Below are positions 1-64,000 of a stretch of 64,000 nucleotides of DNA, in pieces. The DNA is from Haloplanus aerogenes (GTDB lineage: Archaea; Halobacteriota; Halobacteria; Halobacteriales; Haloferacaceae). The stretch is taken from the NCBI RefSeq assembly GCF_003856835.1, contig NZ_CP034145.1, positions 992,001 through 1,056,000 on the forward strand, written 5' to 3'. Under the pieces are notes generated by a model that was given only the letters and a program-made list of their open reading frames with translations, made no database searches and had not been told where the DNA came from. Numbering within the stretch: the stretch's first letter is position 1; each line of letters begins with the position of its first letter. A program made the position numbers and the translations under genes.

Positions 1-1423
1 GGACAAGGATGGCCGAATCGTGATCCCGGTAAGCCCGGAACGACAACCAGCCGAGGTAGGGGAGTGCCAAGAATAGAACCCATCCAAAGAGGAACGCCGG
101 CCCGAAAATAGAGCCAAGCCGTCCACTAATGAGCGAGGCAGTCTCTGCGATACCCTCAGTCTCCAAGAGAAAATCGATCCCCCGATTCAGTCCGACCGCC
201 AACGCGGGGAATATCTCGGGCAATATAATGAACAATACACCAACGGTGCCGAGTTCCACGCCACCCAAGAGCCGAGCGGAGATTCCGATTCGGCTTGCAA
301 TGAGGCTCAGCACGAGGAGGCCGGCACTGCCGACAAAGAGCAACAACGGTGCCGAGGCCACGACAAGCGTGTGCCATCCCAAGCTCTGATGGACCAGATA
401 GGTGAGTAGGGAACCAAGGGCAAGACCGCTCACCAGCGGCAGCTCAGCCCGAAGCAGCGAACGCTTTGCGTGAAGAGTGATCAGCGAGCGGACAAAGATA
501 TAGAATCCGAGTGGGAGCAAGAGGAGTGGGCCCGCCTCCCACGCCAACGTCTGCCCGGCCACAGCAATCCCAAGTCCTGCAGACGCGATCCATGTCGACC
601 GGTTACGGAAATCGTTGTCTTCAGCGAGCACCACCAGCGCCAGCATCGTCAGTGCCAGCCAGACGTAATCGAATGCGTGATGGTCCGCAAAGCCAAGGGC
701 AGTGCGCAATACGTGCATCGGGGTGATTGCGAGCATACCGACTGCTGCCAATCCAACGCGCCGATCAGCGAAGAGTCGCGTGCCGAGTACGTACAGAATA
801 GCCCCGACGCTAACTGCTGACACAACAGGATACCACGCAAGCACAGTCCCAGCAGCGACGCTATCGCCACCGAGAAGGCGAGAACCGAGCCAGAGCGTCG
901 CTAGCAGGAGTGGTTCGCCCTTGCTGATCGTCTCCGGGAATGAAGAGAGAATCTCGAGTGTCGTGACCCCATTGGACTGTGTAAGCAACTGCTCCAGCCA
1001 ATAGCGATAGTAGTATGGATCGTTCGCGAGTAGGACGATATCATCACCGCGAAACACGTGTGAATACGGCAGTAGGCGGAGTACGACGAGAAATAGTAAC
1101 GCACCGAAGACCATACTGGTACTCTCTATGTCTACGTCCGGGATCGTTATCCGGGGACTCGTAGTTTCCTCGGTCGGTGTCGTAGGGGCTGACTCACCGC
1201 TGAGAGCGGCCTTAACAGCCTGTCGATCAGAGAGTTGATAGCCATTGTCTGATTGCTCGGCAATCCCCCGAGACACAAGCTCACCAAATAACCCCGAGTC
1301 AAATGGAATCTCCTCAAATGTCCATTCGCCTCGCTGATCTATTTCAAGAAGCGTCTGGAGATCTTCCTCAGCATCAGGATGGTCGTCCAGAAAGGACGCC
1401 GTCGCCTCACGCGCGCCAGACAT
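1..1423 (-). CDS. STT3/AglB-like oligosaccharyltransferase (C-terminus beyond window edge)
   Basis: I translated this frame by hand from the ATG at 1423; it is open through all the segments I read and runs off the left edge. The protein opens with a soluble Asp/Glu-rich segment of about 95 residues. A hydrophobic helix follows, then RGDDIVLLANDPYYYRYWLE, which resembles the DxD-type motif in the first luminal loop of STT3 proteins. Further on, ETISKGEPLL and a membrane-embedded FADHHAFDY (DHH) fit the same family. STT3/AglB enzymes transfer lipid-linked glycans to Asn of secreted proteins. The S-layer gene at 2725-5199 lies nearby, though on its own. The soluble N-terminal extension is not typical of AglB, so a paralogue or another GT-C membrane glycosyltransferase is possible. 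The conserved C-terminal WWDYG region would lie outside the window. Confidence 0.7.
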   Translation of the reverse strand, partial: MSGAREATASFLDDHPDAEEDLQTLLEIDQRGEWTFEEIPFDSGLFGELVSRGIAEQSDNGYQLSDRQAVKAALSGESAPTTPTEETTSPRITIPDVDIESTSMVFGALLFLVVLRLLPYSHVFRGDDIVLLANDPYYYRYWLEQLLTQSNGVTTLEILSSFPETISKGEPLLLATLWLGSRLLGGDSVAAGTVLAWYPVVSAVSVGAILYVLGTRLFADRRVGLAAVGMLAITPMHVLRTALGFADHHAFDYVWLALTMLALVVLAEDNDFRNRSTWIASAGLGIAVAGQTLAWEAGPLLLLPLGFYIFVRSLITLHAKRSLLRAELPLVSGLALGSLLTYLVHQSLGWHTLVVASAPLLLFVGSAGLLVLSLIASRIGISARLLGGVELGTVGVLFIILPEIFPALAVGLNRGIDFLLETEGIAETASLISGRLGSIFGPAFLFGWVLFLALPYLGWLSFRAYRDHDSAILV

Positions 1424-1728
1424 TACTCACGGAGATAATAGAATCGAGCGCATAAAACCCGCGGCATTCCCCACGACTGACACAGCTCCGCCTCATCTAC
1501 ACCAGTCCACCAACTTCGTGAACCGCTCTGCATCTCGGCCACACTCTCCGCGAACTATGGTGATAGGAGTTGTGGGTAAGAGACAGGTCTTTAGGCGCGG
1601 GAGGAGGCCAAACGGAGAAAATGCCCGCTTGCCAAGCCATCGATTCATCATGGCCACTCGAAGGCGAGTGAGAAATGAGTCAAAGTAGCCCCGTAAGACT
1701 CTTAGACGCATATATCCTAATATATCGT
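1424..1728. other. Intergenic stretch without a recognised gene
   Basis: About 300 bases between the STT3-like gene and the antitoxin. I see AT-rich promoter-like sequence at both ends (near 1440-1460 and 1710-1728) and a short inverted repeat, CACTCG/CGAGTG, near 1655-1671. A 72-residue minus-strand frame covers most of the stretch but shows no recognisable domain. Confidence 0.4.
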
Positions 1729-1977
1729 ATGGTCAAAACCATTCGAGTCTCGGAGGAGTACCACAAGTGGCTCAGCGCCCACAAGGAGGGCGACGAGACG
1801 ATGGAGGAAACGCTGCGCCGGATGACGCGCGGCCCTCACCCTGGCGACGTTGCCGGCCTCTTGACCGAGGAGGAAGCCGAGGACGCCAAGGAAGCGGTGA
1901 ACCGCCTGCGCGGGCGTGACCGCGACCGCTTCGATACCGCCCGCAGCGCATTTGAAAGCGAGGGCACAGACGAATGA
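1729..1977 (+). CDS. vapB: VapB-like antitoxin (small acidic DNA-binding partner of a PIN toxin)
   Basis: An 82-residue acidic protein beginning MVKTIRVSEEYHKWLSAHK, the usual opening of archaeal VapB/DUF217-type antitoxins that pair with PIN toxins. The frame is open upstream to 1675. I chose the ATG at 1729 because the family starts with this strand and because AT-rich promoter sequence (tatatcctaatatatcg) lies directly before it. The last four bases (ATGA, 1974-1977) overlap the start of the PIN-domain gene, so the two are translationally coupled, the normal order for antitoxin then toxin. The N-terminus would bind the operator and the acidic C-terminus would neutralise the toxin; that assignment follows from the family and has not been shown here. 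Confidence 0.75.
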   Translation: MVKTIRVSEEYHKWLSAHKEGDETMEETLRRMTRGPHPGDVAGLLTEEEAEDAKEAVNRLRGRDRDRFDTARSAFESEGTDE

Positions 1978-2369
1978 TCATCGATTCCTCGTATCTCTTC
2001 GACCTGATGGCTGAGGACCCGGATGCATTCTCGAAGGGTGCGGAACTCGTCGAGGACGGCGAGATGCAGTGGTTGCCAACTCCGGTGGTCGCTGAGGCCT
2101 ACTACGGCGTCTTTACGGCCCGCAGCAATACCACCAAGAAGGAGGTGCGGAATCGCATCCTCGGGTACCCGCGCATCGACGTTGACGAAGAGATTGCGCG
2201 GAAAGCCGGGGAACTACTCGCGGCGGCAGACGACCGTGTGGGAGGGAACGCCAGCGTTGGGGCGAACGATGGGTACATCGCCGCGATGGCCGACGTCCTT
2301 GACGACGCGGTCCTGACAGACAACGTCGAAGATTTCGAAGCGTTGGGTGTGCCAGTCGAGACCTACTAA
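1974..2369 (+). CDS. vapC: VapC-like PIN-domain ribonuclease toxin
   Basis: A 131-residue PIN-domain protein. It opens MIIDSSYLFDLM, which places the first metal-binding Asp at residue 4. The central region has VAEAYYGVF (conserved Glu), and the C-terminal part has GANDGYIAAMA and AVLTDNVEDF, the usual last acidic cluster. VapC toxins are Mg-dependent RNases that cleave tRNA or rRNA when the antitoxin is degraded. It overlaps the upstream antitoxin by ATGA. The length and motifs look complete, so the pair is probably intact. Confidence 0.8.
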   Translation: MIIDSSYLFDLMAEDPDAFSKGAELVEDGEMQWLPTPVVAEAYYGVFTARSNTTKKEVRNRILGYPRIDVDEEIARKAGELLAAADDRVGGNASVGANDGYIAAMADVLDDAVLTDNVEDFEALGVPVETY

Positions 2370-2388
2370 GTTCTAACTGTTTTCAGAC

Positions 2389-2451
<63 letters not shown>

Positions 2452-2693
2452 TACAGCGTCATCATCGTTTTCCAGACACTCCGCGACGACCGGCCCACAG
2501 GCCCACGTCAACTACAACTATTATTTACACATGTTGTGTAAAAGAAGAAATCACGACTTCATCGGGGGATGGCTGACGAGGTTCACAGCGATAATCAAGA
2601 TCATTCAATGCCAAACAGAATCTCACGTGAACACGGCCAACGATGACCGTTGTCACTGGTGGAGTAATCTCAATAAAAGAAACCGCAATCGGA

Positions 2694-2712
2694 TGACCGC
2701 TTTCGGCGGTCA
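2694..2712 (-). terminator. Hairpin plus T-rich tail downstream of the S-layer gene
   Basis: TGACCGC (2694-2700) and GCGGTCA (2706-2712) form a perfect 7-bp stem with a TTTCG loop. It lies just after the stop codon at 2725 in the direction of transcription. On the minus strand it is followed by a T-rich stretch (TTTCTTTTATTG), as expected for an archaeal terminator after a highly expressed gene. Confidence 0.55.
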
Positions 2713-2724
2713 GTCGTAGTTAGC

Positions 2725-5199
2725 TTAGTTGTCGCGCCGGGCGGCCAGCAGCGCAGCCGCGATGAGCGCGATGACCGCGACGATGGCACCGAAGCCGGGG
2801 CCGCCGCCTTCAGTCGTCTCCGTCGGCGTGGCCGTGTCCGTCGGCGTCGGTTCCGGCGTCGGTTCCGGCGTCGGTTCCGGCGTCGGTTCCGGCGTCGGTT
2901 CCGGCGTCGCGGTGTCCGTCGGCGTCGGTTCCGGCGTCTCCGTCGGTTCCGGCGTCGCCGTCTGGACGTTCTGGACGATCTCTACCTCGATGAGGTCCGT
3001 ACCCTCGCCGTCGTCGGCTTCGAGGTTATACGTGCCCGTCTGCACGTCTTCGAGCTCGAGTTCGACTTGCCACGTGCCGTCATACGACCACTCGTCGGTC
3101 GTCGTCAGCGCAATCGAGTCACCGTCCTGCGTTTGCAGTTCGGTGGTGATCGCGTTGTCGTCCGGACGCAGGTTCGTCGTTCCTTCAATGACCATCGTGT
3201 CATCAACGCCCACCGGGTTCACGCCGGAGGCTTCCATGCCCTCGGGGTAGACCGAGTCGATGCTCGTCCGAGCATCCGAGAGCTGGAAGTTCGCCGTGAC
3301 CATCCGGTCGTCACTCGCGACAGCTTCGGTCGTCTGGTCCGTAAGCCGCGCACGGACCTGCGAACCGGTCAGGTCTGCATCGCCAAGGTCAGTGACGAAT
3401 TCCGAGATGGATTCATCATCCGGCAGACCCTCACCGTAGGTGTCGTCACGACCGTTCGTGAGCACGTGGACGCTCACTTGGCCTTCGGACAGGTCGCCGA
3501 GATTGACCTCGTCCTCTTCGAACGTGTTGTCGTCGTCGACACTGATCTGTTCGTAGCCAGTGTTACCGCGCTCGTCGACGAACACGACATCAACGTTCTG
3601 GGAGCCAAGCGCCACACCCGACACGTTCACAACGTTATCGGTGGTCGAGACCTGGCCGCCAACGGTTTGGATTTGCGCAGTCAGTTCAGTATCGACCACG
3701 CGAAGGGATGTCTGTACACTCGTTCCAGTGTTGAACTCAGACACCTCCACGTCTTCTTCGATGCTGCCAGTACCACCGACATCTGCGGCGTCAATGGCAC
3801 CGAAGCGGTACGTACCAGGCAGCGAGAGGATATCGTTGCCGGGGCCGTTACCGCCGCCGGGACCCAGCTGAACGTCTTCGACTTCGTAGGTGTCGTCTGC
3901 GTCGACGTTCACCGAATCTTCACCGTCGATCTGGACGAGTTCGAACTCGCCTTCACGACGAGCGTAGAAGGCAACATCCTCGATCCCTTCGTCAGCGGTC
4001 CCGTTGAGATCGATTTCGCTACCGACGACGTAGGTGTCGTCCGGCGAATTGATCGTGATTTCGCCTTCCTCGATAGTGAGCGTCGGATCGTCTTCTAATC
4101 GATCCTCGTTGTCGAGGAAGTTCGAGACCTCACCTTCCGTGATTTCGCCATCAGAGCCATTGTAGAGTTCGACATCGACATCAGTCGTGTCGAGGCTGGA
4201 GGTGTCGATCTGGCCGACACCAACGCCCGTGTCGTCGTCAATCTCAACGACGGCCCAGGCGTAGTCGTCACTCGAACCGCGGTGAGCGACATCACCGACG
4301 TTCCGGAAGATGCGCTCTGCCGCCTCATCGTCGACCTCCACACCATCGCGGAAGTCGCCGCTCTCGATACCGACGACGTGGAAGTCACCGGCGTTCGAAC
4401 CACGGATCGTGTAAGTCACGTCCTGACCGCGCGTGGTCGTGTCCTCTTCAAGGTCGAGCGTAGCGTCATCGTCACCAGTGACGGTGACGGTCGTGCTCTG
4501 GGAAGCCTGACCGAAGTCGAGATTCTCGACACCAGCCACTTCGAACGTGTAGGTGCCGGTGTTGAGATCGGAGAGGTCCACATCCCACTCGACTTCACCG
4601 TCATCGATATCCCCTTCAGATCGGACAGCGTCGCCCTCGACCGCATCGCCGGTCACTTCGAGGCCGTCATCATTCTCGACGGTCAGTTCGATGTTTTCGG
4701 CTTCCTCATAGTTCCACGTGGCCACAGCGGTGAGCGCACCAGCGCCACTTTCATCGTCACCCTGCGGAACCGAGCCGCCAGCGATATCGGCTCCGTTCTC
4801 GTTCAGGACTTCGAAGTTCGTCACGCGCGGCGTGATGACCGTAACGGAATACGGATCACCGTCGGGCGCTGTGGAGTCGTTTACAGTGTAGGTCCCCGTC
4901 GGTTGATCATCTTCAACCGGGAAGGTCAGGGGTACACCCTCCTCGTCACCACCCGTTTTCACGGGGGTTTGATCGCTCCATTCGTCGCTGTATTGAATAT
5001 CCTCTTCACCTTGGAAGATCGTGTCACCGGGCTCAATATAGCCGATGTCTTCCTTTGACGTGTCGAATTCTCCGTCACCATTAGCAAGATCTGATCGGGC
5101 CAGAGCGTTCCCGGAGAGCGCCATGGTACCGGCGAAGATCGACAGTACCATGAGCGCCGCCAGGGTAATGGCGCGGATTTTGTCGTTTGTCGTTGTCAT
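2725..5199 (-). CDS. csg: S-layer glycoprotein with PGF-CTERM anchor
   Basis: An 824-residue secreted protein that would form the cell-surface S-layer. I start at the ATG at 5199 (MTTTNDKIRAITLAALMVLS), not the upstream in-frame ATG at 5244, because this gives the classic haloarchaeal S-layer signal peptide ending GNALA. The body is strongly acidic and beta-rich, with at least four N-glycosylation sequons (NDS, NGS, NGT, NVS). It ends in a Thr/Pro/Glu repeat spacer that is probably O-glycosylated, followed by GGGPGFGAIVAVIALIAAAL and a short basic tail. That is the PGF-CTERM signal processed by archaeosortase A and linked to lipid. The length fits the family. The STT3-like gene at the left edge could supply N-glycans, but that link is an inference. 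Confidence 0.92.
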   Translation of the reverse strand: MTTTNDKIRAITLAALMVLSIFAGTMALSGNALARSDLANGDGEFDTSKEDIGYIEPGDTIFQGEEDIQYSDEWSDQTPVKTGGDEEGVPLTFPVEDDQPTGTYTVNDSTAPDGDPYSVTVITPRVTNFEVLNENGADIAGGSVPQGDDESGAGALTAVATWNYEEAENIELTVENDDGLEVTGDAVEGDAVRSEGDIDDGEVEWDVDLSDLNTGTYTFEVAGVENLDFGQASQSTTVTVTGDDDATLDLEEDTTTRGQDVTYTIRGSNAGDFHVVGIESGDFRDGVEVDDEAAERIFRNVGDVAHRGSSDDYAWAVVEIDDDTGVGVGQIDTSSLDTTDVDVELYNGSDGEITEGEVSNFLDNEDRLEDDPTLTIEEGEITINSPDDTYVVGSEIDLNGTADEGIEDVAFYARREGEFELVQIDGEDSVNVDADDTYEVEDVQLGPGGGNGPGNDILSLPGTYRFGAIDAADVGGTGSIEEDVEVSEFNTGTSVQTSLRVVDTELTAQIQTVGGQVSTTDNVVNVSGVALGSQNVDVVFVDERGNTGYEQISVDDDNTFEEDEVNLGDLSEGQVSVHVLTNGRDDTYGEGLPDDESISEFVTDLGDADLTGSQVRARLTDQTTEAVASDDRMVTANFQLSDARTSIDSVYPEGMEASGVNPVGVDDTMVIEGTTNLRPDDNAITTELQTQDGDSIALTTTDEWSYDGTWQVELELEDVQTGTYNLEADDGEGTDLIEVEIVQNVQTATPEPTETPEPTPTDTATPEPTPEPTPEPTPEPTPEPTPTDTATPTETTEGGGPGFGAIVAVIALIAAALLAARRDN
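2843..2902 (-). repeat. Five tandem 12-bp units encoding the TPEP spacer
   Basis: Five perfect copies of GGCGTCGGTTCC (plus-strand sense) from 2843 to 2902, encoding repeated Glu-Pro-Thr-Pro in the membrane-proximal spacer of the S-layer protein. Perfect identity between copies suggests recent slippage, so spacer length probably varies among strains. Confidence 0.85.
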
Positions 5200-5308
5200 A
5201 GTTGTCTGTATGTTCGCAGTGGCAATCCAGTTGAACACTTTCATGCCGAGTTTGCGGGAGGGCCATTGCAGCCTCCGCTGGTAGGGGCATTAGGGATGTA
5301 CCTCGCTC

Positions 5309-5316
5309 GTTATAAG
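5309..5316 (-). promoter_or_regulatory. Candidate TATA box of the S-layer gene
   Basis: CTTATAAC on the minus strand, about 110 bases upstream of the chosen ATG (5199). A start about 25 bases downstream would leave a leader of roughly 85-90 nt, long for a haloarchaeon, where many transcripts are leaderless. The first in-frame ATG at 5244 would fall inside this leader. Confidence 0.4.
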
Positions 5317-5649
5317 TGTCTTGTGGTGCCGGAGTACCGTATGACCCTTGTCAGACGTACACACAGTGGCCATATTGGGTGTTTTGCAGTGAGCGGCCAA
5401 TGATAGGAGAATAGTGTCATTAGAGATTCACTACCGCGGGTCCTGACTTCAACCACTGGTTTACGCATGTCTGTTTTCACCGAGTTGAGTCTGCTGAACT
5501 CTGGCGAAATATCTCGACGATGACGCAATCATTCTCATTGATGGCCCATCTTGGTTGCAAGTAGTTGAGCATCACTTAGGGCCGAATCCCAGCATGCCAC
5601 ACAGATATCAAAATGTAATTGAACGACTTTCTGCGAAGAAAGAGCGTCA
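5317..5649. other. Intergenic region between S-layer and lipoprotein genes
   Basis: About 330 bases upstream of the S-layer gene and downstream of the lipoprotein gene. Frames of 72-87 residues exist but show no recognisable domain. I see no repeat or RNA gene here. Confidence 0.35.
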
Positions 5650-6474
5650 TTACGTGGTCCAAATGGCTTTCACGTCGCCTTCTGGGAGTGATTGTTGCCA
5701 CTCCACTGTGAGGTCAGCTGCCTCGGTCTCCGCCGGAACGGAGTATACGAGGTCTCCCCGACGTACAGTCCGTCCGGCAAGCTCAGCACCTTCGTATGGA
5801 TCAGTACTGATTTCTTGATGCTGTGGCCGGCGTTCACCGTCAAGCTTAAGAACGAAATCCGAGGCTGGTGGGGCGGCCTGAGGGTTCTCTAGCCGATTCC
5901 GAACCTCAACACGCATGACTACCCATCTGTCGCCGTCTGAAGGAGTCATAGGCGTCGGCGTGGCCGTCTGGTCTGTTGCGGCACTGTTGGATGAGGATGG
6001 GTACTCGGACTGGAACGAGCCACCGAGTACATTGAGATAGAAGCCTGTCGGTGTGGCGTAAAAATTCCCAAATGTAAGCCGTTTCGGACGGACTTCAATG
6101 GTCCACTGAGATGAAAAGGCTGCCAGTCGAAACTGAACGTTCCCTAAATACCTTGGAGAAAACTCGGGACTAGTCCATGCTTTTGTCTCTCCAGCGGGGA
6201 TCGACAGTTGAAGAGTCCCTCGCTCTTTCCACGGCCCGTCGTTAGTCCGCATACTAACAGCGGACTCAAACGTACGGTTGGAGGATCCAAGATTCCGAAT
6301 ACGTATCGTGAAGGTCTGCGGAACGTTCAACATCGTTGAGTCTGGCGAGTCAATGCTGACAAGTTCAAAATTCGAGGCTCCGGTTTCGGTTCCAGTTTGT
6401 GTCCCCCCTCCATTATCCGAACATCCAGCGAGGGCGGTAGTGCCAACTAGAGCGAGGAACGCACGTCGTCTCAT
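5650..6474 (-). CDS. Exported Tat-type lipoprotein of unknown function
   Basis: A 274-residue protein. The N-terminus, MRRRAFLALVGTTALAGC, combines an Arg-rich start, a short hydrophobic stretch and a lipobox with Cys18, typical of haloarchaeal Tat-exported lipoproteins held on the outer face of the membrane. A Gly/Thr-rich linker follows. The first domain (about 35-135) looks like a beta-sandwich with phrases such as FTIRIRNLG. The second (about 175-270) has WVVMRVEVRNRLEN and FVLKLDGERRP, similar in style to DUF4352-like accessory beta domains. No catalytic motif is visible, so the ligand is unknown. It appears to be a single-gene unit. Confidence 0.75.
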   Translation of the reverse strand: MRRRAFLALVGTTALAGCSDNGGGTQTGTETGASNFELVSIDSPDSTMLNVPQTFTIRIRNLGSSNRTFESAVSMRTNDGPWKERGTLQLSIPAGETKAWTSPEFSPRYLGNVQFRLAAFSSQWTIEVRPKRLTFGNFYATPTGFYLNVLGGSFQSEYPSSSNSAATDQTATPTPMTPSDGDRWVVMRVEVRNRLENPQAAPPASDFVLKLDGERRPQHQEISTDPYEGAELAGRTVRRGDLVYSVPAETEAADLTVEWQQSLPEGDVKAIWTT

Positions 6475-6649
6475 AGGTGACGAACTCTACCGCCGAAAAT
6501 AAATGATGACCGATCCTCTGCGGATAGCTCTCTATGAGTACAGCGTACCCGTGACGAGGAATCAAGCATTCAATGAAGTTTCACGATGGAAGTTCAGAGG
6601 TAACTGACCGAAATTGATGTAATCACATCACTCGTTCAGTAACGTAGCA

Positions 6650-8257
6650 GTGGTCTCACAGTACGTATCAGAGCAAGCGCTCGCTGAGACATACGATCCG
6701 GAAACGGGCTGGGAGACGGTCCAACAGTATCGAGAGGCGAAACGGCTCGCTGACAATCAGCCGACTATCGCGCGGGCTGAAATCGCTCGACAAGTTGGCC
6801 GGCCACCGAGTGCGGTTCGAGGATGGCTTGCTGAGGGCAAGATTCCTCGCGTCGTAAAGGGCCTCAACACGGCCCGTGATCGTGGCTGGATCGGCATTGA
6901 AGAGACCGCAGAACGATTCCGTGCACTCAACCAACTCGTGGCGTGGATATTCTCTGGTGGTGGTCTGAGATCGGATGCGTTCGTTCCCGTATTTTCAGTT
7001 GATGACCAACTAACGCTCGCAACGATCCACCAGTTACTGCGAGAGGTGAATGTCTCGTACCGAATCCGGGAGCAGGACGACCCAGATCGGCATCTGGAGA
7101 TCATCCCGAAGGACGGTGCATCGATACTCGGCCGTGTCCTGACCATCCTTGGCGCACCAAAGGGTGTCAAGGCGAGGAAAGACCAGTTGACCTTGCCGTC
7201 CTATCTCACAGATACCGACAACGCACATCGGCGCGATTTTCTCCGAATCTACGTGCTAAATCGGGGGAGAGAATTGGCTAATCAAGAAACTGCAGGAGTA
7301 CACTTGTATGGGCTGAACTCACCGAGCTACTGTCAGGAGTTGAAGGAGCTAATTGAGGCGGCGACATCCGGGACCGCGACAGTTAGCAGTCAGAACCGGA
7401 TATGGATCTCATCTGAATCGGTCCACGATCTAGCGGGCGAGAAGCCACTTCGATCGGGACTCGCGACAAACGCCGTATTTGGCTCACTTACCCCGCCGAC
7501 CGAACGAGCAGTCGCGTCAACATACCGGCAGGAGAAAACACCAGGTGGCTATCAGTACTGGCAGCTGTTTAACGAAGTCCGTGAAAGCGATGCCTCGCGA
7601 GCAGAGTTAAGCGCACGCACCGGGCTCCGCGAGTCAACCATCAGAAGCTGGAAGCGGGGAAGCAGCCCATATGTTCACAACGGGCTCGAAACGACGCAAA
7701 CACATGGATGGCTCACCCCTCCAGCAGAGAGTGACATCGCACTAGGACTGACATCCCTCCTTGGCTGGCTTATTGCGCAAGGGTCGCTTCGAGACACCTA
7801 TTATCCAACCTTCGGCCTGCAATCTCCGGATCAGGAGCCGCACTTCTCTAGGATTGCTGCGGAGGTTGGAGTGTCATATTCCGTCGTGCACAGAGAGAGT
7901 GCGAGTCGACGAACGGAGATTCGACCAACTGAAGATGGGGCAGTACTGGGCCGAGTGCTTTACGCGCTTGGTGCTCCACGCGGAACTAAAGCTGAACAAG
8001 GCTGTCTTCTCCCAGTCTATCTCCACCATCATGCGTCACACGCGCGCCGATTCGTCAGGAGCTGGTGTCTGCACCATGCCCATAGCGATGGTCAGAGAAC
8101 GATCAATATCCCCCCACGATTCGGACATCAATTCCCGAAGGCGCTCGAAACACTTCTCGTTGCACGACTCTCATGGGACGTTGACTGGAAGAACGAGCGA
8201 AAACTGGTCGTCCAGCCAAGCGAGGAATGGGATGGCAGCATTTGGGACCTATCCTGA
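6650..8257 (+). CDS. Tandem HTH / degenerate LAGLIDADG-like protein
   Basis: A 535-residue protein starting at GTG, made of two copies of one module. Each copy has a helix-turn-helix (about 38-62, ARAEIARQVGRPPSAVRGWL; and about 315-337, RAELSARTGLRESTIRSW), a short GLNTARDRGW or GLETTQTHGW strand, then a fold resembling a LAGLIDADG homing-endonuclease half-domain. The LAGLIDADG-equivalent helices are LVAWIFSGGGL (97-106) and LLGWLIAQGSL (370-380). The acidic residue that ends a catalytic motif is Gly or Gln here, so nuclease activity is unlikely. GRVLTILGAPKG (161-172) and GRVLYALGAPRG (434-445) mark the matching second halves. By analogy with WhiA, this may be a site-specific DNA-binding regulator; that is inference. 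It stands alone, just upstream of the broken DICT gene. Confidence 0.65.
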   Translation: MVSQYVSEQALAETYDPETGWETVQQYREAKRLADNQPTIARAEIARQVGRPPSAVRGWLAEGKIPRVVKGLNTARDRGWIGIEETAERFRALNQLVAWIFSGGGLRSDAFVPVFSVDDQLTLATIHQLLREVNVSYRIREQDDPDRHLEIIPKDGASILGRVLTILGAPKGVKARKDQLTLPSYLTDTDNAHRRDFLRIYVLNRGRELANQETAGVHLYGLNSPSYCQELKELIEAATSGTATVSSQNRIWISSESVHDLAGEKPLRSGLATNAVFGSLTPPTERAVASTYRQEKTPGGYQYWQLFNEVRESDASRAELSARTGLRESTIRSWKRGSSPYVHNGLETTQTHGWLTPPAESDIALGLTSLLGWLIAQGSLRDTYYPTFGLQSPDQEPHFSRIAAEVGVSYSVVHRESASRRTEIRPTEDGAVLGRVLYALGAPRGTKAEQGCLLPVYLHHHASHARRFVRSWCLHHAHSDGQRTINIPPRFGHQFPKALETLLVARLSWDVDWKNERKLVVQPSEEWDGSIWDLS

Positions 8258-8391
8258 GAAGTGACCCGACTCACCAGCACCTAGCAACCTCACAAACACT
8301 GAGACTCCCAAGCCACTCCCTCAGATAACGAGCGCAAGCACTCAGTCTCAGTGATCGTTTTTAACTTCTCGCCGCACCTATATCCTTCCAG

Positions 8392-8469
8392 ATGCCCGAC
8401 GCTCCTGACTCGCTGGCCGCCTTCATCGAGAGCGGGGAGAGACGTGATCTGTCGCTGGCCGTCGTCAAC
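8392..8469 (+). pseudogene. DICT-domain gene, N-terminal fragment
   Basis: The ATG at 8392 opens MPDAPDSLAAFIESGERRDL, continuing to SLAVVN before a stop at 8470. The style matches N-termini of haloarchaeal DICT sensory-domain proteins. The frame ends exactly where the left end of a TnpB element begins, and later pieces of the same gene follow at 9887 and 11435. About 60-70 residues expected between this piece and the next are missing, so the first insertion was accompanied by a deletion. Confidence 0.65.
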
Positions 8470-9885
8470 TGATGCGTAGCGCGGAGTCCCCTTCCTCAAG
8501 CGCGTGCAGAGCGAGCGGTAGGGAGGGGAGGAGCGCGTTCGCCACACCAAGCTAACACTCTCTACTTTCACTCTGCTTGGCGACTAGTTAAATACACGCA
8601 GTCCTATGATTGGGTGTGGACGAGTGGGTACGTCGAACCGCGATAACTCGCCTTTCGGTCGACGACGAGCAACGCGAGTTGTTCGAACAAACCATCAGTG
8701 CGTACAAGCGCGGCTGTCAGATTGCGACCAATCTCGCTTGGAAGCGTTGCAACGAGAAACGCGAGGCCCAATCCCTCGCCTACGAACCCATACGCGAGAA
8801 GACTGCGCTGGGCTCCCAGCACGCACTTCTTGCCACTCATCAAGCTGCCGAAGCTATCACAGGATGTATCGCACGGCGCTCGACGGGCAAGAAAACCAGC
8901 AAACCCCAGTTCACTGCTTCCACGGTGACCTATGATACGCGGTCGATGACGCTGTTCGATGACGAGACTGTCTCGCTTGCCACCACCACGGATCGGGTTC
9001 GCTGTCCACTCGTCCTTCCCGACGACGAAGATGGCTACCAGCGTCAGTACCTCGACTCCGACGACTGGCAAGTCACCGAAAGCACACTTACCGCTCGCGA
9101 CGGCGAGTACTTCCTGCATCTTGGATTCCGCCGACGCAAGAACGAGACTGAACGTGATACCGCCGAGGACGGAACGGTCCTCGGGGTCGACCTCGGCATC
9201 GAAAACCTCGCCGTCACGAGTACCGCTCACTTCGTCAGCGGGCGTGAGTTAACGCACACTCTGCGTGAGTTCGAGAACGTACGTGCTGGGCTCCAACAGA
9301 CAGGGACCCGAAGCGCTCATCGCACGCTCGTGCGCTCGAGTGGGCGGGAACTCCGATATATTCGAGACGTGCTCCATCAAACGTCGAACTCGATTGTCGA
9401 GGAAGCGCTCCGATACGATTGCGACGTGATCGCTTTCGAGAACCTAAGCCACATCCGCGCTCGGACGAGAGCGTCATGGGGTCACAGATGGGCGTTTCGG
9501 ACGCTCTACGAGCAGGTCGAGTACAAAGCAGAAGCCGTCGGACTCACGGTGAAGCAAGTCCTCGCGCGGAACACGTCAAAGCGATGTGCAGAGTGTCGGT
9601 TCACGGCCACAGAAAATCGGCCGACTCGGAACACGTTCCACTGTCAGGAGTGTGGCGCCCGAGCGAACGCGGACTACAATGCAGCGAAGAACATCGGACT
9701 GCGGTATGTCCGTCAAGGCCATCAGTCGTCTCGGCGGACGGGCACCAGTCAGCTGGCCCTGAAGTCTGGAACGGTGACGCCGAAGGGCGGATTTACCGCC
9801 TACCCCAACGGGTTTGAGGCCGAGTTCACGGACAAGCCCCGTCCTTAGACGCGAGCTTAGCGAGCGTCAGGACGGGGTAGTTGAC
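8470..9885 (+). mobile_element. IS1341-type (IS200/IS605 group) element 1, TnpB only
   Basis: The left boundary is set by the break in the DICT frame and the TCCCCTTCCT/AGGGAGGGGA hairpin at 8487-8529. The right boundary is the CCCCGTCCT/AGGACGGGG hairpin (9837-9845 / 9869-9877) followed by TAGTTGAC, the usual form of haloarchaeal right ends. It carries tnpB only, with no tnpA, so it would depend on a TnpA supplied elsewhere. There is no target-site duplication, as expected for this group. Confidence 0.75.
8610..9848 (+). CDS. tnpB: TnpB RNA-guided nuclease of an IS1341-type element
   Basis: 412 residues from the TTG at 8610; the GTG at 8616 is an equally good start. It has the OrfB N-terminal helices, then the RuvC-like core with all three acidic residues: Asp194 (LGVDLGIENL), Glu277 (VIAFENLSHIR) and Asp355 (RANADYNAAKN). 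A four-Cys zinc finger lies between the last two (C326, C329, C345, C348). TnpB cleaves DNA next to a transposon-associated motif using an RNA made from the element's right end, which favours element retention. Length and motifs are intact, so the protein is probably active. The C-terminal 45 residues overlap the likely guide-RNA region. Confidence 0.9.
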   Translation: MGVDEWVRRTAITRLSVDDEQRELFEQTISAYKRGCQIATNLAWKRCNEKREAQSLAYEPIREKTALGSQHALLATHQAAEAITGCIARRSTGKKTSKPQFTASTVTYDTRSMTLFDDETVSLATTTDRVRCPLVLPDDEDGYQRQYLDSDDWQVTESTLTARDGEYFLHLGFRRRKNETERDTAEDGTVLGVDLGIENLAVTSTAHFVSGRELTHTLREFENVRAGLQQTGTRSAHRTLVRSSGRELRYIRDVLHQTSNSIVEEALRYDCDVIAFENLSHIRARTRASWGHRWAFRTLYEQVEYKAEAVGLTVKQVLARNTSKRCAECRFTATENRPTRNTFHCQECGARANADYNAAKNIGLRYVRQGHQSSRRTGTSQLALKSGTVTPKGGFTAYPNGFEAEFTDKPRP

Positions 9886-9905
9886 CTCCGATCTCTACAT
9901 CACGG
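9690..9905 (+). ncRNA. Predicted right-end (omega/reRNA) guide RNA of element 1
   Basis: TnpB guide RNAs are made from the 3' part of tnpB and the right end. Here the scaffold would finish in the 9-bp hairpin CCCCGTCCT/AGGACGGGG and TTGAC (9881-9885), and the guide would be the next 15-20 bases, which belong to the interrupted DICT gene. The start is a guess; only the hairpin end is visible. Confidence 0.45.
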
Positions 9906-9985
9906 GCACGAAAGCGCTCGGGGACGTCTCCCTCCCCGCAGTGATCGCGAAACTGGAGGAGATGCCGTTCCGGGTGCGTGGCTAT
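9887..9985 (+). pseudogene. DICT-domain gene, middle fragment
   Basis: Thirty-three codons, SDLYITGTKALGDVSLPAVI onward to FRVRGY, lying between the right end of element 1 and the left boundary of element 2. The frame ends with codon TAT at 9983-9985. Joining it directly to CCG at 11435 gives FRVRGY-PVSNSEKLPLI, which reads as continuous DICT-domain protein. It has no start of its own. Confidence 0.7.
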
Positions 9986-10003
9986 CTTTCGCCGAGGAGA
10001 GAA

Positions 10004-10023
10004 TCCCGCCGTTTACGGCGGGA
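10004..10023 (+). repeat. Extra right-end-like hairpin before tnpB 2
   Basis: TCCCGCCG (10004-10011), loop TTTA, CGGCGGGA (10016-10023), in the context GAGAATCCCGCCG...GGAGTGAATCCGACA. This has the form of IS1341 right ends (GAATCCC-hairpin-GGGAG) yet lies at the left side of element 2. It is either a relic of a third element or an unusual left end. Confidence 0.55.
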
Positions 10024-10121
10024 GTGAATCCGACACTTCCCACAAATCCACCGCCGATGGCAAGGACGGATATTCAACGTTAATCCGGATCGTTAAGTAG
10101 GTTTGTCTACATAGGCTATGT

Positions 10122-11372
10122 GTGGCGATTCAGGTCACTCGCACCTACGTTGGTTCCATTCAGAACCACTGGCAGGTCTGCAATGGCCTCGATTCGCTCG
10201 GTGATTCCGCCTCGAAAATCTGGAACATCGCACGCTGGACAGCCGACCGCGTATGGGATGAAACCGGCGAAATTCCAGATGAAGGCGTGCTGAAATCGTA
10301 TATGAAGAACCGCGAGTGCTGGAAAGACTTGAACGCGCAATCCAGTCAGAAAGTCATCGAAGAACTTTCTGACGCTTTCCAGTCGTGGTTCGACCTGCGA
10401 CAGAACGACCCAGAGGCGAATCCGCCCGGCTACCGCAAACACGGCGACACCCGGCCCAAGAGTACGGTCACGTTCAAAGCAGACGGCTTCAAACACGACC
10501 CCGAACACAACCGCGTCCGACTCAGCAAAGGCTCAAATCTGAAAGAGCATTTCTCGGACTTTATCCTCTGCGAGTACCAGACTCGCCCCGACGTTGACCT
10601 CTCAGAAGTTAACCGAGTGCAGAACGTTCGCGCCGTCTGGAACGGCGACGAGTGGGAACTACACTTCGTCTGCAAAGTCGAACTCGAAACCAACGACTCC
10701 GCAGGCGACGGTGTTGCTGGTATCGATCTTGGTATCAAGAACATCGCCACGGTTGCGTTCCCCGACGAATACGTCCTGTATCCCGGCAACTCGCCCAAGC
10801 AGGACAAGCACTACTTCACCCGAGCAGAGTACGATACCGAGGGTGAGGACGGCCCGTCAGAGCAGTCGATGTGGGCGCGTCGGAAGCTCGCTGACCACGA
10901 AACGCACTTCTACCACACGTTGACGGACACCATCATCACCGAGTGTGTCGAACGCGGTGTTGGGGCGGTCGCGGTGAGTTGGCCGGAAGACGTGCGCGAG
11001 TCCGACTGGGGCAAGACCGGCAATAAGAAGTTGCATTCGTGGGCGTTCGACCGCATCTACCAGTACCTCGAATACAAAGGCGAGAGACGTGGCGTCGAGG
11101 TGCTGAAAGAGAATGAATGGGATACGTCGAAGACGTGTTCACGATGTGGGGACGACACGAAGTCGAACCGTGTCGAACGTGGATTGTACGTCTGCTCATC
11201 GTGCGAGTTGGTAGCCAACGCGGATTGCAACGGGGCGGAGAACATGCGGCAGAAGATAACTCCGAGTCCTCACGGTGAGGATAGGAGTAACGGCTGTGTG
11301 GCACAGCCATCGACATACTTGTTCGACCGCGAGAGCGGGATGTTTCGCACGAGAGAACAAGCCGTGTCGTAG
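10122..11372 (+). CDS. tnpB: TnpB of element 2, RuvC glutamate not at the usual place
   Basis: 416 residues from the GTG at 10122. The RuvC core has Asp202 (VAGIDLGIKNIAT) and Asp368 (VANADCNGAEN), with a zinc finger between (C339, C342, C358, C361). The middle motif reads VGAVAVSWPEDVRESDWG. Relatives usually have an acidic residue two to three positions earlier (VVGDL or FENL), whereas here those positions are Ser286-Trp287-Pro288 and the first acid is Glu289. The protein may be a weakened or dead nuclease that still binds RNA and DNA, or the motif may have shifted. It belongs to a different TnpB branch from the gene at 8610, as shown by its N-terminus and its long insert after the first Asp. 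The C-terminal tail (NGCVAQPSTYLFDRESG) is typical of this branch. Confidence 0.88.
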   Translation: MAIQVTRTYVGSIQNHWQVCNGLDSLGDSASKIWNIARWTADRVWDETGEIPDEGVLKSYMKNRECWKDLNAQSSQKVIEELSDAFQSWFDLRQNDPEANPPGYRKHGDTRPKSTVTFKADGFKHDPEHNRVRLSKGSNLKEHFSDFILCEYQTRPDVDLSEVNRVQNVRAVWNGDEWELHFVCKVELETNDSAGDGVAGIDLGIKNIATVAFPDEYVLYPGNSPKQDKHYFTRAEYDTEGEDGPSEQSMWARRKLADHETHFYHTLTDTIITECVERGVGAVAVSWPEDVRESDWGKTGNKKLHSWAFDRIYQYLEYKGERRGVEVLKENEWDTSKTCSRCGDDTKSNRVERGLYVCSSCELVANADCNGAENMRQKITPSPHGEDRSNGCVAQPSTYLFDRESGMFRTREQAVS

Positions 11373-11450
11373 ACCAGCAAATATCCCAACTGCGGTACGG
11401 GAAGCCCCGTTGTTCACGACGGGGAGGATGTCACCCGGTCTCGAACTCGG
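11230..11450 (+). ncRNA. Predicted right-end (omega/reRNA) guide RNA of element 2
   Basis: By analogy with other TnpB systems, the RNA would span the last part of tnpB and the right end, finishing with the hairpin at 11405-11424 and GATGTCAC (11427-11434). The guide would be the host bases from 11435 on, in the DICT gene. The 5' end cannot be seen from sequence alone. Confidence 0.45.
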
Positions 11451-11848
11451 AGAAACTCCCGCTCATCATGATCTCGCGCTACATCGAACAGCTCGCCTGG
11501 CAACACGAGTCAGGACGCCTCCGGTCGTCGTTCCAGCGGCTCTCCCGACTCGACGACGAACGCGGAACCCGGGACGTGTACCGAACGCTGGGCGAGACGG
11601 ACCTCAATGTCCACGTCTACGGCGTCCCCGACTGGCTCCCGCCGAAGACGTTTCCGGGCGTCATCCACGCCGGCTACCACGGCGAGTTCCGCTCCTCGTG
11701 GTTCGTGGTCTTCCACTCGGAAGCCGCGGACGCCCGCACGGCGGCACTGGTCGCCGAGCGGGTCGACACGAACGAGTGGGAGGCGTTGTGGACGTTCGAC
11801 GACGAGCGGGTTCGGGCCGTCAACCGGTATATCGAGCGATCGCTGTGA
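11435..11848 (+). pseudogene. DICT-domain gene, C-terminal fragment
   Basis: 138 codons including the stop, beginning PVSNSEKLPLIMISRYIEQL. It includes SGRLRSSFQRLSRL, DVYRTLGETDLNVHVYGVPDW and a final EALWTFDDERVRAVNRYIER. This is the conserved C-terminal two thirds of haloarchaeal DICT sensory-domain proteins, which often accompany signalling regulators. An internal ATG at 11468 could still start a 126-residue product. Upstream pieces lie at 8392 and 9887. As it stands the gene cannot make the full protein. Confidence 0.75.
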
Positions 11849-11887
11849 ACTCTTCGCACCACCGTCGCTCGGGAGCGGGAGGCACTT

Positions 11888-12319
11888 TTAATTGAATGGG
11901 TTGTCCGGCGTCTCCAGACGGGTGAGGCCCTCGATGCTGTCGAAATCGTCGTCGAACGAGTACAGGAATTCGACATCGATCCGCTGCATGTACGCGACGA
12001 CCGTCGCGTCCCCGAATGCGAGTCCGTCGTGAGCCTCAAACAGTTCCACTGCGCGGTGAAAGTCCTTCTGAGCGGCGTGGACCAGTTCGAAGCCGGCCGA
12101 ATCCGAGAGCCGGTCGCGGAGGTCAACCGCTATATCGTGGCGCTGGCGCTCATGGATCCAGTTTAGGGACTCCAGAAGCACGTAGTTCGTGATTCGAGCA
12201 GTCGGGAGTTCTCCTCGGTCGATGGCGTGGACAATGGCTTCTGCCTGTTCGTGGCGGCTGTCGGCGCTCGTATCCTTGTAGTCGATGAGGATGTTCGAAT
12301 CGACGACTGTGACCGCCAT
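11888..12319 (-). CDS. vapC: VapC-like PIN-domain toxin
   Basis: 143 residues with a full PIN-domain pattern: VVDSNILIDYK (Asp near residue 7), a central NYVLLESLNWI (Glu), and LAFGDATVVAYMQ and YSFDDDFDSIEGL near the end. It would be a Mg-dependent RNase. Its start codon directly abuts the stop of the upstream AbrB-type antitoxin gene, giving a coupled antitoxin-toxin operon. It differs from the pair at 1729-2369, which has a VapB of another type. Confidence 0.85.
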   Translation of the reverse strand: MAVTVVDSNILIDYKDTSADSRHEQAEAIVHAIDRGELPTARITNYVLLESLNWIHERQRHDIAVDLRDRLSDSAGFELVHAAQKDFHRAVELFEAHDGLAFGDATVVAYMQRIDVEFLYSFDDDFDSIEGLTRLETPDNPFN

Positions 12320-12592
12320 TCAGACGTTCTCCATGAATGTGGGATCTTCTTCATGGCCGGCGAGGTCGTGCGTTTCGAGGCCATCACCACCCATCGGTGC
12401 CTGCAGGTCGTCATCCTCGAACGCACCGTAGCGCTGTCGGACGACTTCGACGGAGAGGCGTCCCTCCTCGCTGATATTCCAGCGGAGCTTGTCGCCGGCC
12501 TCGATGTCGAGACGCCGACGGAGCGACGCCGGGATCGTGACCATTCCCCGATCGTTGACCGTGGTTTCCTCGGAAGCATCTTCGGTCGACAT
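12320..12592 (-). CDS. vapB: AbrB/SpoVT-type antitoxin
   Basis: 90 residues from the ATG at 12592 (MSTEDASEETTVNDRGMVTI); an in-frame ATG at 12634 is possible but adds residues outside the domain. The swapped-hairpin AbrB core is clear: TVNDRGMVTIPASLRRRLDI, GDKLRW. The acidic C-terminal tail would bind the PIN toxin encoded immediately downstream. The core would bind the operator and repress both genes. Confidence 0.85.
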   Translation of the reverse strand: MSTEDASEETTVNDRGMVTIPASLRRRLDIEAGDKLRWNISEEGRLSVEVVRQRYGAFEDDDLQAPMGGDGLETHDLAGHEEDPTFMENV

Positions 12593-12700
12593 ACTCGGCA
12601 GTACGGACCCGTTGCGTGATACATGTTGCGCCACATGCGCAGTTGACCGCCTCCCACAGCCGAAACCGTGTGTGTTCGCCTTGCGTGTTCTATGGCCAGC

Positions 12701-13069
12701 TCACGACCGTCGTCGCCCAGCACGGACGCGGATTCCGAGTACCGTCCCCCCGACTAGACAGGCCCCGAGCGCCGCGTACCAGACGAGATGTACGGGACTG
12801 TCGGGCGTCAGGGCCGTCTCGATCAGCGCCATGCCGACGAGGTACGCGACGACACCACCCGCGGCGACGGACCGTACGTCCACGTCGGTAACATGCGCGA
12901 ACGCCGCACCGAGGACGAGCGCGAGGAAGCACACGACGCCGAGCGTAACCGGCTCGCCGACGACGGCGGCGAGCCGTGTCCAGTAGACGACGCGTGGCGG
13001 CCAGAGCACGAGGCCGGCGAGGAAGACGAAGGCGGCACTCGCCGCCACCGAGCGAAGCGAGGAGGGCAT
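12701..13069 (-). CDS. Small membrane protein, unknown function
   Basis: 122 residues from the ATG at 13069 (MPSSLRSVAASAAFVFLAGL), chosen over the upstream in-frame start at 13150 because the membrane segment begins straight after it. I count four hydrophobic helices, roughly 10-30, 38-60, 68-88 and 95-115, with a short Arg-rich tail that would face the cytoplasm. It is followed by the antitoxin operon and preceded by a conserved soluble gene on the same strand 87 bases away. No motif gives a function. Confidence 0.6.
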   Translation of the reverse strand: MPSSLRSVAASAAFVFLAGLVLWPPRVVYWTRLAAVVGEPVTLGVVCFLALVLGAAFAHVTDVDVRSVAAGGVVAYLVGMALIETALTPDSPVHLVWYAALGACLVGGTVLGIRVRAGRRRS

Positions 13070-13156
13070 CGTCGACCGTTCGTCTCCGGGTGGGAAAACG
13101 GTGCGGGTCGGGAACGTGTGCGCCGTTGCCGGCGTGTACGGCACCGCCAACGTGGT

Positions 13157-13636
13157 TTACTGGGGTACTGGCTCGCTGTCCGAGCGCGTCTCCGTCCCCG
13201 GTTGCTCGCCCGCGGCGAGCGCGTCGATGACGTCTTCGACCGTCCGAGCGGCGTCGCCGTCACCGCAGGGTGCCACGTCGACGAGCAGGCCGTCACGATA
13301 CGTCGCGATGCACAGCATCGGCAAGACGAGCTGGTCGTCCGACGCACCCGTGATCGTCGAGCGCGTGGTTCGAACCTCGAACGGGGGCTCGACGTGTCGG
13401 TCCTGTCGCTCGGCCCACGCCTCGAACGCGCGAACGACCTCGCGAAGTTCCGTGTCGTCGCTCACGTCGAGCAGGTCGAGACTGACTGCCCGTGGCCAGA
13501 GCTGAATGTGGACGCTGTCGATTCGATGCTGCCGGTCGAGTCGCTTCAACCGGGCGACGAGGTCGTTCCGCCGCTTCACGACGGAAGCGTCGGCTCGCAC
13601 GTAGAGACGGACGGTGAGGGGGGAATTGGGGTCCAT
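13157..13636 (-). CDS. Haloarchaeal conserved protein of unknown function
   Basis: 159 residues from the ATG at 13636 (MDPNSPLTVRLYVRADASVV). The pattern matches a protein family common in haloarchaea and often labelled only as an HTH-domain protein: a beta strand with Arg, VKRRNDLVARLKRL, HIQLWPRAVSLD, FEAWAERQ, LVLPMLCIATYRDGLLVDVAPC, and a closing ARTVEDVIDALAAG. I can see no classical recognition helix, so DNA binding is not supported by the sequence alone. The C-terminal 20 residues are charged and low in complexity. Confidence 0.6.
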   Translation of the reverse strand: MDPNSPLTVRLYVRADASVVKRRNDLVARLKRLDRQHRIDSVHIQLWPRAVSLDLLDVSDDTELREVVRAFEAWAERQDRHVEPPFEVRTTRSTITGASDDQLVLPMLCIATYRDGLLVDVAPCGDGDAARTVEDVIDALAAGEQPGTETRSDSEPVPQ

Positions 13637-13810
13637 GTATCTCTGTGTGATTAGGTATCTGACACCTCTGCTAGTAGAACGCGACGGAGAATATATCGTT
13701 CGGTCGCGGTTCCCCCACTGTGCGAATGGGATGGATACGCCGAGGGCGGGGTGTTTCACCTACTGGGAACGACGGGAAGGAGTTATCCCTCGGCCCGCCA
13801 ACATATATCT

Positions 13811-14233
13811 ATGGCAACAATACTCCTGGCCACCGACGGCAGCGAGTACGCGCGGAAGGCGGCCGAGCAGGCGATCGATATCGCGGAAGAGCGGGCAGCA
13901 ACGCTCCACGTCATCTGTGTCGTCGACAAGCGCCGCTTCGACGAACCCGCGCTCAGTTCGGCCGAACTCGAGACGATCTACGCGGAGGATCACGCGTCGA
14001 TCAACGTCGCGGAAGTCACGGCGATGGCCGACGAGCGGGCGGTAACCGTCGCGGGGGACACGCGTCACGGGATTCCCCACGAGGTCATCCTCGACTACGC
14101 CGACGAGGTAGATGCGGACTGCATCGTCATCGGCGAACACGGCAACCACGAGGAACATTTCTCCGGCGTCGGGCGGAAAGTCACGGACCTGGCCGACCGA
14201 GACGTGATGATCGTCGAAGCCAACGCGGCGTGA
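13811..14233 (+). CDS. UspA-domain protein, degenerate nucleotide site
   Basis: 140 residues from the ATG at 13811, opening MATILLATDGSEYARKAAEQ. Fold and length fit a single UspA domain. The usual ATP-binding signature (GxxG, nine residues, then GS/GT) reads GEHGNHEEHFSGVGRK, so the Ser/Thr is Arg and nucleotide binding is doubtful. It starts a run of four plus-strand genes (UspA, Na/Pi-type, UspA, tandem UspA) with gaps of 25 to 65 bases, then the P-type ATPase. Confidence 0.85.
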   Translation: MATILLATDGSEYARKAAEQAIDIAEERAATLHVICVVDKRRFDEPALSSAELETIYAEDHASINVAEVTAMADERAVTVAGDTRHGIPHEVILDYADEVDADCIVIGEHGNHEEHFSGVGRKVTDLADRDVMIVEANAA

Positions 14234-14258
14234 GCCCGCGATCACCGCCGGATAACGC

Positions 14259-15353
14259 ATGCTGACGCGATTAGCGCACGTACTCGACCGACTCGCCTCG
14301 TCGCGACTCCTGCCGATCGTCGCCCTCGGCGGCATCGTTCTGTTCCTGTTTGCCGTCCGACTGCTGGGGACGGCGACGGACGCCGCAGCACCACTCATCG
14401 AACGCGTGTTCGTTCGGATCGTCGTCGGCGACGCCGCCGCGCTCGGCCTAGGCTGGCTCGGCGCGTACGTGCTCGCCAACGGATCGGTGATCGCAGCAGT
14501 CGCCGTCTCGCTGTTCACCGCCGATATCGTGTCACCCCCTCAGCTGTTCCTGCTGGTCGCGGGCTCACGCCTCGGCGCCGCAGCGATCGTCGTCTTCGTC
14601 GGCACCCTCGACTACGTCCAGAAAGCGGAGTACTCCCTGCGGAAATCCGTCAGCATGGGGCTGCTTACCTTCCTCCTGACGCTCTCGATCTACCTTCCGG
14701 TCACGGTGATCGGCTATCTCGCCCTCCCGTCTCTCCAGGGACCGTTTCGTGCCGTCAGTCGCGGCTGGTCCATCGACCCCACGCCGCTTGCGGTGTTCGA
14801 CCCGCTCACCGTCGCGATAACGACCCGGATCGGACCACTACTCTCCGTTCTCCTGGCGGTCGCGGTGCTGTTCGGGAGTCTGAATCTGTTCGACCGCCTC
14901 CTCGGGACCGTCGACACGACGACGCTCCGGCAACACGTGTTCAGTCACTTCCAGCGTACGTCCGTCTCGTTCGTGCTCGGGCTGGTCGTCACGGGGGTGA
15001 CCACGAGCGTCGCCTTCTCGCTCGGCGTCATCGTCCCGCTGTACAATCGCGGCTACGTCGAACGCGACGAACTCATCCCGTACGTCCTCGGAGCGAACCT
15101 CGGCACGCTGCTCGACACGTTGCTCGTGGCGGTCGTCCTCGACTCGGCTATCGGGGTCGCCGTCGTCCTCGAACTCTTGGTGATCGCGACGGTGGTGACG
15201 CTGGGGGCGCTCGCCGTCCGCGGGCCGTACAGTCGCTTCGTCGTCGCCGTCGACGAGCGACTGCTCACCGACCGGTCGGCGTTTCTCGCCTTCGTGGCGC
15301 TTCTCGTCCTCGCGCCGCTGGCGCTGTTGCTCGTGCCGCTGGTCCTCCGCTGA
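14259..15353 (+). CDS. Na/Pi-cotransporter-type membrane protein
   Basis: 364 residues, almost entirely membrane helices. It shows the two-fold repeat of the PF02690 family: YVLANGSVIAAVAVSLF with LFLLVAGSRLGAAAIVV in the first half, and GVTTSVAFSLGVIVPLYNR with YVLGANLGTLLDTLLVAV in the second. Such proteins move phosphate with sodium. The exact substrate is unproved, because the QSSS motif of well-studied members is replaced by ANGS here. It begins 25 bases after the first UspA gene and is followed by another UspA 65 bases on, suggesting an operon. A clear paralogue lies at 44248-45333, also followed by a UspA. Confidence 0.8.
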   Translation: MLTRLAHVLDRLASSRLLPIVALGGIVLFLFAVRLLGTATDAAAPLIERVFVRIVVGDAAALGLGWLGAYVLANGSVIAAVAVSLFTADIVSPPQLFLLVAGSRLGAAAIVVFVGTLDYVQKAEYSLRKSVSMGLLTFLLTLSIYLPVTVIGYLALPSLQGPFRAVSRGWSIDPTPLAVFDPLTVAITTRIGPLLSVLLAVAVLFGSLNLFDRLLGTVDTTTLRQHVFSHFQRTSVSFVLGLVVTGVTTSVAFSLGVIVPLYNRGYVERDELIPYVLGANLGTLLDTLLVAVVLDSAIGVAVVLELLVIATVVTLGALAVRGPYSRFVVAVDERLLTDRSAFLAFVALLVLAPLALLLVPLVLR

Positions 15354-15418
15354 TCTGCCCGGTGAAGACGTGGCCACCGGGGCGAGAACCTATGGCGGCC
15401 TCCGTCGTACGGACCGGT

Positions 15419-15841
15419 ATGGTGGACCACGTCCTCGTTCCGATGGACGAGTCGCCGCTGGCCGAGCGTGCCCTCGACTTCGCGCTCGAGGTGCATCCGG
15501 ACGCCACCCTCACCGTCCTGCGCGTCGTCGACTACGTCGAGGAGAGCTACAAGGCGCAGATGCTGGTCGGTCCGGACGAGATCCGCGAGCGAGCGCTGGA
15601 ACGGGCCGACGCCCTGTTCGAGGAGGTCCGCGAACGCACCGCGGACCACGGCGGCGAGGTCCGAACCGTCACGGAGTTCGGGAAGCCATCACGGATCATT
15701 CCGAGATACGCCGCGGAACACGACGTCGACCATATCGTGCTCGGCAGTCACGGCCGCTCGCTCGTCTCCCGGGTGCTGGTCGGCGACGTGGCCCAGACGA
15801 TCGTCGACCGGGCGGCGGTCCCGGTCACGCTCGTGCGGTGA
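15419..15841 (+). CDS. UspA-domain protein linked to the Na/Pi-type gene
   Basis: 140 residues from the ATG at 15419 (MVDHVLVPMDESPLAERALD). A single UspA domain containing VVDYVEESYKAQMLVGPDEI, a phrase shared with the UspA at 43703-44131, which also follows a Na/Pi-type transporter. The nucleotide signature is GSHGRSLVSRVLVGDV, with Asp instead of Ser/Thr at the last position. The frame is open further upstream, but this ATG matches the family start. Confidence 0.85.
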   Translation: MVDHVLVPMDESPLAERALDFALEVHPDATLTVLRVVDYVEESYKAQMLVGPDEIRERALERADALFEEVRERTADHGGEVRTVTEFGKPSRIIPRYAAEHDVDHIVLGSHGRSLVSRVLVGDVAQTIVDRAAVPVTLVR

Positions 15842-15906
15842 CCGGGCCGAACGCGGACATCGTCCCCTGCACCGCGTTTAAGTGGCGTCGAGGGCATAGA
15901 TCGGCC

Positions 15907-16761
15907 ATGTACGAACGGATTCTGGTGCCCACCGACGGAAGCGAGGTGGCCGAGGCCGCAGTCGATGCGGCGATCACGCTCGCGACCCGGTTCGACGCCG
16001 ACCTCCACATCGTGCACGTGCTGGAAGCCGGGGAGTTGCCGCCGGGAGTCGAGGACGAGGGGGCCGACGAATCCGCCGTTCGCGGTCGCGAAGCCGTCTC
16101 GTCGGCTGCCGACCGGGCGGCCGCGGCGGGTGTCGACGCGACGCCCACCGTCGTCGACACCGGCGGATCGGTACCCGAGGCGATCTGTCGATACGCCGAC
16201 GAGCAGGGGTGCGACTGTATCGTGGCCGGAACGTACGGCCGGACCGGCCTCGACCGGTTCATCCTCGGGAGCGTCGCGGAACGGCTCTTGCGCGAATCGC
16301 CGATTCCGGTCCTGACGGTCCACGAAGAGACCGTCGTCGATCCGGCGCTCGACAGGATTCTGGTGCCGACCGACGGGAGCGCGTGCGCGAGAGCGGCCGT
16401 CGATCAGGCGATCGAACTGGCACTGGCGACCGACGCCACGCTCCACGTCGTCCACGTCGTCGACTCCGGTATCGTCGACACGGGTCCGATCCCCGCGGCG
16501 CTCGAAGAGGCGGGGGAGCGAGCGATCCAACAGGTCGTTGAGCGGGCCGACGCGGCCGGCGTCTCGGCGACCGAACGGTCGCTGCTGAACGGCACTCCCC
16601 ACCAGGAAATCGTGGACTACGCCGACGAGAACGGCATCGAGTGCATCGTGATGGGCACCCACGGCCGAACGGGCGTGGATCGCTATCTCCTCGGCAGCGT
16701 CGCCGAGCGCGTCGTTCGCCTGTCGGACAGTCCGGTCCTCGCGGTCAAATCTGCGGACTGA
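15907..16761 (+). CDS. Tandem two-domain UspA protein
   Basis: 284 residues with two UspA domains, about 1-140 (MYERILVPTDGSEVAEAAVD) and about 148-284 (LDRILVPTDGSACARAAVDQ). Both have complete nucleotide signatures, GTYGRTGLDRFILGS and GTHGRTGVDRYLLGS, so ATP binding is likely in both. It would act in the cytoplasm in stress adaptation; what it binds or protects is unknown. It lies 65 bases after the single-domain UspA and ahead of the P-type ATPase. Confidence 0.9.
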   Translation: MYERILVPTDGSEVAEAAVDAAITLATRFDADLHIVHVLEAGELPPGVEDEGADESAVRGREAVSSAADRAAAAGVDATPTVVDTGGSVPEAICRYADEQGCDCIVAGTYGRTGLDRFILGSVAERLLRESPIPVLTVHEETVVDPALDRILVPTDGSACARAAVDQAIELALATDATLHVVHVVDSGIVDTGPIPAALEEAGERAIQQVVERADAAGVSATERSLLNGTPHQEIVDYADENGIECIVMGTHGRTGVDRYLLGSVAERVVRLSDSPVLAVKSAD

Positions 16762-17026
16762 TGCGGATGGTTGTGACTGTGTCCCGACTGTCGCCGACCA
16801 CGGGGGGCGGCGACAGCCGGGAATGACTCACAACGGTCCGTATGAGCCATCGAACAGCGGGGGAGCGCCGGCACCGGTCGGATCGACGGCGGGGGGCCCA
16901 CCCGTCTCACTGAGCGGGAATTTCGAGGCCGCCTTTTGCGTCGGCGGCGGTCGGATGTAGTACAACACTTATGACACTGTGGCGACTCGTCAGGATACGG
17001 ATATCCTCCCATCCATCTCTCGACCA

Positions 17027-19771
17027 ATGAGTTCCGCGGCGTCGTCCGAGTCGACAGCAGAGCGCGGGAATGACACCGAGGCGTCGTGGCACAGTCTGAC
17101 GCCCGACGAGGCGTTCGACCGGGTCGACAGCGACGAGGGAGGGCTCACGGCCGAGGAGGCCCGGACCCGGCGCGAGGAGTACGGCCCGAACGAGATTCGT
17201 GAAGGCGAGGAAATCTCCCCGCTGAAGATTTTCCTCTCGCAGTTTCAGGACTTCCTCATCTACCTGCTCGTCCTCGCCGCCCTCCTCTCGCTCGGCGTCG
17301 GGCTGTTCCCGGGGTTCGAGCCCCACTACACCGACGCCGCGTTGATCCTCCTGATCCTGCTCGCGAACGGTATCTTCGGCTTCGTCCAGGACTATCAGGC
17401 CGAGCGGTCCATCGAGGCGCTGCGGAAGATGTCCTCGCCCGAGGCGACGGTGGTACGGGACGGCGAGAAGGTCACCGTCGCCTCGACCGAACTCGTCCCC
17501 GGCGATGTCGTCGTTCTCGAACAGGGCGACGCCGTGCCCGCCGACGCCCGACTCGTCGAGACGAGCAGTCTGGAGACGAACGAGTCGGCGCTCACCGGCG
17601 AGAGCGCCAACGTCTCGAAGACGGTCGACGCCGTCGAACGGGACACGCCGCTCGCGGAGCGGACGGGCATGGTCTACATGAACACCTCGGTCGCGCGGGG
17701 CCGGGGGACGGCCGTCGTCGTCCGCACCGGCATGGACACCGAAGTCGGGAGTATCGCCACCCAGATTCAGCAGGCCGGGGACGATCAGACGCCGTTTCAG
17801 GAGGAAGTCGACCACCTCGGAAAACAGATCGGCTACGGCGTCATCGGCCTCATCGCCCTCATCGCCGTCGTCCAGTTCGCCCTCACGGCGGCGTCGCCGC
17901 TGACCATCCTCCTCGTCGGCGTCACGCTCGCCGTCGCCGCCGTGCCCGAAGGGTTGCCGGCGGTCGTCACGTTCACCCTCGCGCTGGGGTCGCGCCGCCT
18001 CGTCGAGCGCAACGCGCTCGTCAGGCGGCTTCCGGTCGTCGAGAGCCTGGGCTCGGTCGACGTCATCGTGACGGACAAGACGGGCACGCTCACGGAGAAC
18101 CGGATGACCGTCACTCGGCTCTACACGGCGGGCGAGACGTACACCGTGACGGGCGCCGGCATGGAGACCGGGGGCGAGTTCCGACTGGACGACGAGGCGG
18201 TCGACCCGGCCGCCGTCGCCCCGCTCCTTCGGTGTGGCGCCATCTGTAACAACGCGGAACGGGCCGCCGACTCCGAGACCGAGTATCTCGGCGACCCGAC
18301 CGAAGCGGCGCTGCTCGTCGCGGCGGAGAAGGGCGGCATCGACCGCGACCACGACCGCCTCCGCGAGATTCCGTTCTCCTCGGAGCGAAAACGGATGACC
18401 GTCGTCGTCGACGGCGACACGCCCACCGCCTACATGAAAGGCGCGCCCGAGGAAGTGCTCGACCACTGTGACCGCATCCTCGAGGACGGCGACCCGACCG
18501 AACTCACCGACGAGAAGCGTACGGAGATTCTCGATACCAACGACGCCTTCGCGAGCGACGCCCTGCGCATCCTCGGATTCGCGTCCAAGGACGTGCCGAA
18601 CCCCGACGCGAGCGAGGAGGAGATCGAGCGCGGGCTAACCTTCCTCGGCCTTCAGGGGATGATCGACCCGCCGCGCGACGAGGTTCCGGGCGCCGTCGCG
18701 GACTGCCGCGACGCGGGCATCAGGGTCGTCATGGTCACGGGGGACAACGTCGAGACGGCCAAAGCCATCGGCGAGCAGGTGGGGTTCGATCCCGAAGGCG
18801 CGACGACGGGGCGGGAAGTCGAGCGTCTCTCGACGGATGAACTCCGGGAGACCGTCGAGGACGTGGAGGTGTTCGCCCGCGTCAACCCCGAGCACAAGGT
18901 GCGAATCCTCGAAGCGCTGCAGGCGAACGACCACAACGTGGCGATGACGGGCGACGGAGTCAACGACGCGCCGGCGCTCCGGAACGCCGACGTGGGCATC
19001 GCGATGGGACGACGCGGCACCGACGTCGCCAAACAGGCCAGCGACATGATCCTGCAGGACGACAACTTCGCGACCATCCGCGACGCCATCGCGGAGGGGC
19101 GCGGCATCTTCGACAACATCCGGAAGTTCGTCAACTACCTCCTCTCCGCGAACGCCGGCGAAGTGCTCGTGGTCTTCCTGGGCGTCCTCGTCGGGACGCT
19201 TCTGTTTCCCGGACTGTTCGCCGAGCAGGCCGAAGCGCTGGTCCTCACGCCCATCATGCTCCTCTGGATCAACCTCGTGACCGACGGCCTCCCAGCGCTC
19301 GCCCTCGGCGCCGACCCACAGGCCGAGAACATCCTCGACCGCCCCCCGCGGGAGTCGGACGAACCGGTCATCGACCGGCACATGATGGCCTCTATCGCCG
19401 GCATCGGGGCAATCATGACCGTCACCGGCCTCGCGCTCTTTTTCTACGGCCTACGAACGGCCGCGGACCTGATGCGGGCCCAGACGGTCCTCTTTACCTT
19501 CCTCGTGGTGGTCGAAGTGATCCGCATCCAGGTGATCCGGTCGCGGTACGACCTCTCGCTCGTCTCGAATCCCTGGTTGCTCGGCGCCATCGGTGTCACC
19601 CTGCTCCTACAGCTTCTCGTCCTCTACACGCCACTCAACGTCTTCTTCGACGTGCGCCCCATCACGCTCCAGGGGTGGACGTGGATCGGCACCGCCTTCG
19701 TCGGCTTCCTCGGCCTCAATCTCGCATTGAGTGCGCTCCTGGATCGGATCTTCACCTCGCGAATCGGGTGA
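17027..19771 (+). CDS. P-type cation-transporting ATPase (P2, Ca2+-type)
   Basis: 914 residues from the ATG at 17027 ([20 protein letters not shown]); the frame is open upstream. All hallmarks are present: a cation-ATPase N-terminal domain, TGES at 190-193, PEGLP in M4 (307-311), the phosphorylated Asp350 in DKTGTL, and later [11 protein letters not shown]. The C-terminal membrane region has [13 protein letters not shown], as in SERCA-type pumps. It would export Ca2+ or a related divalent cation using ATP. It follows the UspA run on the same strand after a 265-base gap. A second ATPase of the same class lies at 37951, with a different M6 motif (NVVTDIFPAFALG). Confidence 0.92.
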
Positions 19772-19836
19772 CGCCCCCCGACGACCACGGGGGATCGGAG
19801 CCATTATACATCTTGTTGCTTAGTTGTCAACTAGAG

Positions 19837-20994
19837 ATGGTCGCAACAATCGTGAGCGCGGCGAGTACGAAATACGACAACTATCCGGAATCGTCGTCGC
19901 GGGAGCTATTCGGCGAGGCGGCCGCCGAGGCGTTCGACGGGATCGATCTCACGCCCGCCGACCTCGACGCCGTGTACGTCGGGAACTTCATGGGGGATCT
20001 CATCGAGGATCAGGGGCACATGGGGCCGCTCCTGGCGGACCACGTCGGCGCGCGCGAGGCGGCGTCGATCCGCGTCGAGAGCGCCTGTGCGTCCGGCGGT
20101 GCCACGGTCGCGCAGGCGGTGCAGGCCATCGAGGCGGGGGCAGCGGAGGCAGTCCTCGTGGGCGGCGTCGAACAGATGTCGCTCGCCGACATCGCGCACG
20201 TGACGGACGCCCTCGCCAACGCGGCTGACGACGTGTACGAGAACGAGCAGGGGTTGACCTTCCCCGGCATCTACGCACTGATCGCTCGGCGCTACATGCA
20301 CGAGTTCGGCGTGACACAGGCGGATCTGGCCGCCGTCTCGGTCAAGAACCGCAACAACGCCGTCGCCAATCCCCTCGCGCAGTTCCAGGAGGAAGTGTCA
20401 CGCGAGGACGTGCTGGAGTCGAAGCCGATCGCCACGCCGTTGCGACTCTACGATGCCTGTCCGGTGTCGGACGGTGCCAGCGTCGTCGTCGTGGTCAGTG
20501 AGACGTTCGCGACGGCCCACGACCTCGACGCGTCGGCCCGCATCCTCGGCACGGGCCAGTCGAGCGACGCCGTCGCCTTGCAGGATCGGGCGACGATCAC
20601 GCACATGCCGGCGGCGGAGCGTGCCGCTACCGCCGCCTACGACGACGCGGGAGTCACCCCCGTGGATATCGACGTGGCGGAGGTCCACGACTGCTTCACC
20701 ATCGCGGAGATCGTGGCGCTCGAAGCGCTGGGCTTCTACGAGCTCGGCGAGGGTGCCCGCGGTGCGGTCGAGGGCGAGACGGCGCTCGACGGGCGACTCC
20801 CGGTCAACCCGTCGGGTGGCCTGCTCGGCAAGGGACATCCCGTCGGAGCGACCGGCGTCGGCCAACTCGTCGAACTGACGAAGCAACTCGACGGACGACA
20901 CCCGAACCAGGTCGACGACGCCGACACCGCCCTCGCCCACAACGTCGGCGGGAGTGGCGCGAGTACGACCGTGACCATCCTCGGAGGTGCGTGA
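19837..20994 (+). CDS. Thiolase, catalytic subunit (beta-ketothiolase / acetyl-CoA C-acyltransferase)
   Basis: 385 residues from the ATG at 19837. Active-site Cys84 is in RVESACASGG, and the conserved His motifs are VHDCFTIAE and NPSGGLLGKGHPVGATG. It joins two acyl-CoA molecules (or splits a ketoacyl-CoA). In haloarchaea such thiolases work with a DUF35 OB-fold subunit, as in the BktB alpha/beta enzyme of Haloferax PHA synthesis. Here the DUF35 gene overlaps the stop codon (GTGA). The reductase and PHA synthase downstream support a role in making 3-ketoacyl-CoA for polyester; a role in degradation cannot be excluded. Confidence 0.88.
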   Translation: MVATIVSAASTKYDNYPESSSRELFGEAAAEAFDGIDLTPADLDAVYVGNFMGDLIEDQGHMGPLLADHVGAREAASIRVESACASGGATVAQAVQAIEAGAAEAVLVGGVEQMSLADIAHVTDALANAADDVYENEQGLTFPGIYALIARRYMHEFGVTQADLAAVSVKNRNNAVANPLAQFQEEVSREDVLESKPIATPLRLYDACPVSDGASVVVVVSETFATAHDLDASARILGTGQSSDAVALQDRATITHMPAAERAATAAYDDAGVTPVDIDVAEVHDCFTIAEIVALEALGFYELGEGARGAVEGETALDGRLPVNPSGGLLGKGHPVGATGVGQLVELTKQLDGRHPNQVDDADTALAHNVGGSGASTTVTILGGA

Positions 20995-21377
20995 CCGTGC
21001 CCGCCTGGTTCGACGACTTCACGGCCGCCATCGATGCGCACGAGCAGGAGTGTCTCGTCTGTGAGGCGTGTGGCGACCGGACGTTGCCGCCGCGGCAGTT
21101 CTGTCCCGCCTGTGCCGCGACCGAGTTGACCCCCGAACCGCTTCCCGACCGGGGCGAGATTCTGTCGTACACGGAGATTTCGGTGACGATTCCGAAGTTC
21201 CGCGGCGAGACCCCCTACACGGTCGTCCTCGTCGAACTGGCCGAGGGCGTCCAACTGACGGGGCAACTCCGGGAGGCGACCGCCGACGAGATCGAACTCG
21301 GCGACGAGGTGCGCCTCGATACGGAGCCACGGGACGACGGACTCGCGCTCATCACGTTCCACCCGGCGTCGACGTGA
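20991..21377 (+). CDS. DUF35 OB-fold zinc-ribbon subunit of the thiolase
   Basis: 128 residues from the GTG at 20991; a second GTG at 20997 is also usable. It has an N-terminal helix, a zinc ribbon (C24, C27, C38, C41), then an OB fold with ETPYTVVLVELAEGVQLTGQ. Archaeal DUF35 proteins bridge thiolase and HMG-CoA synthase or serve as the small subunit of a thiolase. The four-base overlap with the thiolase gene implies a stoichiometric complex. Confidence 0.88.
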   Translation: MTVPAWFDDFTAAIDAHEQECLVCEACGDRTLPPRQFCPACAATELTPEPLPDRGEILSYTEISVTIPKFRGETPYTVVLVELAEGVQLTGQLREATADEIELGDEVRLDTEPRDDGLALITFHPAST

Positions 21378-21411
21378 TCGGTACCGCGGACGTGTCCGCG
21401 GCGACGACCGC

Positions 21412-22140
21412 TCAGTGGGCAGTCCACCCGCCGTCGACGGGGACGTTCGCGCCGGTCATGTAGGACGCCTTCTCCGAGGCGAGAAAGGCGATGACGGGTG
21501 CGATTTCCGACGGCTGGGCGGGGCGGTTCATCGGCGTGTTCGCTTCCAGAAACTTGTAGAAGCGCTCGTCCTCCAGCAGATCTTCGGTCATCGGCGTGTC
21601 GACGAACCCGGGACAGACGCTGTTGACGCGCACGCCCTCCTCGGCGTAGTCGATCGCCACTTGCTGTGTGAGGTTGACCACCCCGCCCTTGGCCGCGGAG
21701 TAGGCAGCGGCCCCCTTCCCACCGACCAGCCCGTAGATCGAAGCGGTGTTGACGATACAGCCGTTCGACGCCTCCAGGTGGGGCAGCGCCGCCTTCATCC
21801 CGTGCATCACGCCGTCGAGGTCGATCCGGACGACCTGCTGCCACTCGTCGAGCGACATCTCCGTGATACTCGTCTCGCTCCCGACACCCGCGTTGTTCAC
21901 CATGACGTCCAACCCGCCGTACGTGTCGACAGTCGACTCGACGAGCGCCTCGACCTGTTCGTACTCGCTCACGTCCGTCTCGACGAACTCACACCCGATG
22001 TCGTCGGCCGCCGCCTGCCCCGTCTCCGCAGTCCGATTCGCGATGACGACCTCCGCCCCCTCGGCGGCGAACTCCGCCGCCGTCGCTTTGCCGATCCCGG
22101 TCGATCCACCCGTGACGATGGCGGTCTTTCCGTCTAACAT
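21412..22140 (-). CDS. SDR-family reductase, likely acetoacetyl-CoA reductase-like
   Basis: 242 residues of the classical short-chain dehydrogenase type: TGGSTGIG (10-17), NNAG, Ser134, Tyr147 and Lys151 (YSAAK), and PGFVDTPM near the end. Arg36 after the second strand favours NADPH. It lies between the thiolase pair and the PHA synthase but on the opposite strand, convergent with the DUF35 gene (34-base gap) and divergent from phaC. A PhaB-like role, reducing 3-ketoacyl-CoA to 3-hydroxyacyl-CoA, fits the location; SDR substrates cannot be read from sequence. Confidence 0.8.
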   Translation of the reverse strand: MLDGKTAIVTGGSTGIGKATAAEFAAEGAEVVIANRTAETGQAAADDIGCEFVETDVSEYEQVEALVESTVDTYGGLDVMVNNAGVGSETSITEMSLDEWQQVVRIDLDGVMHGMKAALPHLEASNGCIVNTASIYGLVGGKGAAAYSAAKGGVVNLTQQVAIDYAEEGVRVNSVCPGFVDTPMTEDLLEDERFYKFLEANTPMNRPAQPSEIAPVIAFLASEKASYMTGANVPVDGGWTAH

Positions 22141-22260
22141 GTGCCCAGAATGGTTCCGCAGTTGAGGTGAAACGGGGCCTATATTCCCGGTCGATGGGAA
22201 TCCGAGGAGGACATATGACCGCTGAGAAACATTTCTTACGGAGTCGGCGGCACTCTATCC

Positions 22261-24126
22261 ATGACGAACCAGAACGACGACGACGGAGCAACTGGCGGTC
22301 GCCGCCACCCCGTCGTCCCGGCACCCGTCGCCGGGGCGCTCGGGTGGCACCGCGCCGTAACGAGGGCGGTCACCGACGCCGCCAGGAAGGAGCAGATTGC
22401 AGACGACCGGCTCGCGGCCATGGCGTCGGTCGAGGTCGGGGAAACGCCGCACGACGTGGTGTACAGGGAGAACAAGCTCGAACTCCGGCAGTATCACGCG
22501 CTGACCGAGACCCAGCACGACGTGCCGATTCTGATCGTGTACGCGCTGATCAACCGGCCGTACATCCTGGACCTGCAACCGAATCGGTCGGTCGTTCGTC
22601 GCCTGCTGGAAGCCGGCCACGACGTCTACCTGATCGACTGGGGCGAACCGTCGCAACTCGACGCCTCGCTCGGACTGTACGATTACGTCGAACGCTATCT
22701 CGACAACTGCGTCGACGTGGTGCGAGAGCGGGCCGACCGGGCGTCGGTCAACCTCCTCGGCTACTGTATGGGCGGCACGATGGCGACGATCTACGCCGCC
22801 CGACACCCCGAGAAGGTAGCGACGCTCGGCCTGATGGCGGCCGGCCTCTACTTCGACGACACCGGCGGCATCCTCGAACGGTGGGGTGACGAGGCGTACT
22901 TCGACCCGCGGGATCTCACGGAGACGTTCGGCACGGTCCCCGCGGAGTTTCTCGACGCCGGCTTCGCGCTCATGGACCCGGTCGCGAACTACCTCACGAA
23001 GTACGTCCACCTGTACGACCGCCTCGACAACGAGGATTTCGTCGAGAACTTCGCCCGGATGGAGCGCTGGCTTGCCGACGGCGTCGACGTGGCCGGCGAC
23101 GCCTACGCGGAGTTCGTAGAAGACATCTACCAGGACAATCTCCTCTATCGAAACGAGTTGACGATCGGCGGCGACCCGGTCGACATCACGCGGATCGACA
23201 TGCCCGTCCTGCAGATCGTCGGCGAACACGACCACCTCGTCCCGAGCGAGGCGAGTCTGAAGTTCAACGACGCCATCCCCGCCGAGGTGACGGTGGTGAC
23301 GTACCCGACCGGACACGTCGGCATGTCGATGTCCGAAGCCGCCCATCGCGACATCTGGCCGGAGGTCGCCGAGTGGTTCTTCGAGCGGTCGGGCGCACCC
23401 TCGCTCGCCGACGTGATCGGCGAGGGACTCGAAGAGATCCTCGGCGTCGACGTCGAGACCGACGTGACCCAGGGCGGTGCCGACGAGGTCGAGATCCGGA
23501 TCGCGGACGACACCGGCCTCCTCGCTCGCGGCGTCGTCGACCGGGACGCGCGGGCTATCCGTGCGTTCGTCGAGGACGCCCTCGATATCGAGGTTCGGAT
23601 CGACGAGGGACCCGGCGCCATCGTCGTACAGGTTCGCAGTGACGACGCGACCGGGACAGCCGTGGTGTCGGGGATCGGTGACGCCATCAGCGAGGAAATC
23701 GCGGAGGGGGCCGAGGACGTCGACCTCGCGGTCGCGACGGAGTTGAGGGATATCGACGGGATCGGGCCGACGTACGCGGCACGCCTGCACGACGCGGGGA
23801 TCGGGAGCGTCGTGGCGCTCGCCGCTGCCGACTCCGCGTCCGTCGCCGACGCGGCCGACGCCACGAGGACGCAGAGTCGACGCTGGATTGCTGCCGCCCG
23901 TGACCTGGTCGACAGCGCGGGTGGGGCGGGGAGTGTCGGCACGGCACCGGCCCTCGAAACCGTCGACGGGATCGGATCGACCTACGCCGAGCGACTGCGG
24001 CGGGCCGGCATCCGTAGCATCGCGGATCTCGCGGACGCGTCCGTTGACGCGGTGGCCGCCGCTGCCGACGTGAGCGTCGACAGGGCGACTGATTGGATCG
24101 AACGGGCCGAACGCGACGACAGCTGA
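22261..24126 (+). CDS. phaC: PHA synthase (class III-like PhaC) with C-terminal helix-hairpin-helix repeats
   Basis: 621 residues. The alpha/beta-hydrolase part (about 60-378) has the PhaC lipase-like box GYCMGG with nucleophile Cys169, Asp324 (GEHDHLV) and His352 (PTGHVGM), which complete the triad. It polymerises 3-hydroxyacyl-CoA at the granule surface. Usual haloarchaeal PhaC proteins end soon after this and need a PhaE subunit. No phaE is visible here. Instead there is an extension of about 240 residues: an acidic linker domain (380-490), then two helix-hairpin-helix units, IDGIGPTYAARLHDAGI (498-514) and VDGIGSTYAERLRRAGI (568-584), each followed by a helical bundle. The extension may replace PhaE, dimerise, or attach granules to DNA; all three are inference. 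The start at 22261 is the first ATG of a frame with a typical N-terminus. Confidence 0.88.
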   Translation: MTNQNDDDGATGGRRHPVVPAPVAGALGWHRAVTRAVTDAARKEQIADDRLAAMASVEVGETPHDVVYRENKLELRQYHALTETQHDVPILIVYALINRPYILDLQPNRSVVRRLLEAGHDVYLIDWGEPSQLDASLGLYDYVERYLDNCVDVVRERADRASVNLLGYCMGGTMATIYAARHPEKVATLGLMAAGLYFDDTGGILERWGDEAYFDPRDLTETFGTVPAEFLDAGFALMDPVANYLTKYVHLYDRLDNEDFVENFARMERWLADGVDVAGDAYAEFVEDIYQDNLLYRNELTIGGDPVDITRIDMPVLQIVGEHDHLVPSEASLKFNDAIPAEVTVVTYPTGHVGMSMSEAAHRDIWPEVAEWFFERSGAPSLADVIGEGLEEILGVDVETDVTQGGADEVEIRIADDTGLLARGVVDRDARAIRAFVEDALDIEVRIDEGPGAIVVQVRSDDATGTAVVSGIGDAISEEIAEGAEDVDLAVATELRDIDGIGPTYAARLHDAGIGSVVALAAADSASVADAADATRTQSRRWIAAARDLVDSAGGAGSVGTAPALETVDGIGSTYAERLRRAGIRSIADLADASVDAVAAAADVSVDRATDWIERAERDDS

Positions 24127-24226
24127 CCCGTCGACCGTCGGTAGGGGCAGACGGGTCGCCCGAAACGTCGTGCCGCACGCCGGTCGAACCGAGGGGCAGA
24201 TACGGTCGGAGACCGTAGTCCCACGT

Positions 24227-24607
24227 ATGGACCCGACGTTCGTCTACGACGACGACTGCGGATTCTGCACGTGGTGGGCCGACCAGGTCGCGGATCGAAC
24301 CGATCTCCGTCTCGTCGGCTTCTCGGAACTCACACCGGCGCTGCGCGAACGACTGCCCGACGACTACGAGGACTGCGTCCACCTCGTGACCGACGAGGCG
24401 GTGTACTCGTGCGGCGCCGCCGCCGAGCAAGCGCTGGTTCGGACGGAAATAGCCGCGGACGCCGATCCAGTCGTCGACTTCTTCCGTCAGTTCGAGGATT
24501 ACGAGCGCCTCCGGGAGCGGGCGTATCGCTGGATCGCTGATCGGCGCGACAAACTCGGCCTCGTCGTCTCGAAGACGCCGCCTGCACGGGACCGAACGGG
24601 GGAGTGA
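24227..24607 (+). CDS. DCC-family (DUF393) thiol-disulfide oxidoreductase-like protein
   Basis: 126 residues from the ATG at 24227. It opens MDPTFVYDDDCGFCTWWADQ, with the DxDCxxC motif that names the family, followed by AVYSCGAAAEQALV and a C-terminal WIADRRDKLG. The proteins resemble a thioredoxin fold and may handle disulfides, but no substrate is known. It is 100 bases downstream of the PHA synthase on the same strand, possibly by chance. Confidence 0.8.
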   Translation: MDPTFVYDDDCGFCTWWADQVADRTDLRLVGFSELTPALRERLPDDYEDCVHLVTDEAVYSCGAAAEQALVRTEIAADADPVVDFFRQFEDYERLRERAYRWIADRRDKLGLVVSKTPPARDRTGE

Positions 24608-25218
24608 GCGCCACGAGGCGAGCGAGCCAGTGGTGACCAGTGTGCAAAGCGGGCGCACGGAATGCGAGTCGATCAGCCCTTGCCGATCAGCCCTTGCCGA
24701 TCAGGCTGGCGTCGGACGGCCCCGACCACACGGAAGCAACGTCTTCAGTGACGTACGATATCAAGAATTTCATAGTATTCTTGCTACCTTATATTTCGGT
24801 CTCGAATATCCGATTCACCGACTCCATTTGCGTCACACCTCCACCGATGCGGCGCCGAAACGCGTTGCGATCGACGACCGCCGAAATCGGGTCAGAAAGC
24901 GGCGACAGCGGCCGAAAACTGCCGTTGATCCTGACCGATAGCTTATCTCGTGTGGTGCGGTGTAAAGAGATCACTCAAACCGCTCGAAGACGGTTTTGAA
25001 CGTCCATAGAGCTGCCTTATCGACAAACTCCTCACGTCTGCTGACGATCGAGGTGTTGGGAATCTGGCGTCGTCTGCACCGCACCCACGCACCACTTTTG
25101 AATATGCCAATTACCATATCAATAGAGAATATTACCAGTTTCAATAGATAATCATCTTTCCCCGACTGCTCCGTGCAATAGGTATATGAGGCACCTCGGC
25201 GTACTGCCGGGCAACGAT
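24608..25218. other. Intergenic region, AT-richer, with a short tandem repeat
   Basis: About 600 bases with no convincing gene. It holds two and a half copies of GATCAGCCCTTGCC at 24671-24704. From about 24750 it is much richer in A+T than the neighbouring genes, including the stretch before rdfA (25090-25190). Frames of 61-119 residues show no domain. Confidence 0.4.
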
Positions 25219-25851
25219 ATGGCACCGAATGGTGACGGGCCCCCGTCGAGCAAGGTCGCGAGACTCATCGAGACGTACGATGTCGACGATGGCCTCGGTG
25301 ACGAACTCGAGCGACTGTGGACGGCGGACGGGTCGGAGCGAAAGAGCCTCCGTGATCTCGCCGCCTACTTCAACCGACAGCTGCTCGAAGCGGCGCTCGC
25401 GTCGACCAGTACGACCACCGTCGACGGCGAAGTGGCCAACCTCTACCGTCTCCTGACGGCGGACGACGTGAGTAGCGGCATGCGGACGGAAGCGCGCACG
25501 CGACTCGAGCGGGCGGGAGTCGACGTGGAGCAACTGGAGCGGGACTTCGTGACCTACCAAGCGATCCGGTCGTATCTCCAGACGTATCGCGACGCGGAGT
25601 ACGAGTCGACGAGCGACGAGGAGAGCGTCCAGAACGTCCTCGAGACGGTACAGCGCCTCCGGTCACGGCTCCAGTCCGTCGTCGAGAACGGACTCACCCG
25701 ACTCCGTTCGACCGATCGGCTGACGCTTGGCGAGTTCCGCCTCTTCATCGACATCGATGTCCTCTGCGAGGCTTGTGGCGCCCAGTACGGCGTCGTCGAC
25801 CTCCTGAAACGTGGCGGCTGCGACTGCGACTCCAGCGCTGCCGACGAGTGA
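25219..25851 (+). CDS. rdfA: Rod-determining factor RdfA
   Basis: 210 residues from the ATG at 25219 (MAPNGDGPPSSKVARLIETY). Recognised from KVARLIETYDVDDGLGDELERLW, AAYFNRQLLEAAL, LTADDVSSGMRTEARTRLE and the C-terminal zinc-binding-like LCEACGAQYGVVDLLKRGGCDC. RdfA is needed for the rod shape in Haloferax volcanii. It is convergent with the SMC-like gene (46-base gap), a neighbourhood also known from Haloferax, which strengthens the call. Confidence 0.85.
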   Translation: MAPNGDGPPSSKVARLIETYDVDDGLGDELERLWTADGSERKSLRDLAAYFNRQLLEAALASTSTTTVDGEVANLYRLLTADDVSSGMRTEARTRLERAGVDVEQLERDFVTYQAIRSYLQTYRDAEYESTSDEESVQNVLETVQRLRSRLQSVVENGLTRLRSTDRLTLGEFRLFIDIDVLCEACGAQYGVVDLLKRGGCDCDSSAADE

Positions 25852-25897
25852 ATAACAGCACTAAGCCCGTTATTTTGAGAACGTCTCGTGGCCGGCG

Positions 25898-27835
25898 TCA
25901 GATGTCGGTGACGCGCGCGTACGCGTCGTCGAGGGCCTGTGCGTCTTCCGGCAGGAGTGCCACGACGAGGAACGTCGGGTACTCGGCCATGTACGCCACC
26001 AAATTGGCGAGCCGTTCGGAGTCGATCGCCTCGAGCGAGTCCAGCAGCATGAACGGCACCGTCTCGTACACCTCGTGGACGAGATAGCCCGCGAGGGCGA
26101 ACACGAGGCCGGTCACTTCGCGTTCGCTTTCGCTGAGGTGGTCGACCGTGTCCTCGTACGTCGCGCCCGTATCGGTACTGCGGACGACGTGGAGTTCGAA
26201 CGCCGTCCGCTCGACCGTCCGCCGCCCCTGACGAATCTCCTGCTCGATGGGTTCGATCCAGATGCGTTCGAGATTCGCGTAGCCGAGGATGTCGAGGACG
26301 GCGTCCATGTGGTCGTTGAACTGCTCGACGGACTCGGATTCGATTCGGTCGATGCGCGTCCGAAGGTCGGTCAGTTCCTCTCGGACCGCCTCGCGTTCCT
26401 CTTCCAGTCGGTGTTCCTCGGCCAGTCGGTCCTCGACGGTCGCGATGCGGTCGGTCACGTCGTCGAGGTCCGACTCGAGCCGCCCCAGTTCGAATTCCAA
26501 CTGGTTGGCTTCCTTGTGTAAGTCGAGGATTTCCCCAAACTCCTCGTCTTCGAGCGTCTCGACTTCGGCTTCGAGGTCGTCGATGTCGTCGTTGAGGCGC
26601 TCGCGCTCCTCGCGGAGGTCGGCAAGGCGCTCGTTTCGCTGTTCGAGTTCCGCCTCGATGTCGTCGAGTTTGCGCTCGACGCGTTCTCGACGACGCTGCC
26701 GGTCCCGGAGTTCGCGTTGCTCGTCGCGTAGCTCCTCCAGCTCCGCCTCCAGCTCGCGAATCGTCTCGAGTTTCTCCTGTCGAACCGAGCGCAGCTGATC
26801 GAGAGTCTCCGTAATGCGCTCCGTATCGACCTCCGACCCGCAGGTCCAGCAGACGACAGTGTCCTCGACGAGTTCGTCGGTCACCGCACCGTCGTCCGCC
26901 CGAAGCACGCCGGCGAGCGCGTTCTCGTCCCCGTCGAGCAGTTCCTCGTTGAACTGGATGACATCCTGCAGGTTGCTCATTTCGCTCTCCAGCCGATCCG
27001 TCCGATTTCGGAGCCGGGTGATCTCACGGTCGAGTTCGTCGTGCTCCCCCATCGGGGCCTCGGGGAGGTCGTCCAACTCCGATTCGAGTTCACGCCGTTC
27101 GGTCGTCAGCGACTCGATGCTCTGCTGTTCGAGGTCGATATCGGAGCGAATCTGTTCGAGCGCCGAGCGCTTGTCCCGGAGATCCTCCAAGCGTGCTTCG
27201 AGTTCCCGCTTCTCGTCGCGCGTCTCGTCGACATCGGCGTCCAGCGACTCGATTTCGGCCTCCTTTGCCCTCAGCGCCTCGCGCTTCTCCTCGATGTCGG
27301 CTTCGAGTCGGGTTCGCTCCTCCTCCAGTTCGGGGAGCTCTCCCTTCAGCGACTCCAGCTCGGAGAGTTCGTCGTCGATCCGCGACTTCTCCTGTTCGCG
27401 CTCCCGAATCTCGGCCTGGATTTCCGCCGTGTCGACCGGTCGCATGATGAGTTGGCGCAGATCTGCACCCATGGCGACGGCCTGTCGAGCTTCGTTCGAT
27501 TCGAGCAGGAAGGCGAAGAGATCGGCGAGTTCGGTGTCGTCGAGATACGGAGTCCCGCTGGTCGCGACGGTACCGTTCGTCCGTGTTAGCGTCCGGATGT
27601 ACTTCTCGCCGCCGAGTTCGAGTTCGATCCGCCCCTCCTCGGCGTCGCCTTTCAACGACACGTCGTCGCTGCCGAGGACGCCCATGATCGACCGAAGGAA
27701 GGAGGTTCGATTTGTTGCATTGCGGCCGGTCAACACCGTGACTCCGGGGGCGATGTCGACCGTCGTCTCGTCGATTCCCCCCACGTTGGTTACTCGAAAC
27801 GTGGCTGGGTGCTCCAGCGAACGCGTCTCGGTCAT
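25898..27835 (-). CDS. Archaea-specific SMC-related ATPase with zinc hook (Sph-like)
   Basis: 645 residues from the ATG at 27835 (MTETRSLEHPATFRVTNVGG); in-frame ATGs upstream are possible. It has an N-terminal ATPase half with a Walker A-like loop GRNATNRTS (37-45) lacking the usual GK[ST]. Long coiled coils (about 145-310 and 350-510) flank a Rad50-type zinc hook CWTCGS (C329, C332). The C-terminal half carries LSESEREVTGLVFALAG (signature) and PFMLLDSLEAID (Walker B). It fits the Sph/archaea-specific SMC-related family found next to rdfA in haloarchaea, suggesting a part in cell shape or chromosome organisation. ATP hydrolysis is uncertain given the altered Walker A, which seems normal for this family. 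Confidence 0.85.
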   Translation of the reverse strand: MTETRSLEHPATFRVTNVGGIDETTVDIAPGVTVLTGRNATNRTSFLRSIMGVLGSDDVSLKGDAEEGRIELELGGEKYIRTLTRTNGTVATSGTPYLDDTELADLFAFLLESNEARQAVAMGADLRQLIMRPVDTAEIQAEIREREQEKSRIDDELSELESLKGELPELEEERTRLEADIEEKREALRAKEAEIESLDADVDETRDEKRELEARLEDLRDKRSALEQIRSDIDLEQQSIESLTTERRELESELDDLPEAPMGEHDELDREITRLRNRTDRLESEMSNLQDVIQFNEELLDGDENALAGVLRADDGAVTDELVEDTVVCWTCGSEVDTERITETLDQLRSVRQEKLETIRELEAELEELRDEQRELRDRQRRRERVERKLDDIEAELEQRNERLADLREERERLNDDIDDLEAEVETLEDEEFGEILDLHKEANQLEFELGRLESDLDDVTDRIATVEDRLAEEHRLEEEREAVREELTDLRTRIDRIESESVEQFNDHMDAVLDILGYANLERIWIEPIEQEIRQGRRTVERTAFELHVVRSTDTGATYEDTVDHLSESEREVTGLVFALAGYLVHEVYETVPFMLLDSLEAIDSERLANLVAYMAEYPTFLVVALLPEDAQALDDAYARVTDI

Positions 27836-27925
27836 ATGCGTACCCATGACATACCCACAGTAAAATGTTACTGTCGACACCCCTCAGACTGCGGAGTGGA
27901 TAACAAGCATACGCGTGTTATTTTG

Positions 27926-28729
27926 CTACGCACCGTCGGACGATGCCAGCTGACTGATCTCGCGTTCGACGTTCTCGACAGCGTTCTGGAGGATGTCGAC
28001 CGACCGACCGACTGAGGCCTCGTCGAGCTCGAAGCGGTACGCCGGGCCACCGATGGACAGGCCGCCGAGAACCGTGCCGTCGTCCAGCGTGACGGGAGCG
28101 GCGATGGACCGGAACCCGACTTCCAGCTCCTCGTCGTTCGTCGCGTACCCTTGCTCCCGGACGGTGTCGAGTTCCGCCAACAGCGTCTCCCGGTCGGTAA
28201 TGGTGCTGTCGGTCGTCGCCGGGAGTCCACGGCGGTCGAGAATCTCCTCGACGCGCTCAGTCGGCAGTTCCGAGAGGACGGCCTTGCCGGGTGCGGAGTT
28301 GTGCATCCGGAACTTGCTTCCGACCTTCAGAAAGGTACTCCCAACTGCCGGGTTGTTCGGGTTCGCGTCGCCCATCACGTACTCGATGGAGTACATGTAG
28401 CCGTTCTCCGCGACGGCGAAGTTCGCCTCCTCGTTCGTCGATTCGGCGAGTCGGTACACCTGAATCTTCGCCGGCGTGTAGTCTTCCCGCCGATTCCGGG
28501 CGTGTTCGCCAAACTCCAGAAAGCGGAGCCCGATGTGATACTCCCCGCGCTCCTCGACCAGCAATCCCTCGTGGACGAGCGTCGCTAGGTGGTTGTGAAC
28601 GGTGCTTTTCGCCAGATCGAGTGCCGCCGCCAGCTCGGTCAGCGTTGCCCCGTCACGACGCTGTATCTCCCGCCCGATCCTGATCGACGTCTGCGTCGTC
28701 TTGACCGGCCGCGCGCGATTGTCGTTCAT
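27926..28729 (-). CDS. IclR-family transcription regulator
   Basis: 267 residues. An N-terminal winged helix (about 20-75, GATLTELAAALDLAKSTVHN) is followed by the IclR ligand-binding domain (about 85-260) with SAPGKAVLSELP and FRSIAAPVTLDDGTVLGGLSIGGPA. In haloarchaea such regulators often control catabolic genes beside them, here the amidohydrolase / permease cluster at 29200-34055. TTCACACAT occurs on the minus strand just upstream of the start (28766-28774) and on the plus strand again near 28951, a possible operator. The ligand is unknown. Confidence 0.88.
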   Translation of the reverse strand: MNDNRARPVKTTQTSIRIGREIQRRDGATLTELAAALDLAKSTVHNHLATLVHEGLLVEERGEYHIGLRFLEFGEHARNRREDYTPAKIQVYRLAESTNEEANFAVAENGYMYSIEYVMGDANPNNPAVGSTFLKVGSKFRMHNSAPGKAVLSELPTERVEEILDRRGLPATTDSTITDRETLLAELDTVREQGYATNDEELEVGFRSIAAPVTLDDGTVLGGLSIGGPAYRFELDEASVGRSVDILQNAVENVEREISQLASSDGA

Positions 28730-29199
28730 GCAACCGAGTTGGCACGTGCGACCATAAGCGTTCGGTATGTGTGAACTCCGACTCGGGCCGATTCGACGGG
28801 AATCGAGTTCTTTCCGGCCACAGTATCCGAGATATATTAGTACGATGCATAATATGCCGGCTCGGGAAGCACCTTCGCCTCTCGCACGCGGAGGCTGTGT
28901 CCGGTCGGTGTCGCGATTGCTCGACGCTGGTATAAACGGCTCCCGAATTATTCACACATCGTGAACAATCGTGCCAGTCACGTACCGACAGCTCGTCCAA
29001 ATCGGCCGACTGCGCAACGAACGGCGGGTGGGCCGGAAACCGCGAGTGCGACGACGGGACTGTCGCGTTCACGTCGTGTGGGAACAATCGACTTGGAGGG
29101 ACCGCCGATCGAAGGTCGGCGATGCTGCGGCTAGCCGGCATTGCGTCGCTGAAAAAGAGCCAACGTATCGATGCGCGTCGCCCTACACGTCGTCGCAGT
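28730..29199. other. Intergenic region upstream of the IclR regulator
   Basis: About 470 bases without a recognised gene. It contains AT-rich promoter-like sequence near 28830-28850 and the TTCACACAT-type motif near 28951-28965 (TTCACACATCGTGAAC, roughly palindromic). Short frames in several phases show no domain. Confidence 0.4.
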
Positions 29200-30588
29200 T
29201 CACCGTCGATTCGGCGACCAGTCGGGGCGCTCCCGGTGGACGTACTCCCCGTATCCCGGTTCGCCGACGACTTCGCCGTCGTCCGCGATGAGTTCACCCC
29301 GGAGGAAGGTCTTTTTCACGCGACCCGTCACCTCTCGACCCTCGTAGATCGAGTAGTCGGCGACCGACGCGTTGTCGGCGGCGGAGATTGTGTACTCCTC
29401 GTTCGGATCGAAGACGACGATGTCGGCGTCCGTCCCGGGTTCGAGCGTCCCCTTGCCGGGGAGGCCGAACGTGCGGGCCGGGTTGGTACACATGACGCGC
29501 ACGAGGAAGGGGTACGAGAAGCCGCGCTCGTTGACCGCCTCGTCGTGGAACACGGGCAGCGTCGTCTGCAGGCTGTTGACGCCGAAGGAGCTGTCCCACC
29601 AGTGTTCGACCTCCTTGTCGGCGCGGCGGAAGGCGACGTGGTCGGTGGAAACGACGCTCAGCGCGCCGTCGTGCAGGTGGTCGAAGAGCGCGTCTCGGTC
29701 CGCGGGCGTCCGCAGCGGCGGAGCCTGAATCGCGAGGCTCCCCTGTGCCTCGTACGCGGACTCGTCCAGCGCCGCGTAGTGGGTGCAGGTCTCGCCGCGT
29801 ACCTCGCTCCCGTCGGTCTGGAAGTCCTCGAGGACATCCGCGGCCTTCGCACACGAGGTGTGGATGCCGTAGTACTTGGCACCCGCCTCCTGTGCCATCC
29901 GAACGGCGTCTTCCGCGGCCATTGCCTCGGCGTAGTCCGGCCGAGCGCGCGGGTACTCGCGCGGATGTCCCTCGCCGTTCGCCTTGAGCCGGTCTGTCAG
30001 GTGGTTACAGACCGACGCATCCTCCGTGTGGAGGACTGCAACGGCGTCGCGTTCGGCAACCTCCTCGAACACCTGGTTCATGAACCCGTTCGAGAGGCCG
30101 ATCTCGTAGGCCGTGAACATCTTGATCGAGGTGACGCCCTCCTCCACCACGGCGTCCAGTTCGTCGAAAACGGCCGGGTCCTCGCGCGTGATGACGCCGT
30201 GGAGTCCGAAGTCGATCAGCGAGTCCTCACCCTTGCGCTTCTGGCGCTCCACCGCTTCCATCAGGGTGCCTTTCTCGTCCCAGACGCTGAGGTCACCGAG
30301 CCACGCCTCCCACGCGAAATTGACACAGGAGGTGACGCCGCCCAGCGCGGCCGCACTCGTCCCCGTCTCGTAGGAGTCGTTCGAGAGGTAGCCGTCGATG
30401 TGCACGTGCGGATCGACGACACCCGGCATTACCAACTTCCCCGACGCGTCCACGACTTCTTCGGCTTCGGGCATGCTCTTTGCATCCCCGATGGCGGTGA
30501 TGGTCCCACCGTCGACCGCGAGGTCCGCCTCTAGGAGACGCTCTGGCGTTACTATCGTCCCGTCGCTAATGACCAAGTCGGCGGTCAT
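29200..30588 (-). CDS. Cyclic amidohydrolase (dihydropyrimidinase / hydantoinase / allantoinase type)
   Basis: 462 residues of the dinuclear-zinc amidohydrolase superfamily. Predicted ligands are H61 and H63 (DPHVHIDG), carbamylated Lys156 (SIKMFTAYE), H187 (VLHTEDAS), H243 (GIHTSCAK) and Asp316 (STDHVAF). It opens a cyclic amide ring of a hydantoin, dihydropyrimidine or allantoin in the cytoplasm. The M20 amidohydrolase at 32291 could take the ring-opened carbamoyl product and the NCS1 permease would import the ring. It is divergent from the permease across a 149-base region. The choice between substrates cannot be made from sequence. Confidence 0.88.
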   Translation of the reverse strand: MTADLVISDGTIVTPERLLEADLAVDGGTITAIGDAKSMPEAEEVVDASGKLVMPGVVDPHVHIDGYLSNDSYETGTSAAALGGVTSCVNFAWEAWLGDLSVWDEKGTLMEAVERQKRKGEDSLIDFGLHGVITREDPAVFDELDAVVEEGVTSIKMFTAYEIGLSNGFMNQVFEEVAERDAVAVLHTEDASVCNHLTDRLKANGEGHPREYPRARPDYAEAMAAEDAVRMAQEAGAKYYGIHTSCAKAADVLEDFQTDGSEVRGETCTHYAALDESAYEAQGSLAIQAPPLRTPADRDALFDHLHDGALSVVSTDHVAFRRADKEVEHWWDSSFGVNSLQTTLPVFHDEAVNERGFSYPFLVRVMCTNPARTFGLPGKGTLEPGTDADIVVFDPNEEYTISAADNASVADYSIYEGREVTGRVKKTFLRGELIADDGEVVGEPGYGEYVHRERPDWSPNRR

Positions 30589-30737
30589 GGGCTAGTCCAC
30601 TGGGCGCGGCATCTTAACTGTGACTATCGTACCCATACCGTATGCTATCCCGCCACGGACCAAAATCTATATATAGTTGGACAAGAACCTTACTCGCGGA
30701 CATGTCTGTGTCAGCGAATGACATAGGGTGATCTGCC
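30589..30737. promoter_or_regulatory. Divergent promoter region of the amidohydrolase and permease genes
   Basis: 149 bases between divergent genes. CTATATATAG at 30667-30676 is a good TATA box for the permease, which starts at 30738. An IclR-type site was not identified with certainty. Confidence 0.45.
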
Positions 30738-32102
30738 ATGTCAGAAGAAACAAATTCCGAAGGGTTGGAACCGATTCCGGCTGACGAACGAGAGATGGGC
30801 CTCACACACTACATCCCCGTGTGGTGGTCCTCGATGATCGTCGTCCAGTCGTTCGCAGTAGCGTTCTTTGCGATTCATCCACAGGGTGCGTTGAACCTCG
30901 TCCAAGCGATCATCGCCGTCGGGGTCAGCGCGTTCGTCATCGCCCTGTTTTTCGTGTTCAACGGTCTGCCGGGGTACGAAACGGGGATCCCCTTCTCGGC
31001 GCAGACTCGGTCGTCGTTCGGCGTGAGGGGCGCCAACATCCCGAACTTCATGCGCGCGATTCCGGCTATCGCGTGGCTCGGCATCGGTAACTGGATCGGG
31101 GCGAACGCCATGAACGTCATCACCATGACGCTCTGGGGCTTCGGGAACGAGTTCGTCTACTTCGGTCTGTTCACGCTCTTCAACATCCTCCTCTCGATCA
31201 AGGGCGTGACCTCGATCAAGTGGTTCGACTCCATCGCCGCTGGCGTCATCATCGTCCTCATGTCCTACACGGTGTACGTCGTCTGGACGGCGAACACGCT
31301 CCCGGACACGCTCGTGACCTACGACGGCACGTGGGGGATGGGCTTCTGGACCGTGATCGCCGCGTCCGTGGGCACCGTCATCACGGGTGGCCTGAACGCG
31401 TCGGACATGAGTCGGCACCTGAAGCCATCCGACGGGTCGGGGAACCACATCGTCGGTCACTTGCTCGGCCTCGCGCCACCACTCCTGTTCATGATGGTCG
31501 TCGGACTGGTGTTCGGCATCTTCACTGGGAATCCGAACCCTATCGAGGCGATCATGAACGTCGCGCCGAGTCCGCTGCTCGGGGCGCTCATGCTCATCTT
31601 CGTGTTGACCGCCCAAATCTCGACGAACTTGACGATGAACATCCTGCCGCCCACGCATATCTTCCAGGACTCGTTCGGTGTGTCTTGGAAGACGGGCGTC
31701 ATCCTCACCGGCATCCTGTCCGTGCTGACCTTCCCGTGGGTGCTGTTCACCAGCCAGTGGTTCTTCACCTTCATCAACTTCTACGCGCTCTTCCTCGGGC
31801 CTGCCCTCGGCGTCATGATCGCCGACTACTGGCTCGTCCGGAAGCGCGACACCGACATTCCGGAGCTGTACAAGCGCGACGAATCCTCGAAGTTCTGGTA
31901 CTGGAAGGGATTCTCCGTCGCTGGCGTCGGAAGCCTCGTCGTCGGTGCGCTCGTCAGCGTGCCGCTGATGGAGATCTCGTGGATGATCGGTCTCCCCACG
32001 GCGTTCGTCACGTACACCGCGCTCCGAACGTACGGCGTCGAGGAGATGTTCAGTACCGGCGACGCGTCGGTGGTGGCGGATGGGGGGCAAAGCGAGCAAT
32101 GA
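30738..32102 (+). CDS. NCS1-family nucleobase/hydantoin:cation symporter
   Basis: 454 residues with about twelve membrane helices and an N-terminal cytoplasmic segment (LEPIPADEREMGLTHYIPVW). NCS1 features include GLPGYETGIPFSAQTRSSFG early in the chain, AWLGIGNWIGANAMN, and STNLTMNILPPTH in the middle. Members carry cytosine, uracil, allantoin or hydantoins with Na+ or H+. The neighbouring cyclic amidohydrolase and carbamoyl hydrolase point to a hydantoin, pyrimidine or allantoin substrate. Confidence 0.9.
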   Translation: MSEETNSEGLEPIPADEREMGLTHYIPVWWSSMIVVQSFAVAFFAIHPQGALNLVQAIIAVGVSAFVIALFFVFNGLPGYETGIPFSAQTRSSFGVRGANIPNFMRAIPAIAWLGIGNWIGANAMNVITMTLWGFGNEFVYFGLFTLFNILLSIKGVTSIKWFDSIAAGVIIVLMSYTVYVVWTANTLPDTLVTYDGTWGMGFWTVIAASVGTVITGGLNASDMSRHLKPSDGSGNHIVGHLLGLAPPLLFMMVVGLVFGIFTGNPNPIEAIMNVAPSPLLGALMLIFVLTAQISTNLTMNILPPTHIFQDSFGVSWKTGVILTGILSVLTFPWVLFTSQWFFTFINFYALFLGPALGVMIADYWLVRKRDTDIPELYKRDESSKFWYWKGFSVAGVGSLVVGALVSVPLMEISWMIGLPTAFVTYTALRTYGVEEMFSTGDASVVADGGQSEQ

Positions 32103-32290
32103 CTGAACGGATCGACAGTCAGTAATTGGATTCGGAACGGTAGCGAGCAGTACCAGCGACTCCGACGACGCCGCGGCTATTTTTGAGCAGCGCGTGTGAC
32201 GAGACGGGTCGTACAGGCGCCTCTCGTCACCGCGGGTGACGCGACTGTTCGGTCAGGATAGCGAACGGGCAGCCGACGCCATGGGTAGCC

Positions 32291-33559
32291 TCACTCCGCG
32301 GCGAGATCGGCTAGCGCCGTCGCCATCACCTGCGTCACAGCCGCACAACTGTCCCAGTCGGTCCACTCCATCGGACTGTGCGACACGCCGTCGCGCGACG
32401 GTGCAAACAGCATTCCTGCGTCGGTGACCTTGGCGATATGCATGGTGTCGTGGCCGGCGCCGGAGTGGAGTTCGAGCGCGTCGACCGACGACGCGGACGC
32501 CGCCGCGCGCAACGCGTCCGTACACCGGTCGGACATACCGATCGGTTCGATGTCGTACGGTCGTTCGAACGTCGTCACGACCCCGCGTTCGTCTTCGAGC
32601 GCCGACAGCCGCTCGCGAACGCGGTCGACGATCAGCTCCATCGGCTCGTAGGACACGTCGCGAACGTCGATACCCAGCTCGACGCGTCCCGGAACCACGT
32701 TGATCGCGTTCGGCGCGACGTCGAGTTTTCCGACCGTCCCGACCACCGTCTCACCGTACTCCTCGACGACTTCGTTCGTCGTTCGCTCCACGTCGAGGAC
32801 GACCTCACTCGCCGCCGCCAGCGCGTCACGCCGGTCGTGCATCGCCGTACAGCCGGAGTGGTTTGCCTCGCCAGCGATTTCGATCAGACAGCGAATCGTC
32901 CCCGTGATGGATGTGACGATGCCGACTGGGGCGCCGGCGTCTTCGAGCCGCTCGCTCTGCTCGACGTGGAGTTCGAGCCACGAGTCCCAGTCGCTGGCGT
33001 CGATCCGGCCGGTGCCACGGAAGCCGATGTCGGTCAGCGCCTCGTCGAGCGTCACACCCTCGTCGTCTTCGAGCGCGAGGGCGGCCTCGACGGTGCGCTG
33101 GCCGCTGGCGACCGACGAGCCAAGGACGCCGTCGGAGAAGCGCGACCCTTCCTCTTCGGTGAAGCACACGACGTCGAGCGGGCGCGCGAGCGAGACGTCC
33201 GCGGACTGGAGCGCGCGGATCGCCTCTAGTGCGCCGTAGACGCCGAGGACGCCGTCGAAGATGCCGCCGCGGGGCACGGAGTCGAGGTGGCTCCCGGTCG
33301 CGACCGCGGGCGCCGTCGGGTCGGCCGTCTCCGGAACCCACCGCCCGGCGATGTTGCCGACAGCGTCGACGCGCACGTCGAGACCCGCCGCCTCCAACCG
33401 ATTCACGAAGTACTCGCGGGCGCTTCTGTTCGCCTCCGTCCCCGTCAGGACCGTTCGACAGTTCCCCTCGTCGACCGGGACGGCACCGTACTCGGCGTTC
33501 GTTCTGATGTCGTTTCGGAGTCGCTCCTCGTCGACACAGTCGTGGATCTCTCGGGGCAT
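32291..33559 (-). CDS. M20-family Zn-dependent carbamoyl/ureido hydrolase (HyuC/allantoate amidohydrolase type)
   Basis: 422 residues from the ATG at 33559 (MPREIHDCVDEERLRNDIRT). Typical metal-site motifs are TGSHLDSVPRGGIFDG, CFTEEEGSRF, WLELHVEQS and HSGAGHDTM. This subgroup splits N-carbamoyl amino acids, ureidopropionate or allantoate, giving ammonia, CO2 and the acid, the step after ring opening. It is probably cotranscribed with the DUF3830 gene upstream (79-base gap). Confidence 0.88.
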   Translation of the reverse strand: MPREIHDCVDEERLRNDIRTNAEYGAVPVDEGNCRTVLTGTEANRSAREYFVNRLEAAGLDVRVDAVGNIAGRWVPETADPTAPAVATGSHLDSVPRGGIFDGVLGVYGALEAIRALQSADVSLARPLDVVCFTEEEGSRFSDGVLGSSVASGQRTVEAALALEDDEGVTLDEALTDIGFRGTGRIDASDWDSWLELHVEQSERLEDAGAPVGIVTSITGTIRCLIEIAGEANHSGCTAMHDRRDALAAASEVVLDVERTTNEVVEEYGETVVGTVGKLDVAPNAINVVPGRVELGIDVRDVSYEPMELIVDRVRERLSALEDERGVVTTFERPYDIEPIGMSDRCTDALRAAASASSVDALELHSGAGHDTMHIAKVTDAGMLFAPSRDGVSHSPMEWTDWDSCAAVTQVMATALADLAAE

Positions 33560-33638
33560 GCCTGCTAACCGTGTCAAGATACACCACACAGCCTGTTGAA
33601 GATACCGGAAAAACCGTTCCGAAACCGCGCCCGCGTCG

Positions 33639-34055
33639 CTACTTCTCGCGGACGACGATGTCCATCATGCCGTCTTCGAGCGTCGCCTGCTCCAGCTCCG
33701 CCAGCTCCTCGCGGCTCGCGTTGAGCGTCGCGACGTGATTCCCCGCCAGTTCGCCCGCGGGACTCTTGAAGCACGTCGGCCCACACGGGACGAGGATCTC
33801 CTGTTCGTTGCGGTAACCGGGGTAGAGCAGGATGTCACCCCGCGACGGGTAGACGGTGTGATTCTCGCGCGGAATCTCCGGCAGGTCGACCTCGTCGATG
33901 TTGATCCACGTCGCGTGACCGCTCCACCGGACGTGCATCAACTGTGACTCCAGCGGGAGGAACTCACGCAGTGCTGCGACCGACTCCGGCGCCTCGTCGG
34001 GGAGGAGGTCGGCGGTGAAACTCTGCCCCTCGATGTCGAACTCGAGTTGCCGCAT
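33639..34055 (-). CDS. DUF3830 protein (cyclophilin-like fold)
   Basis: 138 residues, recognised from MRQLEFDIEGQSFTADLLPD, LMHVRWSGHATWI, NHTVYPSRGDILLYPG and ILVPCGPTCFKSPAGELAGN. DUF3830 proteins have a cyclophilin-like barrel, lack a proven activity and often sit with hydantoin or pyrimidine catabolic genes, as here. It is first in a likely two-gene operon with the M20 hydrolase. Confidence 0.82.
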   Translation of the reverse strand: MRQLEFDIEGQSFTADLLPDEAPESVAALREFLPLESQLMHVRWSGHATWINIDEVDLPEIPRENHTVYPSRGDILLYPGYRNEQEILVPCGPTCFKSPAGELAGNHVATLNASREELAELEQATLEDGMMDIVVREK

Positions 34056-34975
34056 GATGAGACACGCAGTAGCATAGAATATAAGCGTTGTGGAGAATGT
34101 ACCGCATCGAGGCGGCTTTGCGGCCGGTCACGCTGGCGACCACCGATGACTCGCGTGGGGCGTGAACGACCCCGTCACGACGAGTTGCGTCGACACGGGA
34201 GCGACTGACCACAAAACTTATTACATTCGAGAGCAGCAGTCGACGCGTCCGGAACCAAGTGGCAACCATCGCTGGGACGACTAGTGTGATCCATCTACGC
34301 CAGTCCGGACGCGTCGATCATCTCCCCTACCGCGGGTCGACTACCAGCGGTGACGGCCTGCCTCCCCGTCGCCGTTTTCGCGAACCCCGGCTCGTCCTGT
34401 CCACACGTGCCCGAGTAGTATCGCCGTGTGACCGATACCAAATAGTATAAAATCAAGAATGACTATTTCTATTATATATTAGAGATCTTACCTTCCCGCC
34501 GAGTTATCTAAAAGATGGATTCAAAGCGTTTCAGCGCTTCTTATCACTAAATACGTCTATAGAGGTGTGAATGATGGCATCGGCGATTAAAAAAAGCACT
34601 ATTTCCACAATTTAGCCCCTCCCCTATTCCTTTTATTGTGCGTTTTATTGGGAATGATGTGCTATTTACTCTATTCCAATCGTATTCTGAACAATATGTA
34701 CGATCTAACTTTATCATTACCCTTCTACAGTAATGAATCATTTCTGATATAGACTGAACGGCAACTTAGCGTGAGTGGATCCGGATCAAACACCGGTCGA
34801 CACCCCCGTTTCCAGACGGTCAGCAGACGCCGTAACGGCTGTTTCGGGGTCGGCCTCGCGTCGAACTTCGCGCTCCTGGCGAGTCTGGAACTCGCGAGCA
34901 TCGCGCTCGGCGTTGGCGGCGTGCTCTGGTTCGCCGTGATCGAGTCGTCACTCGTCCCGCGTCCCACCCGCCAGA
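34056..34975. other. Long gene-free stretch with an AT-rich core
   Basis: About 920 bases. The core at 34440-34760 is strikingly AT-rich for this genome, with runs such as CTATTATATATTAG, and holds no plausible gene. After it (34780-34975), a frame without a clear start reads [20 protein letters not shown] and on, resembling a membrane-protein tail, possibly from a P-type ATPase C-terminus; this is a weak guess. It runs straight into the UspA fragment that follows. Confidence 0.45.
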
Positions 34976-35247
34976 TAGTAGCGAATTCGGTCGGTCGTCG
35001 ACTCGGCCACCTTCACGAACTCGACGACGCTGGCATCGAACCGACGTCGAAGGCGGTCGAGTACGGGCCGTCGATCCACAAAGTGATTCTCACGTACATC
35101 GAGGAACACGACATCGATCTCGTTGTCGTCGGCACTCACGGGCGAACCGGCTTCGATCGATACGTGCTGGGCAGCGTCACCGACTATCTCGTCCGCACGT
35201 CTCCCATTCCCGTGTTGACGGCCCGGGCGCCACCGACGGACACGTAA
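34976..35247 (+). pseudogene. UspA C-terminal half (fragment)
   Basis: About 90 codons matching the second half of a UspA domain: [20 protein letters not shown] and the full signature [15 protein letters not shown], ending PIPVLTARA and a normal stop. The N-terminal half with its LVPTDGS strand is missing. The frame continues upstream into unrelated hydrophobic sequence, so this is a fused remnant and not a working protein. The N-terminal half of a UspA is found alone at 46890-47024, next to the duplicate of the same SLC13 gene. Confidence 0.75.
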
Positions 35248-35576
35248 CGTCTGCGGGCGAGCGAACGCATCGAATACAGGCCTGTCAGTAGCAGGAAATG
35301 CACGTAACCACATTCTCTATCGAGGGTTGTGTTGTTGAATTGGTCGCTAGCGAGGAGACCTAGTGAGTAGCCCTCTCGCGATCAGTACCTGCCCAAAATC
35401 CGAACGGCTTCGATCGGTGACCGAGTCTCCGTACTGGCTGTACCCACTCCGCATCGAGTTTTCCTCGGTTGACGAGCGCGTTTATTCGAGGTGGCCGGAG
35501 GTACACGAATAGGAACTCCGAGACCACGAATTCCCCGCTCATAATGACGAGGGGTCTCTCATCAACGGGTACAGAT
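35248..35576. other. Intergenic region without a recognised gene
   Basis: About 330 bases between the UspA fragment and the duplicated 3' flank of the SLC13 gene. A minus-strand frame of 77 residues (35360-35593) starts MGVLDRSVPVDERPLVIMSG; I do not recognise it and cannot support it as a gene. Confidence 0.35.
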
Positions 35577-35669
35577 CGATCCAACACCCCCATTGTCGGG
35601 TGAGGGTCTCGTAGGGGTGGCTGCAGTGAGCGACACCGGTGTCCAGTACGGATCGGTGTCTCGATGTTG
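35577..35669 (-). repeat. Duplicated 3' flank of SLC13 gene, copy 1
   Basis: The 93 bases after the stop codon match 47071-47163, which follow the second SLC13 gene. Shared blocks include CTCGTAGGGG, GGCTGCAG, GACACCGGT and CCAGTACGGATCGG, with a few small changes. Noncoding conservation suggests one duplication event that included the 3' end, perhaps preserved by a function such as a 3'-UTR element. Confidence 0.75.
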
Positions 35670-37646
35670 TCACAGGCCCCAGAAGAACGCGATGCCAGCC
35701 GTCGTGACGACGGTCAGGACGAGCTGGAGCGGCGCACCGACGCGCGCGAAGTCGGAGAATTTGTACCCACCGGGGCCGTAGACCATGAGATTCGTCTGGT
35801 AGCCGACCGGGCTGAGCAGGGGCGTGCTGGCGGCGAACGTCACCGCGAGGGCGAACGCGAAGGCGTTGACGCCGAGTTGACCAGCGACCTCCACGGCGAT
35901 GGGGAGCATCAATACGATACTGGCGTTGTTGCTCATCATCTCCGTGATGATCGCGGTCCCCAGGTAGAATACCGCGAGCATCACGAGCGGCGGCAGCACG
36001 GTGCCCTCGGTGGCGATGCCCGACGCGATCAGATCCGCCGTCCCGGAGGCCTCGAACGCGATTCCCAGGGGAATGACCCCCGCGAGCAGGAAGATGACGT
36101 CCCAGTCGACGGCCTCGTAGGCGTCCGCGGGGCGGAGGATACCCGAAAAGAGCATCGCGACGACGCCCGCGAGCGCACTGACCATTATCGGGAGGTACTC
36201 GAGGGCGGCCAGTCCGACGACGGCGGCGACGATGCCCAGTGCGATAGGCATCCGTGTCCGGTCGAAATCCTCCCAGCGTCTGTCACTGGAGACGACGATA
36301 TTGCTGTCATCCCGGAGTCGGTCGAGGACGTCCTCGCTCGTCTGGACGAGTAACACGTCACCGCCCTGTAGGCGCACGTCCCGGAGGCGCTGACGAATCA
36401 CCTCGTTCCCCCGGCGGACGGCAAGCACGGTCGCGTCGTAGTTTCGCTCGAATCCCGCGACGCCGTTTCGTCTGTTCAACCACGTCCCGGGGAGCAACAC
36501 GATCTCCGTGAGCGAAACTTCGTCCCTGGCTTCCTCCGCTTTTTCCGTACCCTCGTCGTCGTTCGTGGCCGGATTGGGTGTCGCCGACGGCCGGTTCCAC
36601 GCGTGGTGCTCGGGCACGAATCCTTCGGGGAGCGGTTCGTCCCCGTCCGCTACGGCGTCGAGGAGTTCCGGGAGGAAATCGAGGTGTTCGTCCCCGATGA
36701 CCTGTTCGAGCGTCTCCTGGCTCGCTCTGACCGAGAGGACGTCGCCGGCGCGGATCCGCTCGCTGGAAAGGCCGCGAACGATGCTGCGGCCGTTGCGCAC
36801 GATCTCGAACACGTCCAGGTCAAGGTCGCCGCGCCGCACCTCTCGCACCTGCGACCCGACGAGGTCGGAATTCTCGTGGACGACGACGTCGGTCAAGTAG
36901 TCAGCCATGCCGAATTGGTCCGTGGGAGTCCCCTCGGCCGCGATTCGGGCTGGCGTGAGATACCGACCAACCGTGAGGAGGTACAGTATGCCGACGGCCA
37001 GCACGACGGCGCCGAGCTGCGTGAATTCGAACAGTGAGAACGGTTCTGCGGTCGGGCCGCCGACCTGCGCCCAGATCTGGCTCGCGAGCAGGTTCGTCGA
37101 CGTGCCGATCACGGTGAGCATCCCGCCCAGCATCGCGGCGAACGAGAGGGGGATCAGCAGCTTCGACGGCGAGGTGCCGGTCTTTCGGGCGAGGGTCGTG
37201 ACGGCCGGGATGAGTACTGCGACGATGGGCGTGTTGTTGATGAAACCCGCCGACGGGCCCGCCAGTCCGACCGTCGCGAGGAGTTGGCGGAATTCGCTGT
37301 CGCCCGCGAACGACTCCATTTTCAGCGTGAGTATCTGGATGACACCGGTCTGTCGCACCCCCTCGCTGAGGATGAACATCGCCAGCACAGTGATGGTCGC
37401 AGGGTTCGAGAAGCCCGAGACGCCTTCCTCGGGGGAGACGCCCGTCCACGGATCGAGGAGGATCAACACGACCATCAGGGCGATCGCGGTGGTGTCGATC
37501 GAAACCGGCTGGAAGATGAACAGGACGAGCGCGACGACGACGAGCGCAAGAACCACCAGTACGTCGACAGAGACCGGCAGTTGCACGGGAAACTGCTGGA
37601 GTAGTGCTAGCGGTGCCAGGATGGGGTCGTAGGGTACGGTCGTCAC
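35670..37646 (-). CDS. SLC13/DASS-type permease with internal TrkA-C (RCK-C) domains, copy 1
   Basis: 658 residues. Two groups of membrane helices (about 20-240 and 465-658) flank two soluble TrkA-C-like domains (about 255-330 and 385-450). Transporter motifs are NNTPIVAVLIPAV and FAAMLGGMLTVIGTSTNL in the first half, and NNASIVLMLPIAV and GYQTNLMVYGPGGY in the second. The family imports anions such as sulfate, phosphate or dicarboxylates with Na+; the RCK-C domains would sense a ligand. The substrate is unknown. The protein is close throughout to the one at 47164-49170. It differs most in the acidic linker between the soluble domains. Confidence 0.88.
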   Translation of the reverse strand: MTTVPYDPILAPLALLQQFPVQLPVSVDVLVVLALVVVALVLFIFQPVSIDTTAIALMVVLILLDPWTGVSPEEGVSGFSNPATITVLAMFILSEGVRQTGVIQILTLKMESFAGDSEFRQLLATVGLAGPSAGFINNTPIVAVLIPAVTTLARKTGTSPSKLLIPLSFAAMLGGMLTVIGTSTNLLASQIWAQVGGPTAEPFSLFEFTQLGAVVLAVGILYLLTVGRYLTPARIAAEGTPTDQFGMADYLTDVVVHENSDLVGSQVREVRRGDLDLDVFEIVRNGRSIVRGLSSERIRAGDVLSVRASQETLEQVIGDEHLDFLPELLDAVADGDEPLPEGFVPEHHAWNRPSATPNPATNDDEGTEKAEEARDEVSLTEIVLLPGTWLNRRNGVAGFERNYDATVLAVRRGNEVIRQRLRDVRLQGGDVLLVQTSEDVLDRLRDDSNIVVSSDRRWEDFDRTRMPIALGIVAAVVGLAALEYLPIMVSALAGVVAMLFSGILRPADAYEAVDWDVIFLLAGVIPLGIAFEASGTADLIASGIATEGTVLPPLVMLAVFYLGTAIITEMMSNNASIVLMLPIAVEVAGQLGVNAFAFALAVTFAASTPLLSPVGYQTNLMVYGPGGYKFSDFARVGAPLQLVLTVVTTAGIAFFWGL

Positions 37647-37950
37647 GAATCAACCGTACGTAAATTGCTGCGATGGCGACATAGTAGTACGGTTCACGCC
37701 TCTACACCCTCGGTGTTCGGCTAACACGGGCAGAAATACTCGGGTTCCTTGTGAACAGCGGACTTCGATCGTTCTTGGTCCGTTACTCAGCGTCCTATAC
37801 AACAATTTCCCCATTCACGGCCGTACCTAGACACGGGATGTCTGGATTCTCGTCACCGTTCCGGTTTCGTGCCCGGAGATCCTCGGGGACTCACACTGCC
37901 TTTTTTACTGTTATCGACCATGGCTACTTACAGGGACTTCTCCTCTGGAA
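37647..37950. other. Intergenic region before the second P-type ATPase
   Basis: About 300 bases between divergent genes (SLC13 and the ATPase). I see AT-rich promoter-like sequence near 37890-37920 (CTTTTTTACTG) and nothing else of note. Confidence 0.35.
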
Positions 37951-40689
37951 ATGGACGAACACCCGATTCAAACGCCGTGGGCGAAATCGTCTGATGAGAT
38001 CGTAGCGCATTACGATGTTTCTGTAGACGAGGGGCTGAGTGAGGACGAAGCCGAAAGACGGCGCGAGCGGGTCGGCCCGAATGCGTTGCGCGAAGCCGAA
38101 CAGCGGAGCTGGTTGGGGGTTCTGGTTGACCAGTTCAAGAGCTTCATCGTCCTGTTGCTGGCGGTGGCGGGTGTGGCAGCCTTTGCATTGAACGAGAACA
38201 TCGAGGGCGTCGCTATCTTCGTCGTCCTCCTCATCAACGGACTCATCGGATTCGTCACCGAGATGCGGGCCATCAAGTCGATGGAGAGCCTCCAGGAGAT
38301 GGTCGAGATCGAAGCCCGCGTTCGGCGTGCAGGGGAGAGCAGGGATGTTCCCGCGGAAGATCTGGTCCCGGGAGACATCGTGGTCCTCAACGCCGGGAAC
38401 GTCGTTCCGGCCGACCTTCGAGTGATCGAGCCCTCCAAGCTCCAGGCCGACGAATCAGCACTCACCGGCGAGTCCGTTCCCGTCGGAAAGACGAGCGACG
38501 TCCTCGAGGAAGAGGTGCCCCTCGCCGAGCGGGAGAACATGCTCTACAAGGGCACGAGCGTGACGCGGGGGACCGCCGAAGCGATCGTGGTGGCCACGGG
38601 GATGGACACGGAACTGGGCAAGATTTCGGCGTCCCTTCAGGGGGAGGCTGAGGAGAAGACGCCGCTCCAACAGAAGCTCGATGGTCTCGGGCAGAAGCTC
38701 GTTCCGTTCCTGCTCGTCGTGGCAGCGATCGTCCTCGTCTCGGGCTGGCTCAGAGGCCAGGATCTGTACCTGATGGTCGAGACGGCCATCGCACTGGCTA
38801 TCGCGACCATTCCGGAGGGACTTCCAGTCGTCGCCACGCTCGTACTCGCACGCGGGATGTGGCGGATGGCGGATCGCAACGCCCTGATCAACAACCTCGC
38901 CTCCGTCGAGACGCTGGGATCGACGAACGTCATCTGTACCGACAAGACGGGCACGCTGACGGAGAACAAGATGACCGTCAGCCAGTACGAGCTGGCCAAC
39001 GGCTCGGTCGCTGTCACCGGGACCGGACTCGACACCGAGGGGACGTTCCAGCACGGCGACGAGGAACGGGATCAGCCACAGGATCCCGCCCTCCAGGAAG
39101 CGCTAGAGGTGGGCGTTCTCTGTAACAACGCGTCCGTGACTGAGGAGGATGGCGAGACGGTCGTGACGGGTGATCCGACGGAAGCTGCCCTCCTGATAGC
39201 GGGATTGAAGGGCGGCGTAGACCGGGACGGTCTCCTCGAATCGATGCCCGAAGCTCGCGAGGTGTCCTTCGACCCCTCCGTCAAGATGATGGCGACCTAC
39301 CACGAGCTAAACGGGAGCTACAGGGTCGCCGTGAAGGGTGCCCCGGAGGCGGTCGTCGAGTCGTCCACCCGACTGGTGACGGGCGACGACACCGAGGCGC
39401 TCTCGGAAGATGACAAAGAAGAGTGGATCCGGAAGAGCGAGAATATGGCCGAAGACGGATTGCGGGTTCTCGCTCTCGCCAGGAAGGACGTCAAGAGTAC
39501 GGACGCCCCGCCGTACGAAGAGCTGTCGCTGCTCGGGCTCGTTGCGATGATCGATCCACCACGCAAGGAGGTCAAATCGACCATTAAGAACTGTCTGGAC
39601 GCGGGGTTGCGAATCGTTATGGTGACCGGTGACCACCCCGGGACGGCCAGAAACATCGCCCGGAGTGTCGGGTTGATGGACCCGGAGGACGACGAGGTCA
39701 TCCAGGGGAGCGAACTCGACGACCCCGAGAACCTGTCCCAGGACGAGATGGAGCGGTTCACGAACGCGTCGGTCTTCGCGCGGGTCTCCCCGGAGAACAA
39801 GCTCGACCTGATCGGAATTCACCAGGCAGTCGGGTCGATCGTGGCCATGACCGGCGACGGGGTCAACGACGCGCCGGCGCTGAAGCGGGCCGACATCGGC
39901 GTCGCCATGGGTCAGCGGGGAACGCAAGTGGCTCAGGAGGCGTCGGACATGATCCTTCGGGACGACAACTTCACGAGTATCTACCACGCCATCAGGGAGG
40001 GGCGGATCATCTTCCGGAACATCCGGAAGTTCGTGTTGTATCTCATGTCCTGCAACCTCAGCGAACTGCTGGCCATTCTGATCGCCGCGCTGCTGGGCTT
40101 TCCGCTCCCGTTGCTCCCCCTACAGATCCTCTTTCTCAACGTCGTGACCGACATCTTCCCGGCGTTCGCATTAGGGGCGTGCGGGGGCAGCAAGGAAATT
40201 ATGAACACGCCACCGAGGGGTCCCGACGAGCCGATCCTGACCCGCACGCACTGGACCGAACTGGGGCTGTACGGAACGATGATCGCAGTCGCGACTGTCG
40301 GCGCGTTCGTGATCGGGGGAAGCATGTACGCCGGCGGCATGGGGGCCGACGAGGTCGTCACCATGTCGTTCCTCACGCTGGCGTTCGCCCAGCTCTGGCA
40401 CGTGTTCAACATGCGAGAGCTCACGTCGGGCATCGTGCGCAACGAAGTCACTGCAAACGCGTACGTTTGGGGTGCCCTCGGCCTGTCCGCTCTGCTGGTG
40501 ATTGGCACCCTCTACCTGCCGGGGGTTTCGCTGGCACTGAGCACCGCCCCCATCGGCTTCGAAAGCTGGCTGGTGGTACTCGGAATGAGCCTGCTCCCTC
40601 TCGGCGCCGGACAGGTTGTCCTGGAGTTTCGCCGCCGATTTGGCACGCCGAACCTGGGGACAAGGCTCGAAGATCTGTTGTTCGACTGA
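37951..40689 (+). CDS. P-type cation-transporting ATPase, second copy
   Basis: 912 residues with a cation-ATPase N-terminus (HYDVSVDEGLSEDEAERRRE), TGES at 172-175, IPEGLP in M4 (287-292), phosphorylated Asp331 in DKTGTL, and [11 protein letters not shown]. The membrane C-terminus has NVVTDIFPAFALGACGG, which differs from the [13 protein letters not shown] of the first ATPase and may alter ion choice. Ca2+, Mg2+ or monovalent cations are all possible. It is the only gene on its strand for several kb and is convergent with the AI-2E gene (14-base gap). Confidence 0.92.
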   Translation: MDEHPIQTPWAKSSDEIVAHYDVSVDEGLSEDEAERRRERVGPNALREAEQRSWLGVLVDQFKSFIVLLLAVAGVAAFALNENIEGVAIFVVLLINGLIGFVTEMRAIKSMESLQEMVEIEARVRRAGESRDVPAEDLVPGDIVVLNAGNVVPADLRVIEPSKLQADESALTGESVPVGKTSDVLEEEVPLAERENMLYKGTSVTRGTAEAIVVATGMDTELGKISASLQGEAEEKTPLQQKLDGLGQKLVPFLLVVAAIVLVSGWLRGQDLYLMVETAIALAIATIPEGLPVVATLVLARGMWRMADRNALINNLASVETLGSTNVICTDKTGTLTENKMTVSQYELANGSVAVTGTGLDTEGTFQHGDEERDQPQDPALQEALEVGVLCNNASVTEEDGETVVTGDPTEAALLIAGLKGGVDRDGLLESMPEAREVSFDPSVKMMATYHELNGSYRVAVKGAPEAVVESSTRLVTGDDTEALSEDDKEEWIRKSENMAEDGLRVLALARKDVKSTDAPPYEELSLLGLVAMIDPPRKEVKSTIKNCLDAGLRIVMVTGDHPGTARNIARSVGLMDPEDDEVIQGSELDDPENLSQDEMERFTNASVFARVSPENKLDLIGIHQAVGSIVAMTGDGVNDAPALKRADIGVAMGQRGTQVAQEASDMILRDDNFTSIYHAIREGRIIFRNIRKFVLYLMSCNLSELLAILIAALLGFPLPLLPLQILFLNVVTDIFPAFALGACGGSKEIMNTPPRGPDEPILTRTHWTELGLYGTMIAVATVGAFVIGGSMYAGGMGADEVVTMSFLTLAFAQLWHVFNMRELTSGIVRNEVTANAYVWGALGLSALLVIGTLYLPGVSLALSTAPIGFESWLVVLGMSLLPLGAGQVVLEFRRRFGTPNLGTRLEDLLFD

Positions 40690-40703
40690 TTTCGAGCGGT
40701 CGG

Positions 40704-41747
40704 TCAGCTGACCTCGCTCTCGTCGATCCGAGACCAGTTATCCAAGCCGACTCGGAGAGTGGCTTTGAGTGCGCCGAGGACGACGGGACCGAAGAACAGT
40801 CCCATAATTCCGAATGCGTACGCCCCGCCGAGGATACCGAGGAGGATGACGGCGGGATTGAGCTTCGCGTACCTGTCGACGGCGAATGGACGGAGATAGT
40901 CGTCGGTGATCCCAACCACGACGACGCTGTAGACGAATAATCCGAGGGCGAGCAGCGGTTCGCTCGTGAGATACAGGTAGACCACCGCGCCACCCCAGAC
41001 GGGGATCGCACCGACGAGCGGAACCATCGCGAGAACCATCATGACGCCCGTCCAGAACACGGCGTTGGGGACGCCAGTGGCGGCAAGTCCGACTCCGGCG
41101 ACGGCCCCCTGGACGATGGCGACGGAGACGTGTCCGAAGATAACGCCCCACATCACGTCGTTGGTCTCGCCGTAGAGGTCGCGCTGGATGTCCATTGGGA
41201 GCGGGACCGTTCGGTGGAGCCAGTTGACCAAGTCATCACTGTCTTTGAGGAGGTAGTAGACGAGAAAGAGCGCTAACGCGATCCCGATGAGGTGGAAGGT
41301 GATCGTACCGAACGCTTGAGTCGACCGTTCGAATACGATCGTTCCGATTTCCCGTCCTGAGCTGACGAGTTCGCCGGCGATATCGACCTCTTGTCCGGTG
41401 AGTTCCTCGATTCGGGATTCGACCACTTCGATCTGCCCCGGGTCAGTGTTTAAGTCTTGCAGAATCCGGTCGGCACCGTTCACGACCGTCGCGAGGATAA
41501 CCACGAACGGTGCGACGAATCCGGCAACTGCCAGGATCACGAGCGAGAGTGCGGCGACCATCGGCGATACGTACGCTTCGAGACGGATCTGCAGCGGATA
41601 GAGCACGTAGGCGAGGAGGACGGCACCGAGGACGTACTGGATAAACGGCTGGAGCAGCATGGCCGATAGCACGAGGAGGGTGACGACGAGGGCGAGGACA
41701 AACCCCTTGCTGAGGTTCACAACTGTGAATTTGTCGAGCAATGACAA
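40704..41747 (-). CDS. AI-2E-family membrane transporter
   Basis: 347 residues. Helices lie near 15-55 and 65-85. A soluble helical stretch follows (about 90-150, ADRILQDLNTDPGQIEVVES), then a block of five to six helices with GVPNAVFWTGVMMVLAMVPL, the conserved PLVGA segment, and LRPFAVDRYAKLNPAVILLG. PF01594 members are proposed exporters of autoinducer-2 or act as Na+/H+ antiporters; in archaea the substrate is unknown. Confidence 0.88.
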   Translation of the reverse strand: MSLLDKFTVVNLSKGFVLALVVTLLVLSAMLLQPFIQYVLGAVLLAYVLYPLQIRLEAYVSPMVAALSLVILAVAGFVAPFVVILATVVNGADRILQDLNTDPGQIEVVESRIEELTGQEVDIAGELVSSGREIGTIVFERSTQAFGTITFHLIGIALALFLVYYLLKDSDDLVNWLHRTVPLPMDIQRDLYGETNDVMWGVIFGHVSVAIVQGAVAGVGLAATGVPNAVFWTGVMMVLAMVPLVGAIPVWGGAVVYLYLTSEPLLALGLFVYSVVVVGITDDYLRPFAVDRYAKLNPAVILLGILGGAYAFGIMGLFFGPVVLGALKATLRVGLDNWSRIDESEVS

Positions 41748-41875
41748 AAAGATTCGACATCATCACAGATTTAGATCACTTTTACTGCTAGCGACTGCCA
41801 GGATCAATCGGACTCGAATCGAAGCCAGTCGGCCACAGCCCCACTTATCCGTCTGTGTGCCCTACGAGATACCGT

Positions 41876-42166
41876 ATGCCCGAAGAAGTCCTCTTTCAGT
41901 CAGAGGGGTCCCAGAGTCGAGCGGAGATTGCGTCGTATCTTCGTCGAGTCGCAGACAAACTCGATGCTGGCGGCGACATCACCCTGACCACCGGCGAGCA
42001 GTCGGTGACGATGACACCCCCTGCCCAACCGACGTTCGAGGTGAAAGCCGAGCGCGAAGGACCGACCGATAGTCCTGGTGAGCTGAGTATTGAGTTCGAG
42101 ATAGAGTGGGCTGAAGATGGCGAAGCCGGAAACGCCGAAAGCGGTGGCGGGTTAGAAATCGAATGA
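41876..42166 (+). CDS. amphi-Trp domain protein
   Basis: 96 residues from the ATG at 41876 (MPEEVLFQSEGSQSRAEIAS). The family signature is clear: an amphipathic helix AEIASYLRRVADKLDAGGDI, then strands TLTTGEQSVTM and LSIEFEIEWAE. Function is unknown; the family is common in haloarchaea. A second member lies at 60048-60335. Confidence 0.8.
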   Translation: MPEEVLFQSEGSQSRAEIASYLRRVADKLDAGGDITLTTGEQSVTMTPPAQPTFEVKAEREGPTDSPGELSIEFEIEWAEDGEAGNAESGGGLEIE

Positions 42167-42371
42167 AAGCAGTCCTCTATGGTGAATCGATAATTTGTGG
42201 AGGTACCCGGCGAGAATAGAGATACCCTGTCTTGTATGTAGCATTGTCCTGTTTCCGATTCCGAGGTAGCATCTCCGCTTGGTGGTATTTCTGTGCGATC
42301 TCAATCCGCCAGAGATGTTCTGGGTGGGTCTCCCAGTCGGGTTCAACAACCACGACTGACGAAGCACCCGA

Positions 42372-42641
42372 TCACGACTCGATCTCTCTGATAATTTTGT
42401 CGGCTTGCTCACGGGCTTTTTCTTCACCCACGTTTTTCTTGATCAACACAGACTGGACTATCCAATCATCTGTGTCTTTCCGCTTCCCCATCCGCACCTC
42501 GCTCCCCTCCGAGACGGAATCAGAGACACGGTCCGCCCAGTCTGGTGTCCGAATTTGATCGAACTGGTCAGGCTCCCGATACCGGACGTGGATGTACTCG
42601 TCCTCTGTTGTGATCGACTTGAGATCTGGAATCCGGCGCAT
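42372..42641 (-). CDS. Small hypothetical protein
   Basis: 89 residues from the ATG at 42641 (MRRIPDLKSITTEDEYIHVR). It is acidic, with WADRVSDSVSEGSEVRMGKR and a helical C-terminus KARE-QADKIIREIES. I do not recognise a family. Codon use and charge look like a real haloarchaeal gene, and it is not a shadow of another frame. It lies beside an IS6 element. Confidence 0.5.
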   Translation of the reverse strand: MRRIPDLKSITTEDEYIHVRYREPDQFDQIRTPDWADRVSDSVSEGSEVRMGKRKDTDDWIVQSVLIKKNVGEEKAREQADKIIREIES

Positions 42642-42766
42642 CGTTGTCAATACGATGAGGAAATGCAAAAATCAACAGGTCGGTTCGATACTGATGAGTT
42701 ATCGAAAATACTCGCCCACCAGCCAGATCGAGAGCGCTCCCCTCTATCGCTAGGGCTCGTCCTCGG

Positions 42767-43457
42767 GGTCGCGTTAACTTTGGCGTGAGTTGTGCCGGAC
42801 GGCGAGGGCTTTGAGCCACGATTCTGCTGTCTGCGGTTCGACATGGCTGAAACTAGTTGCGAACGATGAGGTTCGTCGTTCTATCTCCCAAAAGACACGT
42901 TCGATGGCATTCCGATTCCCGTGTGAAATCATCTGGAATCGGTACCCGTCTTCGTCGAGGACGTTCACCAAGTAATCGGCGTCATCGACGAGAAATTCGA
43001 CGCCATCTAGCCGATATCGTCGATGAAGTTCGGTCAGAAACCATCGCGTCGTCTGTTTCGTTGTCGCTGGAAACAGCCTGAAATGGAGGATTTCGTTCGT
43101 TTGGGGATCGACGGCACCGTACAGCCAGTAGTCGTCGCCGTTGATGCGGATCACTTTCTCGTCGACCGCAAGCTGATCCGCACTCACCGTCGAAACCGGC
43201 TGTAGCTTGGCCTTGTGAACCCAGTTGTGAACCGCGATGTGACTGCGTTGGACTCCCAACTCATCGAGAAACTGACTGGCATCCCTCGTTGACATATCTG
43301 CGAGATGACACCGGATGCCCACTTGAATCGCCCACTCGGGAGTCCGATCTCGCTCCACAAACGACAAGTCGATCCACTCGATACACTTGCTGAGGCGTTC
43401 GGATTCTGCCATAGACACTCAGAACTCGAACGCCTCATCCTCTAACTTAACGCGACC
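42767..43457 (-). mobile_element. IS6-type insertion sequence, about 0.69 kb
   Basis: Terminal inverted repeats GGTCGCGTTAACTT (42767-42780) and its near-complement AACTTAACGCGACC (43444-43457) match at 13 of 14 bases and frame one transposase gene. The 8 bases outside each end differ (GTCCTCGG and ACATCTTC), so there is no target duplication. The copy may have taken part in a recombination or deletion. Confidence 0.8.
42774..43412 (-). CDS. IS6-family DDE transposase
   Basis: 212 residues from the ATG at 43412 (MAESERLSKCIEWIDLSFVE). A short N-terminal DNA-binding helix region (DASQFLDELGVQRSHIAVHN) precedes the DDE core: LAVDEKVIRINGDDYWLYGA (first Asp), EFLVDDADYLV (second Asp) and NAIERVFWEIERRTS (Glu). 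The length is normal for haloarchaeal IS6 transposases. The stop lies within the terminal repeat. Replicative transposition and cointegrate formation are typical for the family. Confidence 0.9.
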   Translation of the reverse strand: MAESERLSKCIEWIDLSFVERDRTPEWAIQVGIRCHLADMSTRDASQFLDELGVQRSHIAVHNWVHKAKLQPVSTVSADQLAVDEKVIRINGDDYWLYGAVDPQTNEILHFRLFPATTKQTTRWFLTELHRRYRLDGVEFLVDDADYLVNVLDEDGYRFQMISHGNRNAIERVFWEIERRTSSFATSFSHVEPQTAESWLKALAVRHNSRQS

Positions 43458-43490
43458 ACATCTTCAGGGAATGACTTCTATATACTGCCG

Positions 43491-43660
43491 ATGCCTCGTG
43501 GGTTCGACAGGGAGCGTACCAACGTCCACAAACTCCGGTACCACTTTATCTGGTGTCCGAAGTACCGCAAATCGGTGCTTGAGGGTGAGGTGCGCGACCG
43601 TCTCGAAGAACTCATCGAGGAGAAGGCCAACGAACTCGACCTCGAAATTTTGGAGTTGGC
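43491..43660 (+). pseudogene. tnpA: IS200/IS605 TnpA, N-terminal fragment
   Basis: About 57 codons, MPRGFDRERTNVHKLRYHFI and on, with WCPKYRKSVLEGEV and LEELIEEKANELDLEI, the standard N-terminus of Y1 transposases. The next part should hold the HUH metal motif and later the catalytic Tyr, but the sequence changes to an unrelated hairpin (GATTCGCC/GGCGAATC, 43661-43684). The protein is therefore cut before its active site and cannot act. Confidence 0.8.
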
Positions 43661-43684
43661 GATTCGCCGTTTCAGGGGCGAATC
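43661..43684. repeat. 8-bp inverted repeat after the TnpA fragment
   Basis: GATTCGCC (43661-43668), 8-base loop, GGCGAATC (43677-43684). It could be an IS200-type right end joined to the truncated tnpA, or a terminator for the UspA gene that ends at 43703 on the minus strand. Confidence 0.5.
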
Positions 43685-43702
43685 TGGGGGCACAGTTTGC
43701 GG

Positions 43703-44131
43703 TCACCTGACGACAGTCACAGGCACTGATGCACGCTTCATCACCGTTTCAGCGACCGAACCCATGAGCATTCGAGCGACACCCGAGCGTCCGTGGCTTC
43801 CGATGACGATCACGTCGATGCCGTGTGTGTCCGCGTACTCGAGGATCTCGTCTGCGGCCTTGCCAACCTCGCTTGCCGTCTTAACTATCTGGTCGTGCTC
43901 GTCTGCTTTCGCCTCGGCTTCGGTGAGCAGGTCTTCCGACCGGTCCTGGGCTCGTTTTCGGAGCGTTTCGTCCCCAACCAGTGCTTTCGCGGTGTAGCTC
44001 TCTTCGATGTAATCGATCACGTGGAGGACGGTGATCGACGCATCCGAGTACACGTCGAGCGCGTGCGCCAGCGCCTTCTCCGAGAGCGGGGTCCCATCGT
44101 ACGCAACGAGCACCTCGTCGACGGAGGCCAT
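43703..44131 (-). CDS. UspA-domain protein, partner of the second Na/Pi-type gene
   Basis: 142 residues, MASVDEVLVAYDGTPLSEKA. A single domain with an intact nucleotide signature, GSHGRSGVARMLMGS. VIDYIEESYTAKALVGDETL matches the same stretch in the UspA at 15419-15841. Both genes follow a Na/Pi-type transporter in the same orientation, here with a 116-base gap. Confidence 0.88.
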   Translation of the reverse strand: MASVDEVLVAYDGTPLSEKALAHALDVYSDASITVLHVIDYIEESYTAKALVGDETLRKRAQDRSEDLLTEAEAKADEHDQIVKTASEVGKAADEILEYADTHGIDVIVIGSHGRSGVARMLMGSVAETVMKRASVPVTVVR

Positions 44132-44247
44132 ACGTAGAGATGCGTGTCAAAGCCACATATAGGCGCGGGGGCAACTGAGCCTGCGGAAAGGGGGCGACCC
44201 GTATGGGCAGACCTCTCCCGATAGAACAGACTGTCTCGGCCGCAGAA

Positions 44248-45333
44248 TTAGATCGGGATCAGGACCAGAAGTATCGGGAGGACAATCAACGAGATGAGAA
44301 ACCCGGCCAGGTATCGACGATCAGTAACGAGTCGGGTTTGGATTGTCTCGACAGCTTGGAAGTACGTCGAGAATCGAACCAGTGTTCCGACCGTTATGAT
44401 CGTTCCGACGGCCACGAGTGAGAGCACGATAGCCACGCCTTGTGGGGATTCCAGAAGCACGGCGATGACGATCGTGTCGAAGAAGGTGCCGACATTCGCC
44501 CCCAGAACGTAGGGAACGATCTCCTGCCGTTTGATGTAGTTACGATTGTAGAGGGGGACGACCACCCCCAGCGAGAACGCAACGCTGGTCGTCACGCCGG
44601 TAATGAGGACACCGAGTCCGAACGAAGTCCACTTGTGCTGAAATCGACGAAAGAACCGCTTGCGGAGCCATTCGGTGTCGATCCGTTTGAGCACCCGGTC
44701 GAAGAGTGTGAGGCTGCCGAACAGCACGAGAACGGCTACCACGAGTGCCAGACCCACGCCGACGGTATCGACGACGGCTCCCGTCGCTGGATTAAAAGCC
44801 GCCAGCGGGTGAAACGAGAGTTCGATTCGGTTACTGACGGCTCCGAATCCCGTCTGGAGTCTCGGCAACAGGAGATATCCGAGGACGGTCGCCGGCACAT
44901 AAATCGAGTGGGACAGGAGGAACGTTAGCACCCCTAACTCGGTCGCCTCGCTGAACGAATAGCGCCGCTTCTGGAAGTAGTCCAGAGCCCCGATCAGGAG
45001 GACGATAGCGGCGCCCCCGAGGCGTGAGCCAGCGAGCATCAGGAACAGCTGTGAGGCCGTGAGGATCCCGGTCTTGAACAGCGAGACGGACAGGGCCGCT
45101 ATCACTGACCCGTTGGTGAGTACGTACGTGGCGAGCCAGCTTGCACCCAGGGCTTGCCCATTCCCGGCGACGTATCGCCTGAAGAACCGTTCGAGCGGAG
45201 CGGCCGCGGCCGCTGTGGACGCACCCAGCAACTGGACCGCGAACAGGAACAGTAGCAAAGAGACGAAAGCGCCAACGACTAACGGGCCGGATTCACGCCC
45301 TCGTGTCCGTATCTTGTCGATGTTCGAATCCAC
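44248..45333 (-). CDS. Na/Pi-cotransporter-type membrane protein, second copy
   Basis: 361 residues, clearly homologous along its whole length to the protein at 14259-15353. Matching segments are YVLTNGSVIAALSVSLF, LFLMLAGSRLGGAAIVL, GVTTSVAFSLGVVVPLYNRN and YVLGANVGTFFDTIVIAV. It has two inverted membrane repeats, as usual for PF02690. Substrate is likely phosphate or another anion with Na+. It is followed downstream by a UspA gene, as in the first copy. Confidence 0.8.
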   Translation of the reverse strand: MDSNIDKIRTRGRESGPLVVGAFVSLLLFLFAVQLLGASTAAAAAPLERFFRRYVAGNGQALGASWLATYVLTNGSVIAALSVSLFKTGILTASQLFLMLAGSRLGGAAIVLLIGALDYFQKRRYSFSEATELGVLTFLLSHSIYVPATVLGYLLLPRLQTGFGAVSNRIELSFHPLAAFNPATGAVVDTVGVGLALVVAVLVLFGSLTLFDRVLKRIDTEWLRKRFFRRFQHKWTSFGLGVLITGVTTSVAFSLGVVVPLYNRNYIKRQEIVPYVLGANVGTFFDTIVIAVLLESPQGVAIVLSLVAVGTIITVGTLVRFSTYFQAVETIQTRLVTDRRYLAGFLISLIVLPILLVLIPI

Positions 45334-45529
45334 AGTATTCTGTCTCTACAGCCTCATGGCAGGCGCACAAAGGTTACGCCGTGAGAGGGAGATTTCCCGT
45401 CATGAATGTGTGTTCGATCCCGTTGTCCAACGCCAGATTCGGCTCAGAACAGTCACTATCCTTTGATATCGTTGGGAGGTACCACCAGACGGGAGACCAT
45501 TTATCGGGTTCGGGTGAATTCTAATACTC

Positions 45530-46831
45530 ATGGCTCGGCTCGTTTTTGTGACTGTCCCTGCAGGGAAGCGGGACGCTGTTCTCGACGTTTTGGACGACGA
45601 AGGAATCAGTTATACGCTCACTGATGAGACGAGCAACCGCGAATACACCTGTGCCGTTCATTTTCCGCTTCCGACGAATGCTGTCGAACCCATTCTGGAT
45701 CGTCTCCGGGAAACGGGCATAAACGACGATGCGATTACGGTGACGGTCGAGACGCAAACCGTCGTTTCACGAAATTACGACCAAATCAAGGATCGATTTA
45801 CGGAAGACGAAGACAGTCCAGAGCAGATCGCACGCGAAGAACTCCAAAGCGCTGCTGACGATCTCGTTCCTGCGTCCTTGCCGATATATGCTGCCATGAC
45901 TATCGTGAGTGCGATTATTGCGACGGCAGGACTGCTTCTGGATTCTGCTGCGGTCGTCGTCGGGTCTATGGTGATCGCACCACTTATCGGCCCCGCAATG
46001 GCCACAAGTGTCGGCACTGTGTTTCGGGATCGCGACCTCTTTAGAGATGGTGTCAAGCTGCAGATCATCGGGGCCACACTCACGATCGTGAGTGCAGCTC
46101 TGTTTGCGATACTCATCAGAACTGGGAATCTCGTCCCACCTGGATTGGATATTCTGTCTATCTCGCAAATCCGGGAACGATTTCGGCCGGATGTCCTGTC
46201 ACTCGTGGTTGCCCTCGGATCCGGTGCCGCTGGAGTGATTAGCCTTGCTTCGGGGGTTTCATCAGCACTAGTTGGCGTCATGATCGCAGTGGCACTCGTC
46301 CCTCCCGCGGCGACGGTCGGTATCGCCATCGCATGGGGGAATACGGCACTCGCCGTGGGCTCCGGCGTGTTGCTCCTCGTTAACCTTCTGTCGATCAATC
46401 TCGCTGCACTCCTTGTGCTCTGGTATATGGGATACCGGCCTGAGAAATGGTTCCGTATCGAGCAGACCAGAAAGACATTCGTCAAACGCGTCGGCGTTCT
46501 CCTGATTAGCATTCTGATCCTTTCTGCATTCCTTGGAACTGTTACGTTCTCTTCGTATCAGACTGCCACTTCCGAGCAATCGATTCAAAATGATATCCGA
46601 TCAATTCTCGATGAACCGGTTTATTCAGAGTTCGTTCTACTCGAGGTCCAGTTCGAATATTCGGAGAATCTCCTCGCCCAGCGTCCCTCCAAGGTAACCA
46701 TCTTGATCGGTGCTCCTCGAGGAGAAATCCCGCCAGAACTGGGAGATCGGTTGAACACCCGTATTGATGAGATTGCAGGTCGCAACGTAGCTGTACAGGT
46801 TCGATACCTAACCGTTCAAGAACCGGGGTAG
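45530..46831 (+). CDS. DUF389 (TIGR00341-type) membrane protein
   Basis: 433 residues. An N-terminal cytoplasmic ferredoxin-like domain (about 1-80, MARLVFVTVPAGKRDAVLDV) precedes a membrane domain with LLLDSAAVVVGSMVIAPLIG and MIAVALVPPAATVGIAIAWG, typical of DUF389. A soluble C-terminal domain of about 95 residues follows. Transport function is suspected but unproved. It is divergent from the Na/Pi-type gene. Confidence 0.88.
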   Translation: MARLVFVTVPAGKRDAVLDVLDDEGISYTLTDETSNREYTCAVHFPLPTNAVEPILDRLRETGINDDAITVTVETQTVVSRNYDQIKDRFTEDEDSPEQIAREELQSAADDLVPASLPIYAAMTIVSAIIATAGLLLDSAAVVVGSMVIAPLIGPAMATSVGTVFRDRDLFRDGVKLQIIGATLTIVSAALFAILIRTGNLVPPGLDILSISQIRERFRPDVLSLVVALGSGAAGVISLASGVSSALVGVMIAVALVPPAATVGIAIAWGNTALAVGSGVLLLVNLLSINLAALLVLWYMGYRPEKWFRIEQTRKTFVKRVGVLLISILILSAFLGTVTFSSYQTATSEQSIQNDIRSILDEPVYSEFVLLEVQFEYSENLLAQRPSKVTILIGAPRGEIPPELGDRLNTRIDEIAGRNVAVQVRYLTVQEPG

Positions 46832-46889
46832 TGCCGGGGGTAGGGTAACCGGTTATCTCAACAACGTCCAATAGCCCAGTTAGATAGCA

Positions 46890-47024
46890 GTCATATTCCA
46901 ACGCGTTCTACTACCGACTGACGGCAGTGAAGCCTCGTCGATCGCAGCTGAAGCAGCTGTGTCACTCGCCGATCGGTTTGACGCGGAACTACACGTGATT
47001 CAGCTGGTTCTTGTCCCACGCTAA
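46890..47024 (+). pseudogene. UspA N-terminal fragment
   Basis: Read by hand: FQRVLLPTDGSEASSIAAEA, continuing AVSLADRFDAELHVIQLV and then a stop at 47022-47024. This is the first third of a UspA domain, with no usable start codon (ATA and GTC precede it). The rest of the gene, including the nucleotide signature, is absent. It lies just beyond the 3' flank of the second SLC13 gene. Confidence 0.75.
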
Positions 47025-47070
47025 ACTCTCATGAACGGGCTCGCCGGCCAAAACGAACGGAAAGCAGATT

Positions 47071-47163
47071 GATCCGACCCCTCATTGGTGGGTGAGAGAC
47101 TCGTAGGGGGGCGGCTGCAGCGCAGGACACCGGTGGCCAGTACGGATCGGAGTCCCGGTGTCG
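47071..47163 (-). repeat. Duplicated 3' flank of SLC13 gene, copy 2
   Basis: Matches 35577-35669. Similarity starts near GATCC and continues to the stop codon of each SLC13 gene. Confidence 0.75.
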
Positions 47164-49170
47164 TCACAGTCCCCAGAAGAATGCGATGCCGGCCGTCGTC
47201 ACGACAGTTAGTATCAGTTGTAACGGGGCGCCGACGCGTGCGAAATCCGTGAATTTGTAGCCACCCGGCCCGTAGACCATCAGGTTCGTCTGGTAGCCGA
47301 CAGGAGTCAGTAACGGTGTGCTGGCGGCGAAGGTCACGGCCATCACGAACGCGAAGGGGTTGACGCCGAGTTGGCCGGCAACTTCGACCCCGATCGGCAG
47401 CAGCAACACGACGCTGGCGGAGTTGCTGACCATCTCCGTGATGACCGCGGTCCCCAGGTAGAACACTCCCAGGACCGCGATCACGGGAAGGAGAACGCTG
47501 ACGGAAACGACAAGGTCGGCGATGAGGGCCGCCGTCCCGGACGCCTCGACCGCGATGCCGAGTGGAATGACACCCGCCACCATGAAAATCACTTCCCAGT
47601 CGACGGCCTCGTACGCCTCCTCGGGTGTGAGGATGCCGGTGAAGAACATCGCCGCGACGCCCGTGAGCGCACTCACCATGAGCGTGAGGATGTCGAGTGC
47701 CGCGAGTCCGAGGGCGCCAGCGAGGATCCCCAGCGCGATGGGGATCTTCGACCGATCGAACTCCTCCCACCTGTCCTCGCCCGCGATGGCGACGTTCGTG
47801 TCCCTCGCGATGCGATCGAGCACTTGGTCGGACGCCTGGACGAGGATGACGTCACCGGCCTGCAACCGGACCTCTCGGAGGCGCTGGCGGATCACCTCGT
47901 CGCCGCGCCGGATCGCCAGTACTGTCACGTCGTAGTCCCGCTCGAAGTCCGCGACACCGCTGCGCCGACTCGACCAGGGCCCGGGCAGTAGCACGACTTC
48001 GGTGAGTTCGATCTCCTCGTCGGGAGCCTCCTCGGCCGTCTCGTTGCCGTCTTCCTCCGTGTCTTCGCTAGACCCCTCGTCCTCGGCGAGAGAGTCGCTG
48101 GGCTCCGCGTCGGGCGGCTCCCAGCCGTGACGCCGTGGCGAGAAGCCGGGCGGGAGGGACGCATCGTCCTCCGTGGCCGCCTCCATGAGCTCCGGTAACA
48201 GCTGCAGGTGGCCCTGCTCGATGACCTCCTGAAGGGTTTCTTGGTCGGCCCTGACGGAGAGGACATCGCCGGCCTGGACCCGTTCCGATCCGAGTCCGTG
48301 GGCGAGCGTCCGGTTGCCACGAACGATCTGGAACACGTCGAGGTCAAGGTCCTCCTCGCCTAATTCCCCGACCCGGGAACCGACGAGCGGCGAGTCCTCC
48401 ATGACGACGACATCAGTGAGGTAGTCGGTCATACCGAACGCGTCGGTGGGCGACTCCGCCGGCTCGATCCGTGCTGGAGTGAGGTATCGACCGACGGTGA
48501 GCAGGTACACGATCCCCACGAGCAAGACGATCGCGCCCAAGTGCGTGAACTCGAGTAGCGCGAACGGCTGTGCGTCGGGACCGCCGACCTGAACCCACAC
48601 CTCGCTCGCCAGGAGGTTCGTTATCGTCCCGACGACGGTGAGCATGCCGCCGAGCATCGAGGCGAACGACAGTGGTATCAGGAGCTTCGAGGGCGACGTC
48701 TTCGTTTGCCGGGCGAGGTTCATTATCGCCGGTATCAACACGGCGACGACCGAGACGTTGCTGACGACCCCGCCCGGCGGCCCGGAGAGCGTGACCGTGG
48801 CGAGCAACTGCCGGAACTCGTTGTCCCCGGCGAACGCGATCAGTTTCCGCGTGAGGATCTGGATAACGCCGGTCCGTCGGACGCCTTCGCTCAGGACGAA
48901 CATCGCCAAGACGGTGAGCGTCGCGGGGTTCGAGAATCCTGAGACCGCCTGCTCCGGCGACACACCGGTCCACTCGCCGAGGAGGGCGAGTGTGACCACG
49001 AGGCCGACCGCGGTGGCGTCGATCGGTACCGGCTGGGTAACGAAGAGGACGAAGACGACGGCGATGATCGCCAGCACGACGACCACGTCGAGCGAAACCG
49101 GAAGCTGCACAGGGAGTAGCTGTAGTGGCCATCCAGTGCTCAAAGAGAAGGAGAAGAAGACAGCACTCAT
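47164..49170 (-). CDS. SLC13/DASS-type permease with internal TrkA-C (RCK-C) domains, copy 2
   Basis: 668 residues, near full-length paralogue of 35670-37646. Conserved blocks include VSGFSNPATLTVLAMFVLSE, the two RCK-C domains, and GYQTNLMVYGPGGYKFTDFA. One difference is NVSVVAVLIPAI where copy 1 has NNTPIVAVLIPAV, in a transport motif, which could change substrate. The linker between soluble domains has a long acidic insertion (about 350-385). It is preceded on the same strand by the DUF4010 gene, with a gap of only 4 bases, so the two are probably cotranscribed. Confidence 0.88.
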   Translation of the reverse strand: MSAVFFSFSLSTGWPLQLLPVQLPVSLDVVVVLAIIAVVFVLFVTQPVPIDATAVGLVVTLALLGEWTGVSPEQAVSGFSNPATLTVLAMFVLSEGVRRTGVIQILTRKLIAFAGDNEFRQLLATVTLSGPPGGVVSNVSVVAVLIPAIMNLARQTKTSPSKLLIPLSFASMLGGMLTVVGTITNLLASEVWVQVGGPDAQPFALLEFTHLGAIVLLVGIVYLLTVGRYLTPARIEPAESPTDAFGMTDYLTDVVVMEDSPLVGSRVGELGEEDLDLDVFQIVRGNRTLAHGLGSERVQAGDVLSVRADQETLQEVIEQGHLQLLPELMEAATEDDASLPPGFSPRRHGWEPPDAEPSDSLAEDEGSSEDTEEDGNETAEEAPDEEIELTEVVLLPGPWSSRRSGVADFERDYDVTVLAIRRGDEVIRQRLREVRLQAGDVILVQASDQVLDRIARDTNVAIAGEDRWEEFDRSKIPIALGILAGALGLAALDILTLMVSALTGVAAMFFTGILTPEEAYEAVDWEVIFMVAGVIPLGIAVEASGTAALIADLVVSVSVLLPVIAVLGVFYLGTAVITEMVSNSASVVLLLPIGVEVAGQLGVNPFAFVMAVTFAASTPLLTPVGYQTNLMVYGPGGYKFTDFARVGAPLQLILTVVTTAGIAFFWGL

Positions 49171-49174
49171 TTAT

Positions 49175-50572
49175 TCATTGTCTCTGAGGATTGCTCGGAT
49201 GATTACATAGCATTTGGGTTCTCTCCAGGGTCCAGATGCTCGCTCCTGGGGACGGAGTTGTCTCCCGCAAGTTGCGAGATGACGTTCGACGTGAACGTCC
49301 GCGGGTCAGAGGGCAGTTCACACGACGAGAAAAGCCAGACCGCTCAGGACGACGACACCGAGTACAATCGACACGAGTCGGGACCAGTCTGTGAGTGTCG
49401 AGAACCCATGCCAACGCCGCTTTGACGAAGGTGTTTGCGATGGCCGCGATGACGATTCCCGTCGTGGCAACCTCTGTCGAGACTGTTCCCTCCGCGGCGA
49501 GTTGACTCAGCGTGATCGTCATCGCGTCGACGTCGGCGAGTCCGGAGAAGAACGCGGTCGCGTACACGCCCGATGCCCCGAACCACTCGTTGGCGTATTC
49601 GGAGACGAGCAACACGGCCGCGAATATGACCCCGAAGAGGAGGGCCGGCCGCAGGCGAAACGGGTTCTTGAGCTCGTCCGGTTCGACCGCCTCGTCGGAC
49701 GCAGTCAGCCAGTACAACACCCCGGCAGCGACAGCGCCGACGACAGTCATCGCTCCCAGTGGTAGTGCGACGCTCGAGAGTAAGTCGGGGTTGACGACCG
49801 CGATCTCGATGAGTGCTCGGGGGAACATCACGATAGAGGCGGTGACGACCGCGAAGGCGCAGACGTGATAGAGCGTCGCGTTCTGGGTCGTCTTCTCTGC
49901 CATCGAGACCGTCGTCGCCGTGGACGAGACGAACCCACCGACGATCCCCGTGAGGGCGATCCCTCGTTCGGGGGCGAGCGTTTGTCCGAGGACGTACGCC
50001 ACGAATCCGAGACCAGTGACGAAGACGACCATCAACCAGATGAATCTCGGATTGAGGCCATAGAGGACGTCAAGCGATCGGTCGGGGAGCGCTGGGAGGA
50101 CGACGAGGACGACGAGGATGAACTTCGCCGACGCACGCCGTTCGCTTTCTTCGATCCGATTGGCGAATTCGTGTATCGGATCTTTCACGGAGAGCAGTAC
50201 TGTGATGGCGCCGCCGACGATGATCGCGATGATCGCGCCGCGGTCGGAATGCATCGCCATTGCACCGAGGATGACTGTGACGAGGGCGGCCACGAGCGTC
50301 GTCAGGCCGATATCACCCTCGTACCAGATCTTCCCGACGTAGGCAACGGTGAGTGGCACGACGAGCGTTCCCACGGCGAGTGGAAGGACTGACGGGAAGA
50401 AGGCCTGAACGAGCGCCCCATAGAGCGCGATCAGCGGAAACGTCCGACTCCCGGCGAACGATCCGCCCGACTCGCTTTGCTCCCGTTCCAGACCGATGAG
50501 TGCGCCGAGGCCAGTTGCGAGCAGGAGATGGAAGATGGTCTCCGCAAGAGGACCAGTTGTAGGATCGACCAT
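49175..50572 (-). CDS. MgtC/DUF4010 membrane protein, frameshifted near the C-terminus
   Basis: 465 residues as read. The N-terminal MgtC/SapB part (ATGLGALIGLEREQSE) and the DUF4010 part (GLADVDAMTITLSQLA, ANTFVKAALAW) are complete. After AALAWV the reading frame turns into Arg-rich, non-membrane sequence. The alternative frame reads DWSRLVSIVLGVVVLSGLAF and then LVV, stop at 49318, exactly the expected last helix. Removing one base in the CCC at 49405-49407 restores it. The gene either has a recent +1 frameshift or the sequence has an error. Function is unknown; Mg2+ homeostasis is proposed for relatives. The extended frame ends 4 bases before the start of the downstream SLC13 gene. Confidence 0.8.
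   Translation of the reverse strand: MVDPTTGPLAETIFHLLLATGLGALIGLEREQSESGGSFAGSRTFPLIALYGALVQAFFPSVLPLAVGTLVVPLTVAYVGKIWYEGDIGLTTLVAALVTVILGAMAMHSDRGAIIAIIVGGAITVLLSVKDPIHEFANRIEESERRASAKFILVVLVVLPALPDRSLDVLYGLNPRFIWLMVVFVTGLGFVAYVLGQTLAPERGIALTGIVGGFVSSTATTVSMAEKTTQNATLYHVCAFAVVTASIVMFPRALIEIAVVNPDLLSSVALPLGAMTVVGAVAAGVLYWLTASDEAVEPDELKNPFRLRPALLFGVIFAAVLLVSEYANEWFGASGVYATAFFSGLADVDAMTITLSQLAAEGTVSTEVATTGIVIAAIANTFVKAALAWVLDTHRLVPTRVDCTRCRRPERSGFSRRVNCPLTRGRSRRTSSRNLRETTPSPGASIWTLERTQMLCNHPSNPQRQ
49318..49407 (-). pseudogene. Out-of-frame last helix of the DUF4010 gene
   Basis: Alternative frame from the CCC run to the TGA at 49318-49320 encodes the terminal transmembrane helix missing from the annotated frame (SIVLGVVVLSGLAFLVV). 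Confidence 0.7.
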
Positions 50573-50826
50573 TGTGTAGCCTTTCCAGCCAGTGGATTGT
50601 CAAACAATAGGGACGGAGCGAGCGTTTGACGTGCTGTCGTCCTCATTCTGGCTTTCCGTCCACCTGGGAAGAGGGGATATCCGCCCTTACTGCCAGAATC
50701 AGCAACTGAACGGGATCCGGTCGAGGCCAGGAGTCATGCACACTGACAGTACCCCTTTATCCTAACTAACACGACGTGAGCGGCCAGCGATGAGGCTTTT
50801 TATCGGTCTGCTCCGACACGGGGAAT

Positions 50827-51717
50827 ATGATCGGCCAGGTTTCTCCACCCAAGTGGTTGATAGACATCCTAGCGGCGTACGAGCAGGTGTTGTCGGAATT
50901 GTTCTGGTTCATCGTGGGATTCGGCGTCGTGTATCTCATAAGCCAGGTTTTTCTCGTTCCACTCGCGACCCAAGTCGTCAGATCGCGTAATCGCAATAAC
51001 CCAACAATTGAGACAGCAACAAAAACGTACCTTCGGGTCGTTCTGATCGGATTCGCCACGCTAACGGGTATCATCGCCGCTGGCTACGGACGGATACTCT
51101 CCGAGTCAGCGGTCATCATCGCCGCCCTCACCTTCGCCCTCGGCATCGCTGGCCAGCAAGTGTTCGGGTCGCTTATCAGTGGGATGTTCCTCGTCGCTGA
51201 TCCGGACTTTAACGTCGGCGACTGGATCGAGTGGCCGGGCGGAGAAGGTACTGTCGAAGCAGTCGATTTTCGTGTCACCCGTATCCGGACACCGAACCAC
51301 GAAACGATCTCGGTCCCTAATACTGAACTCACAACCAACGCGATCACCCGGCCCTACGGTCGGAACAGGTATCGACTGACAGAACAGGTATACGTCGCCT
51401 ATTACGAGGACACCGAGCGGGCCCTGTTGGAGTTACAACAGATCGCCACGAACCTCGAATCGGTTCTTGGTGATCCAGCGCCGAATACACGTATCGTCAA
51501 ACTCGGGGAGAATGCAATCACGATACAAGCAGAATTCTGGACCGAAAATCCGAGACACATAAATATACTGACGCTTCGCTCTGACTTCCGCCGATTAGTG
51601 AAACGGCACTTCGATGAGGAAGATATTACGCTCGCTCCCCCATCCGCGCAGTTGCTTTCGGGGGGCGTAACCGTGACAGACAGGAGATCCGAGTCACCAG
51701 CCTCGAATAGCGAATAA
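50827..51717 (+). CDS. MscS-type mechanosensitive ion channel
   Basis: 296 residues with three N-terminal helices (about 20-45, 68-90, 95-125). The pore helix and beta domain are typical: LTFALGIAGQQVFGSLISGM, VADPDFNVGDWIEWPGGEGT, and IRTPNHETISVPNTELTTNA. The C-terminal alpha/beta cage runs to about 275. The channel releases solutes on hypo-osmotic shock, which suits the island's ion-balance theme. The initiator ATG at 50827 is preceded by gene-free sequence. Confidence 0.92.
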   Translation: MIGQVSPPKWLIDILAAYEQVLSELFWFIVGFGVVYLISQVFLVPLATQVVRSRNRNNPTIETATKTYLRVVLIGFATLTGIIAAGYGRILSESAVIIAALTFALGIAGQQVFGSLISGMFLVADPDFNVGDWIEWPGGEGTVEAVDFRVTRIRTPNHETISVPNTELTTNAITRPYGRNRYRLTEQVYVAYYEDTERALLELQQIATNLESVLGDPAPNTRIVKLGENAITIQAEFWTENPRHINILTLRSDFRRLVKRHFDEEDITLAPPSAQLLSGGVTVTDRRSESPASNSE

Positions 51718-52220
51718 AACGGGATAGATCAGAACCGGGGGGACGAATCCGTGGAGAGGACTTTGTTGAACCCTCTTTACGTCTGGCGATTTGATGAGGA
51801 GCCAGATTCTCACCGGATCCGCGAAAACTCGCGTGAGGAACTGCTCTTCTGAATGTCAAATCTAGAGGGCTTCAACAGCGTCGTGGAGATATACTTTCGC
51901 GTGGGTTTCTCGACCGGATGGGAAGCGTTCATTCTCCCGAATGAACTGAATGATCCACCGCTTCAGCGTCTCAATCTCCTTATCGCCGGACGACTCGTTT
52001 AACCTCTCGCAGGGACTTCTCGTATACGCTCCGACGGGACCCCTCCTTCTGTTTCGTCTAGCGGCGCGTCCCGAGGTCGAACTCCTCTTGGACTGTGTCG
52101 TCAATCGATCGGAGCGCCTCATTTTACGGTTAATCTACTCCGTCGTAATCGAGCCTCGAAACTCTACGTGGTGGTCCCCGTGGAACAGGGTTGATTCCCT
52201 CACACGACTAAGTGGACAGC
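51718..52220. other. Intergenic region, possible remnant frame on minus strand
   Basis: About 500 bases. A minus-strand frame (51862-52122, 86 residues) ends KEIETLKRWIIQFIRENERF and on to YLHDAVEAL. Its first half is Arg/Ser-rich and looks non-coding, while the second half looks protein-like. I do not recognise it; it could be the tail of a decayed gene. Confidence 0.4.
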
Positions 52221-52631
52221 ATGTACTCCGATATCCTGATCCCCACGGATGGAAGCCCGGGAGCGCAGGAAGCTATCGAACACGGACTCGAAATCGCACA
52301 ACAGTACGAAGCCACGGTTCATGCCCTGTACGTGGTCGATACGCGAGTGTCACGATCCGGTCCGCTTCTCGAATCGCTCCAGCGCGAAGGGCGAAAGGCA
52401 GTACGGGACCTCGAGGTGGCAGGGACTCAAGCCGGGCTCACCGTCGTCACAGAGGTCGTTGAAGGGGTTCCACCTCAAGAGATTCTGGAGTATAGTGCGA
52501 TGCAGGGGATCGATCTCATCGTGATGGGAACGCAGGGCCGGACTGGCATCGATCGCTTCGTGATGGGAAGTGTCGCTGAACGTGTGGTCCGCCACTCTCC
52601 GGTTCCCGTTCTCATGGTGCGCAGAGAATAA
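52221..52631 (+). CDS. UspA-domain protein
   Basis: 136 residues from the ATG at 52221 (MYSDILIPTDGSPGAQEAIE). A single domain with a complete nucleotide signature, GTQGRTGIDRFVMGS. VDTRVSRSGPLLESLQREGR sits in the variable region after strand 2. It stands alone, 137 bases before a methyltransferase on the same strand. Confidence 0.9.
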   Translation: MYSDILIPTDGSPGAQEAIEHGLEIAQQYEATVHALYVVDTRVSRSGPLLESLQREGRKAVRDLEVAGTQAGLTVVTEVVEGVPPQEILEYSAMQGIDLIVMGTQGRTGIDRFVMGSVAERVVRHSPVPVLMVRRE

Positions 52632-52767
52632 CTGTAGCCGAATACTCACGAGAATTGCCACAACAGAGATACTGACTACTCTCTATCGCAATCGGTGGCA
52701 ACCCCTGCCTCAGAATGCGTCAAGCGATCTCCAGTACTCGTAAGGGGAGACCGCGTGAACGAATACC

Positions 52768-53397
52768 ATGCCCAAATCCGCACCCTTCGAACGATACACC
52801 GACCAATATGAGAGTTGGTTCGACACACATGAAGACACCTACCAGTCCGAAGTCGAAGCTCTCCAGCGACTGATCCCACAGCCAGGATTCGGGATCGAGA
52901 TCGGCGTCGGCAGCGCCCGGTTCGCGTCCCCGCTCGGGATGCAGGTGGGACTTGATCCTGCCGACGACATGCTGATTCGGGCCCGCGAGCGGGGGATCGA
53001 CGTCGTCAAAGGCGTCGCTGAATCCCTGCCGTTCAGAGACGGAACGTTCGACACTGCGCTGATCGTCACGACGATCTGTTTCGTCGACGACATCCCCCAG
53101 ACACTGGCTGAAGCCCGGCGAGTGCTGCGTCCGGACGGATCGCTCGTCATCGGCTATATCGACAAGGACAGCCCAGTCGGTCAGATCTATCAGGAGACGA
53201 AGTCGGAGAACCCGTTCTATCGGGAGGCCGTGTTCGTCTCGACTGACGAACTCGTCGATGCGCTCGACGCTGCGGGGTTCTCGGAGTTCGAGTTCGTGCA
53301 GACCATCTACCACTGGCCCGACGAGATCGACGAGCCCGAACCGATCGAAGAAGGGTACGGCGGCGGGTCCTTCGTCGGAATCAAGGCGACCCTGTAG
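52768..53397 (+). CDS. Class I SAM-dependent methyltransferase
   Basis: 209 residues. Motif I is GIEIGVGSARFASPLG, motif II is GLDPADDML, and the post-motif region FRDGTFDTALIVTTICFVDD, then EARRVLRPDGSLVIGYIDKD, is typical of UbiE/arsenite-type small-molecule methyltransferases. Substrate unknown. It carries its own start with no clear operon. Confidence 0.88.
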   Translation: MPKSAPFERYTDQYESWFDTHEDTYQSEVEALQRLIPQPGFGIEIGVGSARFASPLGMQVGLDPADDMLIRARERGIDVVKGVAESLPFRDGTFDTALIVTTICFVDDIPQTLAEARRVLRPDGSLVIGYIDKDSPVGQIYQETKSENPFYREAVFVSTDELVDALDAAGFSEFEFVQTIYHWPDEIDEPEPIEEGYGGGSFVGIKATL

Positions 53398-53585
53398 CAG
53401 CTATTGCCCAGTACTGGACCGCGTCTACTGTTGAAGACGCGTTTATGGCCGCGGGGTAATCTACTCCTGTGACTCGACTGATTCGCGGGTTGATGGGGAG
53501 CGGTTCATGCATTCGTGACCATCAAGCACTACTGTACTTCCCGTAGACGGGGTCTCCGGAGTGGCCGTTCGAATCAAGAGTCACG

Positions 53586-54797
53586 CTACCACGTGAGTAC
53601 GTAGAACGCGATCAGCCCAAGAGACGAAAGAAGCCCTGCAACCGCCGTGATCGACAGTTGGCCGACGTTAAGCGGCGTTCGAAATCCCCGTTCCAGATCT
53701 GGTCGTGAATACCGGAGTTTCAGCAACGCGGCATTCACCAGCACGAAGACGACCAATAGCATGAGATTGGCCAATCCTGCCACGAGTCCGATATCGCCGA
53801 GGAAAATGAAAGGAATCGTGATGAGTCCGACTACCACCACTGCATAATGTGGTGTTTGACGGGACGAGTGCACGCGAGAGAACATCTCCGGGAACACGTG
53901 GTACTCCGATTTCGACACGCCGTAGAACAGACGCGAGGTCGAGATCTGGAGGATGAGTACAGTGTTTGTCGTCGAGAAGAGAGCGATTGCGCCGAGCACT
54001 GTTGACCCGAGTGGTCCCCAGCCGACCCGGGCAACCTCTGCCAGCGGCGACGCCGAACGGCCCAAGACGCGCCAGTCAACCAGCGCGACCGCCGATAACC
54101 CAACGAGTACGTACAGGAGTGTCGTGATACCGATAGAGAAGATAATCGCACGTGGGATCGTCACAGTCGCATCCTCGGTCTCTTCGGACAGGTTTACGAT
54201 CGATCCGAAGCCGAGATAGGCGAAGAAAATCAGAAACCCCGCGTGGATGACGCCGAATGCGCCGTTCGGGGCGTGGAGGATCTCGGCGTTACCCCATGAA
54301 CCACTCGCGATCCAGATGATTATCACCAGTCCGGCGACCTCGATCCCGGTGAAGAGGACGTTTATTTTGGTGGAGAGGTCGATGCCCCAGAAGTTGATAC
54401 CGGTCATAACGACGACGAGGAGAATGGCGATTGGGATCGATGGAACATCAACGAAGGCAGAGAGATAGCCCGAGAAGGCCAATGCCACCGCTGCGGACGA
54501 GATGACGCCCATGAACAGGCGGCCGAGCGCTGTCATGTCTGAAATGAGTTTGCGGTCGAACGCCTCGTGAACGTAGATATAATCACCTTCCGCTTTCGGG
54601 AACAGCGAGGCGAGCTCGGCATAGCTCAGTCCCGTTAATGACGCGATCAGGGCGGCCAGCAGAAACGAAATCACGATCGAGCCGCCGGTCACGCCAGTTG
54701 CCTCGCCGAGAATCGCGTAAATGCCAGCCCCGAGAATCAGGCCAACGCCGTAGACGACGGCTTCGAGGAGTCCGAGTTCGCGACGTAATTCTGACAT
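53586..54797 (-). CDS. APC-superfamily amino acid/cation permease
   Basis: 403 residues from the ATG at 54797 (MSELRRELGLLEAVVYGVGL); 54800 is also ATG. Helix 1 has the APC motif GLILGAGIYAILGEATG and helix 2 continues with FLLAALIASLTGLSYAELAS. Helix 6 is FFAYLGFGSIVNLSEET and helix 8 has FSTTNTVLILQISTSRLFYG. About twelve helices in total. It would move amino acids or polyamines; the substrate is not readable. It is divergent from the CNNM gene at 55005, with a CBS-domain remnant between. Confidence 0.9.
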   Translation of the reverse strand: MSELRRELGLLEAVVYGVGLILGAGIYAILGEATGVTGGSIVISFLLAALIASLTGLSYAELASLFPKAEGDYIYVHEAFDRKLISDMTALGRLFMGVISSAAVALAFSGYLSAFVDVPSIPIAILLVVVMTGINFWGIDLSTKINVLFTGIEVAGLVIIIWIASGSWGNAEILHAPNGAFGVIHAGFLIFFAYLGFGSIVNLSEETEDATVTIPRAIIFSIGITTLLYVLVGLSAVALVDWRVLGRSASPLAEVARVGWGPLGSTVLGAIALFSTTNTVLILQISTSRLFYGVSKSEYHVFPEMFSRVHSSRQTPHYAVVVVGLITIPFIFLGDIGLVAGLANLMLLVVFVLVNAALLKLRYSRPDLERGFRTPLNVGQLSITAVAGLLSSLGLIAFYVLTW

Positions 54798-54872
54798 CAT
54801 TCACCCTATCTCGTAGTTGACATAAAAACACGATGTTCGAGCACGACATAGATTTGTAGCCCCGTCTTCGGT

Positions 54873-55004
54873 TCAAGGCTGAATGTAGTATGCGGGCCGT
54901 TGCGCTCGGATGACCGACGCCGGCTGCTGGTTTTCGTCGGCGAGTAGTTCGGTCAGGTCGTCGGCGGTGATTATCCCGACACGTTCGTCGCTTTCGTCGC
55001 CTAG
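54873..55004 (-). pseudogene. CBS-domain protein, C-terminal remnant
   Basis: Minus-strand reading by hand gives DERVGIITADDLTELLADEN, QQPASVIRAQRPAYYIQP and a stop at 54873-54875. This is the last third of a CBS domain as found at the end of small haloarchaeal CBS proteins. The upstream part is cut off by the start of the CNNM gene. It is a remnant with no start codon. Confidence 0.7.
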
Positions 55005-56087
55005 ATGAATGGTCTCGAACTAACGCTCCGCCTACTCAGCGGTGTTTTACTCATCCTCGCGAACGGATTCTTCGTTGCGATTGAGTTCGCGCTCACTCGC
55101 GTGCGACAGTATCCCAAATCCGAGTTCGACATCCCGGGACTCGAGCGAGCCTGGGAGATGACACAGGACCTCGAAATATATCTTACGAGCTGTCAGGTCG
55201 GCATCTCTGCGACGAGTATCGCCGTCGGCATCGTCGCGGAACCTGTCCTGGCTTCGTTGATCGATCCAGTGTTCGAGAATACGCTGCTCACGTCGATTGG
55301 AGCGGGTGGCATCCTCGCGTTTGTCATCATCAATCTGCTCCACCTGACCCACGGTGAACAGACCCCCACGTATCTCGGGGTCGAGCGGACGAAGTTCGTC
55401 GTTCGGTACGGCGCGACACCGCTGTACTGGTTTGCCAAACTGCTCTACCCGGTCATCGTGCTCGGAGACAGCGTCGCCAAATGGACGCTCTGGCTGTTCG
55501 GTGTCGAGATGACCAGTGCCTGGCTAGAAACCGAAACCGATCGGGTCGAATCGCGGGCGGACCTCCGCCACCGCCTCGGGACCTTGCTCGACCGGGGGAA
55601 CCTTTCTGAGGAACGGCAAGAAGAAATCCTGAACGCCTTCACTGTCGGCGAACGGCCCGTCAGCGACATCATGACCGATCGTGAGGACATTATTTTTCTC
55701 TCGACAGCCGTCTCCGCCCAGGAAAATTTCGATCGAATCGGAACAAGCCTGCACACGCGATTTCCCTTGATTGGTGGCGATCCAGCCGATTATCGAGGGG
55801 TTGTCTACGTCCCTGCAGTTGTCGATCAGATCGACGAACTCCGGCGTGGCGAGGTCACGTTCGAGGATATCGCCGTTCCACAGATGACGCTTCGAGCAGA
55901 CACGCTCATCAGCGATGCCGTCGACCAGTTTCAGGACGAGCACCAGGAGCTCGCGCTCGTGTATGATGAAGACGAGGAGAACGTCGTGGGACTGATCACC
56001 GCGACGGACGCCCTCGAAGCAGTGATGGGTGAGATCGAAGACCCGCTCGACATCAAACTCCGGGAACGAAAGAGCGTCCCCCAGTGA
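55005..56087 (+). CDS. CNNM/CorC-type transporter, short form with CBS pair
   Basis: 360 residues. The N-terminal DUF21/CNNM domain (about 1-170) has GVLLILANGFFVAIEFALTR and TSCQVGISATSIAVGIVAEP. The CBS pair follows (about 215-345) with DIMTDREDIIFLSTAVSA and GLITATDALEAVMGEI. Unlike most relatives, the conserved FGExxPK segment reads HGEQTPTYLG, and the C-terminal CorC/HlyC domain is absent, so the protein ends after the CBS pair. Relatives move Mg2+ or Co2+ or detoxify. A second, complete member is at 56612. Confidence 0.85.
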   Translation: MNGLELTLRLLSGVLLILANGFFVAIEFALTRVRQYPKSEFDIPGLERAWEMTQDLEIYLTSCQVGISATSIAVGIVAEPVLASLIDPVFENTLLTSIGAGGILAFVIINLLHLTHGEQTPTYLGVERTKFVVRYGATPLYWFAKLLYPVIVLGDSVAKWTLWLFGVEMTSAWLETETDRVESRADLRHRLGTLLDRGNLSEERQEEILNAFTVGERPVSDIMTDREDIIFLSTAVSAQENFDRIGTSLHTRFPLIGGDPADYRGVVYVPAVVDQIDELRRGEVTFEDIAVPQMTLRADTLISDAVDQFQDEHQELALVYDEDEENVVGLITATDALEAVMGEIEDPLDIKLRERKSVPQ

Positions 56088-56611
56088 ACTGGCCGTACGA
56101 GTCCAATGCCGACGGAATCTCCACGACCTCCTCTTCGGGGTGTCATAGAACTAGTCACAAGGAGTTGCTTTGGACCCGTGGGCCGGCAACAGAACAGCGT
56201 ACACCTGATGAAGACGGTGCTGTATCTCAGTGTAGCTTCAACTCCCTCCTTGCGAGTGTTTCTCCTCATCAATCGGGCGGTAGTACCAACCTCTGACAGA
56301 AACAGGATGCAAGACTTAGAGAGTGAGGGCGCGTTAAAAATATTGATTCCGAATTGAGGTATGAGAATTAAATCCTCTGCCGCCGAATATCAGGGGCAAA
56401 TCTCCCTCTCAACCCTTCTTATAGTGTCCTCGGAGAGTGAGTTCAGCAGTTGTTCAACAGGGCAGTCTCGGTGAGGAGATATACAGGACTGATTCGATAC
56501 TCACAACAGTCAGCTCGCTTTGAAGTTGTTTTAAATAATTTTAGTAGATGGAACGAGAGGCACCCATATGGACACACGACAGTCGAGCAAACCCAGCTCC
56601 CAGCCCCACCG
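56088..56611. other. Intergenic region between two CNNM genes
   Basis: About 520 bases, AT-rich from about 56330. I see no gene. A frame continues upstream of the second CNNM start to 56450, but its residues do not look coding. No repeats or IS ends found. Confidence 0.4.
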
Positions 56612-57943
56612 ATGGTAAATGTCGCGCTCTCGCTGGCGCAAGTCGTCCTTGCGCTGGCTCTGGTGGTGTTGAACGGCTTTTTTGTCGCTGCAGAGTTCGC
56701 CTTCGTACGGATACGAGGGACATCGGTCGAACAACTTGCTGAGGAGGGACGCCCCGGCGCGGGGACGCTCCAAGAAGTGATGGTGAGCCTTGACGACTAT
56801 CTCGCGACGACGCAACTCGGCATTACCATCGCCTCGCTCGGGTTGGGGTGGGTCGGCGAACCCGCCGTGGCTGCGCTCATCGAACCCGTACTGGAACCGA
56901 TTCTCCCGGCGGGTCTCATCCATCTCGTCGCTTTCGCAATCGGCTTCAGTATCATCACGTTCCTCCACGTCGTCTTCGGTGAACTCGCGCCGAAGACGCT
57001 CGCAATCGCCCAGACCGAGCGACTCTCCCTGTTCCTCGCCCCGCCGATGAAGGTCTTCTATTACATCCTCTATCCAGGAATCGTCGTCTTCAACGGGGCT
57101 GCCAACGCATTCACGCGAGCACTCGGCGTGCCACCCGCCTCCGAAACGGACGAGACGCTCGGCGAGCGGGAGCTCCTTCGGGTGCTGACTCGATCCGGCG
57201 AGGAAGGAGACATCGACGTTGCAGAGGTGAAGATGATCGAGCGGGTCTTCGACCTCGACGACGTCGTGGTGCGGGAGGTCATGGTTCCACGACCGGACGT
57301 GGTGAGCGTTCCCGCCGATGCCTCGCTCTCCGACCTTCAGTCGATCGTCCTTGAGGCTGGTCATACGCGCTATCCAGTTCTTGATGCCGACGACAGCGAC
57401 CAAGTGATCGGATTCGTAGATGTCAAGGACGTGCTCCGAGCGGAGGTGGAGGACGGTGACGCCGAGATAGTCGGCGACATCGCCCGCGAAATTGTCATCG
57501 CTCCTGAGACGATGGCACTGAGCGATCTCCTGAGGCAGTTCAGGGAAGATCAACAGCAAATGGCCGCAGTTATCGACGAGTGGGGGGCATTCGAGGGGAT
57601 TGCAACGGTTGAAGACGTCGTCGAGGCGCTCGTTGGAGACCTCCGGGATGAGTTTGATATGGACGAGCGTGAGCCCTCGATTCGCCGGCGTGGCGATGAG
57701 GGGTACGACATCGACGGCAGCGTCCCGTTATCGAAAATCAACGACATGATCGAGGGAGATTTCACAAGTGAAGAGGTCGAAACGATCGGTGGACTGGTAC
57801 TCGAGCAACTCAACCGTGCGCCAGAACGTGGCGATCGCGTTGAGGTCGACGGGTACGTCATTGAGGTGACGAGCGTTGAGGGGACCCGAATTTCGACGGT
57901 CTGGGTTCACGAACGTGAAGAGGATGATTCAGTGGTAGACTGA
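56612..57943 (+). CDS. CNNM/CorC (HlyC) transporter with CBS pair and C-terminal CorC domain
   Basis: 443 residues from the ATG at 56612 (MVNVALSLAQVVLALALVVL), the start of the first membrane helix. The CNNM domain (about 1-190) has NGFFVAAEFAFVRIR, TTQLGITIASLGLGWVGEP and the intact VVFGELAPKTLA. CBS1 (about 215-275, REVMVPRPDVVSVPADAS) and CBS2 (about 285-345, GIATVEDVVEALVGDL) follow, with a CorC/HlyC domain (about 360-435) at the end. It would export or exchange divalent cations such as Mg2+. Confidence 0.9.
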   Translation: MVNVALSLAQVVLALALVVLNGFFVAAEFAFVRIRGTSVEQLAEEGRPGAGTLQEVMVSLDDYLATTQLGITIASLGLGWVGEPAVAALIEPVLEPILPAGLIHLVAFAIGFSIITFLHVVFGELAPKTLAIAQTERLSLFLAPPMKVFYYILYPGIVVFNGAANAFTRALGVPPASETDETLGERELLRVLTRSGEEGDIDVAEVKMIERVFDLDDVVVREVMVPRPDVVSVPADASLSDLQSIVLEAGHTRYPVLDADDSDQVIGFVDVKDVLRAEVEDGDAEIVGDIAREIVIAPETMALSDLLRQFREDQQQMAAVIDEWGAFEGIATVEDVVEALVGDLRDEFDMDEREPSIRRRGDEGYDIDGSVPLSKINDMIEGDFTSEEVETIGGLVLEQLNRAPERGDRVEVDGYVIEVTSVEGTRISTVWVHEREEDDSVVD

Positions 57944-58209
57944 TCGGGATTATGGTAGCCGGTTGGAGGTCCAGAGACCCTCGACCGGCAGAGAATGAGA
58001 TTCGCATGAAAGCGAATCGATGGACTACTGCGATACCGGACACGCGCGTTGTATCTTGCACGGCTTCAGGAAGATGATCTGAATTTGTTATTTTGATTGC
58101 TGGGTGATTTACTCGCGCGCTCTTCGGTAACGTAGCGGAAGTAGCTCTCACGAACCAGTAGGGACGCATGCACAGGAGTTCGATAGCCACGGGCCATCTC
58201 CCAGAACCG

Positions 58210-59079
58210 CTACTCCCTGTGTCCAACCGTGATGACTGGAACTGGTGCAGAGCGGACGGTCTTCTCGGCGACACTCCCGAGAAGGATTCGATCGCTCCCG
58301 CGTCTCCCTGTCGTCCCCATCACGACGGCGTGGATATCGTTCGAGTCGATGGTCCCGAGTATTAGCTCGATAGGGGATCCGTGTTCGACGTGCCGGACCG
58401 TGTTCGATACGCCGCGTGTCTCCGCCTCGGACACGACGTCGTCCACGGCGTCGGTCGCAACCTGTTCACGTTCATGTCCCGAAATCGTGGAGCGAACGTC
58501 CAGACCCAGCGACGTATCGTCGACGACAGACAGCACGTGAACAGTCGCATCGAGAGCCGCTGCAAGTGAGAGGCCATACTCGGCAGCATGGGCCGCACCG
58601 GCACTCCCGTCGGTCGGTATGAGAATGTTCTCGTAGGGGAACACCAGTTGTTCGTCGGGCTGCATCCGCGCTGTGAGGACAGGGACGGAAGACAGACGGA
58701 CGACCTTCTCCGTGACGCTTCCGAGGAGGTATCGTGACACCCCCTCCCGACCGTGGGTCGGCATCACGATCACGTCGTACTCGTATCGCTCGGCGTACTC
58801 GACGATCGTCGGCGCTGGATGCCCCTGGACGACGTCGGAATCGTAGTCGGCACCGAGTGCATCCAGTGTCTTTTCTGCTTCCTCGACGATGTCCTCGCCC
58901 TCCTGGATAAGGGCGTCAACGACCTCGGTTTCGACGACCGTGACACTATCGCGTGTCGTATCCGCGACGAACAGGACGTGGATCGTGGCGTCGGCCCAGT
59001 GTGCGATCTCGGCAGTGTGATGCAATGCCTCCGCAGCCCCATCGCTTCCATCGAACGGGAGCAGAATGTCCTCGTACAT
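58210..59079 (-). CDS. Tandem two-domain UspA protein
   Basis: 289 residues, MYEDILLPFDGSDGAAEALH. Domain 1 (1-145) has an altered nucleotide signature (PTHGREGVSRYLLGS, Pro replacing the first Gly). Domain 2 (about 150-289, NILIPTDGSAGAAHAAEYGL) has a full one (GTTGRRGSDRILLGS). Paired with the next upstream gene of the same layout (43-base gap), which suggests local duplication and a shared operon. Confidence 0.9.
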   Translation of the reverse strand: MYEDILLPFDGSDGAAEALHHTAEIAHWADATIHVLFVADTTRDSVTVVETEVVDALIQEGEDIVEEAEKTLDALGADYDSDVVQGHPAPTIVEYAERYEYDVIVMPTHGREGVSRYLLGSVTEKVVRLSSVPVLTARMQPDEQLVFPYENILIPTDGSAGAAHAAEYGLSLAAALDATVHVLSVVDDTSLGLDVRSTISGHEREQVATDAVDDVVSEAETRGVSNTVRHVEHGSPIELILGTIDSNDIHAVVMGTTGRRGSDRILLGSVAEKTVRSAPVPVITVGHRE

Positions 59080-59121
59080 GTACAGTGTGAGTACCTACGG
59101 GCATCACTCTCAAGTGGCTTG

Positions 59122-60021
59122 TCACCCACCGGCAGAGGCGTCTCGCTCACCACTCGAGTCCAGCTCCCGAACCCACATCACCGGAACTGGCGACGTTCGG
59201 ACGATCTTCGCACTTACTCCACCCATCATGTAGCGGCTGAAATCGGTCGTGCCGTGCGTGCCGAGGATCGTGAAGTCGATCTCGTGTGTATCGATGTAGT
59301 TCCGGATCTCTTTGGACGGGACACCGACTTCGATTTCACTCTCGATGCGATCGACGGTCGCCGCCTCTGCGGTCTCAATGGCGTCTGCGATGATCTCGTC
59401 CGCTCGGGTGGTGAGTTCCTCATCGTTCACCAGAGAGCGAACATCCGGACCGAGGCTTCCTGTCTCGACAACGTGGAGTAAATGAAGCGTGGCACCAGTT
59501 GCGTTTGCGAGGGCAACGCCTTCGGATACCGCGAGTTCCGAACCACGGCTGCCGTCCGTGGGAACCAGAAGCTCTTGACACGGATAGGTGAGTGATTGGG
59601 TCCTGGGATTGACTGCGATCACCGGGACGTCTGCGGTGTTGATAACGCGCTCTGTAACGCTTCCCAGGAGAAACCGCTGCAATCCACGCCGTCCGTGGGT
59701 GGGCATCACGATCAACCCGATGGCTGACTGCGTACTATACTCGACAATCACCTCGTAGGGGTCACCGTGGAGTACCTCCGAGACCACGGTGATGCCGCGT
59801 TCTGTCGCGCGCTGTGCTGCTTCGTTCACGATCTCTGTTCCTTCCTGCTCCAGAACGTCATCCACATCGTCTTGCATTCCGCTAAGGCTGTCTTGGCTGG
59901 TGTCTACGACATTGAGGACGTGGATCGTTGCCTCGTGTTCGGCGGCTATCTGGAGGGCATAGTCGAGGACCGATGCTGCTGGCTCGCTCCCATCTGTGGG
60001 AAAGAGGATCTGGTCGTACAT
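59122..60021 (-). CDS. Tandem two-domain UspA protein
   Basis: 299 residues, MYDQILFPTDGSEPAASVLD. Domain 1 (1-145) ends with PTHGRRGLQRFLLGS, with the same Pro change as the neighbour. Domain 2 (about 150-290) has GTHGTTDFSRYMMGGV, lacking the final Ser. Both domains may therefore be weak in ATP binding. It is second in a run with the amphi-Trp gene upstream (26-base gap) and the UspA at 58210 downstream. Confidence 0.9.
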   Translation of the reverse strand: MYDQILFPTDGSEPAASVLDYALQIAAEHEATIHVLNVVDTSQDSLSGMQDDVDDVLEQEGTEIVNEAAQRATERGITVVSEVLHGDPYEVIVEYSTQSAIGLIVMPTHGRRGLQRFLLGSVTERVINTADVPVIAVNPRTQSLTYPCQELLVPTDGSRGSELAVSEGVALANATGATLHLLHVVETGSLGPDVRSLVNDEELTTRADEIIADAIETAEAATVDRIESEIEVGVPSKEIRNYIDTHEIDFTILGTHGTTDFSRYMMGGVSAKIVRTSPVPVMWVRELDSSGERDASAGG

Positions 60022-60047
60022 AGGAGAGGTCAGGGACTGAATAGGTG

Positions 60048-60335
60048 TTACTGACCCTCCGTAGTGATATCCAACGTTCCTTCTTCTGCCGTCTGGGCCT
60101 CACGCCACCAGACGAGCTCGAACTCGATACTCTGTTTTGCCTCGGTATCCCCTTCAGACCAGTCCGACTCGCCTTCAAGCTTGAACGTCACCGGGTTCGT
60201 CGGGTCCAACTGAACCTGCTTCCCACCGAGTTCGAGCGTCACAGCGTCGTCGCCGTCGAGTTGCTCGGCTAGTTCGCGGAGATACGATGCGATTTCGGAC
60301 CGCGTTTTCTCGGCTTCAGTTTCGAGTTCTCCCAT
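60048..60335 (-). CDS. amphi-Trp domain protein, second copy
   Basis: 95 residues from the ATG at 60335 (MGELETEAEKTRSEIASYLR). It has EIASYLRELAEQLDGDDAVT, LELGGKQVQLDP and SIEFELVWWRE, the amphi-Trp pattern. It is the first gene of a likely operon with two tandem UspA genes, tying this unknown family to the UspA stress proteins in this window. Confidence 0.82.
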   Translation of the reverse strand: MGELETEAEKTRSEIASYLRELAEQLDGDDAVTLELGGKQVQLDPTNPVTFKLEGESDWSEGDTEAKQSIEFELVWWREAQTAEEGTLDITTEGQ

Positions 60336-60657
60336 ACGTACGAGTACGTGAGATGTCAGGATAAACGGAGGGGACATTCTCTAGCGGGAGGAATAGCTCA
60401 CCGGTGCTAGATCAGAGATACACTGCATGAGCCCGGTTGATGAGTCGATTCTGTTTTCTTACCAACAACAGTCCCAACGCGTATGCATTGAGACGACCAG
60501 TCTCAACTTCCAGACGGTGTCGACGCCGTCGATCCCAGCCGGTCGTACAGCGCCCGTTCGTCCATACGCCCCCGACGGCGGTCACGGTGAAAAGGAACGG
60601 GGAGGGTCCCCCGGATCGGCGGGACACCTTTTGTGCCCCACCGCCGTACGAGGGCGT

Positions 60658-61329
60658 ATGTCCGGTTCGCTTCCACGCCAGCGGTTCGTCCTCGACACGT
60701 CCCTGTTCATCACGGAGGAGATCCGGCAGGAGGACGAATCGTTGGAGGCCGCTATCCGCCGCTTGCTCGACCTCGTGGCGACGGCCCGGCTGGAGCTCAA
60801 CATCTCGTGTTATATGCCGCCCTCGATCCACGACGAACTCGCCGCGATGCTCCGGGACCGCGACGTGGACGAGGAGGTGTTCTCGCGGCTGGACACGTGG
60901 GTCGTGCGCAAGAGTCCGGACCGCTACGGCGTGACCATTCCGGCGAACATCGTCTACGACTTCATCGACGAGATGAGCGACCGGGTCGATCGCGGTCTCC
61001 GCGTCTCGGAGGAGGCGATCCGTGAGGTGGAACAGCTCGGCCCCGACGACATGACCGCCGACGATCCGAACGAGTACATGACTGCCGCCGACCGCGTCCT
61101 CTCCAACATGCGCGACAAGTACCGCCGTGCGCTCCGACAGGGCGTCCTCGACTCCCGCGAGGACTTCGACCTGCTCGTCCTCGCGCGCGAACTCGACGCT
61201 GGCGTCGTGACCGAAGACCGCGGCATCATCTCTTGGGCCGACGAGTTTGGCCTCCGGTACGTCCGCGGCGGCCAGTTCCCGACGCTACTGGAGGAGTACC
61301 TGCGCGCGACGGGCGCCGACGACGCGTAG
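60658..61329 (+). CDS. RNA-ligase-partner protein (PIN-like)
   Basis: 223 residues from the ATG at 60658 ([20 protein letters not shown]). Recognised from [54 protein letters not shown] and the C-terminal [20 protein letters not shown], with conserved acids of a PIN domain. The family is named for its usual partner, an Rnl3-type RNA ligase. No ligase is seen within this window. Confidence 0.85.
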
Positions 61330-61552
61330 TCGGCGGTGCCGAATCGCGGACGCGGAACCGCCCTGCGAATGAAGTTACTCAACGTACACGAATCCCGATA
61401 ATCGGCCATTAGCCGAGAAAATAGTGGATTAAACCCGGTAAAGTAGCGATTAGCTATGGAGGGGGAGTGTATGTGAACTGACACCTATCCGTGGGTAGTG
61501 GACGGTGGTTCGACTCCACCGGTGGGCGTCCCCGAGAGGGGAGTGGCATACG
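61330..61552. other. Intergenic stretch with a tRNA T-arm-like hairpin
   Basis: GGTGG-TTCGACT-CCACC at about 61505-61521 looks like a tRNA T arm with loop TTCGACT. I find no matching acceptor, D or anticodon arms upstream, so it is at most a remnant and could be chance. The AT-rich segment before it probably holds the promoter of the next gene. Confidence 0.35.
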
Positions 61553-63328
61553 ATGCAAGACGACTTCAACATCTCGCGGCGCAAGACGCTGGCCGCGCTC
61601 GGCACCATCGGCGCGGCGTCGGCCGGCGCCGGCCTCGGAACGAGCGCGTACTTCAGCGATCAGGAATCGTTCGAGAATAACGCCCTCGTCGCCGGCGAAC
61701 TCGACCTCAAGGTGAGCTGGGACGAGCACTATTCGGACTGGATGGGCGAGGAGACGGACTACGCCAGAATGCCCGAGGACGGCGAGACGCCCGACCTCTC
61801 GCTGCCGGCGGCCGATCCGAACGGGCGCCCCATCGAACTCGTCTTCTCGGACCGCACGGCGTTCATGGACGCCACCCGACAGGAGCAGTTCCCCGAAGGT
61901 GGGCTGGGGTCCGAAGAGGACCCCTGTGAGGCCCTCGCCGACGTCGGCGACGACGACATGGAAGCGCCAGTCATCACCGTCGACGACGTGAAACCCGGCG
62001 ACTTCGGCGAGGTCACCTTCGACTTCACCGCCTGTGACAACCCCGCCCTCCTCTGGATGAACGGCCGCCTCGTCGACGAGGCAGAGAACGGCCTCACCGA
62101 ACCCGAAGCCGACGACCCCGACGAGGGCGACACCGCGGGCGGGGGCGACGATACCGGTGGCGGCACCGGGAGCATCACCAGCAACGGGCCGTTCACCGTC
62201 ACGCCAGACGTTTCGGCGATGGATCTCGCGAGCACGCTCGTCTCTCCCGACGGCAACGTCAATATCACGAACGCCACGTACACCGGTGCCCCGAACGCGA
62301 ACGGGACGTTCACCGGCGGGACGGACCCGTTCGGTATCGGCAACGGGATCATCCTGAGTTCCGGTTCGGCGGCGAACCTCGAAGAGTCAGCGGGCGGCGC
62401 CGACAACAATCTCGACGGAATCAGTGCGGAGAACGGCCAACCCGGCGACGCCGACCTCACGGAACTCGCGGGGGCCGGCGACGTGTCGAATGACGCGGCG
62501 GTGCTCGAACTGACCTTCGAAGTGCCCGAAGGAGAGGATCAGATCTTCTTCAACTTCGTCTTTGGGTCGGACGAGTACAACGAGTACGCACCGGGTGGCG
62601 ACTTCGACGTCTTCGGCGACGTCTTCGGCTTCTTCGTCAACCCTGGAAGCGGGACGGCCGAAGAGACGAACGTCGCCCTGATCAACGGCGAACCCGTCTC
62701 CGTCGAGAGCATCAATCAGATAACGAACCAAGCGCTGTTCAACAACAACGACCCGTCGGACACGGATACGCCGTTCGCGACGGAGGCAGACGGCTTCACG
62801 GACGTGCTACAGGTTCAAGCCGACGTCAACCCCGGCGAGGAGAACACGCTCAAACTGGCGATCGCCGACGAGAACGACCAGCAACTCGATTCGTGGGTGC
62901 TCATCGGTGGTGAGACCCTCTCGACCGAACCCCCAACCGAGAACGAGAGCGAACTCGTCGACAAACTCCGCGCCCGCGCGTGGTACGACGAAGACATCGC
63001 TGGCGACAACGTCCACCAGGACGGCGAGGAAGTGTTCCTCGAAGGCTCGCTCCGCGACGTGTTGGATGCCCTCTCGACGGGGAACGGTGTGCCACTCGCC
63101 GGCAACGAACCGGCCGCGGACGGCGGCGGCACGGGCCGGAACTGCTACAGCGAAGCGCCGGACGTCCACTACGTCGCCTTCCAGTGGTGGCTCCCAATCG
63201 ATCACGGCAACGAAGTGCAGAGTGACTCTGCGACCTTCGACCTCGGCTTCTACACCGAGCAGTGCCGCCACAACGACGGGTCCGGGATGAACAACGAGGG
63301 CGTCGACCCGGACGAAGTCGATCCCTGA
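61553..63328 (+). CDS. Secreted SipW-dependent-type protein with a choice-of-anchor-L domain
   Basis: 591 residues from the ATG at 61553. The N-terminus, ISRRKTLAALGTIGAASAGA then TSAYFSDQESFENN, is the SipW/TasA-type signal of haloarchaea: a twin Arg start, a hydrophobic stretch, and FSD after the cleavage region. A TasA/CalY-like beta domain (about 40-185 and 485-591) appears to be interrupted by an acidic spacer and a choice-of-anchor-L domain (about 225-470), recognised by NGIILSSGSAAN, LTFEVPEGEDQIFFNFVFGS and SDEYNEY. Such proteins form extracellular fibres or adhesins. No SipW peptidase gene is in the window. The extent of the interruption is inferred. Confidence 0.75.
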   Translation: MQDDFNISRRKTLAALGTIGAASAGAGLGTSAYFSDQESFENNALVAGELDLKVSWDEHYSDWMGEETDYARMPEDGETPDLSLPAADPNGRPIELVFSDRTAFMDATRQEQFPEGGLGSEEDPCEALADVGDDDMEAPVITVDDVKPGDFGEVTFDFTACDNPALLWMNGRLVDEAENGLTEPEADDPDEGDTAGGGDDTGGGTGSITSNGPFTVTPDVSAMDLASTLVSPDGNVNITNATYTGAPNANGTFTGGTDPFGIGNGIILSSGSAANLEESAGGADNNLDGISAENGQPGDADLTELAGAGDVSNDAAVLELTFEVPEGEDQIFFNFVFGSDEYNEYAPGGDFDVFGDVFGFFVNPGSGTAEETNVALINGEPVSVESINQITNQALFNNNDPSDTDTPFATEADGFTDVLQVQADVNPGEENTLKLAIADENDQQLDSWVLIGGETLSTEPPTENESELVDKLRARAWYDEDIAGDNVHQDGEEVFLEGSLRDVLDALSTGNGVPLAGNEPAADGGGTGRNCYSEAPDVHYVAFQWWLPIDHGNEVQSDSATFDLGFYTEQCRHNDGSGMNNEGVDPDEVDP

Positions 63329-63423
63329 TCTAGCCACTCCCCGCGCTTCGCCTTTTCCGCGAGACGTTACCGGCCACTGAGAATTGGCAGGAGCTATTTA
63401 GAAGGCTTGGTATATCACCGTTT

Positions 63424-64000
63424 ATGGGCGAGACGGTTGAGTCGGGACGCGTCCTCCACGTCGACGACGACGACGAGTTTGCAGCGCTGACGGCGGAGTA
63501 TCTCGAACGGACAGGCGAACACCTCGACGTGGAAACGGCGGCGAGTGCGAGCGACGCGCTCGACCGCCTCGACGACGACACGTTCGACTGTATCGTCTCC
63601 GATTACGAGATGCCCGTGATGGATGGTCTCGAGTTGCTAGAGGCCGTCCGCGAGAACGATTCTGATCTCCCGTTCATCCTCTTTACCGGCACGGGAAGCG
63701 AGCAAGTCGCGAGCGACGCCATCGCCCGCGGCGTGACCGACTACCTCCGGAAGCGCCCGGGAACGGAGGCGTTCGAACTGCTCGCCAACCGGATCGAAAA
63801 CGCCATCGAGCAGTACCGCGCGACCCGACGCGCGGAGCGGTTCGACCGCCTCTGTCGGCTGGTCAGGGAGATCAATCGGGTACTGGTCCGCGCCGAGACG
63901 CGGGCGGAGATCGAACGCCGCGTCTGCGAGGTCATCAGCAATATCGGCCCCTACCACTTCGCCTGGATCGGCGTCCACGATGCCGACACGGGAACCGTCG
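63424..64000 (+). CDS. Response-regulator receiver protein with GAF-like region (C-terminus beyond window edge)
   Basis: 192 residues visible from the ATG at 63424; the frame is open to the right edge. A receiver domain (about 8-125) has acidic DDDD after strand 1, phospho-acceptor Asp60 (CIVSDYEMPVMDG), Thr/Ser in ILFTGTGSE, and Lys109 (YLRKRPG) in the usual last position. After a helical linker (AERFDRLCRLVREINRVLVR) the sequence begins what looks like a GAF sensor domain (ISNIGPYHFAWIGVHDADTG). In haloarchaea such proteins continue into an HTH-10/Bat-type regulator or histidine kinase; that part is not visible. Confidence 0.85.
   Translation, partial: MGETVESGRVLHVDDDDEFAALTAEYLERTGEHLDVETAASASDALDRLDDDTFDCIVSDYEMPVMDGLELLEAVRENDSDLPFILFTGTGSEQVASDAIARGVTDYLRKRPGTEAFELLANRIENAIEQYRATRRAERFDRLCRLVREINRVLVRAETRAEIERRVCEVISNIGPYHFAWIGVHDADTGTV

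Follow-up and report, generated by a model that had tools for sequence, protein, structure and literature searches.

Our analysis revealed that a gene on the forward strand of the archaeon Haloplanus aerogenes, at positions 6650 to 8257 of the 64,000-nucleotide stretch of DNA analysed here (the window), encodes a protein of two tandem modules, each with an HTH region followed by a predicted LAGLIDADG fold from which the catalytic acids are lost. This catalytically dead protein is probably a DNA-binding regulator of adjoining surface-structure genes, since a dead LAGLIDADG fold is combined with an HTH region, its single-module relatives lie in a fixed divergent placement beside type IV pilin genes, and a conserved element occupies the intergenic DNA. 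More tentatively, and with some doubt on our side, haloarchaea may have domesticated a homing-endonuclease fold into surface-gene regulators that reside on chromosomes, on plasmids and in a virus and have pilin genes as target, and tandem duplication in Haloplanus may then have given a four-half regulator of S-layer genes.

Gene, modules and predicted fold

The open reading frame at 6650-8257 (+) in this 3.5 Mb genome is a single uninterrupted frame of 535 codons with a GTG start, and six other Haloplanus genomes encode its 535-residue product from end to end (51-54% identity). The tandem genes are low in GC content (0.49-0.56). About 30-45 nt before the GTG, alignment of the seven upstream regions brought out a promoter-like element CCGAAATTGATGTAAT (6607-6622, +), which is partly conserved 5' of all seven Haloplanus tandem genes and may represent BRE/TATA. 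As for the protein, residues 1-281 match residues 282-535 with 32% identity over 201 residues (E = 4e-27), which bears out the two similar modules noticed in an earlier reading of the letters (hereafter the sequence-only reading). The paired phrases quoted there are all found in the chain, namely LVAWIFSGGGL at 96-106 and LLGWLIAQGSL at 370-380, and GRVLTILGAPKG at 161-172 and GRVLYALGAPRG at 434-445.

In the first module, a helical HTH region (6671-6880, residues 8-77), seen as weak HTH matches by sequence and as a five-helix region in the model, is followed by LAGLIDADG half 1 (6911-7147, residues 88-166) and half 2 (7220-7435, residues 191-262), whose catalytic positions are occupied by Gly103 (6956-6958) and Arg205 (7262-7264). 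The second module, likewise on the forward strand, repeats this order with an HTH region at 7547-7705 (residues 300-352), recognized from a weak HTH match, the model and the internal repeat, then half 3 (7733-7966, residues 362-439) with Gln377 (7778-7780) and half 4 (8033-8251, residues 462-534) with His476 (8075-8077). The HTH regions proposed beforehand for both modules are thus found again. The AlphaFold prediction for module 1 with 25 single-module relatives (pLDDT 91, pTM 0.89) gives five helices and then the order a-b-b-a-b-b-a twice, while that for the full chain (pLDDT 91.8, pTM 0.92) gives four LAGLIDADG halves, with module 2 like module 1.

Comparison of the models by VIA-align agrees with the LAGLIDADG fold suggested before: the Z scores are 16.1 and 17.5 against the archaeal TliVMA intein endonuclease, 12.7 and 13.7 against I-DmoI, 12.3 and 12.7 against WhiA of S. 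venezuelae in the RNA polymerase complex (8dy7), 10.9-11.4 against T. maritima WhiA (3hyi), and only 8.5-9.3, a weak match, against the LAGLIDADG maturase bI3. Moreover, the family profile matches that of 11 haloarchaeal intein endonucleases with a score of 49.9 (E 1.5e-6) and with both LAGLIDADG helices in register, where the best of 100 column-shuffled controls reached 20.6; scores were 15.5 for the reversed profile and 12.5 for the HTH part by itself. The modelled halves and this in-register match together indicate that each module, not the module pair, is a complete two-half LAGLIDADG pseudo-dimer, and that the chain as predicted contains four halves. Here the sequence-only reading, which saw one half-domain per module and a pseudo-dimer formed across the modules, has to be given up; in fact, single-module relatives of about 265 residues are common. 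Searches of Pfam, NCBIfam and PDB sequences with the window protein returned weak HTH matches and chance matches alone, and the Pfam LAGLIDADG models matched neither the window protein nor 26 family members. Matches in BFVD to Marseillevirus and Pithovirus RNA polymerases were set aside, being probably due to inteins within those proteins.

Active LAGLIDADG homing endonucleases cut a long DNA site with Mg2+, and an acidic residue ends each of their LAGLIDADG helices. The Gly and Gln named as non-acidic catalytic residues by the sequence-only reading are correct (Gly103 and Gln377), and the second helix of each module, FLRIYVLNRG at 197-206 and FVRSWCLHHA at 468-477, is equally without acid. 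Among 61 aligned modules, none has Asp or Glu at either catalytic position, so the loss across homologues is confirmed. The first position is Gly in every N module and in 44 of the 45 singles, with Thr or Ala as rare exceptions, and the second is Arg in every aligned single and N module, while the C modules of the tandem form have Arg, Gln, His or Ser at the first and His, Tyr or Trp at the second. Neither a model lacking LAGLIDADG halves nor an aligned homologue with catalytic acids, the two outcomes named beforehand as speaking against the reading, was encountered. As singles, N modules and C modules are all acid-free, the acids were most simply lost before the duplication. The idea of an exapted homing-endonuclease pair does not survive in that form: all aligned single-module relatives are already without the acids, so that the pairing is a later tandem duplication or fusion of an already dead module.

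Family history and gene neighbourhoods

A relative of the window protein is present in 161 of the 391 Halobacteria genomes, and the tandem form in 7 of the 12 Haloplanus genomes. A scan of contigs with the window protein alone found nothing, and with the family alignment it gave 42 named loci. A tree of 40 modules separates the N modules and the C modules into two clades without exception (support 100/100 each), which points to a single duplication or fusion that gave the Haloplanus tandem, followed by divergence; the C-module branches are longer than those of the N modules. Another tandem of 622 residues, encoded at L057:1844-3712 (-) in Natrinema thermotolerans (G025) and adjoining a pilin gene, is built from modules of two other subgroups and would be an independent fusion, unless it is an error of the draft genome. 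Family genes also occur on 22 plasmid records, including pNRC200 of Halobacterium salinarum NRC-1, on which the family gene (locus VNG_RS13700) and a type IV pilin gene (VNG_RS12020) are divergent. The members inspected are annotated as 'hypothetical protein'; we found no curated Pfam or NCBIfam family covering the single or tandem proteins, and in the open-access literature no paper describing an HTH-LAGLIDADG family. Decayed or truncated family genes stand beside pilin genes at L147, L139, L142, L146, L115, L117, L118, L121 and L122. Several of these loci also carry the 52-bp element described below, and at L147 (about 1986-2566) the gene is split, with its N-terminal part on one strand and its C-terminal part on the other, as though by inversion.

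The single-module genes are tightly linked with type IV pilins: a canonical pilin gene lies within 2.5 kb of 59 of the 62, and in 52 the pilin is divergently upstream. As the Haloplanus genomes hold 3-10 Pilin_N genes each, proximity by chance is of the order of 1%. Two Haloplanus genomes (G239 and G392) hold both forms of the family, and in each it is the single-module copy that lies beside a pilin gene. The same pair is seen in the temperate pleolipovirus SNJ2, whose gp9 (L135:4980-5768, +) is a family member and whose divergent gp10 (4191-4655, -), annotated as hypothetical, is a pilin (Pilin_N E 4e-16). In Natrialbaceae, the region between the pilin and family genes contains a bipartite element of 52 bp, TTTCAnnnnTGAnAAnnA-N29-TTGAA, which precedes the TATA-like box of the pilin, and SNJ2 carries this element too, between gp10 and gp9. 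Twelve Natrialbaceae genomes have 22 sites in total, each adjoining a pilin gene; 13 of these sites also adjoin an intact family gene, and of the other 9, 4 come with a truncated one. The reversed control pattern has no match in 111 genomes. Over these 111 genomes, gene and element occur together in 60, the element only in 14, the gene only in 14 and neither in 23 (Fisher P = 1e-5, a statistic that ignores relatedness). These distributions support a cis element of pilin promoters, for which the family protein is a candidate reader; the 14 element-only genomes nevertheless argue against an exclusive relation, and with 14 more having the gene without the exact element, another factor may read it.

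Between the TATA box and the start codon of the Natrialbaceae pilin genes there is also a folded 5' leader, about 130 nt long. At the loci used (L081-L111, minus strand, all at pilin genes with a family member), single leaders folded with z < -2 relative to shuffles in 24 of 27 cases (mean -3.4), sharing a common closing stem and usually two inner hairpins. RNAalifold on the MAFFT alignment of the leaders predicted no pairs, the 5' arms being probably misaligned, and Rfam gave no match for six loci; the leader is possibly an undescribed RNA element.

The tandem form has a different neighbour. An S-layer glycoprotein gene (TIGR04216) lies within 4.2 kb of it in 6 of the 7 genomes. In the window this gene (2725-5244, -; PGF-CTERM, NCBIfam E = 5e-216) is 1.4 kb from the tandem gene, with one lipoprotein-like gene of no family match (5650-6474, -) between them. 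The S-layer gene is divergent at about 0.2 kb in G135 and G239, convergent at 0.73 kb in Haloplanus sp. GDY1 (csg), co-directional about 0.2 kb downstream in G394, and 4.1 kb away, with a contig edge, in H. ruber; in G392 the nearest one is 33 kb from the tandem gene. As divergent, convergent and co-directional arrangements all occur, the linkage does not come from inheritance of a single gene order. A search for an operator common to the upstream regions of the seven Haloplanus tandem genes found the promoter-like element alone. An S-layer-specific element near the tandem gene was considered and rejected, for the conserved leader and promoter are also present at an S-layer gene that does not lie near the tandem gene.

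Some further features of these loci may be recorded. The genome of the window (G000) has five TIGR04216 genes above the curated cut-off, the one in the window being one of several paralogues. Two TnpB-like genes (OrfB_IS605, Cas12f1-like TNB; 8610-9848 and 10122-11372, +) lie 3' of the tandem gene; TnpB genes also adjoin the tandem gene of G392, and a TnpB fragment is near that of H. ruber. Toxin-antitoxin-like pairs, VapB-like/PIN and MazE-like/PIN, flank the locus at 1675-2369 (+) and 11888-12634 (-).

Proposed role and rival explanations

Our explanation supposes that the single-module proteins bind the intergenic DNA shared with the divergent type IV pilin gene and, once bound, would regulate transcription of that gene. 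In Haloplanus, the tandem form with its four halves would then most likely serve S-layer glycoprotein genes in the same way, perhaps by covering a DNA site that is longer or repeated. This role for the tandem form is probable on weaker grounds than the pilin case, because the search for an operator found none and one tandem gene in seven has no S-layer gene adjacent to it; the neighbouring S-layer gene is accordingly a candidate target.

Several other explanations deserve consideration. Instead of regulating transcription, the protein could assist as an accessory factor when surface-gene cassettes are exchanged or rearranged, marking the loci where pilin or S-layer genes are swapped by recombination. 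The plasmid records and virus SNJ2, the low GC content of the tandem genes, the truncated copies beside pilins with the L147 copy split into opposite orientations, the TnpB genes adjoining several members and the varying orientation of the S-layer gene beside the tandem form are all in keeping with it. Nevertheless we consider it unlikely, considering that the protein has neither strand-cleavage catalytic residues nor an integrase-like domain, that conserved inverted repeats were not demonstrated, and that the fixed divergent pilin arrangement (52/62) suits a regulator better. More unlikely to our mind is a maturase-like role, in which the protein would act on pilin mRNA, binding its folded 5' leader and so controlling translation or stability. 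LAGLIDADG maturases bind intron RNA, and such a role is suggested by the folded leader with its common closing stem as well as by the weak model match to bI3; however, DNA endonucleases and WhiA match better structurally, an HTH region usually goes with DNA binding, the leader data cover pilin genes with a family member only, and the tandem form has no known RNA link.

It is also conceivable, though improbable, that mobile elements simply carry the family gene as a passenger in surface-gene cassettes and that it does not act on its neighbours. The mobile distribution and the frequent decay (several copies are frameshifted or truncated) would be expected in this case, but the sequence is constrained across families, with 19 invariant residues in 26 singles and N modules, and the fixed divergent orientation together with the conserved intergenic element indicates a functional tie. 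Finally, the fold as a whole matches active enzymes, so an active homing endonuclease or nickase whose active site has changed might be imagined; with both acids missing in 61/61 modules, we find this hardly credible.

A DNA-binding regulator of the adjoining surface genes, our preferred explanation, would have several consequences if true. To our knowledge, the control of haloarchaeal pilin and S-layer genes is poorly understood, and the HTH-LAGLIDADG family would supply a candidate regulator that can be put to the test, also in the model organism Halobacterium salinarum NRC-1. On the more tentative reading given at the outset, an infecting virus or plasmid might arrive with both a pilin and the regulator of that pilin, thus remodelling the host surface. 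Moreover, four LAGLIDADG halves in one chain make an unusual architecture.

Comparison with known systems

A homing endonuclease that became a transcription regulator is well known from WhiA, and the present family, if our explanation is true, would be a second and archaeal case, with another domain order and a clear candidate target. The WhiA-style regulator suggested by the sequence-only reading stands in part. Both proteins combine a dead two-half LAGLIDADG fold with an HTH in one chain and are alike in structure, WhiA (DUF199) being described as a degenerate LAGLIDADG domain, bereft of key metal-binding and catalytic residues, with a DNA-binding HTH (PMC3781837). This likeness is probably one of design, not descent: the HTH is C-terminal in WhiA but N-terminal to each LAGLIDADG fold here (8-77, 300-352), and the models WhiA_N, LAGLIDADG_WhiA and HTH_WhiA were unmatched at E <=10 for the protein and at E <=1 for 26 members, under HMMER filters that drop most very weak matches. 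In biology too, WhiA is a regulator of sporulation and cell division in Gram-positive bacteria, whereas the present family is haloarchaeal, linked with pilin and S-layer genes, and in the window a tandem of two units.

The closest folds are instead the archaeal intein and intron endonucleases TliVMA, PhoVMA, I-Tsp061I and I-DmoI (Z 12.7-17.5), which share the two-helix register; in contrast to them, the window protein showed no intein splicing block, has no catalytic acids, and has the HTH region in addition. A LAGLIDADG RNA maturase is encoded in a group I intron and binds it; the family genes are free-standing. Free-standing LAGLIDADG genes, assigned to the LAGLIDADG_2 endonuclease family (pfam03161), are also reported from the alternative glycosylation islands of Haloferax (PMC5867893), likewise near haloarchaeal pilin genes; the present family differs from these in matching no Pfam LAGLIDADG model and in being without catalytic acids. 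Altogether, as the WhiA domain order and profile match failed and the closest structures are archaeal intein endonucleases, the domestication of this fold in haloarchaea was probably independent of that of WhiA.

Follow-up and report, generated by a model that had tools for sequence, protein, structure and literature searches.

In haloarchaea, a membrane protein predicted to have the Na/Pi-cotransporter fold (PF02690) and a UspA carrying an EESYxAxxL[VI]G segment are inherited and transferred together, and in Usps this segment, searched as an exact pattern in 392 genomes, occurs only next to that transporter. The Usps with the segment form a subfamily of one origin. The window analysed, a stretch of 64,000 nucleotides (C1:992001-1056000) of the 3.5-Mb genome of Haloplanus aerogenes, contains two such pairs, at 14259-15841 (plus strand) and at 45333-43703 (minus strand), each with the gene for the membrane protein followed by that for the UspA. 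The same order and relative orientation had been claimed in the original prediction, and both pairs were confirmed at these places.

Joint inheritance of the transporter and the EESY-type Usp

The transporters of copy 1 (364 amino acids; 14259-15353, plus strand) and copy 2 (361 amino acids; 44248-45333, minus strand) were identified by Pfam and by a protein search of the genome. They share 54% identity over 320 residues, and both score above the PF02690 cut-off of 29.1 bits (38.6 and 54.6 bits). No third copy was found in the 3.5-Mb genome by a protein search (E <= 1) or by a Pfam family search. The one-domain UspAs of copy 1 (15419-15841, plus strand) and copy 2 (43703-44131, minus strand; PF00582 match and Usp tree) are 50% identical over 139 residues and score above the PF00582 cut-off of 24 bits (104.3 and 113.2 bits). 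The listed open frame of the copy 1 Usp begins at 15362; judged from orthologues, the ATG at 15419 is a more likely start than the GTG at 15362. The segment reads EESYKAQMLVG in copy 1 (15539-15570, plus strand) and EESYTAKALVG in copy 2 (43974-44005, minus strand), the coordinates being those of the pattern search shifted by the window offset of 992000. These two Usps, each directly after a transporter, account for the genome's only two pattern matches, and the sharing of the segment by both UspAs, as predicted, was thereby borne out. Copy 1 is preceded on the same strand by a Usp gene lacking the EESY segment (13811-14233, PF00582), 25 nt before the transporter, and the next gene on that strand (15907-16761) codes for a tandem two-domain Usp. 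The upstream Usp has a relative upstream of the transporter in locus L063, and the two group together in the tree of Usps.

Scanning the 392 genomes with a degenerate DNA pattern that encodes EE(S, T or R)YxAxxL(V or I)G yielded 18 matches in 17 genomes; a reversed-pattern control yielded none. Thirteen matches (12 genomes) were Usps directly downstream of a PF02690-fold transporter; 12 of them read EESY, and a broken Usp in genome G356 reads EERY. The other five (EETYAADRLIG, in five genomes of one genus) sit in a long protein and were rejected as unlinked EESY Usps: the one scanned (L118) belongs to the peptidase M20 family, and the remaining four look alike. Every Usp that matched the exact pattern in the 392 genomes lay at the transporter; this linkage test is one-sided, since the paired Usp of L062 carries a variant (EEMDVAEAMIG) that escapes the pattern.

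The transporter was present in 42 of the 392 genomes of the order and in 25 of 95 genera (E <= 1e-10), its distribution thus being patchy; the window's genus has it in two of five surveyed genomes. Of 294 genomes drawn from the phylum, 13 gave matches at E <= 1e-8; four of these genomes lie outside the order, with 35% and 24-26% identity. The loci analysed were those of 42 full-length transporters: 40 were survey hits, and the other two came from named records, Halobellus rarus (L001) and Natronomonas gomsonensis (L002). A split gene (L042), a fused remnant (L043) and two fragments (L044 and L045) were excluded. A survey of gene neighbourhoods, proposed as a check on the original prediction, placed an EESY-type Usp directly downstream and on the same strand in 16 of these 42 loci, across genera and 27-124 nt past the transporter match. 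These 16 include the L062 variant and three broken genes: the Usp frame is disrupted in L046 and contains an in-frame TAG in L051 and L052, the transporter frame being open in all three. A different Usp lies within 1.2 kb of the transporter in six further loci (L037-L039, L048, L056 and L063), and the remaining 20 loci have no Usp within that distance. The 26 loci without an EESY-type Usp, 21 of them outside the paired clade (support 92/93) and five inside (L047, L048, L055, L056 and L063), indicated that the transporter does not always need the Usp.

Clustering of the proteins encoded in 43 neighbourhoods gave a Usp cluster in 26. The largest neighbour cluster overlapping neither transporter nor Usp was present in eight loci, and the next ones, in seven, seven and six, were a P-type ATPase, an ABC ATPase and a sodium/calcium exchanger. 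Clusters of 20, 17 and 13 loci were discarded as neighbours, as they merely overlap the transporter in the way that an other-frame reading does. At L043:4071-4676, the N-terminal half of the transporter runs in frame into the C-terminal part of a Usp; this fits a former neighbouring pair and resembles the leftover of an internal deletion. The related species of L051 and L052 have an identical TAG near the N-terminus of the Usp, with the rest of the frame open, and this codon may be an inherited nonsense codon, may precede a later start, or may be recoded.

A maximum-likelihood tree of the 42 transporters was compared with a tree of 86 Usp domains, the latter comprising 15 paired Usps, 17 other neighbours, 32 domains of the Haloplanus aerogenes genome (a subset of its 69 matches, drawn from the window and 20 other stretches) and 22 unlinked domains from elsewhere (20 stretches picked among high-scoring matches in other genomes); the broken L046 Usp and domains shorter than 110 residues were left out. 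On the transporter tree, presence of a downstream EESY-type Usp requires four changes, against a mean of 13.0 after shuffling, and none of 500 shuffles gave so low a value. All paired Usps fall into a single clade (support 97/90), and a branch separates them from the other domains in 96% of 200 bootstrap trees. Three sets are alike in both trees: L054/L057/L061/L064; copy 1 (L077)/L053/L060; and L051/L052/L049/L050 with copy 2 (L076)/L001/L002. The copy 1 transporter clusters with L053 and L060 (f4) and that of copy 2 with Halobellus, Natronomonas and L046, and the intact Usps group correspondingly. The two trees disagree on the position of L062, which has a long branch in that of the Usps. 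The matching sets cut across families and do not follow taxonomy: copies 1 and 2 share a genome and belong to different sets, and L054, from the same genus, is in the first of the three. Pairwise distances of transporters and Usps were correlated (Mantel r = 0.905, n = 14; none of 9999 permutations as high, best 0.64), in a test that takes no account of the species' shared ancestry and from which L046 and L052 were left out, the latter having the same Usp as L051. The alike splitting of one genome's two copies in both trees is a firmer point than this correlation. Together with the single origin of the Usps and a block of about 1.76 kb shared with Halobellus rarus (see below), these sets strongly supported the earlier suggestion that the pair moved as a unit. 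The original prediction had made sisterhood or co-evolution of the two pairs its touchstone; in the trees the copies are not sisters, and the genes of each pair are co-inherited. Transporter columns separating paired from unpaired loci (A43, Q121, L177, T220, F228 and F231, among others) were not taken as contacts, being confounded by descent.

A possible accessory role of the Usp

An AlphaFold2 model of the copy 2 Usp, the one copy modelled, showed an ordinary Usp fold (pLDDT 85.3), with the EESY segment placed, at lower local confidence, at residues 40-52, where a loop and a short helix follow the second strand; residues 114-122, in the region of the nucleotide loop, had a pLDDT below 50. 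Compared with the PDB, the model matched TeaD first by E-value, and Lactobacillus plantarum UspA and MJ0577 were about as close or closer by TM-score. The nucleotide loop reads GSHGRSLVSRVLVGD in the 15 kb copy vs GSHGRSGVARMLMGS in the 44 kb copy. In copy 1 (15743-15787, plus strand) Asp (15785-15787) occupies the Ser/Thr position after the G-x2-G-x9-G spacing, in agreement with the proposed loss of this residue in one UspA; the copy 2 loop has Ser. Asp occurs in three of the 15 paired Usps (copy 1, L053 and L060), each from a different genome, and Ser in the other 12. The unlinked Usp domains of other genomes all have Ser (22/22), and the other neighbour Usps have Ser in 12 of 17 cases, Arg in one and no match in four. 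Among the 32 domains of the own genome, 17 have Ser, six another residue (two of these, L082 and L084, seemingly matching elsewhere in the protein) and nine a mismatch in spacing. With Asp for the loop Ser, the Usps of the subclade that includes the 15 kb copy have probably lost nucleotide binding or changed its mode.

Based on these results, we propose, with about an even chance of being right, that the pair is a two-gene cassette in which the Usp is a cytosolic accessory that docks on the transporter and tunes it according to nucleotide state; the contact, the direction of control and the nucleotide dependence are what we infer. Docking would use the EESYxAxxL[VI]G segment and take place at the transporter's cytosolic face. 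Through its G-x2-G-x9-G-S loop, the Usp would make transporter activity depend on nucleotide state (ATP/AMP) and so gate it by energy or stress. The Asp-loop Usps of the 15 kb copy subclade would then be a fixed or differently tuned subunit. A stronger version, in which the EESY Usp has co-evolved with the transporter as its dedicated subunit, the segment is a transporter-specific docking element, and one genome holds both nucleotide-responsive (Ser) and nucleotide-blind (Asp) regulators, is doubtful but, if true, such a subunit would be the first described for this transporter type. Support for docking is weakened by the fact that co-inheritance can arise from co-transfer without contact.

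The main rival is co-expression only, a serious contender that we place clearly short of an even chance: within a stress island, one promoter would drive a general stress Usp and an ion or solute transporter, and the two proteins would make no contact. The window is indeed rich in Usps: it makes up 1.8% of the genome and contains 12 of the 69 PF00582 matches, against 1.26 expected (Poisson ~1e-8, a rough value, as tandem domains count apart). Co-expression would also suit the presence of other Usps near the transporter in the six loci named above and the decay of the Usp in L046, L051 and L052 while the transporter stays open. However, island effects leave unexplained the tie of a single Usp subfamily, with its private segment, to the transporter, which was seen in 13 of 13 pattern matches and in loci whose remaining neighbours differ. 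Regulation of a transporter by a Usp can be tested sharply with this pair, whose private segment goes with a single transporter and which exists in one genome in two natural versions with different nucleotide loops.

Usps fused to or beside many transporters are known. For haloarchaea, the part of Anderson et al. (2011, PMC3102087) available describes UspA domains fused to or beside APC and FNT transporters, and after an SSS transporter. Those pairs resemble the present one in that a UspA adjoins a secondary transporter and recurs across haloarchaeal genera, and differ in that APC, FNT and SSS, not PF02690, are named in that part of the text, and in the private Usp segment found here. The principle is therefore known, and the PF02690 pair with its EESY Usp is an addition to it; no report of this pair was found in the literature searched, a scope that leaves aside most subscription papers. 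In Haloferax volcanii, excerpts of PMC7746861 describe a sodium:solute symporter and a Usp co-transcribed in the ActP-UspA28 operon, ActP being an acetate transporter of the SSF family. In Halomonas elongata, the Usp gene teaD is clustered with the transporter genes teaABC, and TeaD, an ATP-binding protein, reportedly modulates transport by TeaABC (excerpts of PMC9006882 and PMC12159084); there the host is a bacterium and the transporter of the TRAP type, and the match of TeaD to our Usp model is about equalled by other Usps. In Mycobacterium tuberculosis, Rv2623 is reported to interact with Rv1747 (a title cited in PMC12159084); these are a two-domain Usp and an ABC transporter, respectively. 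According to a passage of a 2023 review, UspA fusions and operon partners are not experimentally characterised in transporter regulation (PMC10710835).

The transporter and its substrate

The membrane proteins appear, from their sequences, to belong to the Na/Pi-cotransporter fold family and to form a subfamily whose motif at the presumed substrate site is altered. The residues conserved in 40 or more of the 42 transporters spell WxxxYxxxNGSxxAA...GSRLG (first half) and TxxTTSxAFSxGxxVPxYNR....RxExxP...GAxxGTxxDT (second half), and Arg104, Arg264, Arg269, Glu271 and Asp286 are near-invariant. In NaPi-II carriers, the QSSS motifs sit at proposed ion and substrate sites (as given in part of PMC6325988). 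The present family shares with NaPi-II and YjbB a Pfam match in two stretches and the GAxxGT of the second half (PMC6325988, same part). It differs from them in having the near-invariant NGS and TTS in place of QSSS in both repeats, in the five near-invariant residues listed above, and in giving no match to a PhoU domain. The NCBIfam Na/Pi models scored below their cut-offs, NF037997 with 31.2 and 33.8 against 50 bits and TIGR00704 with 20.5 and 20.7 against 210.1 bits; given these scores and the absence of QSSS, we named the protein by its family fold only, as a PF02690-fold transporter.

Comparison of the 42-sequence profile with Escherichia coli YjbB, annotated as a phosphate exporter, gave a weak alignment of the second half with the first YjbB repeat, QSSN standing against TTSV; the first half scored below zero and was compared by eye. 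YjbB itself has QSSN, and YSSL in its second repeat, with no strict QSSS, so the motif change alone does not exclude phosphate. Profile comparison of the two halves of the transporter gave no significant internal repeat (probability ~0.3%), no solved structure matched by sequence (phmmer, E <= 10), and an AlphaFold2 model from four sequences (pLDDT 39.6) was too poor for a fold search.

That the protein is nevertheless a true sodium-phosphate (or arsenate) carrier, with the Usp linking it to phosphate or energy status, is improbable. It would agree with the PF02690 score and with the departure of even YjbB from strict QSSS, as well as with the genes for an ArsR-family regulator and a low-molecular-weight phosphatase-family protein that adjoin the transporter at L062:4807-7534 and L048:5926-8161. 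These two clusters, however, occur in just two of the 43 neighbourhoods, no PhoU or Pst-specific family was met among the 40 neighbour proteins scanned, and the NGS and TTS motifs and the NCBIfam scores speak against phosphate. Thus the original description as "Na/Pi-type" stands for the fold family and lacks support for the substrate, and the pair flags a haloarchaeal transporter family called Na/Pi by fold whose phosphate substrate is unsupported. The order on one strand in L062 is regulator, phosphatase family, transporter and Usp.

Origin and surroundings of the two pairs

The two pairs are, as judged from the trees, two old lineages. Their like order and orientation and the 54% and 50% identities had led to the view that the pair was duplicated, but a recent copying within the Haloplanus aerogenes genome is now contradicted and next to impossible, since holding the two window transporters as sisters lowered the log-likelihood by 242 (AU test, p-AU 1.2e-5) and the copies cluster with different foreign loci in both trees, so that gene conversion or failure of the model would be needed to rescue it.

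Copy 2 shares with Halobellus rarus a block of 91% DNA identity (43661-45419, minus strand, ~1.76 kb) that comprises nothing but the pair and short flanking stretches. Three blocks, 41874-42766, 43661-47002 and 47163-48699, are shared with Natronomonas gomsonensis, in the same order and with 90-93% identity. The copy 2 transporter protein is 93-94% identical to those of both species, the only named records matched. Copy 1 shows 74-75% DNA identity over the pair to L060 and L053. In L047 and L048, the shared DNA stops just past the transporter and the EESY Usp is absent. The shared blocks and this break indicated that the pair moves as one piece and at times comes apart. Adjoining copy 2 are an IS240-type DDE transposase gene between 14-nt inverted repeats (42767-43457, minus strand; DDE_Tnp_IS240 domain at 42774-43418, just above the cut-off) and, beside the Usp, an IS200-like transposase remnant (43491-43664, plus strand; PF01797 match to residues 12-58 of the open frame). 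We assign to neither a role in moving the pair.

Elsewhere, the window contains two cation P-type ATPases (16979-19771 and 37951-40689), two CitMHS/TrkA_C carriers (35670-37646 and 47164-49170), an MscS channel and a CNNM protein. A Usp remnant with an in-frame TAA (46896-47069) lies between the DUF389 and CitMHS genes, and a two-domain Usp stands at its place in Natronomonas gomsonensis. Another two-domain Usp of the window (58210-59079) has ~93% DNA identity to the Usp just upstream of the pair in Halobellus rarus, which suggests that parts of the island move separately.
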